Shown one piece after another: positions 1-64,000 of a DNA stretch of 64,000 nucleotides. The stretch spans positions 434,001-498,000 of the forward strand of contig NZ_MTQO01000051.1 of NCBI RefSeq assembly GCF_001984155.1, written 5' to 3'. The notes under the pieces are model-generated. The model was not told the origin of the DNA, did not search any database, and saw only the letters and a list, made by a program, of their open reading frames with translations. Position numbers and translations under genes: made by a program. Positions within the stretch are counted from its first letter, which is position 1. Each line of letters opens with the position of its first letter. This DNA is from Actinosynnema sp. ALI-1.44 (lineage in GTDB: Bacteria; Actinomycetota; Actinomycetes; Mycobacteriales; Pseudonocardiaceae).

Positions 1-75
1 ATCGAAAGCGCGCACGCCCGGGTCCGCCGGGCAGGCGAAGCCCATAGGCCCGCGTTGAACGCCGGGCGCGAATAA
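1..75 (+). CDS. possible 3' end of an upstream gene
   Basis: Frame 1 is open from the window edge to a TAA at 73-75 and reads as a basic 24-residue tail (IESAHARV...AGRE). A strong hairpin follows about 55 bases later, as expected downstream of a gene end. The stretch is too short to assign to a family, and it could be chance in GC-rich DNA. Confidence 0.3.
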   Translation: MESAHARVRRAGEAHRPALNAGRE

Positions 76-131
76 CCGCAGCTCAACCGGAGTCGCACCG
101 CTTGTTCGACAGTTCTGTCAGGTCAGCGTGT

Positions 132-168
132 GGCCACTCCAATTGGCCCGATGCCAATTGGAGTGGCC
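132..168. terminator. strong hairpin, probable transcription terminator
   Basis: A perfect 16-base inverted repeat (arms 132-147 and 153-168, each containing CCAATTGG) encloses a 5-base loop. There is no clear U-tract, which is usual for actinomycete terminators. It separates the possible upstream gene end from the LuxR-type regulator and probably insulates the cluster. Confidence 0.7.
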
Positions 169-353
169 GGGATCTTTCCGACCGGGTCGGGATTCGGCGC
201 GTATCCCGCCAGGTGGTGAGTCGGCAATAATGAAAACGTGAAGACCACCTAGTCAATGGCCGCGGATACGTGCCGGGTACGGCTCCGCACCAGGCCTGGA
301 GAAGCGGCTCGATTGTGGTACACGAATACGGTGGACTGGGGAGGGGCTGTCCG

Positions 354-1115
354 ATGAGTCGCACGGTGGACGGCCCGGGGGCAGGGCAGGGGCTCAGGGT
401 CGTTGTGGTGTCCCCGGTACGGATCTACCGCCAGGGGCTGGCGCACCTGCTCGACATCGAGGACGGGTTCGAACTGGTCGGCAGTGCGTCCGGAGTGGAC
501 ACAGCGGTGGCGTTGCTCAGGCAGCCGAAGGTGGATGTCGTGCTGCTCGACATGACAGGCGACATGGCAGGCAGCCACGGTCTGGAGACGCTGCACAGGC
601 TGGCCGGGCTCAGCGACGTTCCCTGTGTGGTGATGGGGATTCCGGAGCGGACGGCGGATGTGGTGTCCTACGCCGAGGCGGGGATAGCTGGCTACGTCAC
701 CAATGAGAACTCCTTCACCGATCTGCTGGACACGCTGCGCTCGGCGAGCCGGGGTGAGTTCGCGTGCAAGGGGAGTGTCGCCGCCGGGCTCGTGGAACGG
801 CTGTCGGTACTGGCCAGGGAACGCCGGGCCGTGCCCCTGCCGCAGCTCACCGCACGCGAGCAGGAGATCGCGGTATTGCTGGAATCCGGCCTGTCCAACA
901 AGCAGATCGCAGGCCTGCTGCACGTCCAGCTCACGACGGTGAAGAACCACGTGCACAACATCCTGGAGAAGCTCGGCGTCCGGGGACGTGCCGAAGCGGC
1001 CGACATGGTCCGCAGGCACCGGCTGGCCGAGGCGAGATCCGGATCGTTGAAGGGATCCAATACGGATCCGCGGGATTCATGCCCGTCGCAGCGGGTGTCG
1101 GCAGAATCGCCTTGA
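354..1115 (+). CDS. LuxR-family (NarL-type) transcriptional regulator
   Basis: This 253-residue protein has an N-terminal receiver-like domain (about residues 13-130) and a C-terminal LuxR helix-turn-helix (about 165-220, LTAREQEI...SNKQIA...TTVKNHV). The phospho-acceptor position is present (DVVLLD, D66). The acidic pair normally found near the start of receivers is replaced by Ser-Pro in VVVVSPVR, so phosphorylation may be absent or unusual. I chose ATG 354 because GGGGAGGGG lies just upstream. An in-frame ATG at 270 would add 28 unlikely residues. It is the first gene left of the biosynthetic operon on the same strand and is a plausible cluster activator, but that is inference from position. 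Its last codons lie in a sequence repeated near 2009-2040. Confidence 0.85.
   Translation: MSRTVDGPGAGQGLRVVVVSPVRIYRQGLAHLLDIEDGFELVGSASGVDTAVALLRQPKVDVVLLDMTGDMAGSHGLETLHRLAGLSDVPCVVMGIPERTADVVSYAEAGIAGYVTNENSFTDLLDTLRSASRGEFACKGSVAAGLVERLSVLARERRAVPLPQLTAREQEIAVLLESGLSNKQIAGLLHVQLTTVKNHVHNILEKLGVRGRAEAADMVRRHRLAEARSGSLKGSNTDPRDSCPSQRVSAESP
1057..1089 (+). repeat. imperfect direct repeat, copy 1
   Basis: The stretch within the 3' end of the LuxR-type gene that contains GGGATTCATGC recurs at 2009-2040 with about 27 of 32 positions matching by eye and one gap. See copy 2. Confidence 0.5.
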
Positions 1116-2085
1116 CTGATACCCGGTTGGGCGGAGGCCGAGGTGTTCGTACAAGCCACAGGAAGCACACCAGGACAGGCACGCGGTGGCACGTCATTGC
1201 CCGCCGCGCCGGCGGCGCGAGTGGGCGCTCAGCCGGTGTGCGGGCACACGCGAGGCGGGCACTTCGGCCGGTCGTTCCCAGTTGCCGCACGAGATCATCC
1301 GCACGTCGCAGCGGTAGCGGCCGGGAATTGCGTCCGATTATGATGTCCTGCAACGAATGCGGGCCAGATCGTTGTCGCGGGGGCGGCTGCGGTGCCGGGT
1401 GTGCCCGGCAGTGGACTGGTGTCGTTGCGTGACCCAACCTTTTCGTGCCGGACTTCTTCGGCTTCACCGACTTCGCTGAAAAGCGAGTTCGTGCCGCCGG
1501 TGGCGAGGCTGGCCGCGGCCACGGCGCGGTGCGTCAGGATCCAGTGGATCAGCAGACGGGCCAAGGGATTGCGTGCGCGTCTCCTCGTCCACCGGTCGGC
1601 GACGATCGCCTGCTGACGTGAAGCCGCGGACCGGGCAGCCGGTGTTCGTCCTGTCGCGAGCGGGAGCGGGGCGGCGATGCGGGTCGCCGCGAACGTCAGG
1701 GTAAGCTTCCGTCCGGCGCGCGGGGTGAGTTGTTCGGTTGGCCCGTTTCCCTTCCCAGCAAGCAAGTCCTGACTTGGCCACGCCAGGTCCGCGCGGAGCT
1801 GCGAGGGCGTCGTGTCCGACCAGCTCGGCGCTCGGTTCTTCTTCGAACACGTCGACGCGATCAACGCCCCTGCCTGCGGCCGATCACCAGGCGGCGTCGG
1901 TCCAGGCGTCACCGTCGTCGACGACCAAGCACGCGTGAACCACCCTGCCCTGTTCGCGCTGCCCTGAGCGGGGACCACGCGGGATCCAGATCCAGATCCC
2001 GTCTGGACCCAATATTGATCCCGGGGATTCATGCCGTCGGTCCGGAACATCACCAGACTGGCCTTACCTGAGGCGGTGCACGCCG
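1116..2085. other. 970-base gap without a convincing gene
   Basis: No open frame here has a recognisable domain. The most coding-like stretch is a 51-codon plus-strand frame from a GTG at 1812 to TGA 1965-1967 (VSDQLGARFFFEHVDAI...), with codon use like real genes and no family I know. The gap ends with a diverged copy of the LuxR gene's 3' end. The simplest reading is that decayed remains of a duplicated regulatory gene lie here. Confidence 0.4.
2009..2040 (+). repeat. imperfect direct repeat, copy 2
   Basis: This is a diverged copy of 1057-1089, placed 46 bases upstream of the receiver-like small gene. In the matching frame it again reads DPxDSC, like the tail of the LuxR-type regulator, so it may be the end of a lost paralogue. 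Confidence 0.5.
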
Positions 2086-2439
2086 ATGAGCCCGATTCGA
2101 GTCCTTGTCGCCGACATGGCGGTCCTTGACCGCGACATCGTGGAGCGACTCGCAGGAGAGTGGCCGGACATGACGATCGTGAGCGAGGACGCCGATCTCG
2201 CCGACGTCGACGTGTTGCTGGTGCCCGAAGCGGACTCGCTGGCCGGATACCTGAGTCTGATGTGGGCACACCGGCAACTCGGCGTCGTGATGGTGGATCC
2301 GGCAGGCGGACTCGTCTGGGTCTGCCGGGTCGCCGTGCCGACGTGGGACGCGGGCACCACTTGGGAGCAGCACCTGGCCGAGGCCATCCGGTCGGCAGCC
2401 GATCCGGCGCGGATGGACAAAGCCAGCCTGGAGAAGTGA
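2086..2439 (+). CDS. small receiver-like protein, possibly a truncated response regulator
   Basis: A 117-residue protein starts MSPIRVLVADMAVLDRDIV, which resembles the first strand and helix of a response-regulator receiver. The following ADVDVLLVPEADS occupies the place of the phospho-acceptor strand but has no typical LLDxxMP. No helix-turn-helix follows. The codon pattern is typical of a real gene and the start at ATG 2086 is the only good one, although the ribosome site is weak. It may be a DNA-binding-less regulator, an anti-regulator, or a decayed paralogue of the LuxR-type protein to its left. Confidence 0.5.
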   Translation: MSPIRVLVADMAVLDRDIVERLAGEWPDMTIVSEDADLADVDVLLVPEADSLAGYLSLMWAHRQLGVVMVDPAGGLVWVCRVAVPTWDAGTTWEQHLAEAIRSAADPARMDKASLEK

Positions 2440-3111
2440 ACCACGTCGCGAAGGGTGTAGTTGGGGGATGGGGAGCAGTGCGAAGCTCGCGAGCCCGCAT
2501 GCCGGCTCGACCCGGCATTTCACCGATGTATCTCGGATGTCGCGGCAGGACGATGACAGGACTCAGGCGAGCGTGCGCGGAGCCGGTCGCCTGCCCGTCG
2601 GCTGTCGAAAACACCGTGATTCTGTCCAGTTATTTGGAAACTTGACGAATACCAACGCGAGGATGGTTGCGGAAGGGCAACGGTCCGGACTAGGGTCGTA
2701 ATTGATGCAGACAGTTCGCATTCAGATGGGAGGGGGTCCTGTTGAAGCGATCGTCTGATCGTGGGGAAAGCTTTGATCATGAGAACAGGACGAGGAGAAT
2801 GGTCTCGTACGAGGCCGTTCGGACATAGTTCCCACTGCGGTGGTCAGGTCGGCTGACGCAGCTCACGTGACCTGTCATGCGCTTTTCGCAGTGCCCGCCG
2901 CGGTGATCGCCGCGCGCGGGGCATGCCTTTCGGTCATTACCGCCAATGGGCGGCATTGGTCGATGTCTTCCCGGGCATGTCGAAACGGTGGTGACACCGC
3001 GATATGATTGTTGTTGTCGGCATATTTCGTATTCACCGCCTCGGTGAAAATGTCCTGAAATAGCCGCCATGCGTTAACGCTCGTCAGGCCAGAGATGGAG
3101 AGGATCCCCCG
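2440..3111. promoter_or_regulatory. 670-base leader region upstream of the biosynthetic operon
   Basis: There is no convincing gene, and the base composition is visibly less GC-rich than the flanks, especially about 2990-3060. A candidate promoter is TTGCGG (2667-2672) and TAGGGT (2691-2696) with an 18-base spacer. Just before the ATP-grasp gene, a GGAGAGGA ribosome site sits at the expected distance from ATG 3112. The length and position make this the likely main promoter and operator region of the cluster. Confidence 0.45.
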
Positions 3112-4368
3112 ATGACCGGCATCCACGTCGCCTTCCTCGAGACCAACAGGACAGGCAGCGGTTACGAGGTGATGCGTGTCGCCAAGCAGCGTGGCTGGCG
3201 GGTCACCCTCGTCGCCAAGGACTTCGACTTCTACCTGCAGCCCGGCCAGCAGCCGATTCCGATGGACGTGTTCGACGAGGTCGTCAAGGTCGACACCGAC
3301 GACCCGGAGGCGGTGGCGGAGATCCTGTCCCAGCGGCCCGACCGGCCGGACGCGTTGATCTCGGCGAGCGAGTTCCACATGCTGGGTACCGCGCGGACTG
3401 GGCGGTTGATGAAGCTGCGGGGCCAGGATCCCGAGGCTGTCCGGGCGTGCCGGGACAAGTCGCTGGGGCGGCAACTCGCCGCGAGCGCGGGGGTGCCGAT
3501 CCCGAAGTTCGTGCTGGCGGCCACCCCGGAGGAAGCGGCCGCCGCCGATGTCGGATTCCCTTGCGTGGTCAAGCCTCTGGACGACTCGGGTAGCTACGGC
3601 GTGCGGCTCTGCGCGAACTCCCAGGAGGTCGCCGACCACGCCAAGGCCCTGCTCGAGTGGACCCACAACGAGGTCGGGCAGGCCAAGCTCCCCGGCGTCC
3701 TGGTCGAGGAGTTCATGCACGGCCGGGAGATCAGCGTCGAGGTGATCGTCGCCGACTCGAAGGTCAACATCATCGCGATCACCGACAAGGTGCTGCTCCC
3801 GCCGCCCATCTTCTACGAGATCGGCCACACCGTTCCGGCGAGCCTCGACCCCGAGGTGGAACGCGCCTGCCGCGAGGCCGCCGTGCAGGCGCTCGCCGCC
3901 ATCGGCTACGACTTCGGTGCGGCGCACGTGGAACTCATGCTGACCGACGACGGGCCCAAGCTGGTCGAGATCAACTGCCGCCTCGCCGGTGACCAGATCA
4001 CGCGGCTGGTCAAACTGGCGACCGGATACGACATGCACGCGGCCCTGCTCGACATCTACCTGGGCACGGACCCTGGTGCGCCGCCATCGTCGCAGGGCGG
4101 CGCGGCCATCGTGTTCGTGCCGAGTCCCGGTGGCCGGATTCTCAAGCTCGACGGGGTCGAAGCCGCCCGCTCGATGCCCCACGTCGTGGACGTGGCGACG
4201 TTCGTCGAACCCGGTGCTGTGCTCCCAGTAGAGGCCGCGGGCTATGACCGCCTCGGTTATGTGGTCACTGTCGCCCCGGACGGACCGACCGCCGCGTCGT
4301 CCGCTCAGGCCGCGCTCGGCGCCATCCAGGTGGACGCCGAAGCCGTTGCGGAATCCGATCTTCGGTGA
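3112..4368 (+). CDS. ATP-grasp carboxylate-amine ligase
   Basis: This 418-residue protein has the ATP-grasp fold. The ATP-binding lysine lies in CVVKPLDDSGSYGV (K154), the adenine-contact segment in VLVEEFMHGREISVE (about 197-209), and the metal-binding residues in HVELM (E274) and VEINCR (E286, N288, R290). ATP-grasp ligases of this type form amide bonds between a carboxylate, activated as acyl phosphate, and an amine. In natural-product clusters they often join amino acids outside the NRPS line. A strong ribosome site precedes ATG 3112. It is the first gene of the operon, followed by the metallopeptidase after 111 bases. The substrate cannot be read from sequence. Amino-acid or dipeptide ligation is the best inference. 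Confidence 0.85.
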   Translation: MTGIHVAFLETNRTGSGYEVMRVAKQRGWRVTLVAKDFDFYLQPGQQPIPMDVFDEVVKVDTDDPEAVAEILSQRPDRPDALISASEFHMLGTARTGRLMKLRGQDPEAVRACRDKSLGRQLAASAGVPIPKFVLAATPEEAAAADVGFPCVVKPLDDSGSYGVRLCANSQEVADHAKALLEWTHNEVGQAKLPGVLVEEFMHGREISVEVIVADSKVNIIAITDKVLLPPPIFYEIGHTVPASLDPEVERACREAAVQALAAIGYDFGAAHVELMLTDDGPKLVEINCRLAGDQITRLVKLATGYDMHAALLDIYLGTDPGAPPSSQGGAAIVFVPSPGGRILKLDGVEAARSMPHVVDVATFVEPGAVLPVEAAGYDRLGYVVTVAPDGPTAASSAQAALGAIQVDAEAVAESDLR

Positions 4369-4479
4369 CCGGGATCGGGGACGACGAGATGTCACGGGAG
4401 CAGTTCGTCGATGCGAACGGGAATTTCGCCAGGAGGCGTGGTTTATGAACATCGCCTGGGGGCACGGAGGGGGTGACGC

Positions 4480-6138
4480 ATGACCGAGACAGCCAAGACT
4501 CACGCGGAACTGGCAGCGGAATTCCGGGACTGGCGCACCCTGACCCAGCCCGATGACGGCGACGACGTCCCGCGCGTGGACCGGCCGCACGGCTGGGTCG
4601 CCGACTGGTCGGCGGACGCCGTCGCCGCTCGGCGCGCGGCGTTGGCGGACTTCACCAAACGGCACGAGGCCATCGACTTGTCGGGCGAGCCGGTCGACGT
4701 CCAGGTCGACGGGCGCCTGCTGGGATCCGCCCTGGCGCGGGTGCACTGGGAACTGGACTTGTTGCGCCGCTGGCAGCGCAACCCGGGTTTCTACGTCGAG
4801 CAAGCGCTCCTGCACGTCTTCAACCTGCTGCTGATGGCACCGCCTTTCAGCCGGGAGCGGGTCGCCGACATCGTCAGGAACCTCCGGCACGCCCCCGTGA
4901 TCCTCGATCAGGGGCGGGAAAACCTGGCCGGGCACGCCGCTGCCCCGTTCGCCGAGCTGACGCTGCAAGGGCTCAGCACGGCCGGGGCGGATGTCGAACG
5001 CGCCATGGCCGCGCTGGCAACCGTTCTCACGGCGGAGGGCTTCGCCGAGCCGGACACGGCCGAGTTGCTTGCCGCGGCAGGGGAAGCCGCCCGCGGTCTG
5101 GACGCGTTCCGCGACTGGCTCGGCTCGCAGACGTGCGACGGTGACGCCGTGGTCGGGCCGGAGGCGATGCGGTTCTTCCTGCACCGCGTGGCCCTGTTGC
5201 CCTACTCGGCCGACCAGTTGCGTGACCTGGCGCGCGAGGAGTTCAACCGCGCCATCGCGGCCGAGGCGATCCTCCAGCGACGTGTCCGCCATGGCGAACG
5301 CGTCCCGCCCAAGGATCTCCCCGAGATCATCGAGCGGCTCCGCGACGACGAACTCGCAGTGCGCCGTTTCTACGCCGACCAAGACCTGCTCAGGTTGCCG
5401 GACGACCTGCGCCACTACACCTTCGCGGCCATGCCGCCCTACCTCGCGCCCTTGAGCTGGCTCGGCGTCACGCACGACATCGGCTCCATCGTGCGCCCCA
5501 CCGAGGACGCGGTCTGCTACATGAAGCCGCCCTCGGACGGCATGTCCTACTTCGCGCGGGCCAAGGCGCGGGATCCTCGCATCGGTCTCACCCACGAGGC
5601 CGTCCACGCCCTCCAGGCAGCTCTGTCGTGGCGGCACCCCAACCCGGTGCGCCGCCACTTCTACGACTCCATTCCGAACGAGGGCATAGCGTTCTACAAC
5701 GAGGAACTGATGCTGCAGGCCGGTTTCCTCGACGACATGCCGGACAGTGCCGTGTTCATCGCGAACTCCATGCGGCTGCGGGCGTTGCGGGTCGAAGTGG
5801 ACATCCGGCTCGCCGTCGGCACGCTCACCATCGACGAGGCCGCGGATCACCTCGCCGAGATCGTGCCGATGGACCGCCCCACGGCCTGGCAGGAGGCTGC
5901 CTTCTTCGCGGGCACGCCGGGCCAGGGCCTGAGCTACCAGGCGGGCAAGGCGCAGGTGCTCGCCCTGCTCGCCGCGTGCGCGCGGCAGTCCGTCCACTTC
6001 GACCTGCGCGAGTTCCACGAGCGCCTCTGGCTGGACGGCAACGTCCCGCTTGCCTTGCTCCGCTGGGAACTCCTCGGTCTCGACGACCACATCAGTCAGG
6101 CCGACCGGCTGGCAGGCGTCGAACCGGCACCGGGCTGA
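4480..6138 (+). CDS. DUF885-type zinc metallopeptidase
   Basis: A 552-residue protein carries the gluzincin signature HEAVH at residues 372-376 and the third zinc-ligand helix NEGIAFYNEE with E401, as in DUF885 and M32-like peptidases. Its length matches the family. There is no signal peptide or membrane segment, so it is probably cytoplasmic. The start at ATG 4480 follows GGAGGGGGTGACGC, an excellent ribosome site. Next to an ATP-grasp ligase and a thioesterase it may trim a peptide intermediate, release a protecting residue, or inactivate product in the producer. These roles are inference. The zinc site looks intact, so activity is likely. Confidence 0.8.
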   Translation: MTETAKTHAELAAEFRDWRTLTQPDDGDDVPRVDRPHGWVADWSADAVAARRAALADFTKRHEAIDLSGEPVDVQVDGRLLGSALARVHWELDLLRRWQRNPGFYVEQALLHVFNLLLMAPPFSRERVADIVRNLRHAPVILDQGRENLAGHAAAPFAELTLQGLSTAGADVERAMAALATVLTAEGFAEPDTAELLAAAGEAARGLDAFRDWLGSQTCDGDAVVGPEAMRFFLHRVALLPYSADQLRDLAREEFNRAIAAEAILQRRVRHGERVPPKDLPEIIERLRDDELAVRRFYADQDLLRLPDDLRHYTFAAMPPYLAPLSWLGVTHDIGSIVRPTEDAVCYMKPPSDGMSYFARAKARDPRIGLTHEAVHALQAALSWRHPNPVRRHFYDSIPNEGIAFYNEELMLQAGFLDDMPDSAVFIANSMRLRALRVEVDIRLAVGTLTIDEAADHLAEIVPMDRPTAWQEAAFFAGTPGQGLSYQAGKAQVLALLAACARQSVHFDLREFHERLWLDGNVPLALLRWELLGLDDHISQADRLAGVEPAPG

Positions 6139-6451
6139 TCCGGAAGGCGGGCGTGGGTCCGCTCGCCTTGACCAGGGGGAACGAAGTCATGACAACAGCT
6201 CCAGCACGGCAACACCGACACAAGCGCGTGGGGTCGATCTAGCTACTCGACGCGGCCACGGTTGCCCGCGCCGCCCTCGATCGTCTTCTGCCGGCCTGGT
6301 ACCGGGGTGCCCGCGCTGGTTTCACGCGGAGTTCCGGCCCACCCCCGCCCTGTCTCGGGTGGGATCGCCGGTTGCCTTGCACGGCATGCGGTTCCATCCG
6401 CGCGGGCGCACATCGCCGCCGGTCATTCGCGGCACCGACTGGGGAGTTCTG
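6139..6451 (+). other. gap with a possible relic reading frame
   Basis: An AGGGGGA ribosome-like site precedes ATG 6189, which opens a 17-codon frame (MTTAPARQHRHKRVGSI) ended by TAG at 6240-6242. Beyond the TAG the same frame continues with protein-like text (LLDAATVARAALDRLLPAWY). This could be the remains of a small gene stopped by an amber mutation, or chance. No other gene is visible before the thioesterase. Confidence 0.25.
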
Positions 6452-7210
6452 ATGTCCGAATCGGACAGCGTAGAAGTGGTTGAGGGCTCGTCCCGAGAGC
6501 GTTGCCGGGTCAGCTTGACGGCGGTGCCCGCGGGAGCCGCGGTGGTGCACCTGGTCCATCCGGCAGGTGGATCGGTGGCATGTTACCGCGGGCTGGCAGG
6601 CGATCTGTCACCCGAGGTGGCGACGGCGGCGTTCCTGCCGGTCGCATTGGACGGCGGTGTGCTGGACACCGACGTCGAGTCGATGGCCGAGCGCTACCTG
6701 GCGGAGGTGCCGCCGGGTCCGCTGCTGCTGGGCGGGTGGTCGTTCGGCGGGCTCGTCGCCTTCGAGATGGCGAGGAGATTGGCGGCGGCCGGACGCGCGA
6801 CCGGGCCGTTGCTGATGATCGACACGCCGCTGCCGGGGATCGGGGCGGTCGACGACGCGACGATCCGCGTCGAGTTCGAGGCCGAGCTGAGCAGGATGGC
6901 CGGCGCGGACGGCATCACCGCCGAGGAGCGCGCGACCCGGTTCGAGGTGTTCCGCACCCACTGCCTGGCGCAGGTCGCCTACCAGCCGCCGAGCCAGGTG
7001 ACCAACGACCTCGTGTTCATATCCCGCAAGGACAACCAGGACGCGCCGCGCTGGCAGGAGCACACGACAGGACGCCTGCGCCTGCGCCGGTTCCCCGCTG
7101 ACCACTACGAGCTGATGAGGGCGCCGCACGTGGGTGCCATAACCCGATTCGTGAAGACAACGCTGACCACCTCCTGGAAGACGTCTCATGAACCCAACGC
7201 TGACTCCTGA
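6452..7210 (+). CDS. type II (stand-alone) NRPS thioesterase
   Basis: A 252-residue alpha/beta hydrolase has the thioesterase nucleophile elbow GWSFGG (S97) in LLLGGWSFGGLVAFEMA and the catalytic histidine in PADHYELM (H218). The N-terminal strand HLVHPAGGSVACYRGL is typical of TesA/GrsT-like enzymes. Such enzymes remove misprimed acyl groups from carrier proteins or release products. The start at ATG 6452 gives a normal family length. The upstream open frame has no family similarity. The 3' end overlaps the next gene by 23 bases, implying co-translation. Neither NRPS here ends in a conventional TE domain, so this enzyme may share in product release. Confidence 0.85.
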   Translation: MSESDSVEVVEGSSRERCRVSLTAVPAGAAVVHLVHPAGGSVACYRGLAGDLSPEVATAAFLPVALDGGVLDTDVESMAERYLAEVPPGPLLLGGWSFGGLVAFEMARRLAAAGRATGPLLMIDTPLPGIGAVDDATIRVEFEAELSRMAGADGITAEERATRFEVFRTHCLAQVAYQPPSQVTNDLVFISRKDNQDAPRWQEHTTGRLRLRRFPADHYELMRAPHVGAITRFVKTTLTTSWKTSHEPNADS

Positions 7211-8300
7211 GCTGCAACTGTTCCGGCAAGAGCTACGCGACTTGCTGGCCAGGCCCGAGGTCGCGGCGGAACTGGCCGCCATCGCCGATGTGCCACCGGA
7301 GGAGTGCTTCCCCGAGACGGTGTACCAACTGCTCGGTGCGCACCAGATGCTGGCTCCGGCCTGGCCCCGGCGGTACGGCGGGCGGGACGCGACCGCGGCG
7401 CACGCCGCGATAGTGCAGGAGGAGTTGTCCGGGCACGGGATACCGGACATGCCCTTCATCAACACGATCACGAACGCCGGGGCGCTGCTGCTCTTCGTGG
7501 CCAGCGCCGAGCAGAAAGCCCGCTTCCTGCCTCCGCTCGCCGCCGGACTCGGCACGATGGTGGTGCTGTACAGCGAGGCCGAGGCGGGGTCGGATCTGGC
7601 GTCGCTGCGGACCCGGGCCGAGCGCGTCGACGGCGGCTGGCGGCTGTACGGCTCCAAGTGGTACGCCGTCCAGGTTCGCCGGGCGGGCTACGCCGTGGTC
7701 GCGGCCAGGACTTCCGATCGGGGCCGGGCCGAGGCGGGCATCACCTTGTTCCTCGTGGCACTGGACAACCCGGCCGTCAAGGCGAGCCTGGTCGAGTCGC
7801 TCTACCCCGATCCGTTCTACGAGGTGCTTCTGGACGGGGTGCACGTCCCCGACTGCGACGTGCTCGGGCCGGTCGACGGCGGCTGGTTCGTGCTGGCCGC
7901 GGGCCTGGCGATCGAGCGGACCGGCGTCGACTACAACGCCAAGGCCAACAGCTGGCTGAAGACCGTGGCCAAGCAGGTCGAGGCCCGCGACGACGCCGTC
8001 CTGCGCGACCGCCTCGTCAGCCTGCAGACCCAAGCCGCCGCGGGACGCGTGCTGGCGTGGCGGCTCGTCGAGCGCCAGCAGGAAGGCGACCTGAACGCCG
8101 AGGAGGCGGCGATGGCCAAGTGGTTCAACAGCGAGCTGTGCGTCAAGGTGGCGCAGCTGGCACTGGACGTCGGCGGCCCGGCGGACGCCACATCGGTGGC
8201 GATGCTGCGGGAGGCGCCCGGACTGACCCTGTCCGCGGGCGGCTCGGAAATCATGCTGGAGATCATCGGGTCCAGCCTGGGCCTCGGAGGGACGTCATGA
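7188..8300 (+). CDS. acyl-CoA dehydrogenase-like flavoprotein, larger subunit
   Basis: The protein has 370 residues. It has the acyl-CoA dehydrogenase layout: N-terminal helices, a beta domain with LYSEAEAGSDLASLRT (the flavin/substrate segment, about 125-140), and a C-terminal helical domain ending GGSEIMLEIIGSSLGL. That ending resembles the large subunits of heteromeric FadE26/27-type enzymes. The family abstracts alpha and beta hydrogens from acyl thioesters. Inside an NRPS cluster the likely substrate is a carrier-bound aminoacyl or acyl group. Its stop overlaps the next gene's ATG (ATGA), and that neighbour is a second dehydrogenase-like polypeptide, so the two probably form one enzyme. 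Confidence 0.85.
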   Translation: MNPTLTPELQLFRQELRDLLARPEVAAELAAIADVPPEECFPETVYQLLGAHQMLAPAWPRRYGGRDATAAHAAIVQEELSGHGIPDMPFINTITNAGALLLFVASAEQKARFLPPLAAGLGTMVVLYSEAEAGSDLASLRTRAERVDGGWRLYGSKWYAVQVRRAGYAVVAARTSDRGRAEAGITLFLVALDNPAVKASLVESLYPDPFYEVLLDGVHVPDCDVLGPVDGGWFVLAAGLAIERTGVDYNAKANSWLKTVAKQVEARDDAVLRDRLVSLQTQAAAGRVLAWRLVERQQEGDLNAEEAAMAKWFNSELCVKVAQLALDVGGPADATSVAMLREAPGLTLSAGGSEIMLEIIGSSLGLGGTS

Positions 8301-9136
8301 GCGCCGAGCTGGACATGGAAGCCGCACGGGACTCGGCGTCCGCCTACCTGGCCGCCTTCCACAGCGGTACCGTCGCCGACCCGTACGCGGCCATCGAACA
8401 CGCCATCGCCGCTGAATTCCTTGCCGGGCATGACATCGACGAGGTCATGCGGGCCAGGGCGGCGTCGCCTGTCGCGTTGCTGATACCCGGGCACGGCCAG
8501 GCCATCGCCGTGGGATCGGCAGGGTGGCTGCTGGCGGTGGGCTCCCCGCTTGTCCTCTACGCCGCGGACGACATCACCCGCCAGCCCTTGCGCTCGCTGA
8601 GCGAGGAGGAGCTGTACGCGGCCGACGCGGGCCCGGCGACCGGGCTCGTGGTGTGCGACAAGCCGGACTGCACCGCGTGTGCGCTGACCCAGGCGCGGCT
8701 GCACAGCCGGGCCGGGGCCTATCTCTGCGGCCTGGCACAGGGCGCCGTCAACGCCGCCGTCCGGCGCGTGCAGGAGCGGGTGCAGTTCGGCAGGCCGATC
8801 GGGAACAACCAGGCGGTCGCCTTCCAGCTGTCCGCGCTGACCGCCCGGCTGACGGCCTTGCACGCCCTCGGCGAGCACGTCGCCACCCGGATCGAGGCCG
8901 GTCGAACCGAAGCCGAAACCGTTGCGCCGGCAGACGCCTCGCGGCTGCTGGCGGCCTGCTCGGAGCTCGCGGTCGAGGCGACGACCACCGCACTGCACCT
9001 GCACGGGGCGTTCGGGCTGCGGTCCGACCAGGACGCACAGCGGTTCTACCGCAAGGCATGCGCATTCTCCGTTCGCCACGGAACACCCGCCCGGCTGCGA
9101 CTGGCGGGCTCAACCCGAAGGGAAGGATCCCGATGA
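8297..9136 (+). CDS. acyl-CoA dehydrogenase-like protein, smaller subunit
   Basis: This 279-residue protein has only a short, divergent N-terminal part but a recognisable C-terminal helical domain: RVQFGRPIGNNQAVAFQLS (about 157-175) and ALHLHGAFGLRSDQDAQRFYRKA near the end. Both are standard in acyl-CoA dehydrogenases. In heteromeric FadE pairs each chain supplies part of the active site. The ATGA overlap at 8297-8300 suggests stoichiometric translation with the larger subunit. The next start also overlaps its stop. It is unlikely to act alone, because the beta-domain flavin loop seen in the partner is missing. Confidence 0.8.
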   Translation: MSAELDMEAARDSASAYLAAFHSGTVADPYAAIEHAIAAEFLAGHDIDEVMRARAASPVALLIPGHGQAIAVGSAGWLLAVGSPLVLYAADDITRQPLRSLSEEELYAADAGPATGLVVCDKPDCTACALTQARLHSRAGAYLCGLAQGAVNAAVRRVQERVQFGRPIGNNQAVAFQLSALTARLTALHALGEHVATRIEAGRTEAETVAPADASRLLAACSELAVEATTTALHLHGAFGLRSDQDAQRFYRKACAFSVRHGTPARLRLAGSTRREGSR

Positions 9137-10929
9137 CCAGCACCGGCCGCACGGACGGTCCCCCCGGCCCGGCGGCAGTTGGCCTGCACCACCTGGTCGA
9201 AGAGCAGGCGGCGGCGACGCCCGACGCGATCGCCGTGACCGGGCCCGACGCCACCTGGACCTATGCCGAGCTGGACGAGCAGGCGACCCGGATCGCGGTG
9301 GGACTGCGCGAGCGCGGGGCCGGCCGCGGCCAGCTGATCGGGATGGCGATCGAGCGCTCGTCCGCCGCCGTGGCCGCCATCCTCGGCATCCTGAAGACGG
9401 GCGCGGGCTACGTGCCGCTCGATCCGGAGTTCCCGGCCAACCGGCTGAGCTTCATGATCGAGGACTGCGCACCTCTCGTGGTCGTGCACGCCGGGGCCGA
9501 CTTGCCATCCGTGCCCGGCACCGCGATGGTGGAGTTCGACGACGTCCTCGGCGCCCCGGGCGCACAGCTGGAGACCGTGGCCATCTCGCCGGAGCAGACG
9601 GCCTACATCATCTACACCTCCGGGTCGACCGGCCAGCCGAAGGGCGTCGAGATCCCGCACCGCGGCATCGTCGACCGCGTCCTGTGGGAACGCACCACCT
9701 ACCCGTCGGGCCCCGAGGACGCCGTGATCCTGCATCACGCGCTGAGCTTCGACGTCTCGCTGTGGGAGATCTTCATCCCGCTGACCACGGGCGGGCGGCT
9801 CGTCGTCGCCGACCCGTTGTACGGACAGGATCCCCGGTACCTGACCGACCTGGTCCGTTCGGAGAACGTCACGTGCCTCGCGGTCGTGCCCGCGCTGCTG
9901 CAGGCGCTGCTGGACGAGGAGCCCGGGCTGGGCGACTGCCCGTCGCTGCGCGAGGTGTTCTCCGGGGGAGAGGTGCTGTCCCCCGCTCTGGCCCGCAGGT
10001 TCCTCTCGACGGCGAAAGCCGGTCTGCACAACCAGTACGGTCCGACCGAGTACTCGATCGACACGACCTACTGGGACTGCGGTCCGCTGGACACCGACGC
10101 CGCGATCCCGATCGGTTACCCGAGGACCAACTCCCTGCTCTACATCCTCGACCCCGAGGGAAAGCCGGTGGACGACGGCGAAGCGGGCGAGCTCCACATC
10201 GCCGGTCCGGGCCTCGCCACCGGTTACCTCAACCGGCCGGAGCTGACCAGGGAACGCTTCATCGACAACCCGTTCGACGGCGGCCGCATGTACCGGACGG
10301 GCGACATCGTTCGCCGCCGCGAGGACGGCGCACTGGACTTCGTCGGCCGGGCCGACGACCAGGTCAAGGTCCGCGGGTTCCGGATCGAGCTCGGGGAGAT
10401 CGAGCGGGCGATCGAGTCCATTCAGGACGTCGAGTGGGCGGTGCTGACCACCGTGGGCAGCGGGGAGGACATGGCGCTCGCGGCCTTCGTGGTCCCCGGC
10501 ACGGTCAACGGCCAGCAGGTCCGGGCCCAGCTGGCGGAAACGCTGCCGGAGTACATGATTCCCACGCACGTGGTCGCGCTTGACCGGTTCCCCCTCGGGC
10601 CGACCGGCAAGGTGGACAAGTCCGCACTGGTCCTGCCCGCGCAGCCGGTCCGGCAGGCCAAGGAGGTTCCGCGCGACTCGGAGGAGGAACTCGTCGCGGG
10701 CACCTTCACCGAGATCCTCGGCCTGCCGGAGGTATCGGCGGACGACGACTTCTTCGAGCTCGGCGGCAACTCCCTGCAGGCGTTGCGGCTGCTCAACATC
10801 CTGCGCAAGAAGACCTCACCCGATCTGCCGATCGCGGTGCTGTTCGAGACACCGACCGTGGCGGGCATCGCGGCAGCACTGCGCGATGTCGACCAGGTCC
10901 CAGATCCATCGGCGGTCGCGGGGCAGTGA
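9133..10929 (+). CDS. NRPS adenylation-thiolation (A-T) didomain
   Basis: The protein has 598 residues. The A domain (about 15-510) shows IIYTSGSTGQPKG, NQYGPTEYS, GELHIAGPGLATGYLNRP, YRTGD and the catalytic lysine in PTGKVDK. The carrier domain (about 520-585) has DDFFELGGNSLQAL with the phosphopantetheine serine at S547. Aligned by eye to GrsA, the specificity code reads D-V-W-A-F-G-Q-I-D-K. The DVW...ID frame is like serine-activating domains, but A278, G301 and Q322 are not, so I assign only a small or polar amino acid. It directly follows the dehydrogenase pair and probably presents their substrate. It lacks a condensation domain, so it acts as a loading or stand-alone module. Confidence 0.9.
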   Translation: MTSTGRTDGPPGPAAVGLHHLVEEQAAATPDAIAVTGPDATWTYAELDEQATRIAVGLRERGAGRGQLIGMAIERSSAAVAAILGILKTGAGYVPLDPEFPANRLSFMIEDCAPLVVVHAGADLPSVPGTAMVEFDDVLGAPGAQLETVAISPEQTAYIIYTSGSTGQPKGVEIPHRGIVDRVLWERTTYPSGPEDAVILHHALSFDVSLWEIFIPLTTGGRLVVADPLYGQDPRYLTDLVRSENVTCLAVVPALLQALLDEEPGLGDCPSLREVFSGGEVLSPALARRFLSTAKAGLHNQYGPTEYSIDTTYWDCGPLDTDAAIPIGYPRTNSLLYILDPEGKPVDDGEAGELHIAGPGLATGYLNRPELTRERFIDNPFDGGRMYRTGDIVRRREDGALDFVGRADDQVKVRGFRIELGEIERAIESIQDVEWAVLTTVGSGEDMALAAFVVPGTVNGQQVRAQLAETLPEYMIPTHVVALDRFPLGPTGKVDKSALVLPAQPVRQAKEVPRDSEEELVAGTFTEILGLPEVSADDDFFELGGNSLQALRLLNILRKKTSPDLPIAVLFETPTVAGIAAALRDVDQVPDPSAVAGQ

Positions 10930-11029
10930 AGGCAGCAGGCCCACGACCGCCGAAAGCGATGGGCCGACCTGCTCCTGGTGCTAGTGGTCGCAACCACCAG
11001 CTGAATCTCAACGGAACAACGGAGGATCG

Positions 11030-12541
11030 ATGCAACGGCCAATCTCTGCAAACACCGAAAAGCCGACGCAGGCTGACGTCGTCATCGTCGGCAACGGCGC
11101 ACTCGGTCTGTTCCTCGCCGAGGAGCTGATGGAGCGCCAGGCCGGCTCTGTCGTCGTGGTCGGCCCGAACGACCGGGACGCCGGTGCCAGCAAGGCCGCG
11201 GGCGCCATGCTCGGCACGTTCGGTGAGGTGACTGCGGACTCCCTGCGGACCCCCGCCTCGCGGACGAGGTTCGAGATCGGCCTCCGCGCGCACGAGCGCT
11301 GGCCGGACGTGATCAACCGCCTCGAGCCGTACTCCTCCAGCGGGTTCCCGCTGCAGACGGCCACCGAGTCGCACGTCGTCCTCAACGCCATCGGCGCGGA
11401 ACTGGACACGATCAACTTCGAGCACATGATCAAGGCGCTCGACGAGTACGACAAGCCGTGGTCGGAGATCGACCCGAAGGACATCCCCGGCTTCAAGCCG
11501 AGGACCGACACCAGGGCGCTGCGCGCCATCCACGTGCCGGGCGAGGGAGCCGTGGACGCCCGTGGCGTGCTGGCCGCCCTCGAGGTGCGCCTGGACGAGA
11601 TGGGCGCCACCCGGATCAACCAGACCGTGCGCAAGCTGATCAAGGACGGCGAGGCGGTGACCGGCGTCGAGCTCGACGACGGCCACATCATCGAGGCGGG
11701 GGCCGTGGTCGTCGCGACCGGCGCGCGCAGCGAGGCCCTGGTGCGCACCGTGGCAGAGGACCTCGAGCTCGTCCCCATGATCGCGGGCCTCGGCTTCGCG
11801 ATGCTCGCGCAGCGCACGAGCGGTGAGCCGTTCCAAAGCGTGGTGCGGACCCCGAACCGTGGCTTCGCCTGTGGTCTGCACGTCGTGCCCGCCGGTCCGG
11901 GATGCGAGTACCTCGGCGCGACCAACCGCCTGGTCGACGAGGTTTCCAGCGTCACATGGGTCGGCGACGCGCGTTACCTCGCCCAGTACGCGATGCAGCA
12001 GCTGGACGAGCAGATCGCGCAGCACGAGGTCGTGGGGTGGCTCAGCGGCAACCGACCGGTGACCTTCGACGGCTTCCCGATGATCGGTTGGCTGCCCCTG
12101 CCCGGCCTCTACCTGATGACCGGCACGTACCGCGACGGCTTCCACTGCGCGCCACTGCTGGCCCAGCACGTCGCGAACGAGCTGCAGGGCCAGCCGGGAG
12201 TCATCGACTCGATGTTCAACCCGGTGCGCCGTCCGATCGAGATCAGGACGGTCGAGGAGTCCATCGAGGAGTACGTGATCCACAGCCTCGCCGCGTGGTT
12301 CGAGACCGGTGCGGAAGCCGCGCCGCAGATGACGACCACGCACCTGGCGGCCTACTACCGGGCCAGGGCAAGGGAAGCGTTCGACCAGCTCGGCACCGAG
12401 TACGCGTTCGGCCCCGACGTGCTCTGGTCCGCCGAGGGCAGCCTCGTCGGCGGGCGCCGGATCGCCCGGTACCTCAACCGCCTGCGTGGCAGCGCATCCA
12501 CCTTGACCCCGGTGGGCAGCGGCATTGGAGACGCACGATGA
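11030..12541 (+). CDS. FAD-dependent amino-acid-oxidase-like (DAO family) flavoprotein
   Basis: A 503-residue protein starts with a Rossmann dinucleotide fold (VVIVGNGALGLFLAEEL, about 17-33) and has the DAO-family C-terminal element PMIGWLPLPGLYLMTGTYRDGFHCAP (about 345-370). This family includes glycine oxidase, sarcosine oxidase and D-amino-acid oxidase, which oxidise C-N bonds. About 80 residues follow the usual end of the family. It lies between an A-T didomain and a free carrier protein, and its stop overlaps the carrier's ATG. Oxidation of a carrier-bound or free amino acid to an imine or keto acid is the best inference. The substrate is not readable from sequence. Confidence 0.85.
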   Translation: MQRPISANTEKPTQADVVIVGNGALGLFLAEELMERQAGSVVVVGPNDRDAGASKAAGAMLGTFGEVTADSLRTPASRTRFEIGLRAHERWPDVINRLEPYSSSGFPLQTATESHVVLNAIGAELDTINFEHMIKALDEYDKPWSEIDPKDIPGFKPRTDTRALRAIHVPGEGAVDARGVLAALEVRLDEMGATRINQTVRKLIKDGEAVTGVELDDGHIIEAGAVVVATGARSEALVRTVAEDLELVPMIAGLGFAMLAQRTSGEPFQSVVRTPNRGFACGLHVVPAGPGCEYLGATNRLVDEVSSVTWVGDARYLAQYAMQQLDEQIAQHEVVGWLSGNRPVTFDGFPMIGWLPLPGLYLMTGTYRDGFHCAPLLAQHVANELQGQPGVIDSMFNPVRRPIEIRTVEESIEEYVIHSLAAWFETGAEAAPQMTTTHLAAYYRARAREAFDQLGTEYAFGPDVLWSAEGSLVGGRRIARYLNRLRGSASTLTPVGSGIGDAR

Positions 12542-12822
12542 GCAACCAGCAGGAGTCCCTCCTGGACGTCGTCACGAGACTCACCGAGAAGCAGCTCAAC
12601 CTGGGCGACCGCAAGCTGAGCCCGTCCGACGACCTGTGGAACCTGGGCATGACCTCGCTCACCTGCATGGGTCTGATGCTGGAGATCGAGGACACGTGCG
12701 GCATCGAGTTGCCCGCCGACCGGCTCAGCCACGAAACCTTCAGTTCCGTGAACGGCATCGTCGCCGCTCTTGAGTCCGCCCAGGAGGGCGTCCGCGTGGA
12801 CGAGACGGTCGCGCGGGCCTGA
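12538..12822 (+). CDS. stand-alone acyl/peptidyl carrier protein
   Basis: This is a 94-residue acidic carrier protein. The phosphopantetheine attachment serine is S40 in NLGMTSLTCMGLMLEIED, and the following helix pattern (IELPADRLSHETFSSVNGIVAAL) fits the carrier fold. The ATG overlaps the flavoprotein stop (ATGA). There are three A domains in the cluster but only two fused carriers, so this free carrier is the natural partner of the stand-alone A domain at 17007-18542 or the substrate platform of the neighbouring oxidase. That pairing is inference. Confidence 0.85.
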   Translation: MSNQQESLLDVVTRLTEKQLNLGDRKLSPSDDLWNLGMTSLTCMGLMLEIEDTCGIELPADRLSHETFSSVNGIVAALESAQEGVRVDETVARA

Positions 12823-12898
12823 CCGCCACCTCCATCGTCGGCGTCCGCACCCGTTTCGCGGCGTACTCATCGCACCCTCGAGAGGAGTCAGCCTCGTC

Positions 12899-15800
12899 AT
12901 GCCTCGACGAGAGCAGCGACCGGCAAATCCGTTCCCGCTGATCCGTGAGCCCACGGCGGGCCGTTATCCGCTCGCCGCGGGACAGGAGCGGCTCTGGTGG
13001 GCTCACCAGTTGGATTCCGCGATCAGCCAGTACCACATCCTGGAGGGCTGGCAGTTTCCCAAGGGCCTCGAGCCCGCGGCACTCGGCGAGGCCATCGCCG
13101 GGCTGGTCCGCAGGCACGAGATCCTGCGGAGCAGGTTCGCCCCGCAACCGGACGGGACGGTTGTCCTGGAAGTCCTCGACGAGGTCAGCATCCCCGTCAC
13201 CTGGGCAGGCCGGGAATGGCGCGCGGCGCTCGACGCCGCCGCCACCCGGCCGTTCGACCTCGCGCAGCCGCCGCTGTTCCGGCTGATCGCCGCGGAACTC
13301 GACGAGGGCCCGGGGCTGTGCATGGTCATGCACCACATCCTCACGGACCGCTGGTCCATGGACGTGCTGTCGCGTGACCTGACCGAGTTGTACGCGGCCG
13401 CGCTGGAGGAGCGGCCCGCGCAGCTTCCCCAGCTGCCGGTCCAGTACGGCGACTACGCCGTCTGGCAGCGGCAGTTCCTGACCGACGAGCGGCTCGCGTC
13501 GCTCCTCGAGTGGTGGCGTGGCGCCTTGTCGGGCCACGACCGGCCGGACCTGCCACTGGACCGGCCGCGGCCGGCCACGGCCGACGGGGCGGGCGGTACC
13601 GTCGTCGCCCACCTGTCCGAGGAGACCACGTCCGCGCTGACGGGCCTGGCCTGGCGGGCCCGCGCCACCCCGTTCATCGTGGTGATGGCCGCACTGGCGG
13701 CGACGCTGAGCGCCTACACCGGCTCGGACGACATCGTCATCGGCGCCATCGTCTCCGACCGCCCGCACCCCGACCTGCAGGACCTCGTCGGGTTCTTCAT
13801 CAACACCGTCCCGGTCCGGATCCAGCTGTCCGAGCCGGGCCTGACCTTCCGCGATCTCATCGTGCGCACCCGCGACGCGTGGATGGCCGCGGACGCCCAC
13901 CAGGACGCGCCCTTCGAACAGATCGTGGGCGCGGTCCGAGGTGGGTCGCAGACGCAGCGCAACCCGGTGTTCGACGTGGTGCTCAACCACGCGGGCGACC
14001 GGGTCAGCCTGACCGAGTCACCTGGCGCGCCGGTGCTGTGGCGTCCCGACGTGCCGACCACTGCCCGGTTCGATCTCTCCCTCACCACGCTGCCGGTCGA
14101 CGGTGGCATCGAGGTCACCTTCCTCTACCGGCTCGACCTGTTCGACCGGGCGCCGGTCGAGGCGATCACAGCGCGGTACGTCCGGCTGGTCGAGCAGGCG
14201 GTGGCCGACCCCGAGCGACCACTGCGCGACTTCACCCTCGTCTCGGCGTCGGAACTGGACGTCCTGCACGCCCGCAACGACCCGAGTCCCGCCCCGCAAG
14301 CCACCATCGTGGAGCTCTTCCAGGCCCAGGCGGCTTCCCGGCCGCAGGCTCCGGCGGTGGTCGGCGCCCGCGGCGAGCTCACGTACGGGCAACTGAACGA
14401 GCGGGCCAACCAGTTGGCCCGGCACCTGATCACCCGCGGTGTGGGACCGGAGCGGATCGTCGGGGTGTGCCTCGAGCACAGTGTCGAGCGGTACGTGGTC
14501 CTGCTCGCCATCGCCAAGTGCGGGGCGGCCTACCTCCCGCTGGACCCCGGCTTTCCCGCCGACCGGCTGCGGTTCCTGCTCGGCGACGCCGACGTGGTCC
14601 TGACGGTGGTCAGTCCGTCGTTGCGCACCGCGATCCCGGAGCACACCGGTCCGGTGCTCGAGGTCGGTCCCGACGTGCCCGACCTGACGGGCACCGAGAC
14701 CGGAGACCTCCCGCTGGCGGCGGGGCCCGACAACCTGGCATACCTGATCTCCACGTCGGGTTCCACCGGAACGCCCAAGTCGGTCGCGATCTCCCACCGC
14801 GCGCTCAGCCGGCTTGTCGCGGGCGCTCCGAGTTACCTCGATGTCGGCCCCGGCGCGACGCTCCTCCAGGCAGGGCCGTTGACCTTCGACGTGGCCGTGC
14901 TCGAGTGGGCCCCGCTGGCGCACGGCGGTCGCGTGGCGGTGACGGACACCGGGACGCTGCAGGAGAATCTGGACACCGTCGTACACGACTACGGGGTGAC
15001 GACACTGAAACTGGTGTCCCCGCAGCTCGACCTCCTCGTCGAGCGGGGCATCGGGTCGCTGGCCGGGTTGCGCCAGCTCGTCGTCGGCGGTGACGTCGTC
15101 AACCCGAAGAGCTTCGCCACGGCCATCGACCTGCTTCCCGGCTGCCGGGTGACGGCTTCGTACGGGCCCACGGAGAGCACGGTGTTCTCCACGGTGTTCG
15201 AAGGCCGCCCCACCACCGGCCGGGTGCCCATCGGGCATCCCATCCCGTACACGCGGGTCTACGTCCTCGACCCGAACCTGGACCACTGCCCGGTCGGGAT
15301 GCGGGGCGAGATCCACCTGGCGGGCGACGGCCTGGCGCGCGGCTACCACGGGCGTCCTGGGCTGACCGCGGACATGTTCGTTCCCGATCCCTACGGGCCA
15401 CCGGGATCGCGCATGTACCGCACCGGAGACGCGGGCCGGTATCTGGCCGACGGCGCGGTCGACATCCTCGGCCGCACCGACCGCCAGGTGAAGATCCGCG
15501 GCTTCCGGATCGAGACGAGCGAGATCGAGCACGCGCTGCTGCGCAGCCCCGGCATCACCTCGGCGATCGTGCTTCGGGCCGAACTGGCGACAGGGCCGTG
15601 CCTCGCGGCGTACGTCGTGGCGTCCGGCCCGGTCGACCGGGCCGGGCTGCGCCGGGAGCTCGGCCGGTCCCTGCCGCCGTACATGGTTCCCGACCACATC
15701 GTCGAGGTGCCGCGGATCCCGTTGACCACCAACAACAAGGTGGACCGGGCCGCGCTCGCGGCGATTGCGCTGGGACCGTCCGAGCCCGCTGACGCACCGC

Positions 15801-16750
15801 CCCCGGAGACCGGCATCGAGGCTCGCGTCGCGGAGGCCTGGTCGACCGTGCTCGGCCGCCCCGTGCCCGCTGGGGGAGACTTCTTCGAGCACGGCGGCCA
15901 TTCCCTGCTGGTGCCCCGCGCGACCGCGGCGATCCGGCAGCTGCTCGGACGTGAGGTCCCCCTCCGGCTGATGATGGACTGCCGGACGCCTGCGTCGTAC
16001 GCGCAGGCGTTGTTGAGCGAGAGCCAGCCCGACCTCGGCGCCGAGTCCCGTGAGCACCGCATGGAACGGCGGAGCTGGCACAACAGGACCCTCGGCGGGG
16101 ACCGGCGGGTGGATCTGTTCGTCACCGCGGCGGATCAGGACACCCCTGTCACCCGAGCGCTGGTTGTGCTCGACGGCTCGGAGTTCGTTGACGTCATGCG
16201 GTTCCCGGCAATACTGGACAGGCTTGCCCTCGCCGGGCGCATCCCGCCGACCGCGGCGATTTTCCTGAGTCCCGCGGACTGGTCGGCCCGCCGGGCGGAA
16301 CTGCTCGACGACGCGTACACCGACGTACTCGCCGACGATCTGGTGCCGTACCTGCGCGACTGGCTGGGCGAGCGATGGCGTGTGGAGCAGGTCACCGCGC
16401 TCGGCGCGAGCCTGGGAGCCGTCGCCGCCATCCGCGCCGCACTGCGCCGCGCGGACTGTTTCGACGGCGCGGTCGGCATCTCGGGCCCTCTCACCGACCA
16501 CGAGCTGACTCCTCACCCGAACGGTGGTGCGGCCCGTCCTGCCCGGCTCTTCCTGGGCGCGGGCCGGGAAGAGGCGGACATCGAGCTCGACGACGGGCTC
16601 AGTCTGCTTGAGGCGACGAAGAAGGTCGCCGCGGACCTGAGCGGACAGGGTCACGTCGTACGCGACGAGTACGGCGACGGCGGCCACACCTATGCCGCCT
16701 GGGAGGCGATGCTTCCCGAGGCCGTCGCATGGGCGCTCGATGAGCACTGA
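12899..16750 (+). CDS. NRPS C-A-T module with a C-terminal enterochelin-esterase-like domain
   Basis: The protein has 1283 residues. The condensation domain (about 20-440) has HHILTDR at 145-151, where the usual HHxxxDG glycine is arginine. The A domain (about 465-965) has [19 protein letters not shown] and [14 protein letters not shown]. Its code aligned to GrsA reads D-V-L-K-V-G-S-V-F-K, and K278 recalls Asp/Asn-type pockets. The thiolation domain has GGHSLL with S1002. The last 220 residues are an alpha/beta hydrolase like enterochelin esterase Fes/Iro[12 protein letters not shown] (S1171) and [16 protein letters not shown] (H1263). No ordinary TE domain is present, so this esterase probably releases or cleaves the product. 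ATG 12899 follows GAGAGGAG. Confidence 0.9.
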
Positions 16751-16784
16751 CGACACGACGAGCAGGGAGAGGGCAGGACACCGA

Positions 16785-17000
16785 ATGTTCGACGACAGGC
16801 AGCGCGAGTTCCGCGTCGTGGTCAACCACGAGGAGCAGTACTCAATCTGGCCGTCCGACCGCGATCTTCCGGCCGGCTGGCGTGCCTCGGGCCATGTCGG
16901 GTCCAAAGAGGACTGCCTCGGCCACATCGACGAGGTCTGGACCGACATGCGGCCGCTGAGCCTGCGCCGGGCCACGGCGGAAAACGCGACGAGGAGCTGA
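16785..17000 (+). CDS. MbtH-like protein
   Basis: A 71-residue protein has the MbtH signature: [15 protein letters not shown], and the C-terminal [18 protein letters not shown]. MbtH proteins bind A domains and help them fold and adenylate. I chose ATG 16785 because GGCAGGA sits 6 bases upstream and the length is then normal. An in-frame ATG at 16740, overlapping the NRPS stop, would add 15 residues. It ends 6 bases before the stand-alone A domain, its likely partner, though the other two A domains may also need it. Confidence 0.95.
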
Positions 17001-17006
17001 CTGGCC

Positions 17007-18542
17007 ATGGACGATTCCCGCCAGAACGGAGCGCACGCGTCCGCGGCCCGGACGGTCTGTGAGATGTTCGACCACCAGGTCCGCATCCGCCCGGACGCCA
17101 CGGCCGTGCGGACCGCCGAGCGCTCGTGGACCTACGCCGAGTTCGGCCGCGAGACGGCCCGGCTGGCACATCGGCTCACCAAGCTCGGCGCCGGTCCGGG
17201 CAAGATCGTCGGGATGCCGATTCCCCGCAGTGCGGCCGCTTTGATCGGTCTCGTCGCCGTGATGCGGTCCGGCGCGGCATGTCTGCCGTTGGCCCCCGAC
17301 GACCCGCCCGCCCGCAACGGGGAGGTGCTGCACGACGTGGGGTGCGAGCTGACGCTGGCTCTCTCCCATGACGCGTGGCTGCCGGGCGTGCAGCTGTTCG
17401 ACGACCCCAGCCTCCATGGCGAGCCCGAGACGAGCGATGGTCTGCCGGTGCCGGACCCGCAGGACCTGGCCTACGCGATCACGACGTCGGGTTCGACCGG
17501 CCGTCCGAAGGTGGTCGGCGTTCCGCACCAGGGGATCGTCAACCTCATCCTGGCCAGCCGGGACGACCTCGACCTGATCCGCACCGACGACGTCGTCCTG
17601 TGGACGTGTCAGGCCACTGTGGACATCACGATGCAGGACTGCCTGATGGCCCTGTGCTGCGGGGGTGCCGTCGGGATCCCCGAGCCGGGCGAACTGCCCG
17701 CGACCCGGATCGTGCACGAGGCCCGCACGCTCGGCGCCACGGTGCTGGACATCCCGGCAGCCATGGTCGGGCCGTACGGCCGGTCGCTGCTGCCGCGCCT
17801 GGCCAACGCCGGGGTCCGGCTCGTCGCGGCAGGCAGTTCGCAGCTGGACGGCCGAGGCCTCGCGGAAGCCGCGGGCGACATGGTCGTGTGGAACTGCTAC
17901 GGCCCCACCGAAGCGTCGGTCGCCACCACGTGGTACCGGTGCCTCCCCTCGACCCCGCAACGGGCGCCGATCGGCAAGGCGATCCGCAACGTGCGCACCT
18001 ACGTCCTCGACGAGGAGCTGCGCCAGGTGCCGGTCGGCGAGGTCGGGCAGTTGTACCTGGCCGGTGCCGCACTCGCCAGGGGGTACCTCGGCCTGCCTGC
18101 TCGGACGGCCTCGGCGTTCCTGCCCGATCCGTACTCCGCCACCCCGGGCGAGCGGATGTACGCGACCGGGGACCGGGTCGTCCTGCAGCCGGACGGGGAC
18201 CTGGTCTTCCACGGCCGGTTCGACGACCAGGTGAAGATCAACGGTTTCCGGGTGGAGACCGGCGAGGTGGAGCACGCCCTGCTCCAGTGCCCCGGTGTCG
18301 TCGACGCCGTGATGCTGGTGCGCGAGGACGCTCCGGGCGGGACCGCCGTCGTCGCCTTCCTGACCGGGACGCGGTCGGCTGACGAGGAACTGGTGCGCCT
18401 GCTGCGGGAAAGGCTGCCCAGCCACATGGTCCCGCGGTTCTACATCTGGCTGGACGAGCTGCCCCTCAACCGGCCGGGAAAGGTCGACCGGGCCGCGCTC
18501 GCCAAGGTCCCGGTCGCCGATCTGGTTTATCGGGGCGGATGA
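17007..18542 (+). CDS. stand-alone NRPS adenylation domain
   Basis: A 511-residue A domain has no carrier or condensation partner attached. Motifs seen are AITTSGSTGRPKV, NCYGPTEAS, YATGD, FDDQVKINGFRVE and the catalytic lysine in NRPGKVDR. The strand that normally reads FDxSVWE is TVDITMQD, so it is divergent there. The code aligned by eye to GrsA reads D-I-Q-D-V-A-C-V-A-K. An aspartate at the 278 position is typical of domains that activate Lys, Arg or Orn. With an amidinotransferase and a guanidine-type N-hydroxylase next door, a basic or guanidino amino acid is a reasonable inference. The free carrier at 12538-12822 is the likely acceptor. Confidence 0.85.
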   Translation: MDDSRQNGAHASAARTVCEMFDHQVRIRPDATAVRTAERSWTYAEFGRETARLAHRLTKLGAGPGKIVGMPIPRSAAALIGLVAVMRSGAACLPLAPDDPPARNGEVLHDVGCELTLALSHDAWLPGVQLFDDPSLHGEPETSDGLPVPDPQDLAYAITTSGSTGRPKVVGVPHQGIVNLILASRDDLDLIRTDDVVLWTCQATVDITMQDCLMALCCGGAVGIPEPGELPATRIVHEARTLGATVLDIPAAMVGPYGRSLLPRLANAGVRLVAAGSSQLDGRGLAEAAGDMVVWNCYGPTEASVATTWYRCLPSTPQRAPIGKAIRNVRTYVLDEELRQVPVGEVGQLYLAGAALARGYLGLPARTASAFLPDPYSATPGERMYATGDRVVLQPDGDLVFHGRFDDQVKINGFRVETGEVEHALLQCPGVVDAVMLVREDAPGGTAVVAFLTGTRSADEELVRLLRERLPSHMVPRFYIWLDELPLNRPGKVDRAALAKVPVADLVYRGG

Positions 18543-18689
18543 CCACGGGCGACCCCGGCCGGAGGAGCCGGGCGTCCGGCCATGCCCATGACCCGAAATC
18601 CGGAAATCCCCACCAGCGCGAGCACTGGGACCACGTCGACCAGACCATTGCGCGCGACCGCATCAGACGGACCAGGAAGTGATAACACC

Positions 18690-19391
18690 ATGACAACCGG
18701 GGGAAGCAAGCCCGAGGAGATGGTCGCGGCACTGGGAGCGAAGCTCCAGGGCGACACGTTCTCCTGCGTGGCCGCGAAGACGGCATGGATGCGCGGGAGC
18801 GTTGTGCACCGCCACTTCGGACCGATGGGCGAGCCCGCGACGACAGACGAACTGTCGGCGGCGGTCACGGATTTCGCAGTGCGCCGTGACGACATCCACG
18901 AACTGCTCGCGACGTTCGTCGCCACCTTCGAAGGCCCGTTCGGCCTCGACGAGACCGAGTTCGAGACGCTCGTGTGGCAGCAGCTGCAGGGTCTGCACGA
19001 CCGGGACGTCCGCCGCTTCGCCTGGGCGGACTTCGCCGATTCCGACCCGACGTCCGACCGCTTCGCGTTCAGCATCGCCGAACAGGCCTTCTTCGTGGTC
19101 GGGTTGCACGCGAACTCGTCGCGGATCACCCGCCAGTTCAGCCACCCCACGCTCGTGTTCAACTCGCACGTGCAGTTCGAGCGGCTGCGCGAGCGCGGGA
19201 TCTACGGCCGTATCCGCACCGAGGTGCGGGCACGGGAGATGGCGCTGCAGGGATCGATCAACCCCAATCTCTCGGACTTCGGCGAGCGCTCGGAAGCCAT
19301 GCAGTACTCCGGCCGCGCGACCTCGCCGGACTGGAAATGCCCGTTCCGGCCGCACACCGACGGCCTCGACCAGAAGGAGGACGCGCGATGA
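18690..19391 (+). CDS. YqcI/YcgG-family (PF08892-type) heme-dependent N-hydroxylase
   Basis: The protein has 233 residues. The family core is clear: GLHANSSR (138-145), PTLVFNSHVQFERLR (153-167), LQGSINPNLSDFG (186-198) and QYSGRA...DWKCPF (205-219). From memory of the literature, members such as AglA (argolaphos) and GntA (guanitoxin) are heme-dependent enzymes that N-hydroxylate arginine or guanidine groups. ATG 18690 has AGGAAG upstream, and a longer reading to 18582 adds low-complexity text. The stop overlaps the SDR start (ATGA), and the amidinotransferase follows the SDR, so hydroxylation of a guanidine made in this pathway is likely. The exact substrate (free arginine, carrier-bound or peptide) is unknown. 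Confidence 0.85.
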   Translation: MTTGGSKPEEMVAALGAKLQGDTFSCVAAKTAWMRGSVVHRHFGPMGEPATTDELSAAVTDFAVRRDDIHELLATFVATFEGPFGLDETEFETLVWQQLQGLHDRDVRRFAWADFADSDPTSDRFAFSIAEQAFFVVGLHANSSRITRQFSHPTLVFNSHVQFERLRERGIYGRIRTEVRAREMALQGSINPNLSDFGERSEAMQYSGRATSPDWKCPFRPHTDGLDQKEDAR

Positions 19392-20149
19392 CGGACGGCT
19401 GGGTCGTGGTCACGGGAGCGTCCTCCGGCATCGGCCAGGCCGTCGCCAAGCGGTTCCTGGACAACGGCCACCGGGTGGCGCTGCTCGCTCGCCGGGCCGA
19501 GCGTTTCGCCGGCCTGGCGAACGACTTCGGCACCGACCGGGTGCGCACACTGGCCGTGGACGTGCGGGACCGGTCGGCCGTCGAGAGCGCCTTCGACGCC
19601 TTGGACGAGATCGGCGTACTGGTCAACAACGCCGGGTTGTCCCTTGGCCTCGGGCCCCTCGACGAGGGGGATCCCGACGCTTGGCGAACGATGCTCGACA
19701 CGAACGTCGCGGGCCTGCTCACCTGTACGCACGCCGTGCTGCCCAGGATGCGCAAGGCCGAGGCCGGCCACGTGATCAACATCGGGTCGCTGGCCGCCGA
19801 GTACGCGTTCTACGGAGGCAATGTCTACGCGGCGACGAAGGCCTTCGTCCACCACCTGTCGGCGAACCTGCGTGCGGACATCCAGGGCTCGGGCATCCGG
19901 GTGACCTGCGTCGCGCCGGGGATGGTGCGCTCGGAGTTCGCCCTCGTGCGGTTCGGGGGCGACCAGGACAAGGCGGACGCCCTGTACAAGGGCATCAACC
20001 CGTTGACTCCTGGTGACGTCGCGGACGCCGTCCTGTGGGCGTACGGCACGCCGGCGCACGTCAACGTGAACTACGTCGAGCTGATGTCGGTCGATCAGCC
20101 CTTCGGGCTGGCCCTTAGCCGTGGCACACAAGAGAGGAACACGCAATGA
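19388..20149 (+). CDS. YdfG-like short-chain dehydrogenase (3-hydroxy acid dehydrogenase type)
   Basis: A 253-residue classical SDR has the cofactor loop TGASSGIG (about 9-16), NNAG, and the catalytic Ser and YxxxK in NIGSLAAEYAFYGGNVYAATKAF. The C-terminal part (GMVRSEFALVRFGGD...HVNVNYVELMSVDQPFG) is specifically like E. coli YdfG. YdfG oxidises serine and other 3-hydroxy acids with NADP and reduces malonic semialdehyde. It is translationally coupled on both sides. In this pathway it may oxidise a beta-hydroxy amino acid or reduce a semialdehyde before amidino transfer; that is inference. Confidence 0.88.
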   Translation: MTDGWVVVTGASSGIGQAVAKRFLDNGHRVALLARRAERFAGLANDFGTDRVRTLAVDVRDRSAVESAFDALDEIGVLVNNAGLSLGLGPLDEGDPDAWRTMLDTNVAGLLTCTHAVLPRMRKAEAGHVINIGSLAAEYAFYGGNVYAATKAFVHHLSANLRADIQGSGIRVTCVAPGMVRSEFALVRFGGDQDKADALYKGINPLTPGDVADAVLWAYGTPAHVNVNYVELMSVDQPFGLALSRGTQERNTQ

Positions 20150-21180
20150 GCGCGGTCAGTTCGTACAACGACTTCGGCAAGCTCCAGGAGATCGTCGTCG
20201 GAAGCGCCGAGGGGTTCAACTTCCCGTCGATCGACAGTTCCATGAAGCACTTCTTCTCCCCGCCGCCGGGCTCCGAGTCGGAGGCGATTTCGGTCAACAC
20301 CCTGGCCAGGATCGTGGAGGAGACCGAGGAGGACCTGCAGGCACTCACCGACACCCTGGAGAAGTCAGGGGTGCGCGTGCGGCGGCCGGAGCAGGTCGAC
20401 CACAGCAGGCCGATCAACGTCCTGGACTGGAAGAGCACCGCCAACCATGCCCTGATGCCACGGGACTGCCTGCTGGTCGTCGGTGACACGATCATCGAGG
20501 CGCCCATGGCCGTGCGGGCCAGGTATGCCGAGACCTTCCCGTTCCGCAAGCTGCTGCGCGAGTACTTCGACGGCGGGGCCCGCTGGCTGGCGGCGCCCAA
20601 ACCCCAGCTGCCCGAAGAGACCTACCAGTACGACGAGGCCGGCAACCCGGTGCTCGGCGAGCTCGAGCCGCTGTTCGACGCGGCCAACATCATCCGGTGC
20701 GGCCGCGACTTGTTCTACAACGTGAGCAACACCGGTAACCGCTTCGGGGCTGCCTGGCTGGCCCGGGTCCTGGGATCCGACTACCGCGTGCACGAGATGT
20801 CGATCTGCGACGACCACGTCGGTACGACGATTCATGTGCTCAAGCCCGGTGTGCTGCTGGCGAACGCGGGCAGGCTGAACCCGGACCTCATCCCGGAACC
20901 GTTGCGCGGCTGGAAGACCCTGTGGTTCGACGACCCGCAGGACGACGGTTTCGGCTTCGAGTGGCCGCGCGCCTCCACCTGGATCGGCATGAACATCCTG
21001 TCCGTGGACGAGGAGACGGTCATCGTGCCGAAGGCGCAGGACGGGCTTGCGAAGCTGCTGGACTCGGCGGGCTTCACCGTGATTCCGGTGCCGTACCGCC
21101 ACGGTCGCACCTTCGGCGGCGGATTCCACTGCTGCAGCGCCGACGTGCGCCGTGCGGGCGAACTTACGTCTTATCTCTGA
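20146..21180 (+). CDS. arginine:glycine amidinotransferase-family enzyme
   Basis: This 344-residue amidinotransferase has a complete catalytic set: FDAAN (D178), DDHVGTTIH (H224) and the nucleophile cysteine C329 in GGGFHCCSADVRR, as in GATM and StrB-type enzymes. The family moves the amidino group of L-arginine onto an amine through a covalent amidino-cysteine, making a guanidine and ornithine. The length is normal. The ATG overlaps the SDR stop (ATGA). The acceptor is unknown. Paired with the YqcI/YcgG hydroxylase it implies that the product carries a guanidine, possibly N-hydroxylated. Confidence 0.92.
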   Translation: MSAVSSYNDFGKLQEIVVGSAEGFNFPSIDSSMKHFFSPPPGSESEAISVNTLARIVEETEEDLQALTDTLEKSGVRVRRPEQVDHSRPINVLDWKSTANHALMPRDCLLVVGDTIIEAPMAVRARYAETFPFRKLLREYFDGGARWLAAPKPQLPEETYQYDEAGNPVLGELEPLFDAANIIRCGRDLFYNVSNTGNRFGAAWLARVLGSDYRVHEMSICDDHVGTTIHVLKPGVLLANAGRLNPDLIPEPLRGWKTLWFDDPQDDGFGFEWPRASTWIGMNILSVDEETVIVPKAQDGLAKLLDSAGFTVIPVPYRHGRTFGGGFHCCSADVRRAGELTSYL

Positions 21181-21189
21181 GGGGACACA

Positions 21190-21990
21190 GTGTCTGATGA
21201 GAGTGAACGCCCCCGGTTCGACGCCATCATGAGCCAGGGCGGGGACGAGATCATCGACGCGACGTTCCGCGGCGCCCAGAGCGGCGACGTCCTTGCGATG
21301 TACGAGCTGTCCAAGCCGTTCGTGGCGACGGGTGGCCTGATCGCGCGTGACCTCGAGCTGTTCGACACCGACGTCGAGGACTTCTACGTCGTGGAGATCG
21401 ACGAGGTCGTGGTGGCGTGCGCCGGGATCCGCCGCTTCACCGACCTCGCCGAGATCTTCAACGTGGCGGTCGACGGGCGCTGGCAGAGCCTCGGCATCGG
21501 CCGGTTCCTGCTGACCAGCATGCTGATCGTGCTGGAGTCGGAGGGATTCGCCGACGCGGTCGTCTTCACCAAGACGACCAGGGACTGGTTCGCCCGGTAC
21601 GGGTTCCTGCCGATGGACCCCGCGTCGCTGCCCGCCGAACGGCTGACGATGCTGGACCCCGAGCGGAAGTCGATACCCATGGTGCGGCCGACCGTGCAGG
21701 CCTCGGACAGCATCGACGCGCTGGCGTCGATCACCGAACTGCGGGTGCGGTTCGAGCGGTCGGGGGTGGAAGCGGTGTGGGACAACGGGTGCGACTCGCT
21801 GCTGATGTTCGCCGAGAAGAACGACATCGACACGGCCTCGCTGTGCCGCGGCGGGATGTGCGGCACGTGCAGCAGCGCGTTGAAACAGGGCACCGTCAGC
21901 TATGACGTGCGGCCGGATGTCGACCCGGGCGATGGCAGCATCCTGCTGTGCATCTCGCGGCCGGCCGCGAACGTGGTGCTCGACCTGTGA
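21190..21990 (+). CDS. GNAT acetyltransferase-[2Fe-2S] ferredoxin fusion
   Basis: The protein has 266 residues. Residues about 20-150 form a GNAT domain (FYVVEIDEVVVACAGIRRF, acetyl-CoA loop QSLGIGR at 99-105, FARYGF). Residues about 180-266 form a plant-type ferredoxin domain with cluster ligands C219, C224 and C227 (LCRGGMCGTC) and C254 (ILLCISRP). The ferredoxin half is like those at the ends of flavodoxin/oxygenase reductases. Joining the two is unusual. The start is GTG 21190 after AGGGGAC, and the stop overlaps the MOSC start (GTGA). The ferredoxin part probably serves the MOSC protein, or the heme hydroxylase. The GNAT part could acylate an amine of the product or precursor. Confidence 0.85.
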   Translation: MSDESERPRFDAIMSQGGDEIIDATFRGAQSGDVLAMYELSKPFVATGGLIARDLELFDTDVEDFYVVEIDEVVVACAGIRRFTDLAEIFNVAVDGRWQSLGIGRFLLTSMLIVLESEGFADAVVFTKTTRDWFARYGFLPMDPASLPAERLTMLDPERKSIPMVRPTVQASDSIDALASITELRVRFERSGVEAVWDNGCDSLLMFAEKNDIDTASLCRGGMCGTCSSALKQGTVSYDVRPDVDPGDGSILLCISRPAANVVLDL

Positions 21991-22802
21991 GCCCGCCTGC
22001 AGTAGCGGAGTTGTGGCGTTACCCGGTGAAGTCGATGGGCGGCGAGCGGGTCACCGAGCTCGTGCTCGACCACGGGGTGGTGGGAGATCGCGCGTTCGCT
22101 GTCGTCGCGGTCGCCACCGGCCGGGTACTGACGGCCAAGCGCGTGCCCCAACTGCTCGACGCCTCGGCGCGCTGGCTCGGCTCGGCGGTGGAGATCACCT
22201 TGCCTGGCGGGCCGACCGTCCACAGTGACGACCGGGACGCGGACGCCGCCATCAGCCGGTGGCTGGGCCAGGCGGTGCGGCTGGACCGGCCCGCCGGTCG
22301 CGCGGTCGCGGTGGAGGAGTACCAGGGCGACCCGGACGGGTCCGGCGAACTGGACACCTTCGACCTGCCGGCGTGGGGGTTCGTCGACGAGGCACCGGTG
22401 CACCTGCTGAGCAGGGACTCGCTCCAGCAGGCGCAGCGGTGGTACCCCGGCGGTGACTGGGACCTGCGCCGGTTCCGGCCCAACATCGTGCTCACGTCGG
22501 CCACCCCTGATCTCGATCGGGCCACCACCCTGTCCGCCAGGTCCGGCGAAGGCACCGTGGGCGACGAACTGCAGATCGGCCGGGTCATCGTCGAGGTGAC
22601 AAGCCTCTGCAAACGGTGCGTCATGGTGACGCAGCCGCAGCGCGGCCTGCCCAAGGACCGCGAGGTGCTGCGCTCGATCATCAGCCGGGCCGGTGCCGAG
22701 TTCGGGACGTACGCCGAGGTGCGCCGCCCTGGCGCGGTGCGCTGCGGCGACCCCGTGACCGTGCTGGTCGCGGTTCAAGCCAACAAGGAGAGGACACACT
22801 GA
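21987..22802 (+). CDS. MOSC-domain protein of the YcbX/mARC type
   Basis: The 271-residue protein has an N-terminal MOSC beta-barrel domain (ELWRYPVKSMGGERV), followed by the MOSC core with RRFRPNIV (161-168) and SLCKRC, where C211 aligns with the molybdenum-ligating cysteine. The ferredoxin domain that E. coli YcbX carries at its C terminus is missing, but the coupled gene just upstream ends in one. mARC and YcbX are molybdenum-cofactor enzymes that reduce N-hydroxylated compounds, including N-hydroxyguanidines and amidoximes. Here it may trim an N-hydroxyl in biosynthesis or detoxify the product. GTG 21987 is chosen from the GTGA overlap. The upstream extension has no family similarity. Confidence 0.85.
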   Translation: MSPPAVAELWRYPVKSMGGERVTELVLDHGVVGDRAFAVVAVATGRVLTAKRVPQLLDASARWLGSAVEITLPGGPTVHSDDRDADAAISRWLGQAVRLDRPAGRAVAVEEYQGDPDGSGELDTFDLPAWGFVDEAPVHLLSRDSLQQAQRWYPGGDWDLRRFRPNIVLTSATPDLDRATTLSARSGEGTVGDELQIGRVIVEVTSLCKRCVMVTQPQRGLPKDREVLRSIISRAGAEFGTYAEVRRPGAVRCGDPVTVLVAVQANKERTH

Positions 22803-22873
22803 CAACGACGACGGACTCGCTGGCCCTGTCGGATCGGCATGCCGTCGGTGGGGGCGTGGGTCTTGCCGTTTGA
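22799..22873 (+). pseudogene. possible relic of a further operon gene with a CTG start
   Basis: AAGGAG at 22785-22790 lies inside the MOSC gene end. Eight bases later CTG 22799-22801 overlaps the MOSC stop and opens a 24-codon frame (LTTTTDSLALSDRHAV...) that ends at TGA 22871-22873. This is the same coupled layout as the genes upstream. It looks like the 5' end of a lost gene whose ATG mutated, though a chance frame or a true CTG-started peptide cannot be excluded. Confidence 0.3.
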
Positions 22874-22877
22874 TGGC

Positions 22878-22931
22878 CCAGGTGAAGGTTCCTTCCTGGC
22901 CCGGTCAGCTTGACCGCAGGCGCGGCGGTCA
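22878..22931. terminator. hairpins between convergent genes
   Basis: Two inverted repeats sit between the end of the biosynthetic operon and the end of the minus-strand MerR gene. One is CCAGG..AAGG/CCTTCCTGG (22878-22899, with a 2-base bulge). The other is the perfect TGACCGC/GCGGTCA (22911-22917 and 22925-22931). They probably form a bidirectional terminator. Confidence 0.5.
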
Positions 22932-23002
22932 GGTCGACGGGTGCCAGGGTCGAACTGGTCTTCAGCTGGGCCACGGCGGCGTTCGCACGGCACAACGCGC
23001 CG

Positions 23003-23821
23003 TCACTGGTCCGGGATGGGTATGCCCGCGGAGCGCAGTCTCGCCTCGACGAGCGCGTTGAGCCGTGTCCAGGCCGCCGATGTGTGATCCTCGCGGTGGT
23101 GGTTGATCAGCCCGTACAGCGCTGTGGCGTCGGGCGTGGGGGGCTGGAAGCCAGCCGGTACCGCCAGCAGTTCGCGGTTGGCCAGCAGGTTGTCGGCCAG
23201 CGCGGACGCCAGTTCGTCGATCCGGGGGTCGTCCGGGTCCCAGGACCGCGCGTCCCAGCCGCGTCGGGTCAGGTCGACGAACTGGGCGTCGCCGAGCCGG
23301 TGGTCGAGTTGGGTCAGGAAGATGTCGAGGAACTCCGGTGCCAGCGCCCTGGCCAGCACCATGGCTTCCCGCTGGCCGGCCACGTAGTCGGGACTGAAGC
23401 CGAGGTCGGTGAGCCGGTCCAGGGTGGCGAGGGCGCGCTCGGTCAGCAGGAGCCGGTCGCCGTCGGCGAGCCGTCGTAGTGTGTCGCGCCGGGCGATCAG
23501 GTCGTCGATCCGTTCGGTGAGGCGTTGTTCGACATCGGTGAGGGTGGCCGCGAACTGCTCGGCGTCGGCGTCGAGCAGCGGCCCGACCTCGGCCAGCGGT
23601 ACCCCGGCGGCGGCCAGGGTCCGGGCCTGGATCAGCCGCAGCAGTTCGGCCGATCCGTACCGCCGGTAGCCGGAGGTGTCGCGTCGCGGTTCGTCGAGCA
23701 GCCCGTGTCGGTGGTAGTGCCGCACGGTCTTCACCGTGACCCCGGCGAAGGCCGCCGCCTGACCGATCGTGACGCCGCCGGTCGTCTTCCCTGTCATCCG
23801 CCCAGTCATCCGCCCTGTCAT
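23003..23821 (-). CDS. MerR-family transcriptional regulator
   Basis: A protein of about 272 residues has an N-terminal MerR winged helix (TIGQAAAFAGVTVKTVRHYHRHGLLDEPRRDTSGYRRY) and the following dimerisation helix, then a long C-terminal region with many acidic and helical stretches. The start is ambiguous: three in-frame ATGs lie in a 12-base tandem repeat (23821, 23809, 23797) and a TTG at 23833. I use the first ATG. It is downstream of a DD-peptidase-like gene whose promoter has the 19-base spacer typical of MerR control, so it probably regulates that operon and itself. The C-terminal part may sense a small molecule; no ligand is evident. Confidence 0.85.
   Translation of the reverse strand: MTGRMTGRMTGKTTGGVTIGQAAAFAGVTVKTVRHYHRHGLLDEPRRDTSGYRRYGSAELLRLIQARTLAAAGVPLAEVGPLLDADAEQFAATLTDVEQRLTERIDDLIARRDTLRRLADGDRLLLTERALATLDRLTDLGFSPDYVAGQREAMVLARALAPEFLDIFLTQLDHRLGDAQFVDLTRRGWDARSWDPDDPRIDELASALADNLLANRELLAVPAGFQPPTPDATALYGLINHHREDHTSAAWTRLNALVEARLRSAGIPIPDQ
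23786..23821 (-). repeat. three tandem 12-base units carrying alternative start codons
   Basis: Read on the minus strand, three units begin ATGACAGGG, ATGACTGGG and ATGACAGGG in frame, encoding MTGR-MTGR-MTGK at the N terminus of the MerR regulator. Each unit supplies a possible start. Gain or loss of a unit would change only the N-terminal length. Confidence 0.6.
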
Positions 23822-23874
23822 CTGCGAGGTCAACCCGCCTGCCCTTGTCGTCGAGGCCGTTCTGCCTGCTCGGT

Positions 23875-24981
23875 CTAGTCCGCGGCCTGTTCGCAGAACA
23901 CCGCCTTGAGGAGCTTGTCCAATGCCCTCGGGTACTCCTTCGCCAGGTCGGTTCCGGCGTCCCCGCCGGTCATCGCGGCCGTCAGGGTCTTGCTGCCGTC
24001 GGGTGTGCTGTACATCAACGCCCCGTAGCCGATGGTGCTGCCGTTGTGGCGCAGGACGGTGACGCCGTCGCCCAGGTCCTCCACGAACAGCCCGAGACCG
24101 TAGTTCATCTTGGGGTGCGGCGTGCGCATCTCGGTCAGCAGCGGCGCGGGCAGGAGCTTGCCGCCGATCAGCGCGGAGAAGAAGGTGCGGAGGTCCTGGG
24201 TGGTCGAGATCATGTCACCGCCGCCGAACAGCAGGGAGGGATTCTGCCGGGTGACGTCGACAGTCTTCCACTGGCCGTCGTCCTGGTAGTGGTAGTAGCC
24301 GTGGGCGTGCGGCCCGGGAATCTCCGGCCGGGCGCCCGGCACCACAGTGCCCGACAACCCCAGCGGCCGCAGGATCCGCCGCTGCGTCTCCTCGGCGTAC
24401 GAGCGGCCGGTGATCTGCTCGATCAGCAGTGCGGCGATCGTGTAGTTGGTGCTGGAGTAGTTCCAGTCCGCCCCCGGTGCGAACAGCGCGGGCTTGGACA
24501 GCGCGAACCGCACCAACTCCTCCGGCTGGTAGGTGTGGAACCGGTTGTCCACCCATTCCTGGCCCGTCGAGGGCAACCCCGGCATGGCGGTTCCGCCGTA
24601 GTGTTCGCCGGTGTGGTTGAACACCCCGCTGGTGTGCTGCAGCAGCATTCGCACCGTGATCCGCTGGTCCAGACCGAACTGCGGCAGGTAACCGGCCACC
24701 GGGAGGTCAAGCCCGGCTTTGCCCTCGGCGACCAGTTGCAGCAGCACGGTCGCGACGAAGGTCTTGGTGTTGCTGCCGATCCGGAACCGCCCGTCCGCCG
24801 GAGGCGGTGCGGTCTCGCCCAGTGCCCGCACCCCGGCGCTGCCGACCCACTCGCCCCGCTGATCCCGCACGCGCACCTGCATCCCGGCGAACCCGGCATC
24901 GATGAACGTCTGGAGGGAGTCCTGCAGGAGCCTGTCGGCCGACGGAGCGAGCCGAGCCGTGGAAGTGATGTTGTTCGTCAT
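23875..24981 (-). CDS. serine hydrolase, DD-peptidase/class C beta-lactamase fold (S12)
   Basis: A 368-residue protein has the nucleophile motif SNTK (S70-K73). The second-motif region is WNYSSTNY, where the usual YxN is Tyr-Ser-Ser, and the third motif is HNG in RHNGSTIGYG. It resembles Streptomyces R61-type D-Ala-D-Ala carboxypeptidases but has no signal peptide from the chosen ATG 24981, so it may be cytoplasmic. The altered second motif leaves open whether it acts on peptides, esters or lactams. It shares an operon with the downstream MerR gene. The promoter is described at 24988-25018. Confidence 0.85.
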   Translation of the reverse strand: MTNNITSTARLAPSADRLLQDSLQTFIDAGFAGMQVRVRDQRGEWVGSAGVRALGETAPPPADGRFRIGSNTKTFVATVLLQLVAEGKAGLDLPVAGYLPQFGLDQRITVRMLLQHTSGVFNHTGEHYGGTAMPGLPSTGQEWVDNRFHTYQPEELVRFALSKPALFAPGADWNYSSTNYTIAALLIEQITGRSYAEETQRRILRPLGLSGTVVPGARPEIPGPHAHGYYHYQDDGQWKTVDVTRQNPSLLFGGGDMISTTQDLRTFFSALIGGKLLPAPLLTEMRTPHPKMNYGLGLFVEDLGDGVTVLRHNGSTIGYGALMYSTPDGSKTLTAAMTGGDAGTDLAKEYPRALDKLLKAVFCEQAAD

Positions 24982-24987
24982 GCGGCC

Positions 24988-25018
24988 AGGTTCCAGCCTG
25001 ACCCAGGGGCAAGGTCAA
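24988..25018 (-). promoter_or_regulatory. probable MerR-type promoter/operator, leaderless
   Basis: On the minus strand, TTGACC (25018-25013) and GAACCT (24993-24988) are separated by 19 bases, the long spacer typical of MerR-activated promoters. Within the spacer CCTTGCCC and GGGTCAGG form an imperfect inverted repeat. The hydrolase ATG lies only 6 bases past the -10 element, so its mRNA is probably leaderless. Confidence 0.5.
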
Positions 25019-25046
25019 GGCGGCCTAGCGGTGACGAACGCAACCA

Positions 25047-26651
25047 CTAGCGTGCGAACACGCGCTGACCCGCGAACCACGTTTCCACGACCTGTGTCCC
25101 GGCGACGTCGGAGACCTGGAACGGGTCACGGTCGAGCACGATGAAATCGGCTGACCGGCCCGGTACCAGCGCACCCGTGACGTCGTCGAGACCGCACGCC
25201 TTGGCACCGCCCAGCGTGAACACCTCGATCGCCTCGGCGAGGGTGATCGCCTGCTCCGGCCAGAGGGCGCCGGGCCGCCTGCCGAACGGATCCCGCCGCG
25301 TGACCAGGCCCGCGATTCCTTCCCACGCGTTCGGCGATTCGCTGACCGGCCAGTCCGAGCCGCCCGCGAGCAGCGCGCCGCTGTCGAGCAGCGCCCGGTT
25401 TGGCTGCATCCGCCCGCCGCGCTCGGCGGGCAGCACGGTGGCGATCGCCTCCGGGATCACACCGGGCATCCACAGGAACGGCGAGATGTCGGCGGCGACA
25501 CCGAGCGCGGCGAACCGCGCCAGGTCGTCCGGGTGCACGAACTGGCCGTGCGCCACCTGGTACCGCGTGTTCGTGTGGCCTTCCGCCCGGATCGTGCCGA
25601 CGGCGTCGAGCAGCAGCCGCACGGACGCGTCGCCCGTGCAGTGCACCTTCGCCGACAGGCCCGCGTTGGCCGCGGTGCGCAGCCACCCGGTCAGTTCCTC
25701 GGCGGTCATGGTCGTCGTGCCGTGGAAACAGTCGCCGTGGACGTCGTCCGGCAGGTACGGCTCCAGGAACGCGGCCGTTCGAGTCGGCGGGACGCCGTCG
25801 AGGAAGATCTTGACGAAGTCCGGCCGGTGGTGCTCGGTGCGGTACTGCCCGGCCACCTCAATCAGCGGCAGGCCGATGGTGTCGTAGCCGAACAAGGGGT
25901 CGTTGATCAGCAGCGACGACACGACCCACGCCGCGAGTTCACCCGCGTCGTCCAACGACTTCAGCGCGCCGAGGATGTCGGTGGACACGGCCGCGTCCTG
26001 GAACGCGGTGACGCCGTGGGCGTGCAGGGTCTCGATCGCGTGTTGCGAGGCACGCCGGTGCTGGTCCGCGGTGAGCCGCCCGGCGATCCGCTCGACCACG
26101 ACGCCCGCCGTTTCCAGCAGCAGCCCGCTGGGCTCACCGTGGTCACGCACGATCACGCCACCGGGCGGATCCGGTGTCGCGGCGGTGATCCCGGCCAGTT
26201 CCAGCGCCCGGCTGCTGACCCACCGGTTGTGCCTGCTGTCGTCGGCGAGGCTCACCGGACGGCCACCCGCGGCGGCGTCGAGCGCCCGTCGGGCCGACGA
26301 TGCCGACAGCGTTTCGACCAAGGTGGAGGCCCACGCCCCGCCGACCACCCATTCGTCCGGGCCGAGGTCACGGGCCCGCGCGCGGACGGCGTCGAGGATG
26401 TCCTCGAGGCCGGCGTCCACGCCGAAGGTGAGTTCGAACAGTTCCGCGCGTCCGGCCAGAGCGTGGTGGTTGTGCACGTCGACCAGGCCGGGCATGACGA
26501 ACGCGCCGCCGAGGTCGATCACCTCGGTGTCCGGTCCGCGGTCGGTGTCGTCGGCGATCCGCCCGCCGGTCACGGCGAAATCGGACACCCACGGCCGCGT
26601 GGCGTCCATCGTGTACACGGTGGCGTTGGTGATGATCAGGTCAGCGGTCAC
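25047..26651 (-). CDS. YtcJ-like metal-dependent amidohydrolase
   Basis: This 534-residue member of the amidohydrolase superfamily has an N-terminal beta-sandwich (LIITNATVYTMD), the metal-binding VDVHNHH early in the barrel, and later GGSDWPV with the catalytic aspartate. It ends with ADFIVLDRDPF, typical of YtcJ-like imidase and amidase relatives. The GTG start at 26651 gives MTADLIITNATVY; the long upstream frame is spurious. It is divergent from the D-aminoacylase-like gene across 229 bases that contain inverted repeats. The substrate is unknown. Hydrolysis of an N-acyl or cyclic amide fits the neighbourhood. Confidence 0.85.
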   Translation of the reverse strand: MTADLIITNATVYTMDATRPWVSDFAVTGGRIADDTDRGPDTEVIDLGGAFVMPGLVDVHNHHALAGRAELFELTFGVDAGLEDILDAVRARARDLGPDEWVVGGAWASTLVETLSASSARRALDAAAGGRPVSLADDSRHNRWVSSRALELAGITAATPDPPGGVIVRDHGEPSGLLLETAGVVVERIAGRLTADQHRRASQHAIETLHAHGVTAFQDAAVSTDILGALKSLDDAGELAAWVVSSLLINDPLFGYDTIGLPLIEVAGQYRTEHHRPDFVKIFLDGVPPTRTAAFLEPYLPDDVHGDCFHGTTTMTAEELTGWLRTAANAGLSAKVHCTGDASVRLLLDAVGTIRAEGHTNTRYQVAHGQFVHPDDLARFAALGVAADISPFLWMPGVIPEAIATVLPAERGGRMQPNRALLDSGALLAGGSDWPVSESPNAWEGIAGLVTRRDPFGRRPGALWPEQAITLAEAIEVFTLGGAKACGLDDVTGALVPGRSADFIVLDRDPFQVSDVAGTQVVETWFAGQRVFAR

Positions 26652-26692
26652 GCGGTCAGTCTCAGCCACCGCGGACGGGCACCGGCAGCCGT

Positions 26693-26719
26693 TGCACAGT
26701 CCTGGACAAGAACTGTGCA
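26693..26719. promoter_or_regulatory. inverted repeat, candidate operator between divergent genes
   Basis: TGCACAGT and ACTGTGCA form a perfect 8-base inverted repeat with an 11-base centre. It lies between the divergent YtcJ-like and D-aminoacylase-like genes. Spacing and symmetry fit a dimeric regulator. The PucR-type protein of the neighbouring operon is one candidate. Confidence 0.45.
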
Positions 26720-26834
26720 CTCTGAGAGCAGTCGCAAGTGCCGCCGACCGCGGTGACGGCGTGGCGAGTTCGTACAGGTGGATGGATCCGGTTACCCGGA
26801 TTCGTCGTCCGCTACGAACGGGCGGCCCGTGAAA

Positions 26835-26873
26835 CCTCCTAGGGTCGCCGGTGAACGAGGTGATCCTAGGAGG
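26835..26873 (+). promoter_or_regulatory. inverted repeat that includes the ribosome-binding site
   Basis: CCTCCTAGG (26835-26843) and CCTAGGAGG (26865-26873) are perfect inverted repeats with a 21-base centre. The second arm contains the AGGAGG ribosome site of the D-aminoacylase-like gene, 6 bases before ATG 26880. In RNA this would hide the ribosome site in a hairpin. In DNA it could be an operator, since each arm contains the palindrome CCTAGG. Confidence 0.55.
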
Positions 26874-26879
26874 CGAAGC

Positions 26880-28355
26880 ATGCGGACACTCTTGCGTGGC
26901 GGGCGTGTCGTCGACCCGGCGACGGGGTTCGACGGTACGGCCGACGTGCTGGTATCCGGCGGGGTGGTCACCGCCGTCGGGCCTGGTCTGCCCGCGCAGC
27001 CGGGCGACACGGAGATCGACGTCTCCGGCCTGGTCGTCGGTCCCGGTTTCATCGACCTGCACAGTCACGTGCACACCATCGCGGGCCAGCGGCTGCAGGC
27101 GATGGACGGTGTCACGACCGCGCTCGACCTCGAAGCCGGGCTGATGCCGATCGAGCGGGCCTACGCCGAGGCCGCCGCGGCGGGAAGGCCGCTGCACTAC
27201 GGTTTCTCCGCGTCGTGGGGGTCGGCCAGGGCTCAGGTGCTCGCCGGGATCGAGCCCGACGCCAACATCGACAGCGGTCTCGCGGTGCTCGGCAACCCGG
27301 CATGGCAACGCACCTCGTCGCAGGCCGAACTGACGGCCTGGCTGTCCCTTGTGGAGGCTGAGCTCGCCGCGGGCGCGCTCGGGGTCGGGGTGCTCCTCGG
27401 TTACGCGCCGCTGACGGATCCCGGCGAGTTCGTGGCTCTGGCTCGGCTCGCCAAACAGGCGGGAGCACCCACCTACACGCACGTCCGGGAACTGGTCGAA
27501 GTGGACCCCGCGACCCCCGTCGACGGCTCGGCGGAGATCGCGATCGTCGCGGCCGAGACCGGCGCGGCCATGCACCACTGCCACGTCAACAGCACTTCCG
27601 GCCGTCAGATCGACCGCGTGCTCGCCGCGCTGGAGGCGAGCCGCTCGGCCGGGTCGCGGGTGACCGTGGAGGCCTACCCCTACGGTGCGGGCAGCACGGG
27701 TATCGGCGCTGCCTTCCTCTCGCCGGAGCGCCTGAAGATGAAAGGGCTCGCGCCGTCCAGCGTGATCATGCTGGAGACGGGGGAGCGGATCGCCGACGAA
27801 CGCCGTCTGCTCCAGGTTCGTGCCGAGCAACCGGGCGCGCCGTGCATCCTGGAGTTCCTCGACGAGAGCAGCCCGCGTGACCTGGCGCTGCTGCACCAAG
27901 CGCTCGCGTTCCCCGACGCCATCGTCGCCAGTGACGCCCTGCCCGTGTACTGGAAGAACGGCACCAGCGAGAGCACCGAATGGCCGCTGCCGCCCGGAGG
28001 CGCGACGCATCCGCGCACGTCCGGGACGTACGCCAAGACGTTGCGCCTGATGGTGCGCGAGAGCCAGGCCTGGACCTGGCTGGAGGCGTTCCGGCGCTGT
28101 TCCTACCTGCCTGCGCGTGTCCTGGACGAGGTCGCTCCCGCCGCGCGGGCCAAGGGCAGGCTGGACGTCGGCGCGGACGCCGACATCGTCGTCATCGACC
28201 CGGCCACCGTCACCGACGCGGCCACCTACTTCGACCCGACAAGGCCCTCGGTCGGCGTCCGGCATCTGTTCGTGTCGGGCGTTGCCGTCGTCACCGACGG
28301 CAACCTCCGCACCGACGCGTTCCCCGGCAGGCCGCTGCGCGGTGAGCCGCGGTGA
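26880..28355 (+). CDS. D-aminoacylase-like amidohydrolase (N-acyl-D-amino-acid deacylase family)
   Basis: The protein has 491 residues. The N-terminal sandwich (LLRGGRVVDPATG) is followed by GFIDLHSHVH (H61, H63), TYTHVRE, HHCHVNS, SDALP and a C-terminal ADADIVVIDPATV, the order expected of D-aminoacylase and related N-acyl-amino-acid amidohydrolases. These zinc enzymes release free amino acids from N-acyl forms. ATG 26880 follows TAGGAGG within an inverted repeat. The stop overlaps the GNAT start (GTGA). With an N-acylamino-acid-racemase-like enolase two genes on, N-acylated amino acids of one configuration are the likely substrates; stereospecificity cannot be judged here. Confidence 0.85.
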   Translation: MRTLLRGGRVVDPATGFDGTADVLVSGGVVTAVGPGLPAQPGDTEIDVSGLVVGPGFIDLHSHVHTIAGQRLQAMDGVTTALDLEAGLMPIERAYAEAAAAGRPLHYGFSASWGSARAQVLAGIEPDANIDSGLAVLGNPAWQRTSSQAELTAWLSLVEAELAAGALGVGVLLGYAPLTDPGEFVALARLAKQAGAPTYTHVRELVEVDPATPVDGSAEIAIVAAETGAAMHHCHVNSTSGRQIDRVLAALEASRSAGSRVTVEAYPYGAGSTGIGAAFLSPERLKMKGLAPSSVIMLETGERIADERRLLQVRAEQPGAPCILEFLDESSPRDLALLHQALAFPDAIVASDALPVYWKNGTSESTEWPLPPGGATHPRTSGTYAKTLRLMVRESQAWTWLEAFRRCSYLPARVLDEVAPAARAKGRLDVGADADIVVIDPATVTDAATYFDPTRPSVGVRHLFVSGVAVVTDGNLRTDAFPGRPLRGEPR

Positions 28356-29221
28356 GCGAACTGCTGACGACGAGCGCGGAAAGCTCGGCGGAGGCCGTAA
28401 CGGCCGCGCGGGCCGTGGCCGCGGCTTCGGGCGTCGAAGTCCGCGAACTGACCGAGATCGCCGATCTGTCGGCGGTGGCGGGCCTGTTCGAGTCGATCTG
28501 GCAGTCCGTGCCCGGTGCCCGCCCGGTGAGCACGGAACTGCTCCGGGCGATGTCCACGGCCGGGAACTACGTCGCGGGCGCGTTCGAGCACGGCGAACTG
28601 CTGGGCGCGTGTTTCGGTTTCTTCGGCAACCCCGGCAAGGCGAGCCTGCACAGCCACATCGCCGGGGTCGCCAGGGCGGGCACGGGCCGGGGTGTCGGCC
28701 ACGCGCTCAAACTGCACCAGCGCGGCTGGGCGCTGCGCCAGGGCGTCTCGGTGATCACCTGGACGTTCGATCCGCTTGTGCGCCGCAACGCCTACTTCAA
28801 CCTGGGGAAACTCGGCGCGCGCCCGATCGGGTACCTGCCCGACTTCTACGGTCCGATGCAGGACAGCATCAACGGTTCGGGTGACACCGACCGGCTGATG
28901 GTCGGCTGGGACCTGACGAGCCCGGACGTCCGAGCCGCCGCCTCCGGCCGACCTGTCCTGATCGACGCGCAAGCACTGGGTGCGGCGAAGGCGCTTTCGG
29001 TCGACTCCGGTGGCGGTCCGCTTGTGGGTGTCGCCGACACCCCGACCGTGCTCGTCGCCGTTCCGCCCGACATCGAGCGGTTGCGCCGCGCCGACCCCGC
29101 TCGTGGCAAGGCGTGGCGCGCCGCGCTGCGCGAAGTCCTCGGTGGACTGATGGCGGACAACGCCCGGGTCACCGGTTTCGATCGTGCCGGCTGGTACGTG
29201 ATCTCGAAGGAGCGATCTTGA
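28352..29221 (+). CDS. GNAT-family N-acyltransferase
   Basis: A 289-residue protein of the COG3375-like GNAT type has the region GACFGFFGNPGKASLHSHIAGVARAGTGRGVGHALKLHQRGWAL, with an acyl-CoA loop of the RxGxG kind, and LVRRNAYFNLGKLGARPIGYLPDFYG. Similar genes sit beside N-succinylamino-acid racemases, where the GNAT acylates D-amino acids before racemisation. That precedent (Geobacillus, from established literature) fits this gene order. GTG 28352 is chosen from the overlap with the upstream stop. The downstream gene also overlaps (TTGA). The acyl donor, succinyl-CoA or other, is not visible from sequence. Confidence 0.8.
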   Translation: MSELLTTSAESSAEAVTAARAVAAASGVEVRELTEIADLSAVAGLFESIWQSVPGARPVSTELLRAMSTAGNYVAGAFEHGELLGACFGFFGNPGKASLHSHIAGVARAGTGRGVGHALKLHQRGWALRQGVSVITWTFDPLVRRNAYFNLGKLGARPIGYLPDFYGPMQDSINGSGDTDRLMVGWDLTSPDVRAAASGRPVLIDAQALGAAKALSVDSGGGPLVGVADTPTVLVAVPPDIERLRRADPARGKAWRAALREVLGGLMADNARVTGFDRAGWYVISKERS

Positions 29222-30324
29222 AACTCAGCGGTGTGGAACTGCGCCGGGTCCGGATGCCGCTCGTGGCCCCGTTCCGGACGTCGTTCGGGACGCAGACCGA
29301 ACGGGAACTGCTGCTCGTCCGCGCGGTGACGCCGACGGGCGAGGGCTGGGGCGAATGCGTGACGATGGACGCGCCGCTGTACTCGTCGGAGTACAACGAC
29401 GCCGCCGAGCACGTGCTGCGCAACCACCTGATCCCGGCGCTGCTGCGGGCCGGTGACCTCACCGCGCACAAGGTGACGCCGCTGCTGGCGAAGTTCAAGG
29501 GCCACCGGATGGCGAAAGCCGCGCTGGAGATGGCAGTCCTCGACGCCGAGCTGCGGTCCCACAACCGGTCCTTCGCCGCCGAACTCGGATCCACCCGCGA
29601 CTCCGTGCCCTGCGGGGTCTCGGTCGGCATCATGGACTCCATCCCGCAGCTGCTCGACGTCGTCGGCGGCTACCTCGACGAGGGCTACGTCCGCATCAAG
29701 CTGAAGATCGAACCCGGCTGGGACGTCGAGCCGGTGCGCCAGGTGCGGGAGCGCTTCGGCGACGACGTGCTGCTGCAGGTCGACGCGAACACCGCGTACA
29801 CCCTCGGCGACGCGCCCCTGCTGGCCAGGCTGGACCCGTTCGACCTGCTGCTGATCGAGCAGCCGCTCGAGGAGGACGACGTGCTCGGGCACGCCGAACT
29901 GGCGCGACGCGTCCGGACGCCGATCTGCCTCGACGAGTCGATCGTGTCCGCGCGGGCGGCAGCCGACGCCATCAAGCTCGGCGCATGCCAGATCGTCAAC
30001 ATCAAGCCGGGCCGCGTCGGCGGCTACCTCGAAGCCCGGCGGGTGCACGACGTCTGCGCGGCGCACGGGGTCGCGGTGTGGTGCGGTGGGATGATCGAGA
30101 CCGGGCTCGGCCGGGCGGCCAACGTCGCCCTCGCCTCGCTGCCGGGTTTCACGCTGCCCGGCGACACCTCGGCGTCCGGCCGGTTCTACCGCACGGACAT
30201 CACCGAGCCGTTCGTGCTGCGGGACGGGCACCTGCCGGTGCCGACCGGGCCGGGCCTCGGGGTGTCGCCGATTCCCGACCTGCTGGACGAGGTCACCACG
30301 TCGAAGACGTGGCTCGGTTCGTAG
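29218..30324 (+). CDS. N-acyl/N-succinylamino acid racemase-like enolase-superfamily enzyme (OSBS/NAAAR)
   Basis: The protein has 368 residues. The catalytic set of the MenC-type subgroup is complete: KLK (K161, K163), DAN (D189), LIEQPL (E214), CLDES (D239, E240) and KPGRVGG (K263). Members catalyse o-succinylbenzoate formation, N-succinylamino-acid racemisation, or both. There are no menaquinone genes nearby, and a GNAT and a D-aminoacylase-like gene flank it, so racemisation of N-acyl amino acids is more likely. The start is TTG 29218, 5 bases after GAAGGAG and overlapping the GNAT stop. An earlier in-frame start at 29113 would overlap the GNAT gene deeply. Confidence 0.9.
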   Translation: MKLSGVELRRVRMPLVAPFRTSFGTQTERELLLVRAVTPTGEGWGECVTMDAPLYSSEYNDAAEHVLRNHLIPALLRAGDLTAHKVTPLLAKFKGHRMAKAALEMAVLDAELRSHNRSFAAELGSTRDSVPCGVSVGIMDSIPQLLDVVGGYLDEGYVRIKLKIEPGWDVEPVRQVRERFGDDVLLQVDANTAYTLGDAPLLARLDPFDLLLIEQPLEEDDVLGHAELARRVRTPICLDESIVSARAAADAIKLGACQIVNIKPGRVGGYLEARRVHDVCAAHGVAVWCGGMIETGLGRAANVALASLPGFTLPGDTSASGRFYRTDITEPFVLRDGHLPVPTGPGLGVSPIPDLLDEVTTSKTWLGS

Positions 30325-30401
30325 GGAACGACGAATTCCGGGGCTGGATTTGGTCGGATCGAACCATTCGGCCCGCCTGCGGCCGGGTTTAGCTTCTGTG
30401 G

Positions 30402-32075
30402 GTGCTGACACCGGTGCCCAGCAGGCCGAACACGAGTTTGGGGCGTGTCCTGGAAGACCTCGGGGACGTCCTCCTCGAACCGGTCGCGGTCGGCCGGACC
30501 ACCCGCAGACAACTCGGCGGGGTGGTCATCCACGACCCGCACGACGAGTCCGAGTTCCCCGCGCAGGCTGTCGTGCTCGGCGTCGGCGTGCGGGAGCAGG
30601 ACGAGGTCGTCCGCCTGCTGCACGACGTGGGTGTGCGGGGCGCGGCGGCACTCGTCGTCCGCTCTCCCGTCACCCCGGCACCGGAACTCCGCCGGGCGGC
30701 GGAGTCGTCCGGTGTCGCGCTCCTCGGCCTCGCGCGCGGCGCGTCCTGGGCTCAGCTCGCGGCGATGCTCAGGACGCTGCTGGCCGAAGGGGACGTCGGC
30801 GACGTTTCGCCGCAGACGCTCGGCGGGATGCCGTCCGGTGATCTGTTCGCGCTGGCCAACGCCGTCGCGGCACTGCTCGACGCGCCGGTCACCATCGAGG
30901 ACCGCAGCTCCCGTGTCCTGGCGTTCTCCGGCCGTCAGGACGAAGCGGACCCGTCCAGGGTCGAGACCATCCTCGGCCGCCAGGTGCCGGAGCGGTTCAC
31001 CCGCGGCCTGGTGCGGGACGGCGTCTTCGAGAAGCTGTACCGCGACCAGACGCCGGTGTACGTCGATCCGAAACGCTACGACGACAACGCGATCGCGGTT
31101 CCGCGCGTGGCGCTCGCCGTCCGCGCGGGCGACGAGGTGCTCGGGTCGATCTGGGCGGCGGTCCGCGAACCGCTCAGCGAGGAGCGGACACAGGCGTTCG
31201 TCGACGCCGCCAAACTCGTCGCGCTGCACATGCTCCGGCTGCGGGCGGGCGCCGACGTCGAACGACGGCTGCGCGCGGACCTCGTGAGCACGGCGCTCGA
31301 AGGCGGCGCCGGGGCTCCGGAGGCCATCGGGCGGCTCGGTCTGCTCGGCCAGCCGTCGATCGTGCTCGCCATGGGAGTGCTCGGCGCACCCGCCCCGGAC
31401 GACGATCTCCGTCTCGTCGCGGACCGCCAGCGGGTCACCGACGCACTGGCCATGCACCTCAGCGCTGTCCAACCGCGTTCGGCCGTCGCCCTCGTCGGCG
31501 ACGTCGCCTACGGCATCGTTCCGATGCCGGGCGGTCACGCCGACTGCCAGGAGCGCTCGGTACGGGTCGCGTCGACCTTCCTGGAGCGCATCGGACGCCG
31601 GGCGGCGGCCGCGATCGGCATCGGACCGCTCGCGCTCGACGGTTCCGGACTGCGCGCCTCGCGTGAAGGCGCGGACCGGGCGTTGCACGTACTGCTCACC
31701 AACGGTGGCCCGAAACGCGTCGCGACGGCAGAGGACGTGCACGTGGACGCGCTCATGCTGGAACTGGCCGATCTCGCCGCGGCCAGGGGGGACGTCGCGA
31801 CCGGGCCCGTCGCGCGGCTGCTCGCCTACGACGTCCAGCACCAGTCCCAGTTGGTGCACACCCTGCGGTGCTGGCTGGACGCGTTCGGGGACATCGGCGC
31901 CGCGTCCGCCGCGGCCTACGTCCACCCGAACACCTTCCGGTACCGGCTGCGGCGGCTCGCCGAAGTCGGCGAGATCGACCTCGACGACGCGGGGGAGCGG
32001 TTCGCCGCGATGCTGCAACTGCGGCTGTTGCCGCGCGACGCGCGGACCGGGCCGCCCGCCGCCGAGGACCCCTGA
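30402..32075 (+). CDS. PucR-family transcriptional regulator
   Basis: A 557-residue protein has an N-terminal PucR-like ligand domain (GRVLEDLGDVLLEPVAVG...), a central GAF-like segment (about 150-270) and the C-terminal PucR helix-turn-helix (YVHPNTFRYRLRRLAEVGEIDL). Such regulators control purine, amino-acid and other nitrogen catabolism. The GTG start at 30402 has no clear ribosome site and may be leaderless. It lies inside the catabolic operon, so it is the obvious local regulator. Its stop codon is part of a long hairpin. The inducer is unknown; an N-acyl amino acid or D-peptide is a reasonable guess. Confidence 0.88.
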   Translation: MLTPVPSRPNTSLGRVLEDLGDVLLEPVAVGRTTRRQLGGVVIHDPHDESEFPAQAVVLGVGVREQDEVVRLLHDVGVRGAAALVVRSPVTPAPELRRAAESSGVALLGLARGASWAQLAAMLRTLLAEGDVGDVSPQTLGGMPSGDLFALANAVAALLDAPVTIEDRSSRVLAFSGRQDEADPSRVETILGRQVPERFTRGLVRDGVFEKLYRDQTPVYVDPKRYDDNAIAVPRVALAVRAGDEVLGSIWAAVREPLSEERTQAFVDAAKLVALHMLRLRAGADVERRLRADLVSTALEGGAGAPEAIGRLGLLGQPSIVLAMGVLGAPAPDDDLRLVADRQRVTDALAMHLSAVQPRSAVALVGDVAYGIVPMPGGHADCQERSVRVASTFLERIGRRAAAAIGIGPLALDGSGLRASREGADRALHVLLTNGGPKRVATAEDVHVDALMLELADLAAARGDVATGPVARLLAYDVQHQSQLVHTLRCWLDAFGDIGAASAAAYVHPNTFRYRLRRLAEVGEIDLDDAGERFAAMLQLRLLPRDARTGPPAAEDP

Positions 32076-32099
32076 CCCCGGCCGGGGTCATTGGTCCTC
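32064..32099. terminator. long hairpin over the PucR stop codon
   Basis: The perfect palindrome TGACCCCGGCCGGGGTCA (32073-32090) begins with the PucR stop codon. It is flanked by GAGGACC and GGTCCTC (32064-32070, 32093-32099), which also pair, leaving a 2-base mismatch between. It may terminate or attenuate transcription between the regulator and the MFS gene, or act as an operator. Confidence 0.55.
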
Positions 32100-32231
32100 C
32101 CGGCCGGAAAGGACGGTGGATCTTCGTGTGATCGAACGAACTCTGCCGCCCGACCGCTGTCCAGAATGAGTGATCGGCGCGACACCGGTGCGTCGGTCTC
32201 CTTATCTCCCACTGCTTTCGGCGGAGGCGTC

Positions 32232-33503
32232 ATGGCGACAGTTGTCAAAGAGGACACCTGGACAGCGCGGCGGATCAACCGGACGGCGGTCGTCACCATG
32301 GTGGTGATGGTGTTCGCCTGGTCGGTCGACTACATCGACCGGTTCTCCATGGGGATGGCGCTGCCGATGATCGGCGCCGAGTTCGACCTCGGCAAGACCG
32401 AGCAGGGCTGGCTGGTGACCGTGTTCGCCCTGGTCTACATGGTCTGCCAGATCCCGGCCGGATTCCTCGCCGACCGTTACGGCTCACGCGGCCCGATGCT
32501 GGTCACGTTGCTGCTCTGGTCGGCGTTCACCGCAGCGACCGGGATGGCGGGGACGTTCGGGACGCTGCTGGTGGTCCGTGGACTTTTCGGTGTGTGCCAG
32601 GGGCTGTTCCCGGCGGCGTCGTTCAAGGCGATCGCGGAGCGGACGACTCCGGGCAACCGGGCGACGGTCACCGGCGTGATGCTTTCGGCAGGCGGGATCG
32701 GCGCGGGACTGGCACCGCTGATCGTCGGGCCGTTGCTGATGGCGGTCGGCTGGCGGCACACGTTCTTCTGGATGGCCGGTGTCGGCGCGCTCATCGGCGT
32801 CGTGGTCTGGGCGATCCTGCCCAAGGCGCTGCCGGAGTCGCTCAGCAGTCTTCCCCGGGCCGAGGTGACAACGCCGGAGGTCTCCCGCAAGCAGGTGCTG
32901 CGCTCCCCGGTGGTCTGGAAGTTCACCCTGCTGTTCTGCGTGACCAACATGCTCAACTACGGGATGATCACCTGGGTCCCCAGCTACCTGCTGGAGTCCC
33001 GGGGCCTGTCGCTGAGCCAGACCGGTGTGCTGGCCGCGATCCCGATGCTGGTCAGCATCGGCACGACCATCCTCGGCGGCTGGCTGTTCGACCGCTACTT
33101 CCACGACCACGGCCGCTGGTACCTCGGGTCCATCGCCCTGGTGACGGTGGTGCTGCTGACGCTGATGGTGACGGCGGACAGCACCGCGGAGTTCACCGTC
33201 TACGAAACGCTCGCCCTCGCGGTGTTCGGCATGGCGACCATGGCCGTCTTCGGCCTGCCGCTGCGAGTGCTTCCCACGGCGGTCACCGGGATCGGCATGG
33301 GCGTGATGAACTTCGGCGGCCAGGTCGCGGGCGCGGTCGCGCCGGTGGCGATGGGCTGGCTGGCCGACGCCTTCTCGTACACCGCCGCGTTCGGCTTCCT
33401 CATCGGCACCACCCTGATCGCCGCCGTGATGGCCTTCTGGGTCCCGCAGACCCCCGCCCAGTTCACGTTCTCGCCAGCGAGTCCCAGCAAGGGAGCATCA
33501 TGA
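32232..33503 (+). CDS. MFS transporter, anion:cation symporter (ACS)-like
   Basis: This 423-residue membrane protein has about 12 hydrophobic segments. The start region SVDYIDRFSMGMALP and the loop GFLADRYGSRGPM (MFS motif A) resemble the ACS family (ExuT, GarP, hexuronate and organic anion carriers). The start at ATG 32232 follows GGCGGAGG. The upstream frame is non-homologous. It overlaps the next hydrolase start (ATGA). In this operon it probably imports an organic anion such as an N-acyl amino acid, alongside the ABC peptide importer further on. That substrate is inferred from context only. Confidence 0.88.
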   Translation: MATVVKEDTWTARRINRTAVVTMVVMVFAWSVDYIDRFSMGMALPMIGAEFDLGKTEQGWLVTVFALVYMVCQIPAGFLADRYGSRGPMLVTLLLWSAFTAATGMAGTFGTLLVVRGLFGVCQGLFPAASFKAIAERTTPGNRATVTGVMLSAGGIGAGLAPLIVGPLLMAVGWRHTFFWMAGVGALIGVVVWAILPKALPESLSSLPRAEVTTPEVSRKQVLRSPVVWKFTLLFCVTNMLNYGMITWVPSYLLESRGLSLSQTGVLAAIPMLVSIGTTILGGWLFDRYFHDHGRWYLGSIALVTVVLLTLMVTADSTAEFTVYETLALAVFGMATMAVFGLPLRVLPTAVTGIGMGVMNFGGQVAGAVAPVAMGWLADAFSYTAAFGFLIGTTLIAAVMAFWVPQTPAQFTFSPASPSKGAS

Positions 33504-34411
33504 CCACCTCTGCCGAAGTCGTCGAGACGATCAATGACCGCGCCAAGGAGGTGGGTGTCCGGGTCCGGTTGCACGCGGCCGAGATCGACGGCACGCGACA
33601 GATCGGCATCGACGAGGGCGTACCGGTCGTCACGGCGTCGGTGTTCAAGGTCCCGATCGCACTGGAATTGGCCAGGCAAGGCGCCGAAGGTGAGCTCGAC
33701 CTCGGCGAGCGGATCACCGTCGCCCCCGGCCATCCCACACCGAGTCCCTACGGGCTGGCTACCTTCCGGCACGAAGTGACCATGTCCTGGCACGATCTCG
33801 CGATCCTGATGATCGGGATCAGCGACAACGTCGCCACCGACCTGATCCTGGCCGGAGTGGGCAAGGAAGCGGTCGGTGAGTCCCTGCGGCGTATGGGTTT
33901 CGAACACACCACGGTCACCAGCGACTGCCGGGAGATTCTCGACAGCATCGGGGAAGACCTCGGAATGTCCTACGAGGACGACGAAAAGGCGCTGGCGGAC
34001 CTTCCGGTGGAACGGCTCACCGCGTTGCGTGCGCTGCGGCCGGAGCACACCTGCGCCACGACCGCCGAGGAGATCACCCGGCTGCTCGCAATGATCTGGC
34101 GTGACGAGGCGGCGTCGCCCACGGCGTGCGCGGACGTTCGGCGCTGGCTGGAGCTCCAGGTGTGGCCGCACCGGCTGCGATCCGGGTTCCCGGACGACGG
34201 GATCCGCGTGAGCGGCAAGACCGGGACCTTGCCGTCGGTGCGCAACGAGGTCGGCGTGATCGAGTACCCGGATGGGAGTCGTTACGCGGTAGGGGTTTTC
34301 ACCGACGCCGTCGACGCGCGGTCGAGGGTGCCGGAGCGGGACGCGTTCATCGGGTTCGCCGCCGCGCGTGCGGTGGAATGGCTCAGGCTTCCGGAGTCCG
34401 TGTGCGAATAA
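33500..34411 (+). CDS. class A beta-lactamase-fold serine hydrolase, cytoplasmic
   Basis: A 303-residue protein has SVFK (S47-K50), SDN (108-110) and KTG (240-242), the three motifs of class A penicillin-recognising enzymes. It has no signal peptide, and I see no ExxLN omega-loop motif with the deacylating glutamate of true class A beta-lactamases. A peptidase, amidase or esterase role on D-residue-containing substrates therefore seems more likely than antibiotic resistance. It is coupled to the MFS gene by ATGA. A close paralogue lies at 35917-36819. Confidence 0.85.
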   Translation: MTTSAEVVETINDRAKEVGVRVRLHAAEIDGTRQIGIDEGVPVVTASVFKVPIALELARQGAEGELDLGERITVAPGHPTPSPYGLATFRHEVTMSWHDLAILMIGISDNVATDLILAGVGKEAVGESLRRMGFEHTTVTSDCREILDSIGEDLGMSYEDDEKALADLPVERLTALRALRPEHTCATTAEEITRLLAMIWRDEAASPTACADVRRWLELQVWPHRLRSGFPDDGIRVSGKTGTLPSVRNEVGVIEYPDGSRYAVGVFTDAVDARSRVPERDAFIGFAAARAVEWLRLPESVCE

Positions 34412-34462
34412 TTCGTCGGCTCGGATGAATTTTCGCGTCGCTCTCGTCGTTCCGCACGAATC

Positions 34463-34478
34463 GGTGACGTCCGTCACC
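34463..34478. promoter_or_regulatory. palindrome in the intergenic gap before the S12 hydrolase
   Basis: GGTGACG and CGTCACC form a perfect 7-base inverted repeat with a 2-base centre. It sits in the only sizeable gap (123 bases) between the first class A-like hydrolase and the next hydrolase. TAGCAT follows at 34483-34488 and could be a -10 element, so an internal promoter with an operator is possible. Confidence 0.35.
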
Positions 34479-34534
34479 GTCCTAGCATTCCGGGAACCCG
34501 CCGGACCGCCCGTTTCACGGACAATGAGGTGCGT

Positions 34535-35920
34535 ATGTCGAAACTTTCCGAAATCGATGCCTGGCTCGGCCAGAACTTCTCCGCCCTCGTGGCCGAACAC
34601 CAGGTACCCGGCGCGGCTGTCGCGGTCTTCGCGCAGGGCGAGGTGATCGACCACGCGGCGGGCCTGCTGAACACCGGCACCGGCGTCGAGTCCACAGTGG
34701 ATTCCCTGTTCCAGGTCGGGTCGATCACCAAGGTGTGGACGACCACCCTGGCGATGCAGATGGTCGACGAAGGGAAACTCGACCTCGACAAGCCGGTCCG
34801 GACCTACCTGCCCGAGTTCGTCCTGTCCGACGAAGACGCCGCGTCGCGGATCACCGTGCGACAGTTGACCTGTCACACGTCCGGCTTCGAAGGGGACATC
34901 TTCACCGACACCGGGCAGGGTGACGACTGCGTCGAGAAGCTCGTGGCGACGTTGGCCGACGTCCCGCAGCTGTTCGGCCCGGGGGAGATGTTCTCCTACA
35001 ACAACGCCGGTTACTGCGTGCTCGGGCGGCTCATCGAGGTGTTGCGCGGCAAGCCCTACGACGAGTGCCTGCGCGACCACCTGTTCACGCCGCTCGGCCT
35101 GACCCACGCGGCCACCGGGCCCTACGACGCGATCCGGTACCGCGCCGCGATCGGCCACGTGCAGGCCTCGCCGCAGGACGCGCCGCGGCCTGCCCCCGTC
35201 TGGGCGCTCACCCGGTCGAACGCGCCCGCGGGCTCGCACCTCGCGATGCGGCCGCGTGACCTGCTGACCTTCGCGCGCATGCACCTCAACGAGGGCCGGG
35301 CCGACGACGGAACCCAGGTGCTCAAGCCCGAGACCGTCCACGCCATGCGGGAACGGCAGGTCGAACTGCCCTACCTCGGCCTGATGGGCGGGGCGTGGGG
35401 CCTTGGCTGGATGATCTTCGACTGGCCGGGCGGCCCGGTGATCGGCCACGACGGCGGCACCATCGGCCAGTCGGCGTTCTTGCGGGTGGTGCCGGGCAGC
35501 GATGTCGCGGTGGCGCTGCTGACCAACGGCGGCAAGCCGCTGCACCTCTACCTGGACGTCTTCGGCAAGGTTCTCGGTGACCTCGCGGGTGTCGAAGTCC
35601 CGCCGCTGCCCGAACCCAACGCGGCCGAGGCTCCGGCCGACCCCGCCCGGTACGTGGGCGAGTACTCCTCGCTGGTCGCGGACATCGTGGTCAGCCAGGA
35701 CGAGGACGGCGGCCTGTGGCTGGAACGCACGCCGAAGGGGATCTTCGCCGATCTCGCCAAGCCCGAGAAGAACAGGCTGCTCGGCTACAAGGGTGACACC
35801 CTGGTCGCGGAAAGCGGCGCACTGGGCCTGCACATGCCGCACGCCTTCGTCGGTGACGACGGCAGCGGCAGGGCGCTGTACGTCCACACAGGACGCGCGG
35901 ACCGGCGGGTGAACCGGTGA
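34535..35920 (+). CDS. class C beta-lactamase-fold (S12) serine hydrolase
   Basis: The protein has 461 residues. Motifs are SITK (S63-K66), YNN (155-157) and HDG (305-307), all three intact. An extra C-terminal beta-rich domain (about 350-461) follows, as in D-aminopeptidases and related S12 enzymes. There is no signal peptide. The segment HTSGFEGDIFTDTGQGDDC is almost repeated in the C-terminal half of the large fusion at 42235-45528, so the two are paralogues. ATG 34535 has GAGG 5 bases upstream; GTG 34529 is an alternative. The start of the next gene overlaps its stop. A D-aminopeptidase or D-specific amidase role is inferred. Confidence 0.87.
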   Translation: MSKLSEIDAWLGQNFSALVAEHQVPGAAVAVFAQGEVIDHAAGLLNTGTGVESTVDSLFQVGSITKVWTTTLAMQMVDEGKLDLDKPVRTYLPEFVLSDEDAASRITVRQLTCHTSGFEGDIFTDTGQGDDCVEKLVATLADVPQLFGPGEMFSYNNAGYCVLGRLIEVLRGKPYDECLRDHLFTPLGLTHAATGPYDAIRYRAAIGHVQASPQDAPRPAPVWALTRSNAPAGSHLAMRPRDLLTFARMHLNEGRADDGTQVLKPETVHAMRERQVELPYLGLMGGAWGLGWMIFDWPGGPVIGHDGGTIGQSAFLRVVPGSDVAVALLTNGGKPLHLYLDVFGKVLGDLAGVEVPPLPEPNAAEAPADPARYVGEYSSLVADIVVSQDEDGGLWLERTPKGIFADLAKPEKNRLLGYKGDTLVAESGALGLHMPHAFVGDDGSGRALYVHTGRADRRVNR

Positions 35921-36819
35921 CCGCGATCGGGGCCGAGATCGAGGCCGTCTTCGCCGACGCGGGAGCCCGCGGTTTCGTGCACGCCAAACAGATCGGCGTC
36001 CCCGACGGTCCCGAGGTCGGCGTCGGCGCGGACGACCAGGTCGTGCTCGCGTCGGTGTTCAAGATCCCGGTCGCGGTCGCCTTCGCCCGCGAGGTGGCGG
36101 CGGGAAGGCTTGACGAGACCGAGCGGACCCGCGTCACCGCGCGGTACCGGATCGGCGGGATCGGCACCGCGGGGTGCGCCGACGACGTCGAGATGAGCTG
36201 GCGCGACCTGGCGCACTTCATGCTGACGATGAGCGACAACGCCGCCACCGACCTCATCTTCCACCGGGTCGGGCAGGCCGCGGTGGACCAGGTCCTCGCC
36301 GACCTCGGACTGGCGCGGACGCGGCTGACCGGCTGCTGCGAGGACCTCTTCGCCTCGGTGATCGCCGATCTCGGCGCGAAACCGGACGACGACCTGGATG
36401 CGGTCCTGGCGGGGGCGACCGAGGAACAGATGTGGAAGCTCACGGTGCTCGATCCGGACCGCACCACGTCGTCGACCCCGCGCGAGATCACCGCGTTGCT
36501 CGACGCCATCTGGACCGACCGCGCGGGCGACACGGCCGCGTGCGAACGGGTGCGCAAGATCATGGCGCAGCAGATCTGGCCGCACCGGATGTCGTCCGGC
36601 TTCCCGGCGGGCGTGGCGATCGCGGCCAAGACCGGCACCTTGCCCGCGGTCCGCAACGAAGCGGGGGTGGTGACCGATGTGGACGGTCGGCAGTACGCCG
36701 TCGCTGTGTTCACTCGCGCCGATTCCCTCCAGGACCGCTTGCCCGCGGTCGACGCCGCCATCGGCAAGGCCGCCCGCCTCGCCGTCGACCACCTCCGCGC
36801 TGAGACTTCGACCCCGTAG
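35917..36819 (+). CDS. class A beta-lactamase-fold serine hydrolase, second copy
   Basis: A 300-residue paralogue of the protein at 33500-34411 has SVFK (S46-K49), SDN (106-108) and KTG (238-240). Shared stretches such as QIWPHRMSSGFP and AAKTGTLPAVRNE show common ancestry. Like the first copy it has no signal peptide and no visible ExxLN motif. GTG 35917 overlaps the upstream stop (GTGA). Two related cytoplasmic hydrolases in one operon suggest different specificities for imported peptides. Resistance to beta-lactams is possible but less likely without export. Confidence 0.85.
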   Translation: MTAIGAEIEAVFADAGARGFVHAKQIGVPDGPEVGVGADDQVVLASVFKIPVAVAFAREVAAGRLDETERTRVTARYRIGGIGTAGCADDVEMSWRDLAHFMLTMSDNAATDLIFHRVGQAAVDQVLADLGLARTRLTGCCEDLFASVIADLGAKPDDDLDAVLAGATEEQMWKLTVLDPDRTTSSTPREITALLDAIWTDRAGDTAACERVRKIMAQQIWPHRMSSGFPAGVAIAAKTGTLPAVRNEAGVVTDVDGRQYAVAVFTRADSLQDRLPAVDAAIGKAARLAVDHLRAETSTP

Positions 36820-36827
36820 GAGAACTC

Positions 36828-38429
36828 ATGAGGAACGCCCGGCTCACCGCCGCCGCGGTCGCGAGCGTGGTGGCCTTGACCGTGAGCGCGTGCGGGGGGA
36901 CGTCGCAGCCCGGTGGGGACCGGACCGCGAACCAGAAACTGACCGATGGCAGGACCTTCACGATGGGGATCGCGTCCGACCCGGGATCGCTCGACCCCGC
37001 GATGACCGTGCTCGCGGTCGCGCTCCAGATCGACCGGTTCCTGTACGACGGCCTGATCGATCTCGACGCGTCGGGGAAACCGATCCCGAACCTGGCGGAG
37101 AAGTTCGAGGCCACGACGACCACGGCTGCCTTCACCCTGCGCGACGGGATCACCTGCGCTGACGGTGCTCGGCTGACCGCTTCCGACGTCGCGGCGAACA
37201 TCAACTTCGTCGGCGACCCGGTGAACAAGTCGGCGATGCTGGGGCTGTCGATCACACCGGGGACCAAGGCAGTCGCCGACGACGCGGCCAGGACCGTCAC
37301 CCTCACCAGCGGTGCGCCGGACGCGTTCCTGCTGCGCAACGTGGGCAGCCTGCCGATCGTCTGCGGCAAGGGGCTGGCCGACCGGTCGACCCTGGCCAAG
37401 GGGCAGCACGGCACCGGCATGTTCACCATGACCGAACTCGTCCCGAACGACCACTACACGCTCACCCGGCGGAAGGAGTACGCCTGGGGTCCCGGGCAGT
37501 GGCAGCGCGACCAGCCGGGCCTGCCCGACAAGGTCGTGATCCGGGTCGTCCCGAACACCACGACGGCGGCGAACCTGTTGCTGTCCCGCGAACTCAACGC
37601 CGCCACGATCACCGGGCAGGACCAGCAGCGGCTGCGTACCCAGAAGCTGTTCCACAGCGACTTCGTCGCGCCGATGGGCGAGCTGTTCTTCAACCAGGCA
37701 CCCGGCCGCCTTGGCAGGGATCCGGCTGTGCGCCGGGCGCTGGTGCAGGCACTGGACCTCGGGCAGATCGGCAAGGTCCTCACCAGCGGCAACGGCAAAC
37801 CCGCCACGGGGCTGGTCACCGCGGAGCCCCTGGCCTGCTCGGGCGATTCGGTGAGCGGCAAGCTGCCCGCCTTCGACGTCGCGGCGGCCAAGGCCGGGCT
37901 CGACGCGGCAGGCTGGCTGCCCGGTCCGGACGGTGTGCGGGTCAAGGACGGCAAGCGGCTCACGCTCACCGCCATCTACGGGCAGCAGCTCGGGCCCACC
38001 ATGGCATCGGGCGCCGAACTGATGCAGCAGTCGTGGAAGAACGTCGGCGCCGACGTCACCCTCAAGGCGGTCGACAGCCCGGGTACCAGCCAGGTGCTGT
38101 TCGGCACCGGCGAATGGGACGTCTCCATGGCGCCGGTGGGCTTCGTGCTGCCGAGCCAGGCCGTGCCGTTCATGGCCGGACCGAAGCCACCCACCGGCAC
38201 GAACTTCGCGCACATCGAGAACCCCGAGTTCGCCACGCTGGCCAAGCAGGCGGCGAGCATGCCGGGTGAAGCGGGTTGTGCCACGTGGACAGCGGCCGAG
38301 TCGGCACTGGTCAGCCGGTTGGACGTGGTGCCCTTCGTGCACACGGTCGTCCCGATCTTCGGCAGCGACGCGCGGTTCGACGTCGTCCTCGGCTCGATCG
38401 TCCCGTCGACGATCCGGATGTACTCGTGA
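36828..38429 (+). CDS. peptide ABC transporter substrate-binding lipoprotein (family 5)
   Basis: A 533-residue protein has a lipoprotein signal: charged start, hydrophobic stretch and lipobox VSAC, giving a lipidated cysteine at about residue 22. The mature part follows the DppA/OppA pattern (FTMGIASDPGSLDPAMTVL..., RDGITCADGARLTASDV...FVGDPV, RDPAVRRALVQALDLGQIGKVL). It would capture di- or oligopeptides outside the membrane for the importer encoded by the next three genes. TAGGAG precedes ATG 36828. It directly follows the hydrolases, so import and cleavage are co-expressed. Confidence 0.92.
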   Translation: MRNARLTAAAVASVVALTVSACGGTSQPGGDRTANQKLTDGRTFTMGIASDPGSLDPAMTVLAVALQIDRFLYDGLIDLDASGKPIPNLAEKFEATTTTAAFTLRDGITCADGARLTASDVAANINFVGDPVNKSAMLGLSITPGTKAVADDAARTVTLTSGAPDAFLLRNVGSLPIVCGKGLADRSTLAKGQHGTGMFTMTELVPNDHYTLTRRKEYAWGPGQWQRDQPGLPDKVVIRVVPNTTTAANLLLSRELNAATITGQDQQRLRTQKLFHSDFVAPMGELFFNQAPGRLGRDPAVRRALVQALDLGQIGKVLTSGNGKPATGLVTAEPLACSGDSVSGKLPAFDVAAAKAGLDAAGWLPGPDGVRVKDGKRLTLTAIYGQQLGPTMASGAELMQQSWKNVGADVTLKAVDSPGTSQVLFGTGEWDVSMAPVGFVLPSQAVPFMAGPKPPTGTNFAHIENPEFATLAKQAASMPGEAGCATWTAAESALVSRLDVVPFVHTVVPIFGSDARFDVVLGSIVPSTIRMYS

Positions 38430-39409
38430 CGACCAGCGCGATCGTGGCGCCCGGCCTGCGGAGCAGCCCGTGGCTGTCGTTCGCCTGGCGCCGCCTCGGC
38501 CGGTTCGCTGTCTCGTTGTGGGTGCTGGTCACGATGGCGTTCCTGATGATCCAGCTGATCCCCGGCGACCCCGTCCGGGCGGCGCTCGGCCTGACCGCAC
38601 CGGTCGAGCTGGTGACCGCGCGGCGAGCGGCGCTCGGTCTCGACGACCCGATCTGGCTGCAGTACGTCCACTACCTCGGCGGGCTGGTCACCGGCGACTT
38701 CGGCACGTCGATGACGAGCGGGCTGCCGGTCTCCGACGTGATCGGCGACCGGCTGCCCGCCACGCTCCAGCTGGCGTTGCCCGCGTTCGCGGTGGTCATC
38801 GCCGTGGCGATCCCGCTGGGCGTGCTGTTCGCCGTGCTGACCCGCGGTGGCCGCCGCCGGGGCGCTGAACTGGCGTTCACCTCGACGAGCGTCCTGCTCG
38901 CGGCCATTCCCGAGTTCCTGGTGGCGGTCGCGCTGGTCGCGTTGTTCGCGGTCCGGCTCGGCTGGTTCCCGGTCGCCGGGAGCGACGGGCCGAGCTCCTT
39001 CGTCCTCCCGGTCGTCGCGCTGGCCCTCGGCCCGGCGTCGGTGCTCGCCCGCATCGTGCGGGTGGAGACGCTTTCCGTGCTGGGCAACGACTTCATCCGG
39101 ACGGCACGGGCGAAACGGCTGCCCGCGCGATTGGTCTACTTCCGCCACGCCCTGCCGAACGCGGTGACCGCGACGCTGACCATGGGCGGGCTGATGCTGA
39201 CCGGGATGGTCGCCGGGACGGTGCTGGTGGAGAACGTGTTCGCCTGGCCCGGTCTCGGTTCGAGCATCGCGCAGTCGATCCTGCAGAAGGACTACCCGCT
39301 GGTGCAGGGAATCGTGCTCGTCTACGGCATCGGGGTGCTGCTGGTGAACCTGGCGGTGGACGTGCTGCTGGCCGTCCTCGATCCGCGTTCGACGATCCGG
39401 GAGAACTGA
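38426..39409 (+). CDS. peptide ABC transporter permease (DppB-like)
   Basis: This 327-residue inner-membrane protein has about six hydrophobic segments. It has the DppB pattern IPGDPVRAALG near the start and the cytoplasmic EAA-like loop (FIRTARAKRLPARLVYFRHALPNA) near residue 220-245. The start is GTG 38426, overlapping the binding-protein stop; the longer upstream frame is out of family. It would pair with the permease half of the next gene. Confidence 0.92.
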   Translation: MTTSAIVAPGLRSSPWLSFAWRRLGRFAVSLWVLVTMAFLMIQLIPGDPVRAALGLTAPVELVTARRAALGLDDPIWLQYVHYLGGLVTGDFGTSMTSGLPVSDVIGDRLPATLQLALPAFAVVIAVAIPLGVLFAVLTRGGRRRGAELAFTSTSVLLAAIPEFLVAVALVALFAVRLGWFPVAGSDGPSSFVLPVVALALGPASVLARIVRVETLSVLGNDFIRTARAKRLPARLVYFRHALPNAVTATLTMGGLMLTGMVAGTVLVENVFAWPGLGSSIAQSILQKDYPLVQGIVLVYGIGVLLVNLAVDVLLAVLDPRSTIREN

Positions 39410-39410
39410 G

Positions 39411-41249
39411 ATGGCGAAGGCCCTGCGCACCCCGGTGGGCGCGTTCTCGGCGGCGCTGCTGGCCCTGGTGCTGGCGCTTGCGGTGCTGGCCCCGATCCTG
39501 TGGCACGGCAACGCGTTCGAGGTCGACACCGAGGCGATCGGCCAAGGACCGTCAGCGGCGCACTGGCTGGGCACCGACAACCTCGGGCGTGACGTCCTCT
39601 TCCGTGTCCTGGTGGCGACCCGGCTTTCGGTACTGCTGGCGGTGCTCGCGACGGCGATCGGAGTGGTGACCGGGCTCGTGCTCGGCACGCTGCCTTCGTT
39701 GCTGCCTCGTTCGGCCGCCCGGCTGGTCACCGCGGCGGTGAACATCGCGGTCGCGTTCCCCGGGCTGCTGCTGGTGCTGTTCTTCTCGGTCATCTTCGGG
39801 GTCGGGACGCACGGCGCGGTGCTGGCGGTCGGTTTCGCGCTGGCACCGGCGTTCGCCCGGCTGGCGCAGACGTTGTCGGCTTCCGTGGCGGGCCAGGACT
39901 TCGTGTCCGCCGCGCGGATCTCCGGCGTCGGCCGGATCCGGCTGCTGGTCAGGCACATCCTGCCCAACATCGGCGAACCGCTCGTGGTGAACGCGACCAT
40001 CGGCGCCGGTGCGTCGCTGCTGACGTTCTCCGGGTTGTCGTTCCTCGGCATCGGCGTGCAGGCACCGGACTACGACTGGGGACGGCTGCTCGGCGAAGGG
40101 CTCAACGGGATCTACGTCAACCCGGCGGCCGCGCTCGCGCCCGGTGCCGCGGTGGTCCTGGTGGGACTCGCCTTCAACCTGGCGGGGGAGACCGTGGCCG
40201 GGGTGATCGGTGTCCGCACCGGCTCCCGGACGTCGGCGCCGCGGCCACACATCCCGGCCAGGGAAGAGGTCGCCGAGGACCGTGACGGCGCCCTGCTGGT
40301 GGTGGAGAACCTTCAGGTGGCCTTCCCGCGTCCATCCGGGTGGACCGTCCCGGTGCGCGGCGTGGGTTTCACCGTCCGGGCAGGCGAGGCGATCGGCGTC
40401 GTCGGTGAGTCGGGCTCGGGCAAGAGCCTGACCGGCCTGGCGGTGTCGCGCCTGGTCGAATCGCCTGCCGTGGTCACCGCGGACCGGCTCGAGTTCGCCG
40501 GGAAGCCGGTGCTGACGACACCGGAACGGGAGCTGCGCGGCCTGCTCGGCACATCGCTGGCGATGGTGTTCCAGGACCCGATGACGTCGTTCAACCCGAC
40601 CAGGCGGATCGGGCACCAGCTGGCGGAAGTGTCCGAACAGCACCAGGGGTTGCCGCGTGCCAAGGCGTTGGCGCGGGCCGTGGACCGGTTGCGCGCGGTG
40701 CGGATCCCCGCCGCCGAGCGTCGCGCCAGGCAGTACCCGCACGAGTTCTCCGGCGGGATGCGGCAGCGCGCGATGATCGGCATGGGCCTGATGGGCGATC
40801 CGCGGCTGATCATCGCCGACGAACCGACCACGGCACTGGACGTCACCGTGCAGCGGCAGCTGCTGCGTCTGCTGGCGCGGACCAGGGCCGAGCGGGACAC
40901 GGCGATCATCCTGATCAGCCACGACATCGCGGTCGTCTCCCAGACCTGCGAGCGGATGCTGGTGATGTACGCGGGCCGGATCGTGGAGGACCTGCCGTCG
41001 GCCGCGACGCCGCGGCATCCCTACACGCGGGCACTGCTGGCAGCGTCGCTCGACCTCGAGACCGATCGTGACGCGCCGCTCGTGGTGATCCCCGGTCGTC
41101 CGCCGGAACCGGATCGCGTACCCGACGGATGCGCGTTCGCCGACAGGTGTCCCGTGGTGACCGATCGGTGCCGACGCGAAGACCCGGTCCTGGAACGGGT
41201 CGACGCCACGCACCGCGTCGCGTGTTGGCACAAAGGAGGTGCGGCGTGA
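39411..41249 (+). CDS. peptide ABC transporter permease-ATPase fusion (DppC-DppD type)
   Basis: The protein has 612 residues. Residues about 1-275 are a DppC-like permease (LGTDNLGRDVLFRVL, and SAARISGVGRIRLLVRHILPN as the coupling loop). Residues about 290-612 are an ATPase with Walker A GESGSGKS near 330, Q-loop FQDPMTSFNP, signature FSGGMRQRA and Walker B LIIADEPTTALD. The C terminus has the oligopeptide-transporter tail with CAFADRCPVVTDRC. Fusion of permease and ATPase in one chain is known in actinobacteria for this family. It begins 1 base after the upstream stop. Confidence 0.92.
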   Translation: MAKALRTPVGAFSAALLALVLALAVLAPILWHGNAFEVDTEAIGQGPSAAHWLGTDNLGRDVLFRVLVATRLSVLLAVLATAIGVVTGLVLGTLPSLLPRSAARLVTAAVNIAVAFPGLLLVLFFSVIFGVGTHGAVLAVGFALAPAFARLAQTLSASVAGQDFVSAARISGVGRIRLLVRHILPNIGEPLVVNATIGAGASLLTFSGLSFLGIGVQAPDYDWGRLLGEGLNGIYVNPAAALAPGAAVVLVGLAFNLAGETVAGVIGVRTGSRTSAPRPHIPAREEVAEDRDGALLVVENLQVAFPRPSGWTVPVRGVGFTVRAGEAIGVVGESGSGKSLTGLAVSRLVESPAVVTADRLEFAGKPVLTTPERELRGLLGTSLAMVFQDPMTSFNPTRRIGHQLAEVSEQHQGLPRAKALARAVDRLRAVRIPAAERRARQYPHEFSGGMRQRAMIGMGLMGDPRLIIADEPTTALDVTVQRQLLRLLARTRAERDTAIILISHDIAVVSQTCERMLVMYAGRIVEDLPSAATPRHPYTRALLAASLDLETDRDAPLVVIPGRPPEPDRVPDGCAFADRCPVVTDRCRREDPVLERVDATHRVACWHKGGAA

Positions 41250-42238
41250 GCGATCTCGTGTTCGACTCGGTGAGCGTGCGGTACGGCGGCAGGCGCGGTC
41301 TCACCGCGGTCGACCACGTCGGGCTGACCGTCCCCGCCGGGCAGGTGGTCGGGCTCGTCGGCGAATCGGGCTCGGGGAAGTCGACGCTGGCCCGCGCCGC
41401 GGTCGGGCTCTCGCCCGTCAGCGCCGGGCGGGTCCTGCTCGGCGGAGTGGACGTTCGGGAGCTGCCCCGGCGCCGTCCGCTGCAGATGGTTTTCCAGGAC
41501 CCCTATTCCTCTTTGGACCCTCGGATGAGCGTCGGGGAGTCGATCGCCGAAGCGATCCCACGCGGTGTCCTGCCCGGCCGCGGCGCGCGCCGTGACGAGG
41601 TCGCCCGCCTGCTGGACCTGGTCAACCTCGATCCGGATCGCGCCGGTCACCTGCCGGGCGGGCTCTCCGGCGGGCAGCGGCAACGGGTGGCGCTCGCCCG
41701 CGCACTGGCCGGACGGCCCGAAGTGCTGATCGCGGACGAGATCACCTCGGCGCTCGACGTCTCGGTGCAGGGGGCGGTGCTCAACCTCGTCCGATCCCTG
41801 CAACGGCGGCTCGGCCTGTCGATGCTGTTCATCTCGCACAACCTCGCCGTGGTGCGCTACCTCAGCGACATCGTCGCCGTGATGTACCTCGGCCGGATTG
41901 TCGAAGTCGGCCCGGCAGAGCAGGTGCTTACCGAGCCGCAGCACCCCTACACCCGAGATCTGCTCGCTGCGGCACCGTCCGCGCACACCTCTTTGTTCGA
42001 CACCGGTGTGGACACGGCGACCGCCGACACCGAACCCGCCGACCCGCACCACCCGCCGAGCGGATGCCGTTACCGCACGCGATGTCCGGTCGGACCGCTC
42101 GTGCGCGCCGACCGCGAACTCTGCCGCCAGGCGGATCCCACCGAGGACGCGGCACACCGGCGGCACTCGGCGGCCTGCCATTTCGCTGAAAACCACAGCC
42201 ACCAGTCTGTGATCTCCCGAGGAGCAAGCGCATCATGA
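41246..42238 (+). CDS. peptide ABC transporter ATPase (DppF-like)
   Basis: A 330-residue ATPase has Walker A GESGSGKST, Q-loop FQDPYSSLDPRM, signature LSGGQRQRVALARAL and Walker B VLIADEITSALD (the usual P replaced by I). The C-terminal oligopeptide-transporter tail CRYRTRCP is present. GTG 41246 follows AAAGGAGGTG, one of the best ribosome sites in the window. Its stop overlaps the start of the large peptidase fusion, tying import to breakdown. Confidence 0.92.
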   Translation: MSDLVFDSVSVRYGGRRGLTAVDHVGLTVPAGQVVGLVGESGSGKSTLARAAVGLSPVSAGRVLLGGVDVRELPRRRPLQMVFQDPYSSLDPRMSVGESIAEAIPRGVLPGRGARRDEVARLLDLVNLDPDRAGHLPGGLSGGQRQRVALARALAGRPEVLIADEITSALDVSVQGAVLNLVRSLQRRLGLSMLFISHNLAVVRYLSDIVAVMYLGRIVEVGPAEQVLTEPQHPYTRDLLAAAPSAHTSLFDTGVDTATADTEPADPHHPPSGCRYRTRCPVGPLVRADRELCRQADPTEDAAHRRHSAACHFAENHSHQSVISRGASAS

Positions 42239-45200
42239 CACGACGTCTCGGCCTTGATGACCTGTACGACATCGCCGTCCCCAGCCAACCCGCGCTGTCC
42301 CCGGACGGCGGCCGGATCGTGTACGTCGTCCGCACCGCGGATCGCGACAAGGACCGCAACGTGTACACGCTCTGGGAGGTCGGCGCCACGACCGGCGAGG
42401 CCCGGCAGCTCACCCACGAAAGTGCTGACACGGCACCGAGTTGGGCGCCGGACGGATCACGGATCGCGTTCCTGCGCGTCCAGGACGGTCCGCCGCAGGT
42501 GTGGCTGCTGCCGTCGGCGGGCGGGGAGGCCGAACGGATCACCGAACTCCCGCTCGGGGCGGGTGCACCGGTGTGGAGTCCGGACGGCAACCGGATCGCG
42601 TTCTCGGCCGCGGTCGACCTCGCGGGCGAACCGGCGCGGAACGCCCCGGTGGTGGCGGATCGCTTGGACTACAAGGCCGACGGTGCCGGGTTGATCAAGA
42701 CCGTCCGCAAGCACCTGCACGTCCTCGACGTCGCCACGAGGACAGTCCGGCAGGTCACCTTCGGCGATTGGCACGCGGGCGAGCCCACCTGGTCGCCCGA
42801 CGGCACCCGCCTGGCGTTCGCCGCCGGACAGGACGCCGACGCGGACCTGACCTTCCGTTCAGGGGCCTATGTCCTCGACGTGACCACGAGAACCGCGGAG
42901 CCCCGGCTGATCGGCTCGGGCGAAGGCATGGTGGGGCAGGTCGGCTGGACCGCCGACGGCGGTGCGCTCCTGGTGGTCGGACGCCGCGACACCGAGGTCG
43001 GCCATCTCGCGCTGCTGCGGGTTCCGCTCGACGGCGGGGACGCGATCGACCTGACGGCGTCCCTCGACCGCAACGTGATGCCCGGCGGCGCGGGCTACCC
43101 GGGCGCGATCCCGAAACTGACCGCGGACGGCGGTTCGGTGCTGTTCGGTCTCCGCGACCGTGGCTGCACCCACCTGTACTCGGTGGACATCGACGGCGGA
43201 AAGCCGCGCGCGGTCCTGGTAGGCGCCGACCGCGTCGTGTCCGGAATGGACACCGCAGCCGGGCGGGTGGTGGTCGTCCTGGCCACGGACACCTCGTTCG
43301 GGGACATCGCGGTCGTCGACCCGGTCACCGGCGCTGTCGACGTGCGCACCCGGCACAGCCTCGCGGTCGAACTCTTCCCACGCGAGGCACGGGAATTCAC
43401 CACCGGCGACGGCACCGTCGTGCACGGCTGGCTGCTGCGGGACCCGGCGAGGACCGGCGCCGCGCCGCTGCTGCTCGACATCCACGGCGGACCGCACAAC
43501 GCATGGAACGGCACGGCCGACTCGATCCACCTCTACCACCAGGAGCTCGCCGCACGAGGCTGGGCGGTGCTGCTGCTCAACCCGCGAGGCAGTGACGGCT
43601 ACGGCGAGGACTTCTTCACGGGCGCCGTCGGCGAATGGGGCCGAGCCGATGCCCGTGATTTCCTCGACCCGGTGGATCAGCTGGTCGCCGAGGGGATCGC
43701 CGACGCGGACCGCCTCGCCGTGGCGGGGTACAGCTACGGCGGGTTCATGACCTGCTACCTGACCAGTCGCGACGACCGCTTCGCCGCTGCCGTCGCGGGC
43801 GGTGTGGTGAGCGATCTGACCAGCATGGCAGGCACCTCCGACGCCGGGCACTACCTGTCCGTCGCCGAGCTCGGTGGCCGGTCCGGCGACCAGTTCTCGC
43901 CGTTCGCCCAGGTCGAAGAGGTGCGGACGCCGACGCTGATCCTCCAGGGCGCGCAGGACGACCGGTGCCCGGTCGGTCAGGCCGAGCAATGGTTCAGCGC
44001 CCTGCGTACGCGTGGCGTCCCGTCCCGGCTGGTGCTGTATCCGGAGAGCTCACACCTGTTCATCCTGGACGGCCCGCCGTCGCACCGCCTCGACTTCAAC
44101 CGGCGCGTGCTCGAATGGGTCGAGCAGTACGCGGCGCCGGTGGGCGGCGTGTCGCGGGTCCCGATCGACGCGGCGCACTGGCGGCGCCGTCTGGCCGAGC
44201 TGGCGCGCAAGTACCGCGTTCCCGGTGCGGTGCTGGGCATCACGCGGGTCGACGACGCGGAGGTGCACGTCACGTACGGCGTGCTGAGCACGGCGACCGG
44301 TGTCGAGGTCACCGAGGACTCGGTGTTCCAGATCGGCTCGGTGTCGAAGGTGTGGACGTCGACCGTGGTCATGCAACTGGTCGACGAGGGGCTCATCGAC
44401 CTGGACGCGCCGATCTCCGACGTCGTCCCCGAACTGCGGCTGGCCGACCCGGACGTCGCGAAGCAGGTGACGATGCGGCACCTGCTGACGCACACCAGCG
44501 GAATCGACGGCGACGTCTTCACCGACACCGGCCGCGGCGACGACTGTCTCGAGCGCTACGTCGAAGTCCTCGACGAGGCGGCGCAGAACCACCCGCTCGG
44601 CGCGACTTTCTCGTACTGCAACTCGGGCTTCGTGCTCATGGGCCGGGTGATCGAGAAGCTCACCGGGCTGACCTGGGACGCCGCGATGCGGGAGAAGCTG
44701 TTCACCCCGCTGGGCCTGACGCACACCGTGACCCTGCCCGAGGAAGCGGTGATGTTCCGGGCCGCCGTCGGTCACGTCGCCACCGGAGACGAGGACCCGA
44801 AGCCCGCCCCCGTCTGGGGCCTGCCCCGGAGCATGGGACCGGCAGGCTTGATCACCGCGACGACCAAGGACGTGCTCGGGTTCGCCCGGCTGCACCTGAC
44901 AGGCGGTCTCACCCCGTCCGGGGAGCGCGTTCTGACGGCGGAGTCCGCCACCGCGATGGCCGAGAAGCAGACCGACATCCCCGACACGCACTCGCTCGGC
45001 GACTCGTGGGGGCTCGGCTGGATCCGCGACGAATGGGACGGCAGGAGGGTCATCGGCCACGACGGCAACACGATCGGGCAGTCGGCGTTCCTGCGGCTGC
45101 TGCCCGACGAGGGGCTCGCCGTCACCCTGCTCACTAACGGGGGCAACACCCGAGACCTGTACCAGGAGCTGTACCGGGAGATCTTCGCCGAGCTCGCGGG

Positions 45201-45528
45201 CGTGACGATGCCGCAGCCGCTCGTGCCGCCCGAGACTCCGATCACCGTCGACGCTTCGAGGCACATCGGTGTCTACGAGCGAGCCGGTGTGCTGATGGAG
45301 GTCCTCGGCGACGGGGACAGGATCCGGCTCCGGCAGACCGTCACGGGTCCGCTGGCCGATCTCGTGCCGGAGAAGACGACGGAGCACGACCTGGTCCCGG
45401 TGACCGACTCGCTTTTCGTCTGCCGTGAGCCGGGAGCCCGGACGTGGACACCCGTCACCTTCTACACGTTGCCGACCGGAGAGCCGTACATGCACTACGG
45501 GGTGCGGGCGACGCCAAAGGTGTCCTAG
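42235..45528 (+). CDS. fusion of S9 prolyl-oligopeptidase-like peptidase and S12 serine hydrolase
   Basis: The protein has 1097 residues. Residues about 1-400 form a beta-propeller (repeated WSPDGxRIAF-type blades). Residues about 400-645 are an S9 alpha/beta hydrolase with GYSYGG (S500), a DDRCP aspartate region and SSH. Residues about 655-1097 are a complete S12 domain with SVSK (S702-K705), YCN, HDG and a C-terminal beta domain. The S12 half is closely related to the separate hydrolase at 34535-35920. Both active sites look intact, and no signal peptide is present. The chain probably cleaves imported peptides twice: dipeptide or acyl-peptide release by S9 and D-residue removal by S12. The ATGA overlap with the ATPase supports that. 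Confidence 0.9.
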   Translation: MTRRLGLDDLYDIAVPSQPALSPDGGRIVYVVRTADRDKDRNVYTLWEVGATTGEARQLTHESADTAPSWAPDGSRIAFLRVQDGPPQVWLLPSAGGEAERITELPLGAGAPVWSPDGNRIAFSAAVDLAGEPARNAPVVADRLDYKADGAGLIKTVRKHLHVLDVATRTVRQVTFGDWHAGEPTWSPDGTRLAFAAGQDADADLTFRSGAYVLDVTTRTAEPRLIGSGEGMVGQVGWTADGGALLVVGRRDTEVGHLALLRVPLDGGDAIDLTASLDRNVMPGGAGYPGAIPKLTADGGSVLFGLRDRGCTHLYSVDIDGGKPRAVLVGADRVVSGMDTAAGRVVVVLATDTSFGDIAVVDPVTGAVDVRTRHSLAVELFPREAREFTTGDGTVVHGWLLRDPARTGAAPLLLDIHGGPHNAWNGTADSIHLYHQELAARGWAVLLLNPRGSDGYGEDFFTGAVGEWGRADARDFLDPVDQLVAEGIADADRLAVAGYSYGGFMTCYLTSRDDRFAAAVAGGVVSDLTSMAGTSDAGHYLSVAELGGRSGDQFSPFAQVEEVRTPTLILQGAQDDRCPVGQAEQWFSALRTRGVPSRLVLYPESSHLFILDGPPSHRLDFNRRVLEWVEQYAAPVGGVSRVPIDAAHWRRRLAELARKYRVPGAVLGITRVDDAEVHVTYGVLSTATGVEVTEDSVFQIGSVSKVWTSTVVMQLVDEGLIDLDAPISDVVPELRLADPDVAKQVTMRHLLTHTSGIDGDVFTDTGRGDDCLERYVEVLDEAAQNHPLGATFSYCNSGFVLMGRVIEKLTGLTWDAAMREKLFTPLGLTHTVTLPEEAVMFRAAVGHVATGDEDPKPAPVWGLPRSMGPAGLITATTKDVLGFARLHLTGGLTPSGERVLTAESATAMAEKQTDIPDTHSLGDSWGLGWIRDEWDGRRVIGHDGNTIGQSAFLRLLPDEGLAVTLLTNGGNTRDLYQELYREIFAELAGVTMPQPLVPPETPITVDASRHIGVYERAGVLMEVLGDGDRIRLRQTVTGPLADLVPEKTTEHDLVPVTDSLFVCREPGARTWTPVTFYTLPTGEPYMHYGVRATPKVS

Positions 45529-45767
45529 GTGTAATGCCCCGGGAGGTTGTGAACGTGGGACACGCAGTCGGATGATCTTGAGATGAGGGAAGATCTCCGA
45601 GTTCGGTGTGGATCGCGACATGGATATGACACCCTTTGTGTCAGGCCGCGTGGCAGTCAACCGCACCTCAGGGGAACGTGGCGCGAGCCAGCCATCGGTA
45701 CGCGCTGAACTGAACGGTGTCAGCCGAAGGTGACCAGGCGTTGAAATTCCGGGGAGGCGGAACTGTC
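45529..45767. other. 239-base gap after the catabolic operon
   Basis: No gene is visible and no strong terminator hairpin was found. A good ribosome site (GGGAGGCGG) lies at the right end before the next gene. Confidence 0.4.
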
Positions 45768-46169
45768 ATGACTGACGATGTGGCCAGCCAGGTGATCAAG
45801 GCTGAGCAGGATCGGATCCACTGTCTCCTCGACGTGGATCGCGGCACCTACGACCGCTTGCACGCCGCGGAGTACCGGTTGTGCAACCCGACCGGCACCG
45901 TGTGGACGAAGGCCGAATACCTCGATCTCCTCACCACCGGGCGGGTCGTCTACCGGGAACTGGGGTTGATCGGCGACGTGGACGCCATCGTCGGCGCCGA
46001 CGTCGTCGTCCTCCGCTACCGGTGCGTCATCGAACTCACCGTCGACGGCGCGGACATCCCGCGGCACGAGGCCTGGCACACCGACGTCTACACCAATGCC
46101 AGCGGCACGTGGCGTTGTGTCTGGTCGCAAGCCACCGGCATCACGGACCTTCCGTTGGCCGCACCCTGA
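45768..46169 (+). CDS. NTF2-like (DUF4440/SnoaL-type) protein
   Basis: A 133-residue protein has the cone-shaped NTF2-like pattern: an N-terminal helix (DDVASQVIKAEQDRIHCLLDVD), YDRLHAAEYRLCNPTG, a helix KAEYLDLLTTGRV, then strands ending HEAWHTDVYTNASGTWRCVWSQATGI. This matches DUF4440 members, small proteins of varied and often unknown enzymatic or binding function. ATG 45768 is 8 bases after GGGAGGCGG. It stands alone between the catabolic operon and a pseudogene on the other strand. Confidence 0.75.
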   Translation: MTDDVASQVIKAEQDRIHCLLDVDRGTYDRLHAAEYRLCNPTGTVWTKAEYLDLLTTGRVVYRELGLIGDVDAIVGADVVVLRYRCVIELTVDGADIPRHEAWHTDVYTNASGTWRCVWSQATGITDLPLAAP

Positions 46170-46209
46170 CCCAGCACGAGGAATGCGGGACTGGTGTTCG
46201 CCGAACCCC

Positions 46210-47440
46210 TCACGTGTGGGGGACATCGACTGGACGCAGCGCCGCCAGCAGATCCGGCAGGTTCGGATGCCCGGCTGGTACGGACATGGTCACCAGGCAG
46301 TGGAGGTGATCCGGGGAGGCGGCAATCATGTTCTGGATGTAGCGCACCTTCGTTGGCGTCGGGGTGTTGTTGGTGACCTGGGCGGCCAGCGCGGAGCGGT
46401 GCCGGGCGAGGTCCGCCGCTGTGAACGGCGCATCCGGCACGGCACTTCACACGACGCGCAGCCCGGCATCGCCCGGGGTGGACGGGCCGCGATCAGAGCC
46501 CGGACCTGGTTCTGCGCTGTGGTGAAAGCGGTGGCGTCGAAAGCGTTCTGCCATACCGTGCAGAGGCGGGCGATGTGCCTGCCTGCCCGGTCCGCGAAGC
46601 ACTTATCGTCGTCGTCACCGAGGTTGCGCAACTCGATGACACAGGGTGTCTCGAACAGTTCGTGCGGCGGGGTGGACCTGCTGCCCGCCAGCGTCGCTCC
46701 CTTCGCGCCCACCATCAGGCAGTGCAGCCGGGCACGAGGGCGGCACCCATGTTCTGGTGGATCTCTTCACCGTACTTGCGGTCTCGCAGCACGTCCTCGA
46801 TCTTGTCGTGCAGGTCCACAAGGGACGGCACGAGTGCGTCACGGTCCTCCGGTGCCGGATGGGGACCGAGGGCCCGGTTGACCGAGGTGTTGAGGTTCCA
46901 GCCGCGCTCCTGGTAGATCCGCAGCATCGCCTCCTCCAGCACGTACGGCATCCCCGCGTACATCGGGAACGACGCGTTGAACACGGCTTTCAACAGGTCG
47001 ATGTGCCGTAACAACGGCACGGAGTCCACGGGCACGAACGGGTTGATCCGCAACGGCAGCCCGCCGTCCTCGCCGATGGTGAACACGCGGACCCCACCCG
47101 GCACTTGTCCGGTCAGAGCCCGGTACTCGGCCTTGACCGCGCCCGGCAGTGCCTGAGCGCGCACCGAGCGGCCGAAAGCCCCAGCGGAGCGCCGAATGTC
47201 GCCCCATGTCAGGCCCGAGTTCGCGGCCCGCAGTCTGATCAGGTCGCCATCGGACGCGCTGAGCACGCCCGCGGTGACGGCGGTGTCCACGACCCGGCCA
47301 TCCACGTGCGGTCGACATCCGCGGCGCCCGGTTCGGCGACGTCAACCGCGGCGACCTCCCACGAGGTCTCCCGCTGGTTGCGTTTCGCCTGCCGCCCACG
47401 AAACCGCGCCACCTCCCGCTCGGCGATCCGCAACACCCAG
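46210..47440 (-). pseudogene. chimeric, frameshifted pseudogene: sigma-factor-like start joined to a HerA/DUF87-type ATPase
   Basis: Minus-strand coding text continues across frames. First is VLRIAEREVARFRGRQAKR (about 47440-47300), with region-2-like sigma character. Then LIRLRAANSGLTWGDIRR leads into VKAEYRALTGQ, GGVRVFTIGEDG, LPLRINPFVPVDSVPLLRHIDLLKAVF (47305-46715), typical of HerA/DUF87 ATPases. Then VGAKGATLAGSRSTPPHELFETPCVIEL and NLGDDDDKCF (46715-46326) follows in another frame. A fourth piece, 46440-46210 (DLARHRSALAAQVTNNTPTPTKVRYIQNM), is unplaced. At least three frame changes are needed, and the P-loop part of the ATPase is absent. A deletion fusing two genes, followed by decay, explains this best. 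Confidence 0.6.
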
Positions 47441-47696
47441 GTGAGAAAACTGGACCTCGAACTCCGAATCCGAGGTCACCACGCTGCTCTCTCGACACCG
47501 GGACAGCGAAACGCAGAACCAGCTGAACTCAGTGCGCTCAATGCCAATGGTTGTACGACGACGGCCAATGACTGGGGGCGGTTCGGCCTGAAGACTTGAG
47601 CTCGGGCAATCCGCTCGGTTGCCGATCTTTGATATGGAGGAACAGGATGCGACAACGTTCAGCGCCAACACCGTTCCTTGCTGTTGGGGGAGGACC

Positions 47697-49253
47697 ATGC
47701 TGAAAGTCGTTACGCGGGCGCCGTCTGTTGTCGCCATGGTAGCCGCCGTCGTGGCCACCATGGGCGTCGGGAACAGCGCGGTCGCCGAAACGAACCCCGT
47801 CATCGCCGCGGCCAAGGTGTGCAACATCGGAAGCTGCAGCGCGGAAGCGACCCTCACTGTCGACGGCGCAGGCCGTGAGATCCTGACGGTCAGCGACAAC
47901 CACGCCGACGACAGTTCGGCGGTTGCGGTGTACTGGGTCGAAGGTCGTACTGGCCCGCCCACATACGTCTGGGCCCACGGCAACGGCACCAAGACACGCC
48001 ACCAGATCGAGCCGGACGTGCCCGCCGGGAAGTACGTCAAGTTCCGCGCCTGCATCGGGGAATACGGCGCCCGCCAGGTGCTGTGGGACACCTGCGGCGA
48101 GACCCAGCAGCCTGCCGGGGTGGCCGCACGCCACGATGCCCCGGTGCTCACTCCGGAGTCCGGGACAACCGCGCAGGCCGCGGCCGACAAGGTCAAGGTC
48201 ATGAGTTGGAACCTGGGCGCGGGTGCGAATTTCCAGGAGATCGACGGCTGGGCTGACACGATCGCTGCCCACCGGCCCGACGTCGTCGGTGTGCAGGAAG
48301 CCTGCAAGACCGATATCGACGGAGTGGAGAAAAGGCTTCGGGACAAGCACGGCCTCGACTACCAGCTCGAATACGGCATGGTTGAGTCCAAGCCGGGGCC
48401 CTGCGGCTTCCCGACGACTGATTTCGGGCAAGCCATGCTGTCGCTGCGCCCCATGACAGACGTGAAGATGGTCAGGTACCAAGTCCAGAACCCGGACGAA
48501 AAACGTGGTTACATGTACGGCACCATCAATGTCGACGGTGGTCTGGTCCGGGTCTTCAACACCCACCTCGAAGAGCCGAGCAAGCCGGAAAAGACCGCGC
48601 AGGCCAAGGAATTGGCCGAAGCGACCATGAGCATGCCACGGGCGCTGGTCCTCGGCGACCTGAACGCGCAGCCAGAGGACGGCCGGGAAACCACCTACCT
48701 GCCGCCGGATCAGCAGACCCATCTGGTGCCGCTGTTCAACGCGGGCTTCCGCGATATCGATCGCAACTGCAACCGCAACCGCAACCCCGGTTGTCTGCAG
48801 ACTCGAGACAACTCGCCCAGCAAGTACGACTACATCTTCATGCGGCTGTTGACCGAGACCGCGCGACCTGCGGTGCCCGACACCACGTTCTCCGACCACC
48901 GGCCAGTCATCGGCACCGTTGAGCTGAGCCCCGGCTGGGAAGATGCGGCGGCCTGCAACTACAACAGTTGCGTCGCCAAGGTCACCTTCAAACACGATGG
49001 CGAACACCTGCTCGTCGAGGACACCAATGCGAACGGCCTTTCCGCGGTCGGCGTCTACTGGGTCCAGGGCAAGGGGCGACAGCACACCGTCGTCTGGAAC
49101 TCGCACGGCCACGACAGCCCCAAGAATCCGGTCGACGAGAATCTGACCATCGCAGAAGGCCAGTGGATCATGTACAGATCGTGCAGTGGCCACGGAGGCG
49201 CCAAGATCGTCTTCTGGGACACCTGCGGCAACGTCCACTTCGCCTTCGCCTGA
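47697..49253 (+). CDS. secreted endonuclease/exonuclease/phosphatase-fold enzyme with duplicated flanking domains
   Basis: The protein has 518 residues. A signal peptide occupies about residues 1-31. Domain 1 (40-135) and domain 3 (418-518) are copies of each other; both contain xVYWVxG, a tryptophan-rich middle, and end VLWDTCGE or VFWDTCGN. Between them, residues about 165-415 form an EEP fold with MSWNLG, VGVQEAC, NTHLE, LGDLNAQ, KYDYIF and FSDHRPVIG, all catalytic landmarks. It could be a secreted nuclease, sphingomyelinase or other phosphodiesterase; sequence alone does not decide. ATG 47697 follows GGGGGAGGA. It stands alone and ends at a strong terminator. Confidence 0.88.
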   Translation: MLKVVTRAPSVVAMVAAVVATMGVGNSAVAETNPVIAAAKVCNIGSCSAEATLTVDGAGREILTVSDNHADDSSAVAVYWVEGRTGPPTYVWAHGNGTKTRHQIEPDVPAGKYVKFRACIGEYGARQVLWDTCGETQQPAGVAARHDAPVLTPESGTTAQAAADKVKVMSWNLGAGANFQEIDGWADTIAAHRPDVVGVQEACKTDIDGVEKRLRDKHGLDYQLEYGMVESKPGPCGFPTTDFGQAMLSLRPMTDVKMVRYQVQNPDEKRGYMYGTINVDGGLVRVFNTHLEEPSKPEKTAQAKELAEATMSMPRALVLGDLNAQPEDGRETTYLPPDQQTHLVPLFNAGFRDIDRNCNRNRNPGCLQTRDNSPSKYDYIFMRLLTETARPAVPDTTFSDHRPVIGTVELSPGWEDAAACNYNSCVAKVTFKHDGEHLLVEDTNANGLSAVGVYWVQGKGRQHTVVWNSHGHDSPKNPVDENLTIAEGQWIMYRSCSGHGGAKIVFWDTCGNVHFAFA

Positions 49254-49274
49254 GAACCGCCGACGAACCACCAT

Positions 49275-49305
49275 CGCGCTCCCGGCTCGTCCAGCCGGGA
49301 GCGCG
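49275..49305. terminator. bidirectional terminator hairpin
   Basis: A perfect 13-base inverted repeat (CGCGCTCCCGGCT and its complement) encloses a 5-base loop CGTCC. It lies between the convergent EEP-enzyme and VOC-protein genes and probably terminates both. Confidence 0.8.
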
Positions 49306-49323
49306 TGCACGCGGGGAACTGAA

Positions 49324-49677
49324 TCAGTCCTGGTCCGGTGGGCTCACCAGTTCGTACACGTTGCCGTCGGGACCGCGGAAGTGCTGCCAGGTCGGACCGG
49401 GTTCGCCGACCAGTTCCACGCCCGCCCCCCGCAACCGCGCCACGGCCGCGGGCAGGTCGCGCACCGTGAACCCGGCGACCGGTCCGGTGACGAAATGTTC
49501 CTTGCCCTGGTAGTCCTCGCCGAACACCTCGACGTTGTTGCCTTCGGGAAGCTTGAACACCCAGAAACCCGGCTCCTGGTGCGCCAGCGGCAGCCCGAGC
49601 ACAGTGCCGTAGAAGTCCGCCAGTTCACGCGCCCGCGCGGTCCGTGTCCCCAGCCAACCCAAACCGATGATCTCCAT
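49324..49677 (-). CDS. VOC-family (glyoxalase/bleomycin-resistance fold) protein
   Basis: A 117-residue protein has the paired beta-alpha-beta units of the vicinal-oxygen-chelate fold: GLGWLGTRTARARELADFYGTVLGLPL and GFWVFKLPEGNNVEVFG, then VAGFTVRDLPAAVARLRGAGVELVGEPG and HFRGPDGNVYELVSP, with the C-terminal glutamate that often binds metal. Family members include glyoxalases, dioxygenases and antibiotic-binding proteins; I cannot tell which. The start at 49677 follows GAGGAGG on the minus strand. The M4 protease start is divergent across 149 bases. Confidence 0.85.
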   Translation of the reverse strand: MEIIGLGWLGTRTARARELADFYGTVLGLPLAHQEPGFWVFKLPEGNNVEVFGEDYQGKEHFVTGPVAGFTVRDLPAAVARLRGAGVELVGEPGPTWQHFRGPDGNVYELVSPPDQD

Positions 49678-49826
49678 GACCACCTCCTCGACCTCCCATC
49701 GAACAACTTCGACGCCGCTTGAGGTCAAGGGCGCGTCACCTCGTGAAAACCTCGCGAAAACGCGAAGAAACAGGCGGATGGTCTGCTGATGCCCGTCATG
49801 CGGTCCGTGCGAGGGGGCGATCAGGG

Positions 49827-51809
49827 TTGAGATCCATTCATCCAGCCGGTGCTGTGCTGGCCATCGCGGCGAGTGTCGTGGTCGCCATACCGGTTGAGGC
49901 GGGCGCCGCTGCGGTCACCACCGAAACTGTGGCCGTTGCCCGTGCGCAGCGGTCGATCGCCTCGCATCCCAAGGCGATCCAGGGCAGTGCGGGTGATCAG
50001 TACTCCGTTTGGCGGACCATCGTCGACAAGGACGGGTCGAGCCACGTCCGGTATCGGCGGACTCATCGCGGCCTGCGGGTCATCGGTGGGGACTTCGTCG
50101 TGCACAACGGCCCCGATGGTTCGTTCAAGGGCACGACCGGCGGGCTGCGGACGCCGCTCTCGGTCGACATCACGCCTTCGGTCAAGGCCGCGCCCGCGAC
50201 CGTGACGGCCCAGGCGCAGTTCCGGGGCAGGATCGAGAAAGTGGGCGCGCCGGAGCTGGTGATCGACGCCAAGGACGGCACCGGGGCGTTGGCATGGGAC
50301 ACCCTGGTGTCCGGTGTCAGCGAATCGACCAAGGACATCAGCCGACTGCATGTCCTCGTCGACGCGGCATCCGGCAAGCACATCAGGTCGATCGACGAGG
50401 TGAAGTCCGTCGAAGGTCTGGGCGACGGGGTGTACGAGAGAGGCGTGCCGGTGGAGACCACCCAGCGCTCGAATCCCTTCCGCTTCGAACTTCGGCACCC
50501 GACACGCGCGAACAGCTACACCTGCGACCTGATGAACAAGGGTACCGAGAGCAGTTCGAGCGACCCGTGCTCCCCGATGTTCAGCACGAACAATTTGTGG
50601 GGGAACGGATCCCAGTCCGACAGGAACTCAGCCGCCGTCGACGTCCACTTCGGAGAGTCGGTGTGGCACAGCTACGTCAAGAACGCGCACGGCCGCGACG
50701 GCATCTTCGGTGACGGCCGCGGTATCCCGGCCAAGGTGCACTGGGGCAACAACGTCGTGAACGCCCACTACTCGCTGAGCGGCGGTGAGGACCATGTCGC
50801 GTTCGGCGACGGGCTCAGCAACTCGGCACCGCTCACGAGCATCGACATCGTCGGGCACGAGTACACCCACGGGCTGACCGACTACACCGCCGCGCTCGAG
50901 TACTTCGACGAGTCCGGCGGACTCAACGAGGCGACCAGCGACATCTTCGGCACCATGACCGAGTTCCACGCCAATTCGGCGACACCACGGCCGAACTACG
51001 CGATCGGCGACCGCATCAGCGGGATGCCGACGCGGTTCATGTACGACCCCGCTCTGGACGGGAAATCCGACTCGTGCTGGACGACCGGCACGGCCTACAA
51101 GGACGTGCACTACTCGTCCGGTGTCGGCAACCACTTCTTCTTCCTGCTGGCCGAGGGCAGCGGCAAGACCGCGTACGGCACCAGCCCGACCTGTGACGGC
51201 TCCACGGTGACCGGCATCGGGCAGGGCAAGGCGGCCGACGTCTGGTTCCGGGCGCTGAACGTCTACTTCACGTCCAACACCTCCTACGGCGGGTACAACG
51301 GCGCCCGCAACGCCACACTGCGGGCCGCCGAGGACCTGTACGGCTACTGCAGTACCGAATACCGCGCTGTACAGGCATCCTGGAACGGCGTAGCGGTGGT
51401 CGCGACCCAGGACCCGCCCTGTGGCAACGAGTACCCGCCGAAGTGCCCGCCTGCCGCCGTCAACGACACGAACGTCGCGATCCCGGACGCCAAGACGGGC
51501 AGCCCAGGCACCCCGGCGAAAAGTGAGATCCAGGTCAGCGGTTGTGAAGGCGCTGCGACACAGGGCATCAGGATCGACGTCGACATCAAGCACACCCTCC
51601 GCGGTGACCTGAGCGTCGTCCTCTATGGACCTGGCAACAGCTCATGGGTGCTGAAGAACAACGATCCCACCGACGGCCGGGCCGACATCAAGCTGTTCTT
51701 CGTCGTGGACGCGCGCACTGTCACCGCCAACGGGACGTGGCGGCTGGAGGTGCAGGACTTCGTCAGGGCCGACACCGGCCACATCGACAGGTGGGCGTTG
51801 TCCATCTAG
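49827..51809 (+). CDS. secreted M4 (thermolysin-like) metalloprotease with P domain
   Basis: The protein has 660 residues. A signal peptide (hydrophobic stretch about 7-28) is followed by a propeptide (about 30-210) and a catalytic domain with HEYTH (344-348) and the third zinc ligand E368 in GGLNEATSD. A C-terminal proprotein-convertase-type P domain follows (about 555-660; IDVDIKHTLRGDLSVVLYGP...GHIDRWALSI). The best start is TTG 49827 after GAGGGGG. Earlier in-frame starts would bury the signal peptide. It degrades extracellular protein. It stands alone upstream of the trypsin-fold operon. Confidence 0.92.
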   Translation: MRSIHPAGAVLAIAASVVVAIPVEAGAAAVTTETVAVARAQRSIASHPKAIQGSAGDQYSVWRTIVDKDGSSHVRYRRTHRGLRVIGGDFVVHNGPDGSFKGTTGGLRTPLSVDITPSVKAAPATVTAQAQFRGRIEKVGAPELVIDAKDGTGALAWDTLVSGVSESTKDISRLHVLVDAASGKHIRSIDEVKSVEGLGDGVYERGVPVETTQRSNPFRFELRHPTRANSYTCDLMNKGTESSSSDPCSPMFSTNNLWGNGSQSDRNSAAVDVHFGESVWHSYVKNAHGRDGIFGDGRGIPAKVHWGNNVVNAHYSLSGGEDHVAFGDGLSNSAPLTSIDIVGHEYTHGLTDYTAALEYFDESGGLNEATSDIFGTMTEFHANSATPRPNYAIGDRISGMPTRFMYDPALDGKSDSCWTTGTAYKDVHYSSGVGNHFFFLLAEGSGKTAYGTSPTCDGSTVTGIGQGKAADVWFRALNVYFTSNTSYGGYNGARNATLRAAEDLYGYCSTEYRAVQASWNGVAVVATQDPPCGNEYPPKCPPAAVNDTNVAIPDAKTGSPGTPAKSEIQVSGCEGAATQGIRIDVDIKHTLRGDLSVVLYGPGNSSWVLKNNDPTDGRADIKLFFVVDARTVTANGTWRLEVQDFVRADTGHIDRWALSI

Positions 51810-51845
51810 ACACAGTCATTCTGGGACACTGGGGGCACACCGAAA

Positions 51846-52352
51846 ATGGACATTCCTCGACGGCGGTTCATCCAGGCGACCGGAGTCGGATCCGCGGTGA
51901 TCGGCGCCGGGCTGGTCGCGACGGCACCGGCCGGGGCCGAACACGTCATCTTGACACCCGATCAGCGCAGGATGGTGTTGCGGGTCGCGGAAACCGGGAC
52001 CGCAGTGCCGTCGGCGCTGCCGGATCTCGACGAGCCGGGTTCGGCGATCAGCAGGGCGACCGGTGACCGGCTGGACGCCCACCTCGCCCGCCTCGCGCCG
52101 GACCGGGTCGCCCTGGTGCGTGACGGCGCGCAGGGGTTGATCGCGGGCGGTCTGCTCGCCGCGGACGACAAGAAGATCGCGACGGTGATCGGCCAGCAGG
52201 TCGCGGGTGGCACGCCGCCCGCGCCGCTGGTTGCTGTCGTCTCCGCGGCTGTGGGGACGGTGTCGAAACGGCTCGCGCCGACCGCAGACGACGCGGCACG
52301 ACTGTGGCTTTCCGCGCTGTGGGCGCGTTACCAGGCTGGGGGACAGAAGTGA
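51846..52352 (+). CDS. small exported protein with twin-arginine (Tat) signal, unknown function
   Basis: A 168-residue protein begins MDIPRRRFIQATG, a Tat signal, followed by a hydrophobic stretch and a cleavage-like APAGA. The mature part (about 135 residues) is alanine-rich and mostly helical; I recognise no family. The stop overlaps the GTG of the trypsin-fold protease, the first of four coupled junctions in a five-gene operon. It could be a partner or substrate of that protease. Function is unknown. Confidence 0.75.
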   Translation: MDIPRRRFIQATGVGSAVIGAGLVATAPAGAEHVILTPDQRRMVLRVAETGTAVPSALPDLDEPGSAISRATGDRLDAHLARLAPDRVALVRDGAQGLIAGGLLAADDKKIATVIGQQVAGGTPPAPLVAVVSAAVGTVSKRLAPTADDAARLWLSALWARYQAGGQK

Positions 52353-53845
52353 CGATCGAGCAACACCGGGACGCGCTCAGGCGCGGCAAGCAAGCCATCC
52401 ACCAGCAGTTCGGCGGCGACCCGAACGTCACCGGGGTCGGGATCGGATTCCGGTGGCGCGGCGGGGAACTGACCGACGAGCCCGCCGTCATCGCCCTGGT
52501 CGCCAAGAAACGCCCGGAAGGCCACGTCGCACGCAGGCGGCTGCTGCCACGAAGTGTGGATGTCGGCGGCCGCGAGTACGGCGTCGACGTCGTCGAGGCG
52601 GGCCCGTTCTTCACCGATCCGCCCGCCGCGGAGTCGCTCGGCCCGATCACCGACAAGTTCCGGCCGTTGCGCCAAGGAAGCCAGATCGGCAACGCCACGG
52701 ACCGCGGCGTCGGCACCTTGGGCTGCATGGTGCGCGACCGCACCGACGACACGTTGTGCGTCCTGACCAACAACCATGTCATCGCCCGGCTCAACCAGGG
52801 CAAACCCGGCGAGAAGATCTTCCAGCCGGTGCCCAGCGAGGTCATCGGGACGCTGAAACGGTATGTGCCGATGCTGGACATGCCGCTCATGAACCAGGTC
52901 GACGCCGCGATCGCGTCGGTGACCGACGAGTCGCTGGTCAGCAAGGCCATCGTCGGCGACCTGATGCCACCGGTCTCCACCCGTCATCCCGCGGTCGGGA
53001 TGGTGGTCGGCGGTGACACGATGGGCACCACTGTCATGACGCCCATCGCTCCCACGCTGGACCGGCTCGGGGTCGACCTGATTCCCGCCAATTCCGTGGG
53101 ACGCGTGACCGTGGGGATGAACATCGACAAGGTCGGCCGCACCACCCGGTACACGTCGAGTCGTGTGGTGGCGGTCGACGTCGTGGCCGATGTCGTCTAC
53201 CACGACGGCGTCGGCCGGACGTTCGACAACTTCTTCGTGGCCAACCTGTTCGCTCTGCCAGGAGACTCCGGATCCGTGGTGTGCGCAGGGGGCGACGGGC
53301 GAACACTGATCTCCAGGATCGTGCTCGCGTGTTACGTGCTGACCGCGGTCGGTGGCATGTACGCGCTGCCCTTGGCCGCCGACAACCCGTTCGTCGACCG
53401 GCTGCGTGACGAGTTCTTCGCGCTGACCGCGGTCGGCAGGTTGATCAGCAGCATCGTCTACATCAACTCCGACATGGTGCTCAGCCGCAGCGAAGGCGTG
53501 GTCGCGACCGACACCGAACGCAGCGAGGCCAACCGGCTGTACACCAAGTACCGGCAGTTCGTCGAGAACGCGCTGAACGATCCGGACCGGCCCGACCTGG
53601 TGGTCACCAAGGAACACCTGGAGGACATGGCGTTGGCGAACTACGGGCTGAAGCTGCGGATGCGCACCCAGGCCGAGACGACCGCGGCGGACGCGCTGTT
53701 CAACGAGCTGGCCAAGCCGACGCTGGGGATGAACCATCGGCAGATCCTGGACTACATGAACGACCCCAAGGTCTTCCAGCGGGTGTACGACATCTTCCGC
53801 AGCGTCCCGAGCCTGGAGATGCACGGACCGATCACGGGCAGCTGA
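52349..53845 (+). CDS. trypsin-like (chymotrypsin-fold) serine peptidase
   Basis: A 498-residue protein has a complete catalytic triad: H143 in LTNNHVIA, D185 in NQVDAAIASV and S307 in LPGDSGSVVC. An N-terminal region of about 110 residues (VTGVGIGFRWRGGE...AVIALVAKK) resembles the pre-domain of bacterial Nal1-like and related unannotated proteases. There is no signal peptide, so it acts in the cytoplasm, unlike most trypsin-fold enzymes. A C-terminal tail of about 130 residues is helical. GTG 52349 is chosen from the stop overlap. The next start also overlaps. Confidence 0.85.
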   Translation: MTIEQHRDALRRGKQAIHQQFGGDPNVTGVGIGFRWRGGELTDEPAVIALVAKKRPEGHVARRRLLPRSVDVGGREYGVDVVEAGPFFTDPPAAESLGPITDKFRPLRQGSQIGNATDRGVGTLGCMVRDRTDDTLCVLTNNHVIARLNQGKPGEKIFQPVPSEVIGTLKRYVPMLDMPLMNQVDAAIASVTDESLVSKAIVGDLMPPVSTRHPAVGMVVGGDTMGTTVMTPIAPTLDRLGVDLIPANSVGRVTVGMNIDKVGRTTRYTSSRVVAVDVVADVVYHDGVGRTFDNFFVANLFALPGDSGSVVCAGGDGRTLISRIVLACYVLTAVGGMYALPLAADNPFVDRLRDEFFALTAVGRLISSIVYINSDMVLSRSEGVVATDTERSEANRLYTKYRQFVENALNDPDRPDLVVTKEHLEDMALANYGLKLRMRTQAETTAADALFNELAKPTLGMNHRQILDYMNDPKVFQRVYDIFRSVPSLEMHGPITGS

Positions 53846-54771
53846 TGAGTCGCCCGTACGAGCACAGGGTCACCGACCGGCTCAACGCGGCGGCGTCGGA
53901 ACTGGACGAATCCGTGCGTCCACTGGTCAGCAGGTTGATCGACCAGCCGGGTAAAAGGTTGCGCTCGACGTTGCTCGCGGCGTGCGTGCCGGGTACCGGC
54001 GTGGATCCGGCTCCGCTGGGTGCTCTCGTCGAGCTGGTGCACGTGGCGTCGCTGTTGCACGACGACATCATCGACAGGGCGGCGGTTCGGCGGGGTCTTC
54101 CGGCGGCGCACGTCGTCGCCGGGGAGGAGCGGGCGACACTCGCCGGACTGGCGTGCTTCGCGCTGGCCGGCAAGCTCGCCGCTGACCTGGGGCCAGGTGT
54201 GAGCATGGCGGTGAGCGCCGCGGTCGCCGAACTGTCCGTCGGCGAACTGCTCGACGTCCAGCGGGCGTTCGACACCGAACTGTCGATCGAGGACTACCTG
54301 GAACTGGTGACACGCAAGACCGGCGAGTTGTTCCGGCTGCCGTGCGTGTTGGGCGCCCTCGCCGCGGGCGCCGATCGCGCGACAGCCGCCGTACTCGCCG
54401 AGTTCGGGCTGGAGCTGGGGGTCGCGTTCCAGATCATGGACGACTGCCTCGATCTGCGCGTCGGTCAGGACGTGGACAAGCCCGTCGGCACCGATCACCA
54501 GCTCGGCCTGTTCGGTGCGCCGACCCTCTTCGCCCTGCGCGTCGACGAGGATGGGAGCCTGAGAAGAACTCTGCTGTCATCGTCGTTCGGTGCGCACGAC
54601 ATGCCCGGGGTGCGGTCGATGGTCCTTGATCGCGGTGGCTTCGCCAGCGCCACCCACCTCGCCAGGGAACGCCACGCGAACGCACTCGTCATCCTGAACC
54701 GACTCGAGGACGAAGACCTGCGAGCGTCCTTGCGAACCGTGGGTATGGCGATGTGGCAGGACGTGACGTGA
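53845..54771 (+). CDS. polyprenyl diphosphate synthase (trans-isoprenyl type)
   Basis: The protein has 308 residues. Both aspartate-rich motifs are intact: LLHDDIID (D73, D74, D77) and FQIMDDCLD (D199, D200, D203). GKRLR (37-40) and the KTGELF loop (158-163) are also present. It condenses isopentenyl diphosphate with an allylic diphosphate. The residue five before the first motif is alanine, which favours longer chains, but chain length cannot be fixed by eye. It overlaps the protease stop (TGATG) and precedes a flavoprotein that contains a degenerate prenyl-synthase domain, so the two may associate. Confidence 0.9.
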   Translation: MSRPYEHRVTDRLNAAASELDESVRPLVSRLIDQPGKRLRSTLLAACVPGTGVDPAPLGALVELVHVASLLHDDIIDRAAVRRGLPAAHVVAGEERATLAGLACFALAGKLAADLGPGVSMAVSAAVAELSVGELLDVQRAFDTELSIEDYLELVTRKTGELFRLPCVLGALAAGADRATAAVLAEFGLELGVAFQIMDDCLDLRVGQDVDKPVGTDHQLGLFGAPTLFALRVDEDGSLRRTLLSSSFGAHDMPGVRSMVLDRGGFASATHLARERHANALVILNRLEDEDLRASLRTVGMAMWQDVT

Positions 54772-56579
54772 CTCCGGGCGTGTTCGTAGTCGGTGCGGGA
54801 CCGGCGGGCAGCGTGGCGGCGGTCGCGCTGGCCCGGCAGGGGCTGACGGTTCAGGTGGTCGACCACGACGCCGACAGGGGCGAGAGCCACGACCTCCTCG
54901 TCAACGCGCCGACTCTGGCCACACTGGACTCGATGGGCGTGCTGACCGGACTGCGGGTCCGGCCTGTGGACGAGATGGAGATCCAGCTCGGCCGGGCCCG
55001 GCCGCGGGTGCTTTCCGGGCTGGGCGGCGCAGTGGTCGACCGCGATCAGCTGCGGTGGAACCTGCACGCGCTGATGGCCGACGCGGGCGTGGAGCGAGTC
55101 AGCGGGTTGCCGAAGGGCTCGTGTCATCTGATCATCGCCACGGGTGCGGGAACCCGGCCATCCACATCGGTGTATTCGACGGGCCGGACGTACGCGCGGA
55201 CGTTCGCGGGCCACGCGGATCGGGTCGTCCTCAGGTCGGTCACGCCGAACGCGGACGATCCACGCCAGATGCCCTCCTTCCTGCGTGTACTCCCAGGTGA
55301 CGACGGTGTGCTGACGGTAACGCTGACTGTGCTGGGTGACCATGAGTTCGACCCGGCCATGCTGGCCGGTCCGTTCGAACCCGTCGGTCCGGTCGTCAGC
55401 GGGCCGGTGGACACCGGGTTCAGCCCTGATCTGGCCGTCGGCCCGGACTGGATGCGGATCGGTGACGTGGCCGGCCTGGTGAACCCGTTCACCGGGGACG
55501 GGCTCGGTCACGCGGTCGAGAGCGCGATGCTGGCTGTGCGGAGCATCGTCGACCACAAGGCGGATCCGGCGGCCGCCCGCTCCGCGTACCGGCGGAGACT
55601 CGGCTCGGCGTTCGTCGGCTACTTCGAGACCGCGCGGCACGCGGCTCGCCGATACCACCTCGCCTGGCGGATCCTGGAATCGGCGGCCGAGGACGACGGG
55701 CCGTTCTTCGTCAAGGGGCATCGGGCGATCCTGTTGCCGGAAGGAATCGGCGGTCTCGCGACCGAACGCATGCCGCGGGACTGGTCGATGGTGCCCTTCC
55801 TGACCGCCTGCGACGAGGTCGCGGTGAGCACTGTCCGGCACGAATGGCCCTTCCTCGCACGTCTGCTCGCGGACGAGGGATCAGGTGCGGGACAACAGGT
55901 GCGGCCCGCGCTGCTGTTCGCGTCTGCGCTGACCGCGTCCGGTGGTCCACCGGATGTCGGGTACGCCCCGGTCGGCGCGGCGATCGAACTGGCCACCCTT
56001 GGCACGCTCGCCTTTCTGAGCCCGAGCGGACACCGCCCGCCGCCGGGCCGGGGGATCGACTGGACGATGGCAACCACTGTCCTCGCCGGTGACTTCCTGC
56101 TGTCCCAGGCGTCTCGGCTGGTCGCCGCCGCGGCTCCGGACTGTTCATGGGCGTTCGCGGAGTGGCTGGCGGAACTGACGGCCATGCGTGCCACCAGGGC
56201 ACCGGCGACCGCCCTGTTCGGCGCGCTGTTCGAGTTCCCGGCGCGGATCGGGGCCCAGCTCGCGACCACGGACCCAGCGGTCGTGCGTGTGGTGCGGGAC
56301 ATCGGTCACCACTGCGGTGAGATGTTCCTGCTCGGTGAGGACGTGCTCGCCTTGCGGGGTGAGCGCACCCGGCTGGACCTGACGGCGGCGGGCATGGCCG
56401 ATCGGGGCATCTCCTCCACGCTCGGCCTGGCCGCCGCCGAACTGTCCTGTGCGGACACACACCGGCGAACCCGCGAAGCCGCCGCGAAGATCCCGCACCT
56501 CCGTTGCGCCCGCCTGCTTCTCGGGTTCGCCGACGCCGTCGCCGCGCCTGTGACAAACGGAAAGGAAGACCAGCCATGA
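54768..56579 (+). CDS. geranylgeranyl-reductase-like flavoprotein fused to a degenerate prenyl-synthase domain
   Basis: The protein has 603 residues. The N-terminal half (about 1-310) has a FAD dinucleotide fold (VVGAGPAGSVAAVAL) and the GDVAGLVNPFTGDGLGHAVES motif of the prenyl-reductase/halogenase group. The C-terminal half (about 330-600) aligns with prenyl synthases: VRPALLFASAL, ATLGTLAFL at the first Asp-motif position, VLAGDFLLSQA, LFGALFEFP and FLLGEDVLAL at the second. Both DDxxD motifs and the KT lysine are lost, so this half is likely non-catalytic. It may dimerise with the intact synthase next door and reduce its product. GTG 54768 is chosen from the stop overlap. Confidence 0.75.
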   Translation: MTPGVFVVGAGPAGSVAAVALARQGLTVQVVDHDADRGESHDLLVNAPTLATLDSMGVLTGLRVRPVDEMEIQLGRARPRVLSGLGGAVVDRDQLRWNLHALMADAGVERVSGLPKGSCHLIIATGAGTRPSTSVYSTGRTYARTFAGHADRVVLRSVTPNADDPRQMPSFLRVLPGDDGVLTVTLTVLGDHEFDPAMLAGPFEPVGPVVSGPVDTGFSPDLAVGPDWMRIGDVAGLVNPFTGDGLGHAVESAMLAVRSIVDHKADPAAARSAYRRRLGSAFVGYFETARHAARRYHLAWRILESAAEDDGPFFVKGHRAILLPEGIGGLATERMPRDWSMVPFLTACDEVAVSTVRHEWPFLARLLADEGSGAGQQVRPALLFASALTASGGPPDVGYAPVGAAIELATLGTLAFLSPSGHRPPPGRGIDWTMATTVLAGDFLLSQASRLVAAAAPDCSWAFAEWLAELTAMRATRAPATALFGALFEFPARIGAQLATTDPAVVRVVRDIGHHCGEMFLLGEDVLALRGERTRLDLTAAGMADRGISSTLGLAAAELSCADTHRRTREAAAKIPHLRCARLLLGFADAVAAPVTNGKEDQP

Positions 56580-57055
56580 AACTCTGGTCAGTGGGCCTCC
56601 TCCTGGTCGCCCTGACGATCGCCGCCCCGGCCGCGGAGGCGGCACAGGGCAGCTATCCCATGCTCCGCAACGCCCACAGCGGCCGCTGTCTCGACGCGGA
56701 CCTCAACACGATCACGGCGAACGGCACCAAAGTCCAGCTGTGGGACTGCAACGGGCAGAACCAGCAACGCTGGCGCGAAGCCTACGACAGCCCGAACCGG
56801 ATACTGAGCAGGCGCAGCTTCCGGTGCCTGGACACCGACACCAGCTCCAACGGTGCCAACGGCGGCAAGGTCCAGCTCTGGGACTGCACCAGGAGCCTCC
56901 AGCAGAACTGGTACATCGACGGCCAGACGATCAGGACCCGCTACCACGGCAAATGCCTCGACGCCGACCTCAACACCATCGGTGCGAACGGGACGAAGGT
57001 GCAGATCTGGGACTGCAACGGCTCACCGCAGCAGCGGTGGACCCTCGTCCCCTGA
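56576..57055 (+). CDS. secreted ricin B-type (beta-trefoil) lectin
   Basis: A 159-residue protein has a signal peptide (about 1-22) and three beta-trefoil repeats, each with the QxW box: NQQRW, LQQNW and PQQRW. Each repeat also carries a CLDAD or CLDTD and a VQLWDC/VQIWDC segment, typical of carbohydrate-binding ricin-type domains. It has no catalytic part. It overlaps the flavoprotein stop (ATGA) and ends the operon, followed by a strong terminator. Binding a surface glycan is the expected role. Confidence 0.9.
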   Translation: MKLWSVGLLLVALTIAAPAAEAAQGSYPMLRNAHSGRCLDADLNTITANGTKVQLWDCNGQNQQRWREAYDSPNRILSRRSFRCLDTDTSSNGANGGKVQLWDCTRSLQQNWYIDGQTIRTRYHGKCLDADLNTIGANGTKVQIWDCNGSPQQRWTLVP

Positions 57056-57069
57056 GATCGGCATCGCGG

Positions 57070-57103
57070 GGACGCCGGGCACCCTGGGGCGTGCCCGGCG
57101 TCC
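57070..57103. terminator. terminator hairpin of the five-gene operon
   Basis: A perfect 13-base inverted repeat (GGACGCCGGGCAC and complement; 57070-57082 and 57091-57103) has an 8-base loop and lies 15 bases after the lectin stop codon. Confidence 0.8.
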
Positions 57104-57105
57104 GG

Positions 57106-57302
57106 GCCGGTGACCAGGTACTCGCCGCGCTGTGCTCCGCCGCCGGTGTGGAAGCCGAACGACCGGGTGACCTGGTGACCTGGTGGTCGCTCTCGCTGAT
57201 CGACCGCGCCCGTTCGTCGCCTTCATCGACGCGCTCGACGAGGCCACCGACGCGCTCGAAGTCGCGGCTGGCTTTCGGCACGCGACGGCACCTGTCGAAT
57301 GA
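57106..57302 (+). pseudogene. remnant of a NACHT/AAA-like NTPase gene
   Basis: One frame reads QVLAALCSAAGVEAERPGDLV, and a second frame, starting near 57207, reads RPFVAFIDALDEATDALEVAAGF before TGA 57300-57302. The IDALDEAT segment is like the Walker B of NACHT and related NTPases, and the preceding text is like the region before it. One frameshift separates them and no start is present, so it is a decayed fragment. The 295 bases that follow, up to the SIS gene, hold nothing I recognise. Confidence 0.4.
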
Positions 57303-57597
57303 ACCCGATCGAGTTCACCCGGGCGGTCGGCAGCACTCGTCGTGAGCGACGCCGATTCCCCGGTTTGGGCGTACCGACCGGAAGCCCGGGTGTTCCGGAT
57401 CGCCACTTCTCGACTGACGGATCGCTGACGCGGATCCGACGTGTCGTGGACGCATTGCTCGTCCGCCTCACCGGTCAACGCCACCGTGGTGAACAATTCC
57501 GGTCACAGCACTAGCCAAGGCTCCGGGTCTGCCGGTTGGCTGACGGCAAGATCGTGAAGCACCGCCCAGCAGAGCTTGGGTGCACCAGAGGAGGACC

Positions 57598-58179
57598 ATG
57601 TCGATCACCATCCAGCCCACCGCGGAGCCCGGCCGGGCCGCGGCGACCGCCGCCCGCGCGGTGCTGCGCAGAAGCCGCGACGCGGTGAACACCATCCCCG
57701 ACGACGCCGTCATGGCGGCGATCGAACCGATCGCCGCCATGACGGGCAGGGTGATCATCACCGGCGTGGGGACCTCAGGCGACCTCGCCAGGGTCGGCGC
57801 GACCGTTCTGTCCAGCTGCGGCACCCCTGCCTACTTCCTGCACGCCACCGACATGCTGCACGGCGCGAGCGGTGCCGTGGTGGCAGGCGACGTCCTCATC
57901 GCGGTCTCCCAGTCTGGCGACACCCCGGAGGTCGTCCAGTCCGCCATCGAAGGCCAGCAGTGTGGCGCGCACGTCATCGTGCTGACCTCCGTACCAGGCA
58001 GTGCGCTCGCCGCGCCCGGCCGGACTGTCGTCGTGCTCGACCTCCCCGAGGAAGATTTCCCGCTGGCCTCGACTGTCGCCCGAACCATGTGGTTCGTCGC
58101 CCTCGCCGAAGCTCTGCACGCTTTCCGCACCGCGTCGGACAGGGTGGTGAGACTGGGACGAAGCGACGACGACCTCTGA
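57598..58179 (+). CDS. SIS-domain (sugar isomerase-like) protein
   Basis: A 193-residue single SIS domain has the phosphosugar-binding pattern: IITGVGTSGDLARVGATVLSSCGTPAYFLHATDMLHG (about 50-85), and AVSQSGDTPEVVQSAIEG with the SQSG loop. It resembles the N-terminal half of KpsF/GutQ arabinose-5-phosphate isomerases but lacks CBS domains. ATG 57598 follows GAGGAGGA; an in-frame ATG at 57580 adds only MHQRRT. It is likely a phosphosugar isomerase or regulator, substrate unknown. No obvious partner gene is next to it. Confidence 0.85.
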   Translation: MSITIQPTAEPGRAAATAARAVLRRSRDAVNTIPDDAVMAAIEPIAAMTGRVIITGVGTSGDLARVGATVLSSCGTPAYFLHATDMLHGASGAVVAGDVLIAVSQSGDTPEVVQSAIEGQQCGAHVIVLTSVPGSALAAPGRTVVVLDLPEEDFPLASTVARTMWFVALAEALHAFRTASDRVVRLGRSDDDL

Positions 58180-58342
58180 CGGCCACAGGGGCCGCACGGG
58201 AGCAGGGCGGCCGCGGCGGCCACCGCGGTCACCGTGGTCACGGCGGGAAGCCGAGTCGTTGACGAAGGCGGCGTAACCGATCGTTCCTCCTGGCCGGGGG
58301 TTTCAGTGCGGTCACGCTTGGCGTTGGCACGCCTGTTGCTGA

Positions 58343-59266
58343 TCAGGTACGGGATGAGGTGACCCCTCGTGCTGTCACCGCGGTGTTGCTGACGACGATC
58401 AGTCCGATGCCGATCCATTCGTTCAGGTGGAGGGTCTGGTGCAGCAGCACCCACCCGGCCAGTGCCGCCCAGACGGGGTTGATGCTGGTGAAGGTGCTGA
58501 ACATCCGGGCGGGCACCCGGCGCAGGGCGAGCAGGTCGGCGACGTAGGGCACGATCGAGGACATCACCCCGCAGGCCACCGCCAGGAGCATCGCCGCGGC
58601 GGTCGGGGTGTGCAGGGCGAACCAGACCGCCGCGATCGGGGTCCAGGCCGCGGCGGAAACGACGCTGGCCACCGCGGTTCCCTGCAGGCCGGGAAGGCGC
58701 TGGCCGATGGTGCGGTTGAGCAGGATGTAGCAACCCCAGGCGGTCGCCGAGAGCAGGGCCAGAAGTATGCCGACCATATCGGTGGTGGGCCCGGGGGCGG
58801 TCAGCACGACCACGCCGACACCGGCCATGACGGCGCAGGCGATGTCGGGTACTCGTCGTGAACTGGCGATGGCCACGGTCAGCGGGCCGAGGAACTCGAG
58901 CGTGACGGCCAGGCCGAGTCCGATGCGGTCGATCGCGGCGTACAGGCTGAGGTTCATCACGCCGAACACGGCGACCAGGCCGAGGATCGGCAGCCACTGG
59001 TCCTTGCGCAGGCCACGGAATCTCGGGCGCACGATCGGTGTCAGGACGACCGCGGTCACGAGTTGGCGGACGGCGACCACGCCGACCGGACCGATGGCGG
59101 GGAACGCCATCGCGCCCAGTGCGGCCCCGGCCTGGTTCGACGCCGCGCTGGTGAGCGCCATCGCGACGCCGGCGCCGCGTTGACGCGGTGTCGCCGTCGC
59201 AGCGGACAGCTGCTGGTTGTCGGCGGGCGCGTTCTGCGTGCGTACTTCGGCGTCGAGGGTGTTCAT
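58343..59266 (-). CDS. EamA-family (RhtA-like) inner-membrane exporter
   Basis: This 307-residue protein has about ten hydrophobic segments in two EamA repeats: PVGVVAVRQLVTAVVL...LEFLGPLTVAI and ILLALLSATAWGCYILLNRTIGQRL...LLHQTLHLNEWIGIGLIV. It resembles the threonine/homoserine exporter RhtA. I start it at the ATG at 59266 with GGTGAG upstream; a longer form to 59323 would overlap the promoter region of the divergent LysR gene. That LysR-type regulator is its probable controller. The exported compound, perhaps an amino acid, is unknown. Confidence 0.85.
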   Translation of the reverse strand: MNTLDAEVRTQNAPADNQQLSAATATPRQRGAGVAMALTSAASNQAGAALGAMAFPAIGPVGVVAVRQLVTAVVLTPIVRPRFRGLRKDQWLPILGLVAVFGVMNLSLYAAIDRIGLGLAVTLEFLGPLTVAIASSRRVPDIACAVMAGVGVVVLTAPGPTTDMVGILLALLSATAWGCYILLNRTIGQRLPGLQGTAVASVVSAAAWTPIAAVWFALHTPTAAAMLLAVACGVMSSIVPYVADLLALRRVPARMFSTFTSINPVWAALAGWVLLHQTLHLNEWIGIGLIVVSNTAVTARGVTSSRT

Positions 59267-59293
59267 ACGCTCACCGTAGGAGCGCCTCTCTGC

Positions 59294-59336
59294 ATAACCT
59301 AGTGCTCGTTCTGACGTTGCCATACGCTCTGGTTAT
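59294..59336. promoter_or_regulatory. inverted repeat between divergent EamA and LysR genes
   Basis: ATAACC (59294-59299) and GGTTAT (59331-59336) are perfect inverted 6-mers in the 68-base region between the two divergent starts. The second arm overlaps the LysR ATG at 59335. It is a candidate LysR autoregulatory site, but the arms are short. Confidence 0.3.
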
Positions 59337-60195
59337 GGATTGGAGCCTTCGGGAGCTGCGGTTCTTCGTCGCGGCCGCTGAGTCCGGGTCGTTCACCGAC
59401 GCCGCTGCGCAGTTGCACGTCTCGCAGGCCGCTGTCTCGCGCACGATCGCCAGCTTGGAGAAGACAGTGGGGGACAAGCTGTTGTGGCGGGTTCCGCGAG
59501 GGTGCGAGCTGACCAGCACCGGGCAACAGGTCCTGCCGCATGCTCGGCGAGTGCTGTCCGAGGCGGACCGGTTCACCGAGTTCCTGACCGTGCGTCAAAG
59601 CGTCCTGCGGTTGGGGTACGCCTGGGCGGCTCTCGGGCGGCACACCGCGCGCCTGCGGCGAAACTGGGGCCAGCGCCACGACGCGATCGATCTGCAGCTG
59701 GCGCGGCACAACTCGCCGACGGCCGGCCTGGCCGAGGGGCTGTGCGATGTGGCGATCGTGCGGATACCGGTCGACGAGAAGCGGTTCGACTCCGTCGTGG
59801 TAGGACTCGAACGCCGGTTGGTCGCCTTCGCCTCCGACGACGCGCAGTGGTCGCGCCGACGTCAGCTGAGCATGGCCGAGATCGCGGGCCGCACGGTGAT
59901 CATCGACCCTCGCGTCGGCACCACCAGCAGCCACCTGTGGAGCGGCGCCGAGCACCCACCCCGGTTCATCGAGTCCACCGACGTCGACAGTTGGCTGGAC
60001 GCCATCGCCGCCGGGCGCGGCGTGGGAACCACCGCGGAGGCCACCGCGCACCACCACCCGCGCCCGGGGGTGACCTACCGCCCCATCAAGGACGGCCCTC
60101 GTATCCCGGTCAGACTCGCCTGGTGGCGTGACAACCGGCTCAACGGGCTGCGGGACCTCGTCGACACCATCACTCAGCTCTACGCAACGACATGA
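59335..60195 (+). CDS. LysR-family transcriptional regulator
   Basis: A 286-residue protein has an N-terminal LysR helix-turn-helix (LRELRFFVAAAESGSFTDAAAQLHVSQAAVSRTIASLEKTVG, residues about 5-46) and a C-terminal periplasmic-binding-like sensor domain. ATG 59335 is the natural start. It is divergent from the EamA exporter gene and probably controls it in response to the exported compound. The short intergenic region leaves room for only one shared operator. Confidence 0.9.
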   Translation: MDWSLRELRFFVAAAESGSFTDAAAQLHVSQAAVSRTIASLEKTVGDKLLWRVPRGCELTSTGQQVLPHARRVLSEADRFTEFLTVRQSVLRLGYAWAALGRHTARLRRNWGQRHDAIDLQLARHNSPTAGLAEGLCDVAIVRIPVDEKRFDSVVVGLERRLVAFASDDAQWSRRRQLSMAEIAGRTVIIDPRVGTTSSHLWSGAEHPPRFIESTDVDSWLDAIAAGRGVGTTAEATAHHHPRPGVTYRPIKDGPRIPVRLAWWRDNRLNGLRDLVDTITQLYATT

Positions 60196-60278
60196 CAGCG
60201 ACATGACGCCGCCGCGGACGTTCCGATCTGTCGTGCGGCTCGCGCGTCGGCTGGGAGCCTGTCTGCTGTAATGTCCTC

Positions 60279-60824
60279 ATGGATTCCACCGTTCACCAAT
60301 ATCTGGACGATATCCAGTCGTCGGACAGGGGCGCGCGCAACAGCGCGTACGAGGCCATCATCGAAGTCACGGAGAATCGTGTCGACTGGGCATATGACGT
60401 CTGGGACGAGGTTGTCTCCGCCATGGCCCACAAGGACAACCAGGTTCGCTCGATCGCCTCCCAGATTCTGTGCAACCTGGCGAAGAGCGACCCGGAAGAG
60501 CGTATCGTCAAAGACTTCCCGGCACTGCTGAAAGTCACGAAGGACGATCGGTTCGTGACTGCCCGACACTGCCTGCAGTCGCTCTGGAAAGTGGGCGTCG
60601 CCGGTCCGCGCCAGCAGGAAACGTGGCTCAAGGGGATGAAGCGGCGCTTTTCCGAGTGCGCCGAGGAGAAGAACTGGTCGCTGATTCGTTACGACATCAT
60701 CCAGAGTATGCGCAACGTCTACGATGTCGCAGAGGATGACAAGATAAAGAAGGCGGCAGAAAAACTCATCGAGAGTGAATCCGACGACAAGTACCGAAAA
60801 AAGTACGCGACGATCTGGAAATGA
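60279..60824 (+). CDS. HEAT-repeat-like helical protein
   Basis: The 181-residue protein is made of helical pairs (VWDEVVSAMAHKDNQVRSIASQILCNLA; DDRFVTARHCLQSLWKVG; RYDIIQSMRNVYDVAEDDKIKKAAEKLIE), as in HEAT and armadillo-type repeats. It is rich in Lys, Asp, Ile and Tyr, and visibly lower in GC than its neighbours, suggesting recent transfer. There is no ribosome site. TAATGT lies 4 bases before ATG 60279 and may be a -10 element for a near-leaderless mRNA. Similar DUF-type proteins occur widely, and the function is probably protein binding. Confidence 0.75.
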   Translation: MDSTVHQYLDDIQSSDRGARNSAYEAIIEVTENRVDWAYDVWDEVVSAMAHKDNQVRSIASQILCNLAKSDPEERIVKDFPALLKVTKDDRFVTARHCLQSLWKVGVAGPRQQETWLKGMKRRFSECAEEKNWSLIRYDIIQSMRNVYDVAEDDKIKKAAEKLIESESDDKYRKKYATIWK

Positions 60825-61047
60825 CCGGACGAATCCCGGCCGGGCTTTCCTGTCGGTGACCTGCGTGTGCGCGCCTGTCGGCTGTGGGCTTGTCGTGTAT
60901 TTGCCGAGTGGCCGGCGCGGACCGTGGTCAAAGCGCTTGTGGGCGTGGTCTCGGCCGTCACGAGGGCCTGCCGAGCAGTACAGGGAGTGATCGTATGATG
61001 TGTCCCAACCGCTGGTGATGGCGAGCTCGAGAGATGGGGGCACGCAC

Positions 61048-62049
61048 ATGGAGCGCACGAACAACAGAACGGTTGACCTTGTCCGCGAGACCGAGCGTGA
61101 GCTCATGCGCGGCCATGTCGAAGCTGGTGACGCCGAGACGTTGGTGATGCGCCGCCGCTACCGCGCGTCGATCGAGGACGTGTGGGACGCCTGTACCGAC
61201 CCTCGCCGGCTGGCCAAGTTCTTCATGAAACCCGTCGGAGACTTCAACGTCGACGGGAAGTTCGAGTTCGAAGGCAACGCGCACGGGGAAGTCCTGCGGT
61301 GTGAGCCGCCGGAACTGCTGCGCTTCTCCTGGATCTACGGGTCGTCGGACCGGGACGAGGTCGAGATCCGGCTTTCGCCCGAGGGTGCCGAGACCACGGT
61401 TCTCGAACTGGAGCACGCCTCCACGACCAAGCTGGCCGACAGCCTGCTCAACGACCCGGAAACGGGGATGTGGGGACGGGGTACCGGCTGGGAACTGGGA
61501 CTCATCGCCATGGAGGCCCACCTGTGCGGCGAGTTCCCCGACTTCGACCTGGCGTCGCTCGACGAGGACTCGCCGGAGTTCGCGGAAGCGGCCGAGTTGG
61601 CCGATCGAGTCGGTGAGGCGTGGGCGAAGGTGCTCGACGCGTCGGAGTTCCGGCCGCGCAAGCAGGCGAACGCGGGGCAGGGCAGCCGGACCGAAGCGTT
61701 GCTCGCGAACCACCTCCGCGGCAGGTCGGCGGAGGCGGTCGCGCTGTTCGACCGGTTCGTCGAGTTGGTCGAACGGGCTGGGTCGTTCACCTTCGTCGTA
61801 TCGCCGACGACCGTGGGGTTCAAGGGCAGCCGTCGCGCGTTCGCGGGCGTCCAGATCAAGGACGACATGCTGAAGATCTTCCTTGACCTGCGGTTCGAGC
61901 TGCGCGACGCCCGCGTTCGGGGTGTCAAACCGCACAGCGGATCGCTGTACGCGCACGAGTTCCTGGTTGCCGAGCCGGGCGAACTGGGCGACGAGTTCGC
62001 GGCGTGGGTCGATGAGGCGTTCGAGGTCGGCGAGGGAATCGGCAGCTGA
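61048..62049 (+). CDS. SRPBCC (AHSA1-like) domain fused to a DUF5655-like domain
   Basis: The protein has 333 residues. Residues about 25-150 form an AHSA1-type START-fold domain (VMRRRYRASIEDVWDACTDPRRLAKFF, then DVDGKFEFEG-type strands), common in small-molecule and stress proteins. Residues about 225-325 match DUF5655 (VELVERAGSFTFVVSPTTVGFKGSRRAFAGVQIKDDMLKIFLDL...). ATG 61048 has GATGGGGG upstream; a start at 61000 is less supported. The fusion has no catalytic residues I can name. It stands alone. Confidence 0.75.
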   Translation: MERTNNRTVDLVRETERELMRGHVEAGDAETLVMRRRYRASIEDVWDACTDPRRLAKFFMKPVGDFNVDGKFEFEGNAHGEVLRCEPPELLRFSWIYGSSDRDEVEIRLSPEGAETTVLELEHASTTKLADSLLNDPETGMWGRGTGWELGLIAMEAHLCGEFPDFDLASLDEDSPEFAEAAELADRVGEAWAKVLDASEFRPRKQANAGQGSRTEALLANHLRGRSAEAVALFDRFVELVERAGSFTFVVSPTTVGFKGSRRAFAGVQIKDDMLKIFLDLRFELRDARVRGVKPHSGSLYAHEFLVAEPGELGDEFAAWVDEAFEVGEGIGS

Positions 62050-62073
62050 GCGGATCACTCCATAAGAGACAGT

Positions 62074-62748
62074 CTAGTAAGGACGCAAAGGCGGGTCGCG
62101 CAGGTAGCCCGTGTGGTGCTCGAAGGCCACGCGCGCAGTTTCCTGATCGGGTTCAACGTCGTCGCAGGTCACCCTGATCCACACCGCGTGCTCGCGTGAA
62201 TCACCGCGGAGGAACGGGGTTTCGCCTACGAGGTACAGGGATGCGGGCGGCGCTTGCCGAGATGCTCCAACTGGATGGCCTCTCCGAGTTCGGCCAGTCG
62301 CTGGCGCATCGGCTCGGATCCGGCGATTTCCCTGCTGCGGGCGTAGAAGCGTTGTCGCCATGAACCACGGACTGGTGGTTCTTCGAGAGCGATCGTCAAG
62401 TCGAACTGAGCCAGGACGTACTCGACGGTGGCGATCTCGATATCGTCCAGACCGCGCCATGGTCCGTCCAGCTGTGCGAGCCGCTCCGCATCGCTGCTCG
62501 TGGTGCCAGGCCGGTCCTCGGCGTCGATCTCCGCGCGCTTGACCGAGGTCCGCAGCACCTCGGGATGGATCCCGAGCTGCTCGGTGTACACCGAGGCGAT
62601 GCTCGTGACATGGGCGGCTGTTTCCGCTACGGACCGGGCGCCGACTGCGGTCGCGCACCGAGGATAACAGGTTCTCAAACTGAGTACCGGTTCGCTGAAG
62701 CGACTCCCGCACGTCCCGGCAGCGCTCCGACGTGATGCAGATGGTCAC
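62074..62748 (-). pseudogene. frameshifted mycothiol-dependent maleylpyruvate isomerase-like gene
   Basis: From GTG 62748 one frame reads TSERCRDVRESLQRTGTQFENLLSSVRD. Near 62650 the text moves to another frame: ARSVAETAAHVTSIASVYTEQL, down to about 62240. It then returns to the first frame for ASLYLVGETPFLRG...RDPPLRPY, ending at 62074. The pieces join into one product like the N-terminal DinB-fold part of mycothiol-dependent enzymes, about 220 residues. Two opposite indels are needed, so this is a decayed gene or two sequencing errors. Confidence 0.6.
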
Positions 62749-62992
62749 GGTCGAGAATGCTGCAGGAAAATTAATCGATGGAGCACACGTTGCACGGCTG
62801 CCCTGGGTTTATCCGATGTTTGGGTCAAGCGGTGGCTTCCTGAGTGTTCACTGGTGTTATCAGGACCAGCTTCGGTGAGGGGTGGTCGTCGTCTCAGTAT
62901 GAGGACGTTCAGCCATCCACACCGCTAGCGTTTATAGTACTGCCAGGCCGCGTTCGAACTGACGCGACGTGGAGTGTGATGGAGTGCCTGCC
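62749..62992. other. 244-base intergenic region, relatively AT-rich
   Basis: No gene is visible. AT-rich patches such as AAAATTAAT near 62768 and GTTTATAGTACT near 62931 suggest promoter DNA for the divergent isomerase-like and HxlR-type genes. Confidence 0.4.
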
Positions 62993-63688
62993 ATGACGAC
63001 GAGGCGCAGCTATAACCAGTACTGCGGACTCGCTTCGGCGCTGAACGTGCTGGGCGAACGCTGGACGTTGCTGATCATCCGCGAGTTGCTGATGGGTCCG
63101 AGGCGCTACAGCGAACTGCTGTCCGACCTGCCTGGACTCGGCACCAACCTGCTGTCGGAACGGCTGAAGTTCCTCGTGGAGAACGAGGTGGTTCGCCAAA
63201 CTGACGTGCAGGGCACCGGATTCCGGCTGTCCTATGAGCTCACCGAGACGGGACTGAGGTTGCGGCCTGCCGTGCTCAGCCTGGCCAGGTGGGGAATGGA
63301 GTTCGTCGACGAGGTGGCCGAGACGGATGTCGTTCGCGCGCACTGGGGATTCCTGGCGGTCGAGGCGATGATCGACACCGCCAGAGTGGGCGCGGTGGGC
63401 GAATCGTACGAATTTCGCGTAGAGGGCGAAATTTTCCATATCGACGTCGCCGACGGCAAAGCGAGGGCGGTCAAGGGTCCGGCCAGCAACCCGGCCATGG
63501 TCGCGGTCACCGACGCCACCACGTTCGTGCGCATCGGTTCCGGCAGGCTGACGCCCCTCGCCGCGATGGTGACCGGGAAGCTCAGTCTCGAAGGCGGTAT
63601 CGACGCCGTGCTGCGCTGCTGCGAGCTGCTGGGCCTGGAAGCCGGTCCAGCGCAGACCGCCGCCGCGGGAGTCGCGCACCGGGTCTGA
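62993..63688 (+). CDS. HxlR-family regulator with SCP2-like C-terminal domain
   Basis: A 231-residue protein has an N-terminal HxlR winged helix (YCGLASALNVLGERWTLLIIRELLMGPRRYSELLSDLPGLGTNLLSERLKFL, about 8-60) with the family's near-N-terminal cysteine (C11), which is redox-active in some members. The C-terminal part (about 130-225, with FHIDVADGKARAVKGP and LAAMVTGKLSLEGG) resembles SCP2 sterol-carrier domains, a known combination in actinobacteria. ATG 62993 is 8 bases after GGAG. It probably represses an adjacent gene; the truncated gene to its right has its own promoter and is a candidate target. Confidence 0.85.
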   Translation: MTTRRSYNQYCGLASALNVLGERWTLLIIRELLMGPRRYSELLSDLPGLGTNLLSERLKFLVENEVVRQTDVQGTGFRLSYELTETGLRLRPAVLSLARWGMEFVDEVAETDVVRAHWGFLAVEAMIDTARVGAVGESYEFRVEGEIFHIDVADGKARAVKGPASNPAMVAVTDATTFVRIGSGRLTPLAAMVTGKLSLEGGIDAVLRCCELLGLEAGPAQTAAAGVAHRV

Positions 63689-63705
63689 GCGCTCGCTGCG
63701 CGTGG

Positions 63706-63733
63706 TTGCCGCTTTAATTTTAAGTGGTAACCT
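63706..63733 (+). promoter_or_regulatory. candidate promoter of the last gene
   Basis: TTGCCG (63706-63711) and TAACCT (63728-63733) are separated by 16 bases that include the AT-rich TTTAATTTTAA. This stands out against the GC-rich background and lies 67 bases upstream of ATG 63801. Confidence 0.5.
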
Positions 63734-63800
63734 GAGTCCGGTGGTCGACGATCCAACTCGGGTCGCGACGGGGGAGTCCGCATGCGACGGCAGGAGCGGA

Positions 63801-64000
63801 ATGGTGTCGGGCACAGGCTTCACGGCAGCGAAACTGCGGGATGTGGCTCGCGACTACATCCGGACATCCGGCCTTGACCAGCATGACTTCGACGTCGCGG
63901 AGGGCAGTGGGCTTTTCCTTCTCGACGAAGGTTTCTGTCGTGATGTGGCAGCCGTCTTCGACGCGGCCCCGCTGCTCGACTTCGACACCGAACTCGCCGA
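63801..64000 (+). CDS. 5' part of an unidentified gene, cut by the window edge
   Basis: From ATG 63801, after AGGAG, an open frame runs to the end of the window (MVSGTGFTAAKLRDVARDYIRTSGLDQ..., acidic and helical, 66 codons). Codon use is typical of real genes here. I recognise no family. The upstream promoter at 63706-63733 and the neighbouring HxlR-type gene suggest it could be that regulator's target. Confidence 0.6.
   Translation, partial: MVSGTGFTAAKLRDVARDYIRTSGLDQHDFDVAEGSGLFLLDEGFCRDVAAVFDAAPLLDFDTELA

Follow-up and report, generated by a model that had tools for sequence, protein, structure and literature searches.

We analyzed a window of 64,000 nucleotides from the 11.7-Mb genome of Actinosynnema sp. 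ALI-1.44. The window contains an NRPS cluster whose last two genes encode GNAT-Fer2, in which a GNAT domain is fused to a ferredoxin domain, and a MOSC protein (Table 1). From the gene for GntA, a putative heme guanidine N-hydroxylase, to the MOSC gene, the cluster is tightly packed: ATGA overlaps join the GntA gene to the SDR gene and the SDR gene to the amidinotransferase gene, 9 bases precede the GNAT-Fer2 gene, and GNAT-Fer2 and the MOSC gene overlap by GTGA. The original prediction, made from the letters of the window, had described the GTGA overlap and placed a guanidine N-hydroxylase three genes upstream of GNAT-Fer2. Both are borne out, the latter by the gene order (GntA, SDR, amidinotransferase, GNAT-Fer2) and by the score of the predicted hydroxylase, which lies above the curated cut-off of the NF041366 model (265.8 bits versus 145; PF08892, E 2.3e-50). 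By this NF041366 score, the cluster GntA resembles the heme guanidine N-hydroxylases GntA, AglA, DcsA, and ChmN. Its only cysteines are C62 and C253, of which C62 is a candidate heme ligand.

Table 1. Features of the window cluster and of the GNAT-Fer2 operons found in two other genomes
Feature	Position	Strand	Basis
ATP-grasp L-amino-acid-ligase-like protein	3112..4368	+	PF13535, PF18603
DUF885 protein	4480..6138	+	PF05960 E 6.4e-38
Type II thioesterase-like protein (start inferred; named by eye)	6452..7210	+	Reading frame, orthologous frame in L084
Acyl-CoA dehydrogenase-like protein 1	7188..8300	+	Pfam
Acyl-CoA dehydrogenase-like protein 2 (start inferred)	8297..9136	+	PF00441
NRPS adenylation-carrier didomain (start inferred)	9133..10929	+	Pfam
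FAD amino-acid oxidase, DAO type (ThiO-like)	11030..12541	+	PF01266; TIGR02352 below its cut-off
NRPS condensation-adenylation-carrier with C-terminal esterase domain (start inferred)	12899..16750	+	Pfam
MbtH-like protein	16785..17000	+	PF03621
Stand-alone NRPS adenylation domain	17007..18542	+	PF00501
Putative GntA / YqcI-YcgG heme guanidine N-hydroxylase (start uncertain; orthologue match begins at residue 24)	18582..19391	+	NF041366, orthologue 85%
Short-chain dehydrogenase (SDR), YdfG-like	19388..20149	+	PF00106 E 1.9e-48
Amidinotransferase, StrB1/AGAT-like	20146..21180	+	1bwd phmmer E 7.9e-85
GNAT (N-acetylglutamate-synthase-like) + plant-type [2Fe-2S] ferredoxin domain	21190..21990	+	Pfam/NCBIfam, four-fusion alignment, second-genus orthologue 86%
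MOSC_N-MOSC protein, mARC/YcbX type, C211 candidate Mo ligand	21987..22802	+	Pfam, mARC1 match, 21 invariant columns, orthologue 74%
Mangotoxin-like operons: MboA-like oxidase, two ATP-grasp ligases, MFS exporter, GNAT-Fer2 in place of MboB-type reductase	L065:4593-10429 and L067:9822-15691		

DNA similarity revealed the block from 3063 to 22769, in the same order, in G578, a genome from another genus of the same family. Outside this block, the window had no match to the 52.8 kb of the G578 contig that were compared. The cluster proteins are 74-92% identical between the two genomes (tblastn matches), with GNAT-Fer2 at 86%, GntA at 85%, and MOSC at 74%, and the GTGA overlap is kept. Twelve cluster genes, a set that leaves out those for the adenylation-carrier didomain, the MbtH-like protein, and the thioesterase, are under purifying selection, with dN/dS values of 0.20-0.40; GNAT-Fer2 is at 0.28 and MOSC at 0.36, the second highest. 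As the two proteins are this similar, their overlap is kept, and their dN/dS values are low, the GNAT-Fer2/MOSC arrangement is more than chance. The conserved block, the identities, and the dN/dS values indicate that the two genes end one co-inherited cluster. Thus, the MOSC protein does belong to an NRPS cluster, as originally proposed, and in both genera it is inherited together with the predicted guanidine N-hydroxylase.

The neighborhoods of the two clusters differ. In G578, exporter-like and StrR-like regulator-like genes, named by eye, adjoin the cluster (L084:7906-10620) and have no close match near the window cluster. In the window, genes for a MerR-type regulator and a beta-lactamase-fold protein (23003-24981) lie just past the conserved block and are absent from the matched part of G578.

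The product of the cluster is probably a small peptide, and GntA would add oxygen to nitrogen. The adenylation codes, read by eye, gave no reliable NRPS substrate. We also considered a diazeniumdiolate (graminine) cluster, since YqcI enzymes are reported from such clusters (PMC10849742); general Pfam and NCBIfam scans named no SznF-like gene among the genes of our cluster.

Domains and relatives of the GNAT-Fer2 and MOSC proteins

GNAT-Fer2 starts with GTG and has 266 residues. Its GNAT domain (PF00583, E 3.2e-8; PF13508, E 1.6e-7) is followed by a C-terminal Fer2 domain at residues 189-258 (PF00111, E 8.9e-9; 35.6 bits versus a cut-off of 21). The cysteines are at positions 77, 201, 219, 224, 227, and 254. 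As predicted, C219, C224, C227, and C254 form the Cx4Cx2C motif and fourth cysteine of a plant-type [2Fe-2S] ferredoxin, and all four are invariant in an alignment of four GNAT-Fer2 fusions. The GNAT half resembles N-acetylglutamate synthase-type GNATs in that it matches the ArgA and ArsN2 models and has AcCoA-loop glycines, G102 and G104, that are invariant in the four fusions. However, it scores far under the equivalog cut-offs of both models (ArgA, 78.2 bits versus 344, which does not qualify it as an N-acetylglutamate synthase; ArsN2, 38 bits versus 125) and carries the Fer2 tail. The GNAT half also matches structure 2r8v (E 4.4e-9). In the alignment with 2r8v, R53 coincides with an arginine that serves the gonococcal enzyme as a carboxylate ligand. 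R53 does not vary among the four fusions, and this suggests that the GNAT domain may use an amino acid as acceptor. The structure model of GNAT-Fer2, built from four sequences, was of poor quality (pLDDT 47).

The MOSC gene also starts with GTG and encodes 271 residues, in which MOSC_N (PF03476, E 3.5e-15) precedes MOSC (PF03473, E 6e-17), both over their cut-offs. The protein matches human mARC1 and has the mARC fold. C211, within KRCVM, aligns (phmmer) to SRCIL of mARC1, where the conserved MOSC cysteine is described as Cys273 (PMC10637980). We aligned 23 sequences, using 22 of the 29 other MOSC loci (L111, L113, and L114 were omitted for uncertain starts; L119, L122, L127, and L132 were not chosen). 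The cluster protein keeps all 21 invariant columns, which include C211, R210, K15, S16, R35, R162, R164, N166, and Y242 and are kept in both cluster copies. The conserved core and the position of C211 on the mARC1 RC motif favor the original assignment of a mARC/YcbX-type core with C211 as putative molybdenum ligand. The host genome has two MoeA_N matches.

With E. coli YcbX and eukaryotic mARC, the MOSC protein shares the MOSC_N-MOSC order, the RC motif with the MOSC cysteine, and the mARC1 fold, and with YcbX it shares a [2Fe-2S] ferredoxin domain close at hand (PMC10637980). It is not a YcbX in the strict sense, in which Fer2 is fused C-terminally to MOSC: the reading frame ends at residue 271 without Fer2, which instead lies on the acetyltransferase-fused chain of the preceding gene. 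It also differs in belonging to a natural-product cluster and in several changed positions. The cluster MOSC forms a long branch and has lost the near-invariant D41, E187, W190, and L216, so its chemistry could have changed. The long branch and these losses, together with a rate of change that is the fastest but one among the 12 genes measured, would fit a protein that is degenerate or otherwise employed and no longer a molybdenum reductase; GNAT-Fer2 would then act as an acetyltransferase and use its Fer2 domain for regulation. We consider this very unlikely, as the MOSC dN/dS is well under 1, C211, R210, and the other invariant columns persist in both copies, and the four Fer2 cysteines do not vary among the four fusions. 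Instead, we tentatively favor, at roughly even odds, a two-protein molybdenum N-O reductase that would edit or undo the product of GntA, with Fer2 as electron carrier and MOSC as the main acceptor.

The original prediction called the pair a split YcbX/mARC-like reductase. A mARC/YcbX-type MOSC protein does lie beside a Fer2 protein, but the implied origin by splitting is not supported. In none of 30 MOSC loci from the family was the MOSC match followed by cysteines in a Fer2-like pattern (at L114 the frame broke early, making it a weak test), so the MOSC line appears to be stand-alone. Since the MOSC relatives are stand-alone and GNAT-Fer2 occurs elsewhere without MOSC, we rejected a strict split as the simplest account; more probably, parts of separate origin were brought together.

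The ancestry of the Fer2 domain was also considered. Among its fetched relatives, 12 of 15 distinct loci were the C-terminal Fer2 of YiiM-type MOSC-FNR-Fer2 chains (the others were L020, L079, and L080), and such tails were also the closest, at up to 52% identity. These actinobacterial chains have a C-terminal Fer2 akin to that of GNAT-Fer2; they differ in having a YiiM-type MOSC with a 3-alpha domain (PF03475) and their own FNR, which the window cluster lacks. As the Fer2 domains of GNAT-Fer2 operons without MOSC match the same chains, ancestry does not name the partner, and we rejected it as proof of one. A separate arrangement was seen in the actinomycete G484, where a mARC/YcbX-type MOSC is followed by FNR and Fer2 in one chain (L080:1-1749).

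GNAT-Fer2 and GntA loci in other genomes

GNAT-Fer2 is rare. Full-length copies were found in at least three of the 394 genomes of the class set (our genome, G198, and G129), at least two of the 249 of the family set (our genome and G578), at least one of the 328 of the order set (our genome), one of the 60 nearest relatives (our genome), and two of the 35 genomes from the family of G198. These sets overlap, and the first six, nine, and seven candidates per genome were scored in the class, family, and order sets, respectively (10 in the family-set MOSC survey). None of 216 records in a plasmid collection covered 80% of GNAT-Fer2, and a scan of genome contigs returned only two Ruminococcus loci with GNAT-like matches. 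Phrases for a GNAT-ferredoxin fusion had no literature match, and among the literature matches listed we found no report of a GNAT-Fer2/MOSC-type pair in a biosynthetic cluster (one match, PMC3634020, mentions a MOSC domain once). The original interpretation is partly right: an NRPS cluster with a predicted N-hydroxylase has a MOSC enzyme that is probably dedicated to it, a combination that is new but seems to have been put together from parts.

In G198 and G129, which belong to one genus of another family, GNAT-Fer2 ends a compact operon that starts with the gene for a heme-oxygenase-like protein and continues with those for two ATP-grasp ligases and an MFS exporter. The heme-oxygenase-like protein matches MboA (9ypi, phmmer E 1.3e-49; its Pfam match falls short of the cut-off, with 25.6 bits against 28.9). 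MboA is reported to make an alkyne on a C-terminal arginine and to need a dedicated NAD(P)H reductase, MboB, which has a flavin and a 2Fe-2S cluster (PMC13185094). The window cluster and the mangotoxin operon (mboABCDEF) have in common that they combine ATP-grasp ligases with arginine-type chemistry. The two actinobacterial operons carry GNAT-Fer2 with two ATP-grasp ligases and an exporter; the published operon, in contrast, has MboB and not GNAT-Fer2, and the window cluster has NRPS genes, GntA, and MOSC. No MboA-like diiron oxidase was detected among the window proteins scanned with Pfam. On the GNAT-Fer2 contigs of G198 and G129 there is no MOSC gene, and MOSC genes lie elsewhere in both genomes; no second Fer2 frame was found in L065 and L067. 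We infer that GNAT-Fer2 supplies electrons to the MboA-like diiron oxidase in these operons, which are the strongest evidence against Fer2 being a MOSC part by nature.

As GNAT-Fer2 accompanies an MboA-like oxidase where MOSC is missing, Fer2 may feed an oxygenase. One explanation for the window cluster is therefore that Fer2 is the dedicated donor of the oxygenase GntA, in the role that MboB-like reductases have elsewhere, and that MOSC draws on a general cell donor and is adjacent merely through operon order. Besides the mangotoxin-like operons and the need of MboA for MboB, this explanation draws on related YqcI/YcgG enzymes: AglA is reported to need a PDR/VanB reductase carrying an Fe-S domain, or spinach ferredoxin (PMC12866846), and spinach ferredoxin was used with ChmN (PMC10849742). 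We regard it as less likely than MOSC as the main acceptor, but as the most serious alternative; it corresponds to a refutation posed with the original prediction, in which the ferredoxin domain donates to the heme enzyme alone. The GTGA partner of GNAT-Fer2 is MOSC, not GntA, in both genera, and the other GntA loci also speak against it.

GntA-type matches occurred in 27 of the 249 family-set genomes (16 over the cut-off) and MOSC matches at E 1e-10 in at least 57; at least three genomes (G000, G578, and G637) had both. We examined 17 other GntA-type loci, 14 over and three under the cut-off, reading at most 20 kb of each (L134, 9.8 kb; L141, 11.7 kb); besides our genome and G578, these covered seven of seven class-set and seven of 14 family-set genomes with GntA over the cut-off. 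None of the 17 had a Fer2 frame, so a donor encoded in the same cluster is not the rule for GntA enzymes, and 16 had no MOSC frame. As controls, the Fer2 model recovered all four known fusions and the MOSC model both cluster copies. Among published GntA-type clusters, the argolaphos gene table lists neither a MOSC nor a GNAT-ferredoxin gene, and "MOSC" does not occur in PMC10849742 or PMC12866846. The original prediction would have been refuted by pairs that never accompany N-hydroxylases, which is not what we see: both GNAT-Fer2/MOSC pairs that we found sit with GntA. However, both pairs belong to one orthologous cluster, and their co-occurrence with GntA counts as one event.

Three of these loci had features of their own. 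In L141 (G637), the one locus with a MOSC frame, ~5.7 kb separate MOSC (3266-4249) from a GntA-like match (about 9965-10576) that scores under the cut-off; the two are on opposite strands, with an adenylation-domain frame between them. L136 (G023) has a tandem pair of GntA-type genes (9444-11023). In L139 (G509), an amidinotransferase (41% identical) lies ~8 kb from the GntA gene (741-1934 and 9875-10621), without MOSC or Fer2.

Proposed electron flow and purpose of the pair

Our tentative preference for MOSC as acceptor follows from the GTGA overlap, which both genera retain, the precedent of YcbX, and the absence of Fer2 frames from other GntA loci. Against it count the GNAT-Fer2 operons that lack MOSC, the stand-alone MOSC relatives, the long branch and lost positions of the cluster MOSC, the poor GNAT-Fer2 model, the single orthologous event behind the co-occurrence, and the 17 other GntA-type loci, of which 16 lack a MOSC frame and all lack a Fer2 frame. 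MOSC would bind the molybdenum cofactor through C211 and, as a probable molybdenum enzyme, strip oxygen from nitrogen in an N-hydroxylated group, most likely the N-hydroxyguanidine that GntA is predicted to make. Electrons would reach it through the [2Fe-2S] domain of the neighboring acetyltransferase, itself reduced by a reductase encoded elsewhere, and the GNAT domain would acetylate this same molecule, or a precursor of it, at an amino group. The joint purpose would probably be clean-up or self-protection, undoing or editing hydroxylation in the cell, and not the building of the final product.

Possibly, Fer2 serves both GntA and MOSC, as one carrier for hydroxylation and for its reversal or editing, for example by taking one oxygen off an over-hydroxylated guanidine. 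Both candidate acceptors are in one operon, and over-oxidation does occur in this enzyme family, as ChmN reportedly yields both mono- and dihydroxyarginine (PMC10849742). A shared carrier would favor a futile cycle unless the substrates differ, and we think this arrangement quite improbable.

If MOSC is the main acceptor, a reductase that undoes its own cluster's hydroxylation could plausibly act with N-acetylation by GNAT to protect the producer, or it could edit over-oxidized intermediates. Taken to its full extent, this would be a self-protection or proof-reading module, with a hydroxylase and the molybdoenzyme reversing it in one operon: GNAT-Fer2 would acetylate an amino acid or peptide made toxic by its N-hydroxyguanidino group and power the removal of the N-hydroxyl. 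It would also found a new class of dedicated redox partners, serving MOSC here and the MboA-like oxidase in mangotoxin-like operons. This full version is speculative and rather unlikely as a whole. mARC/YcbX enzymes are well known for N-reduction, and their natural substrates are debated (PMC10637980); if the proposal is true, a MOSC protein co-inherited with a guanidine N-hydroxylase would be a mARC/YcbX enzyme with a predictable natural substrate.

GNAT-Fer2 is a rare redox module, and the two kinds of arginine-chemistry clusters that contain it are unrelated, so its genes may point to new pathways as well as to redox partners of a new, dedicated sort. Ornithine N-acetyltransferase is a reported target of inhibition by mangotoxin (PMC3355146), and a link between this inhibition and the acetylglutamate-synthase-like GNAT half described here is, for now, only an idea.
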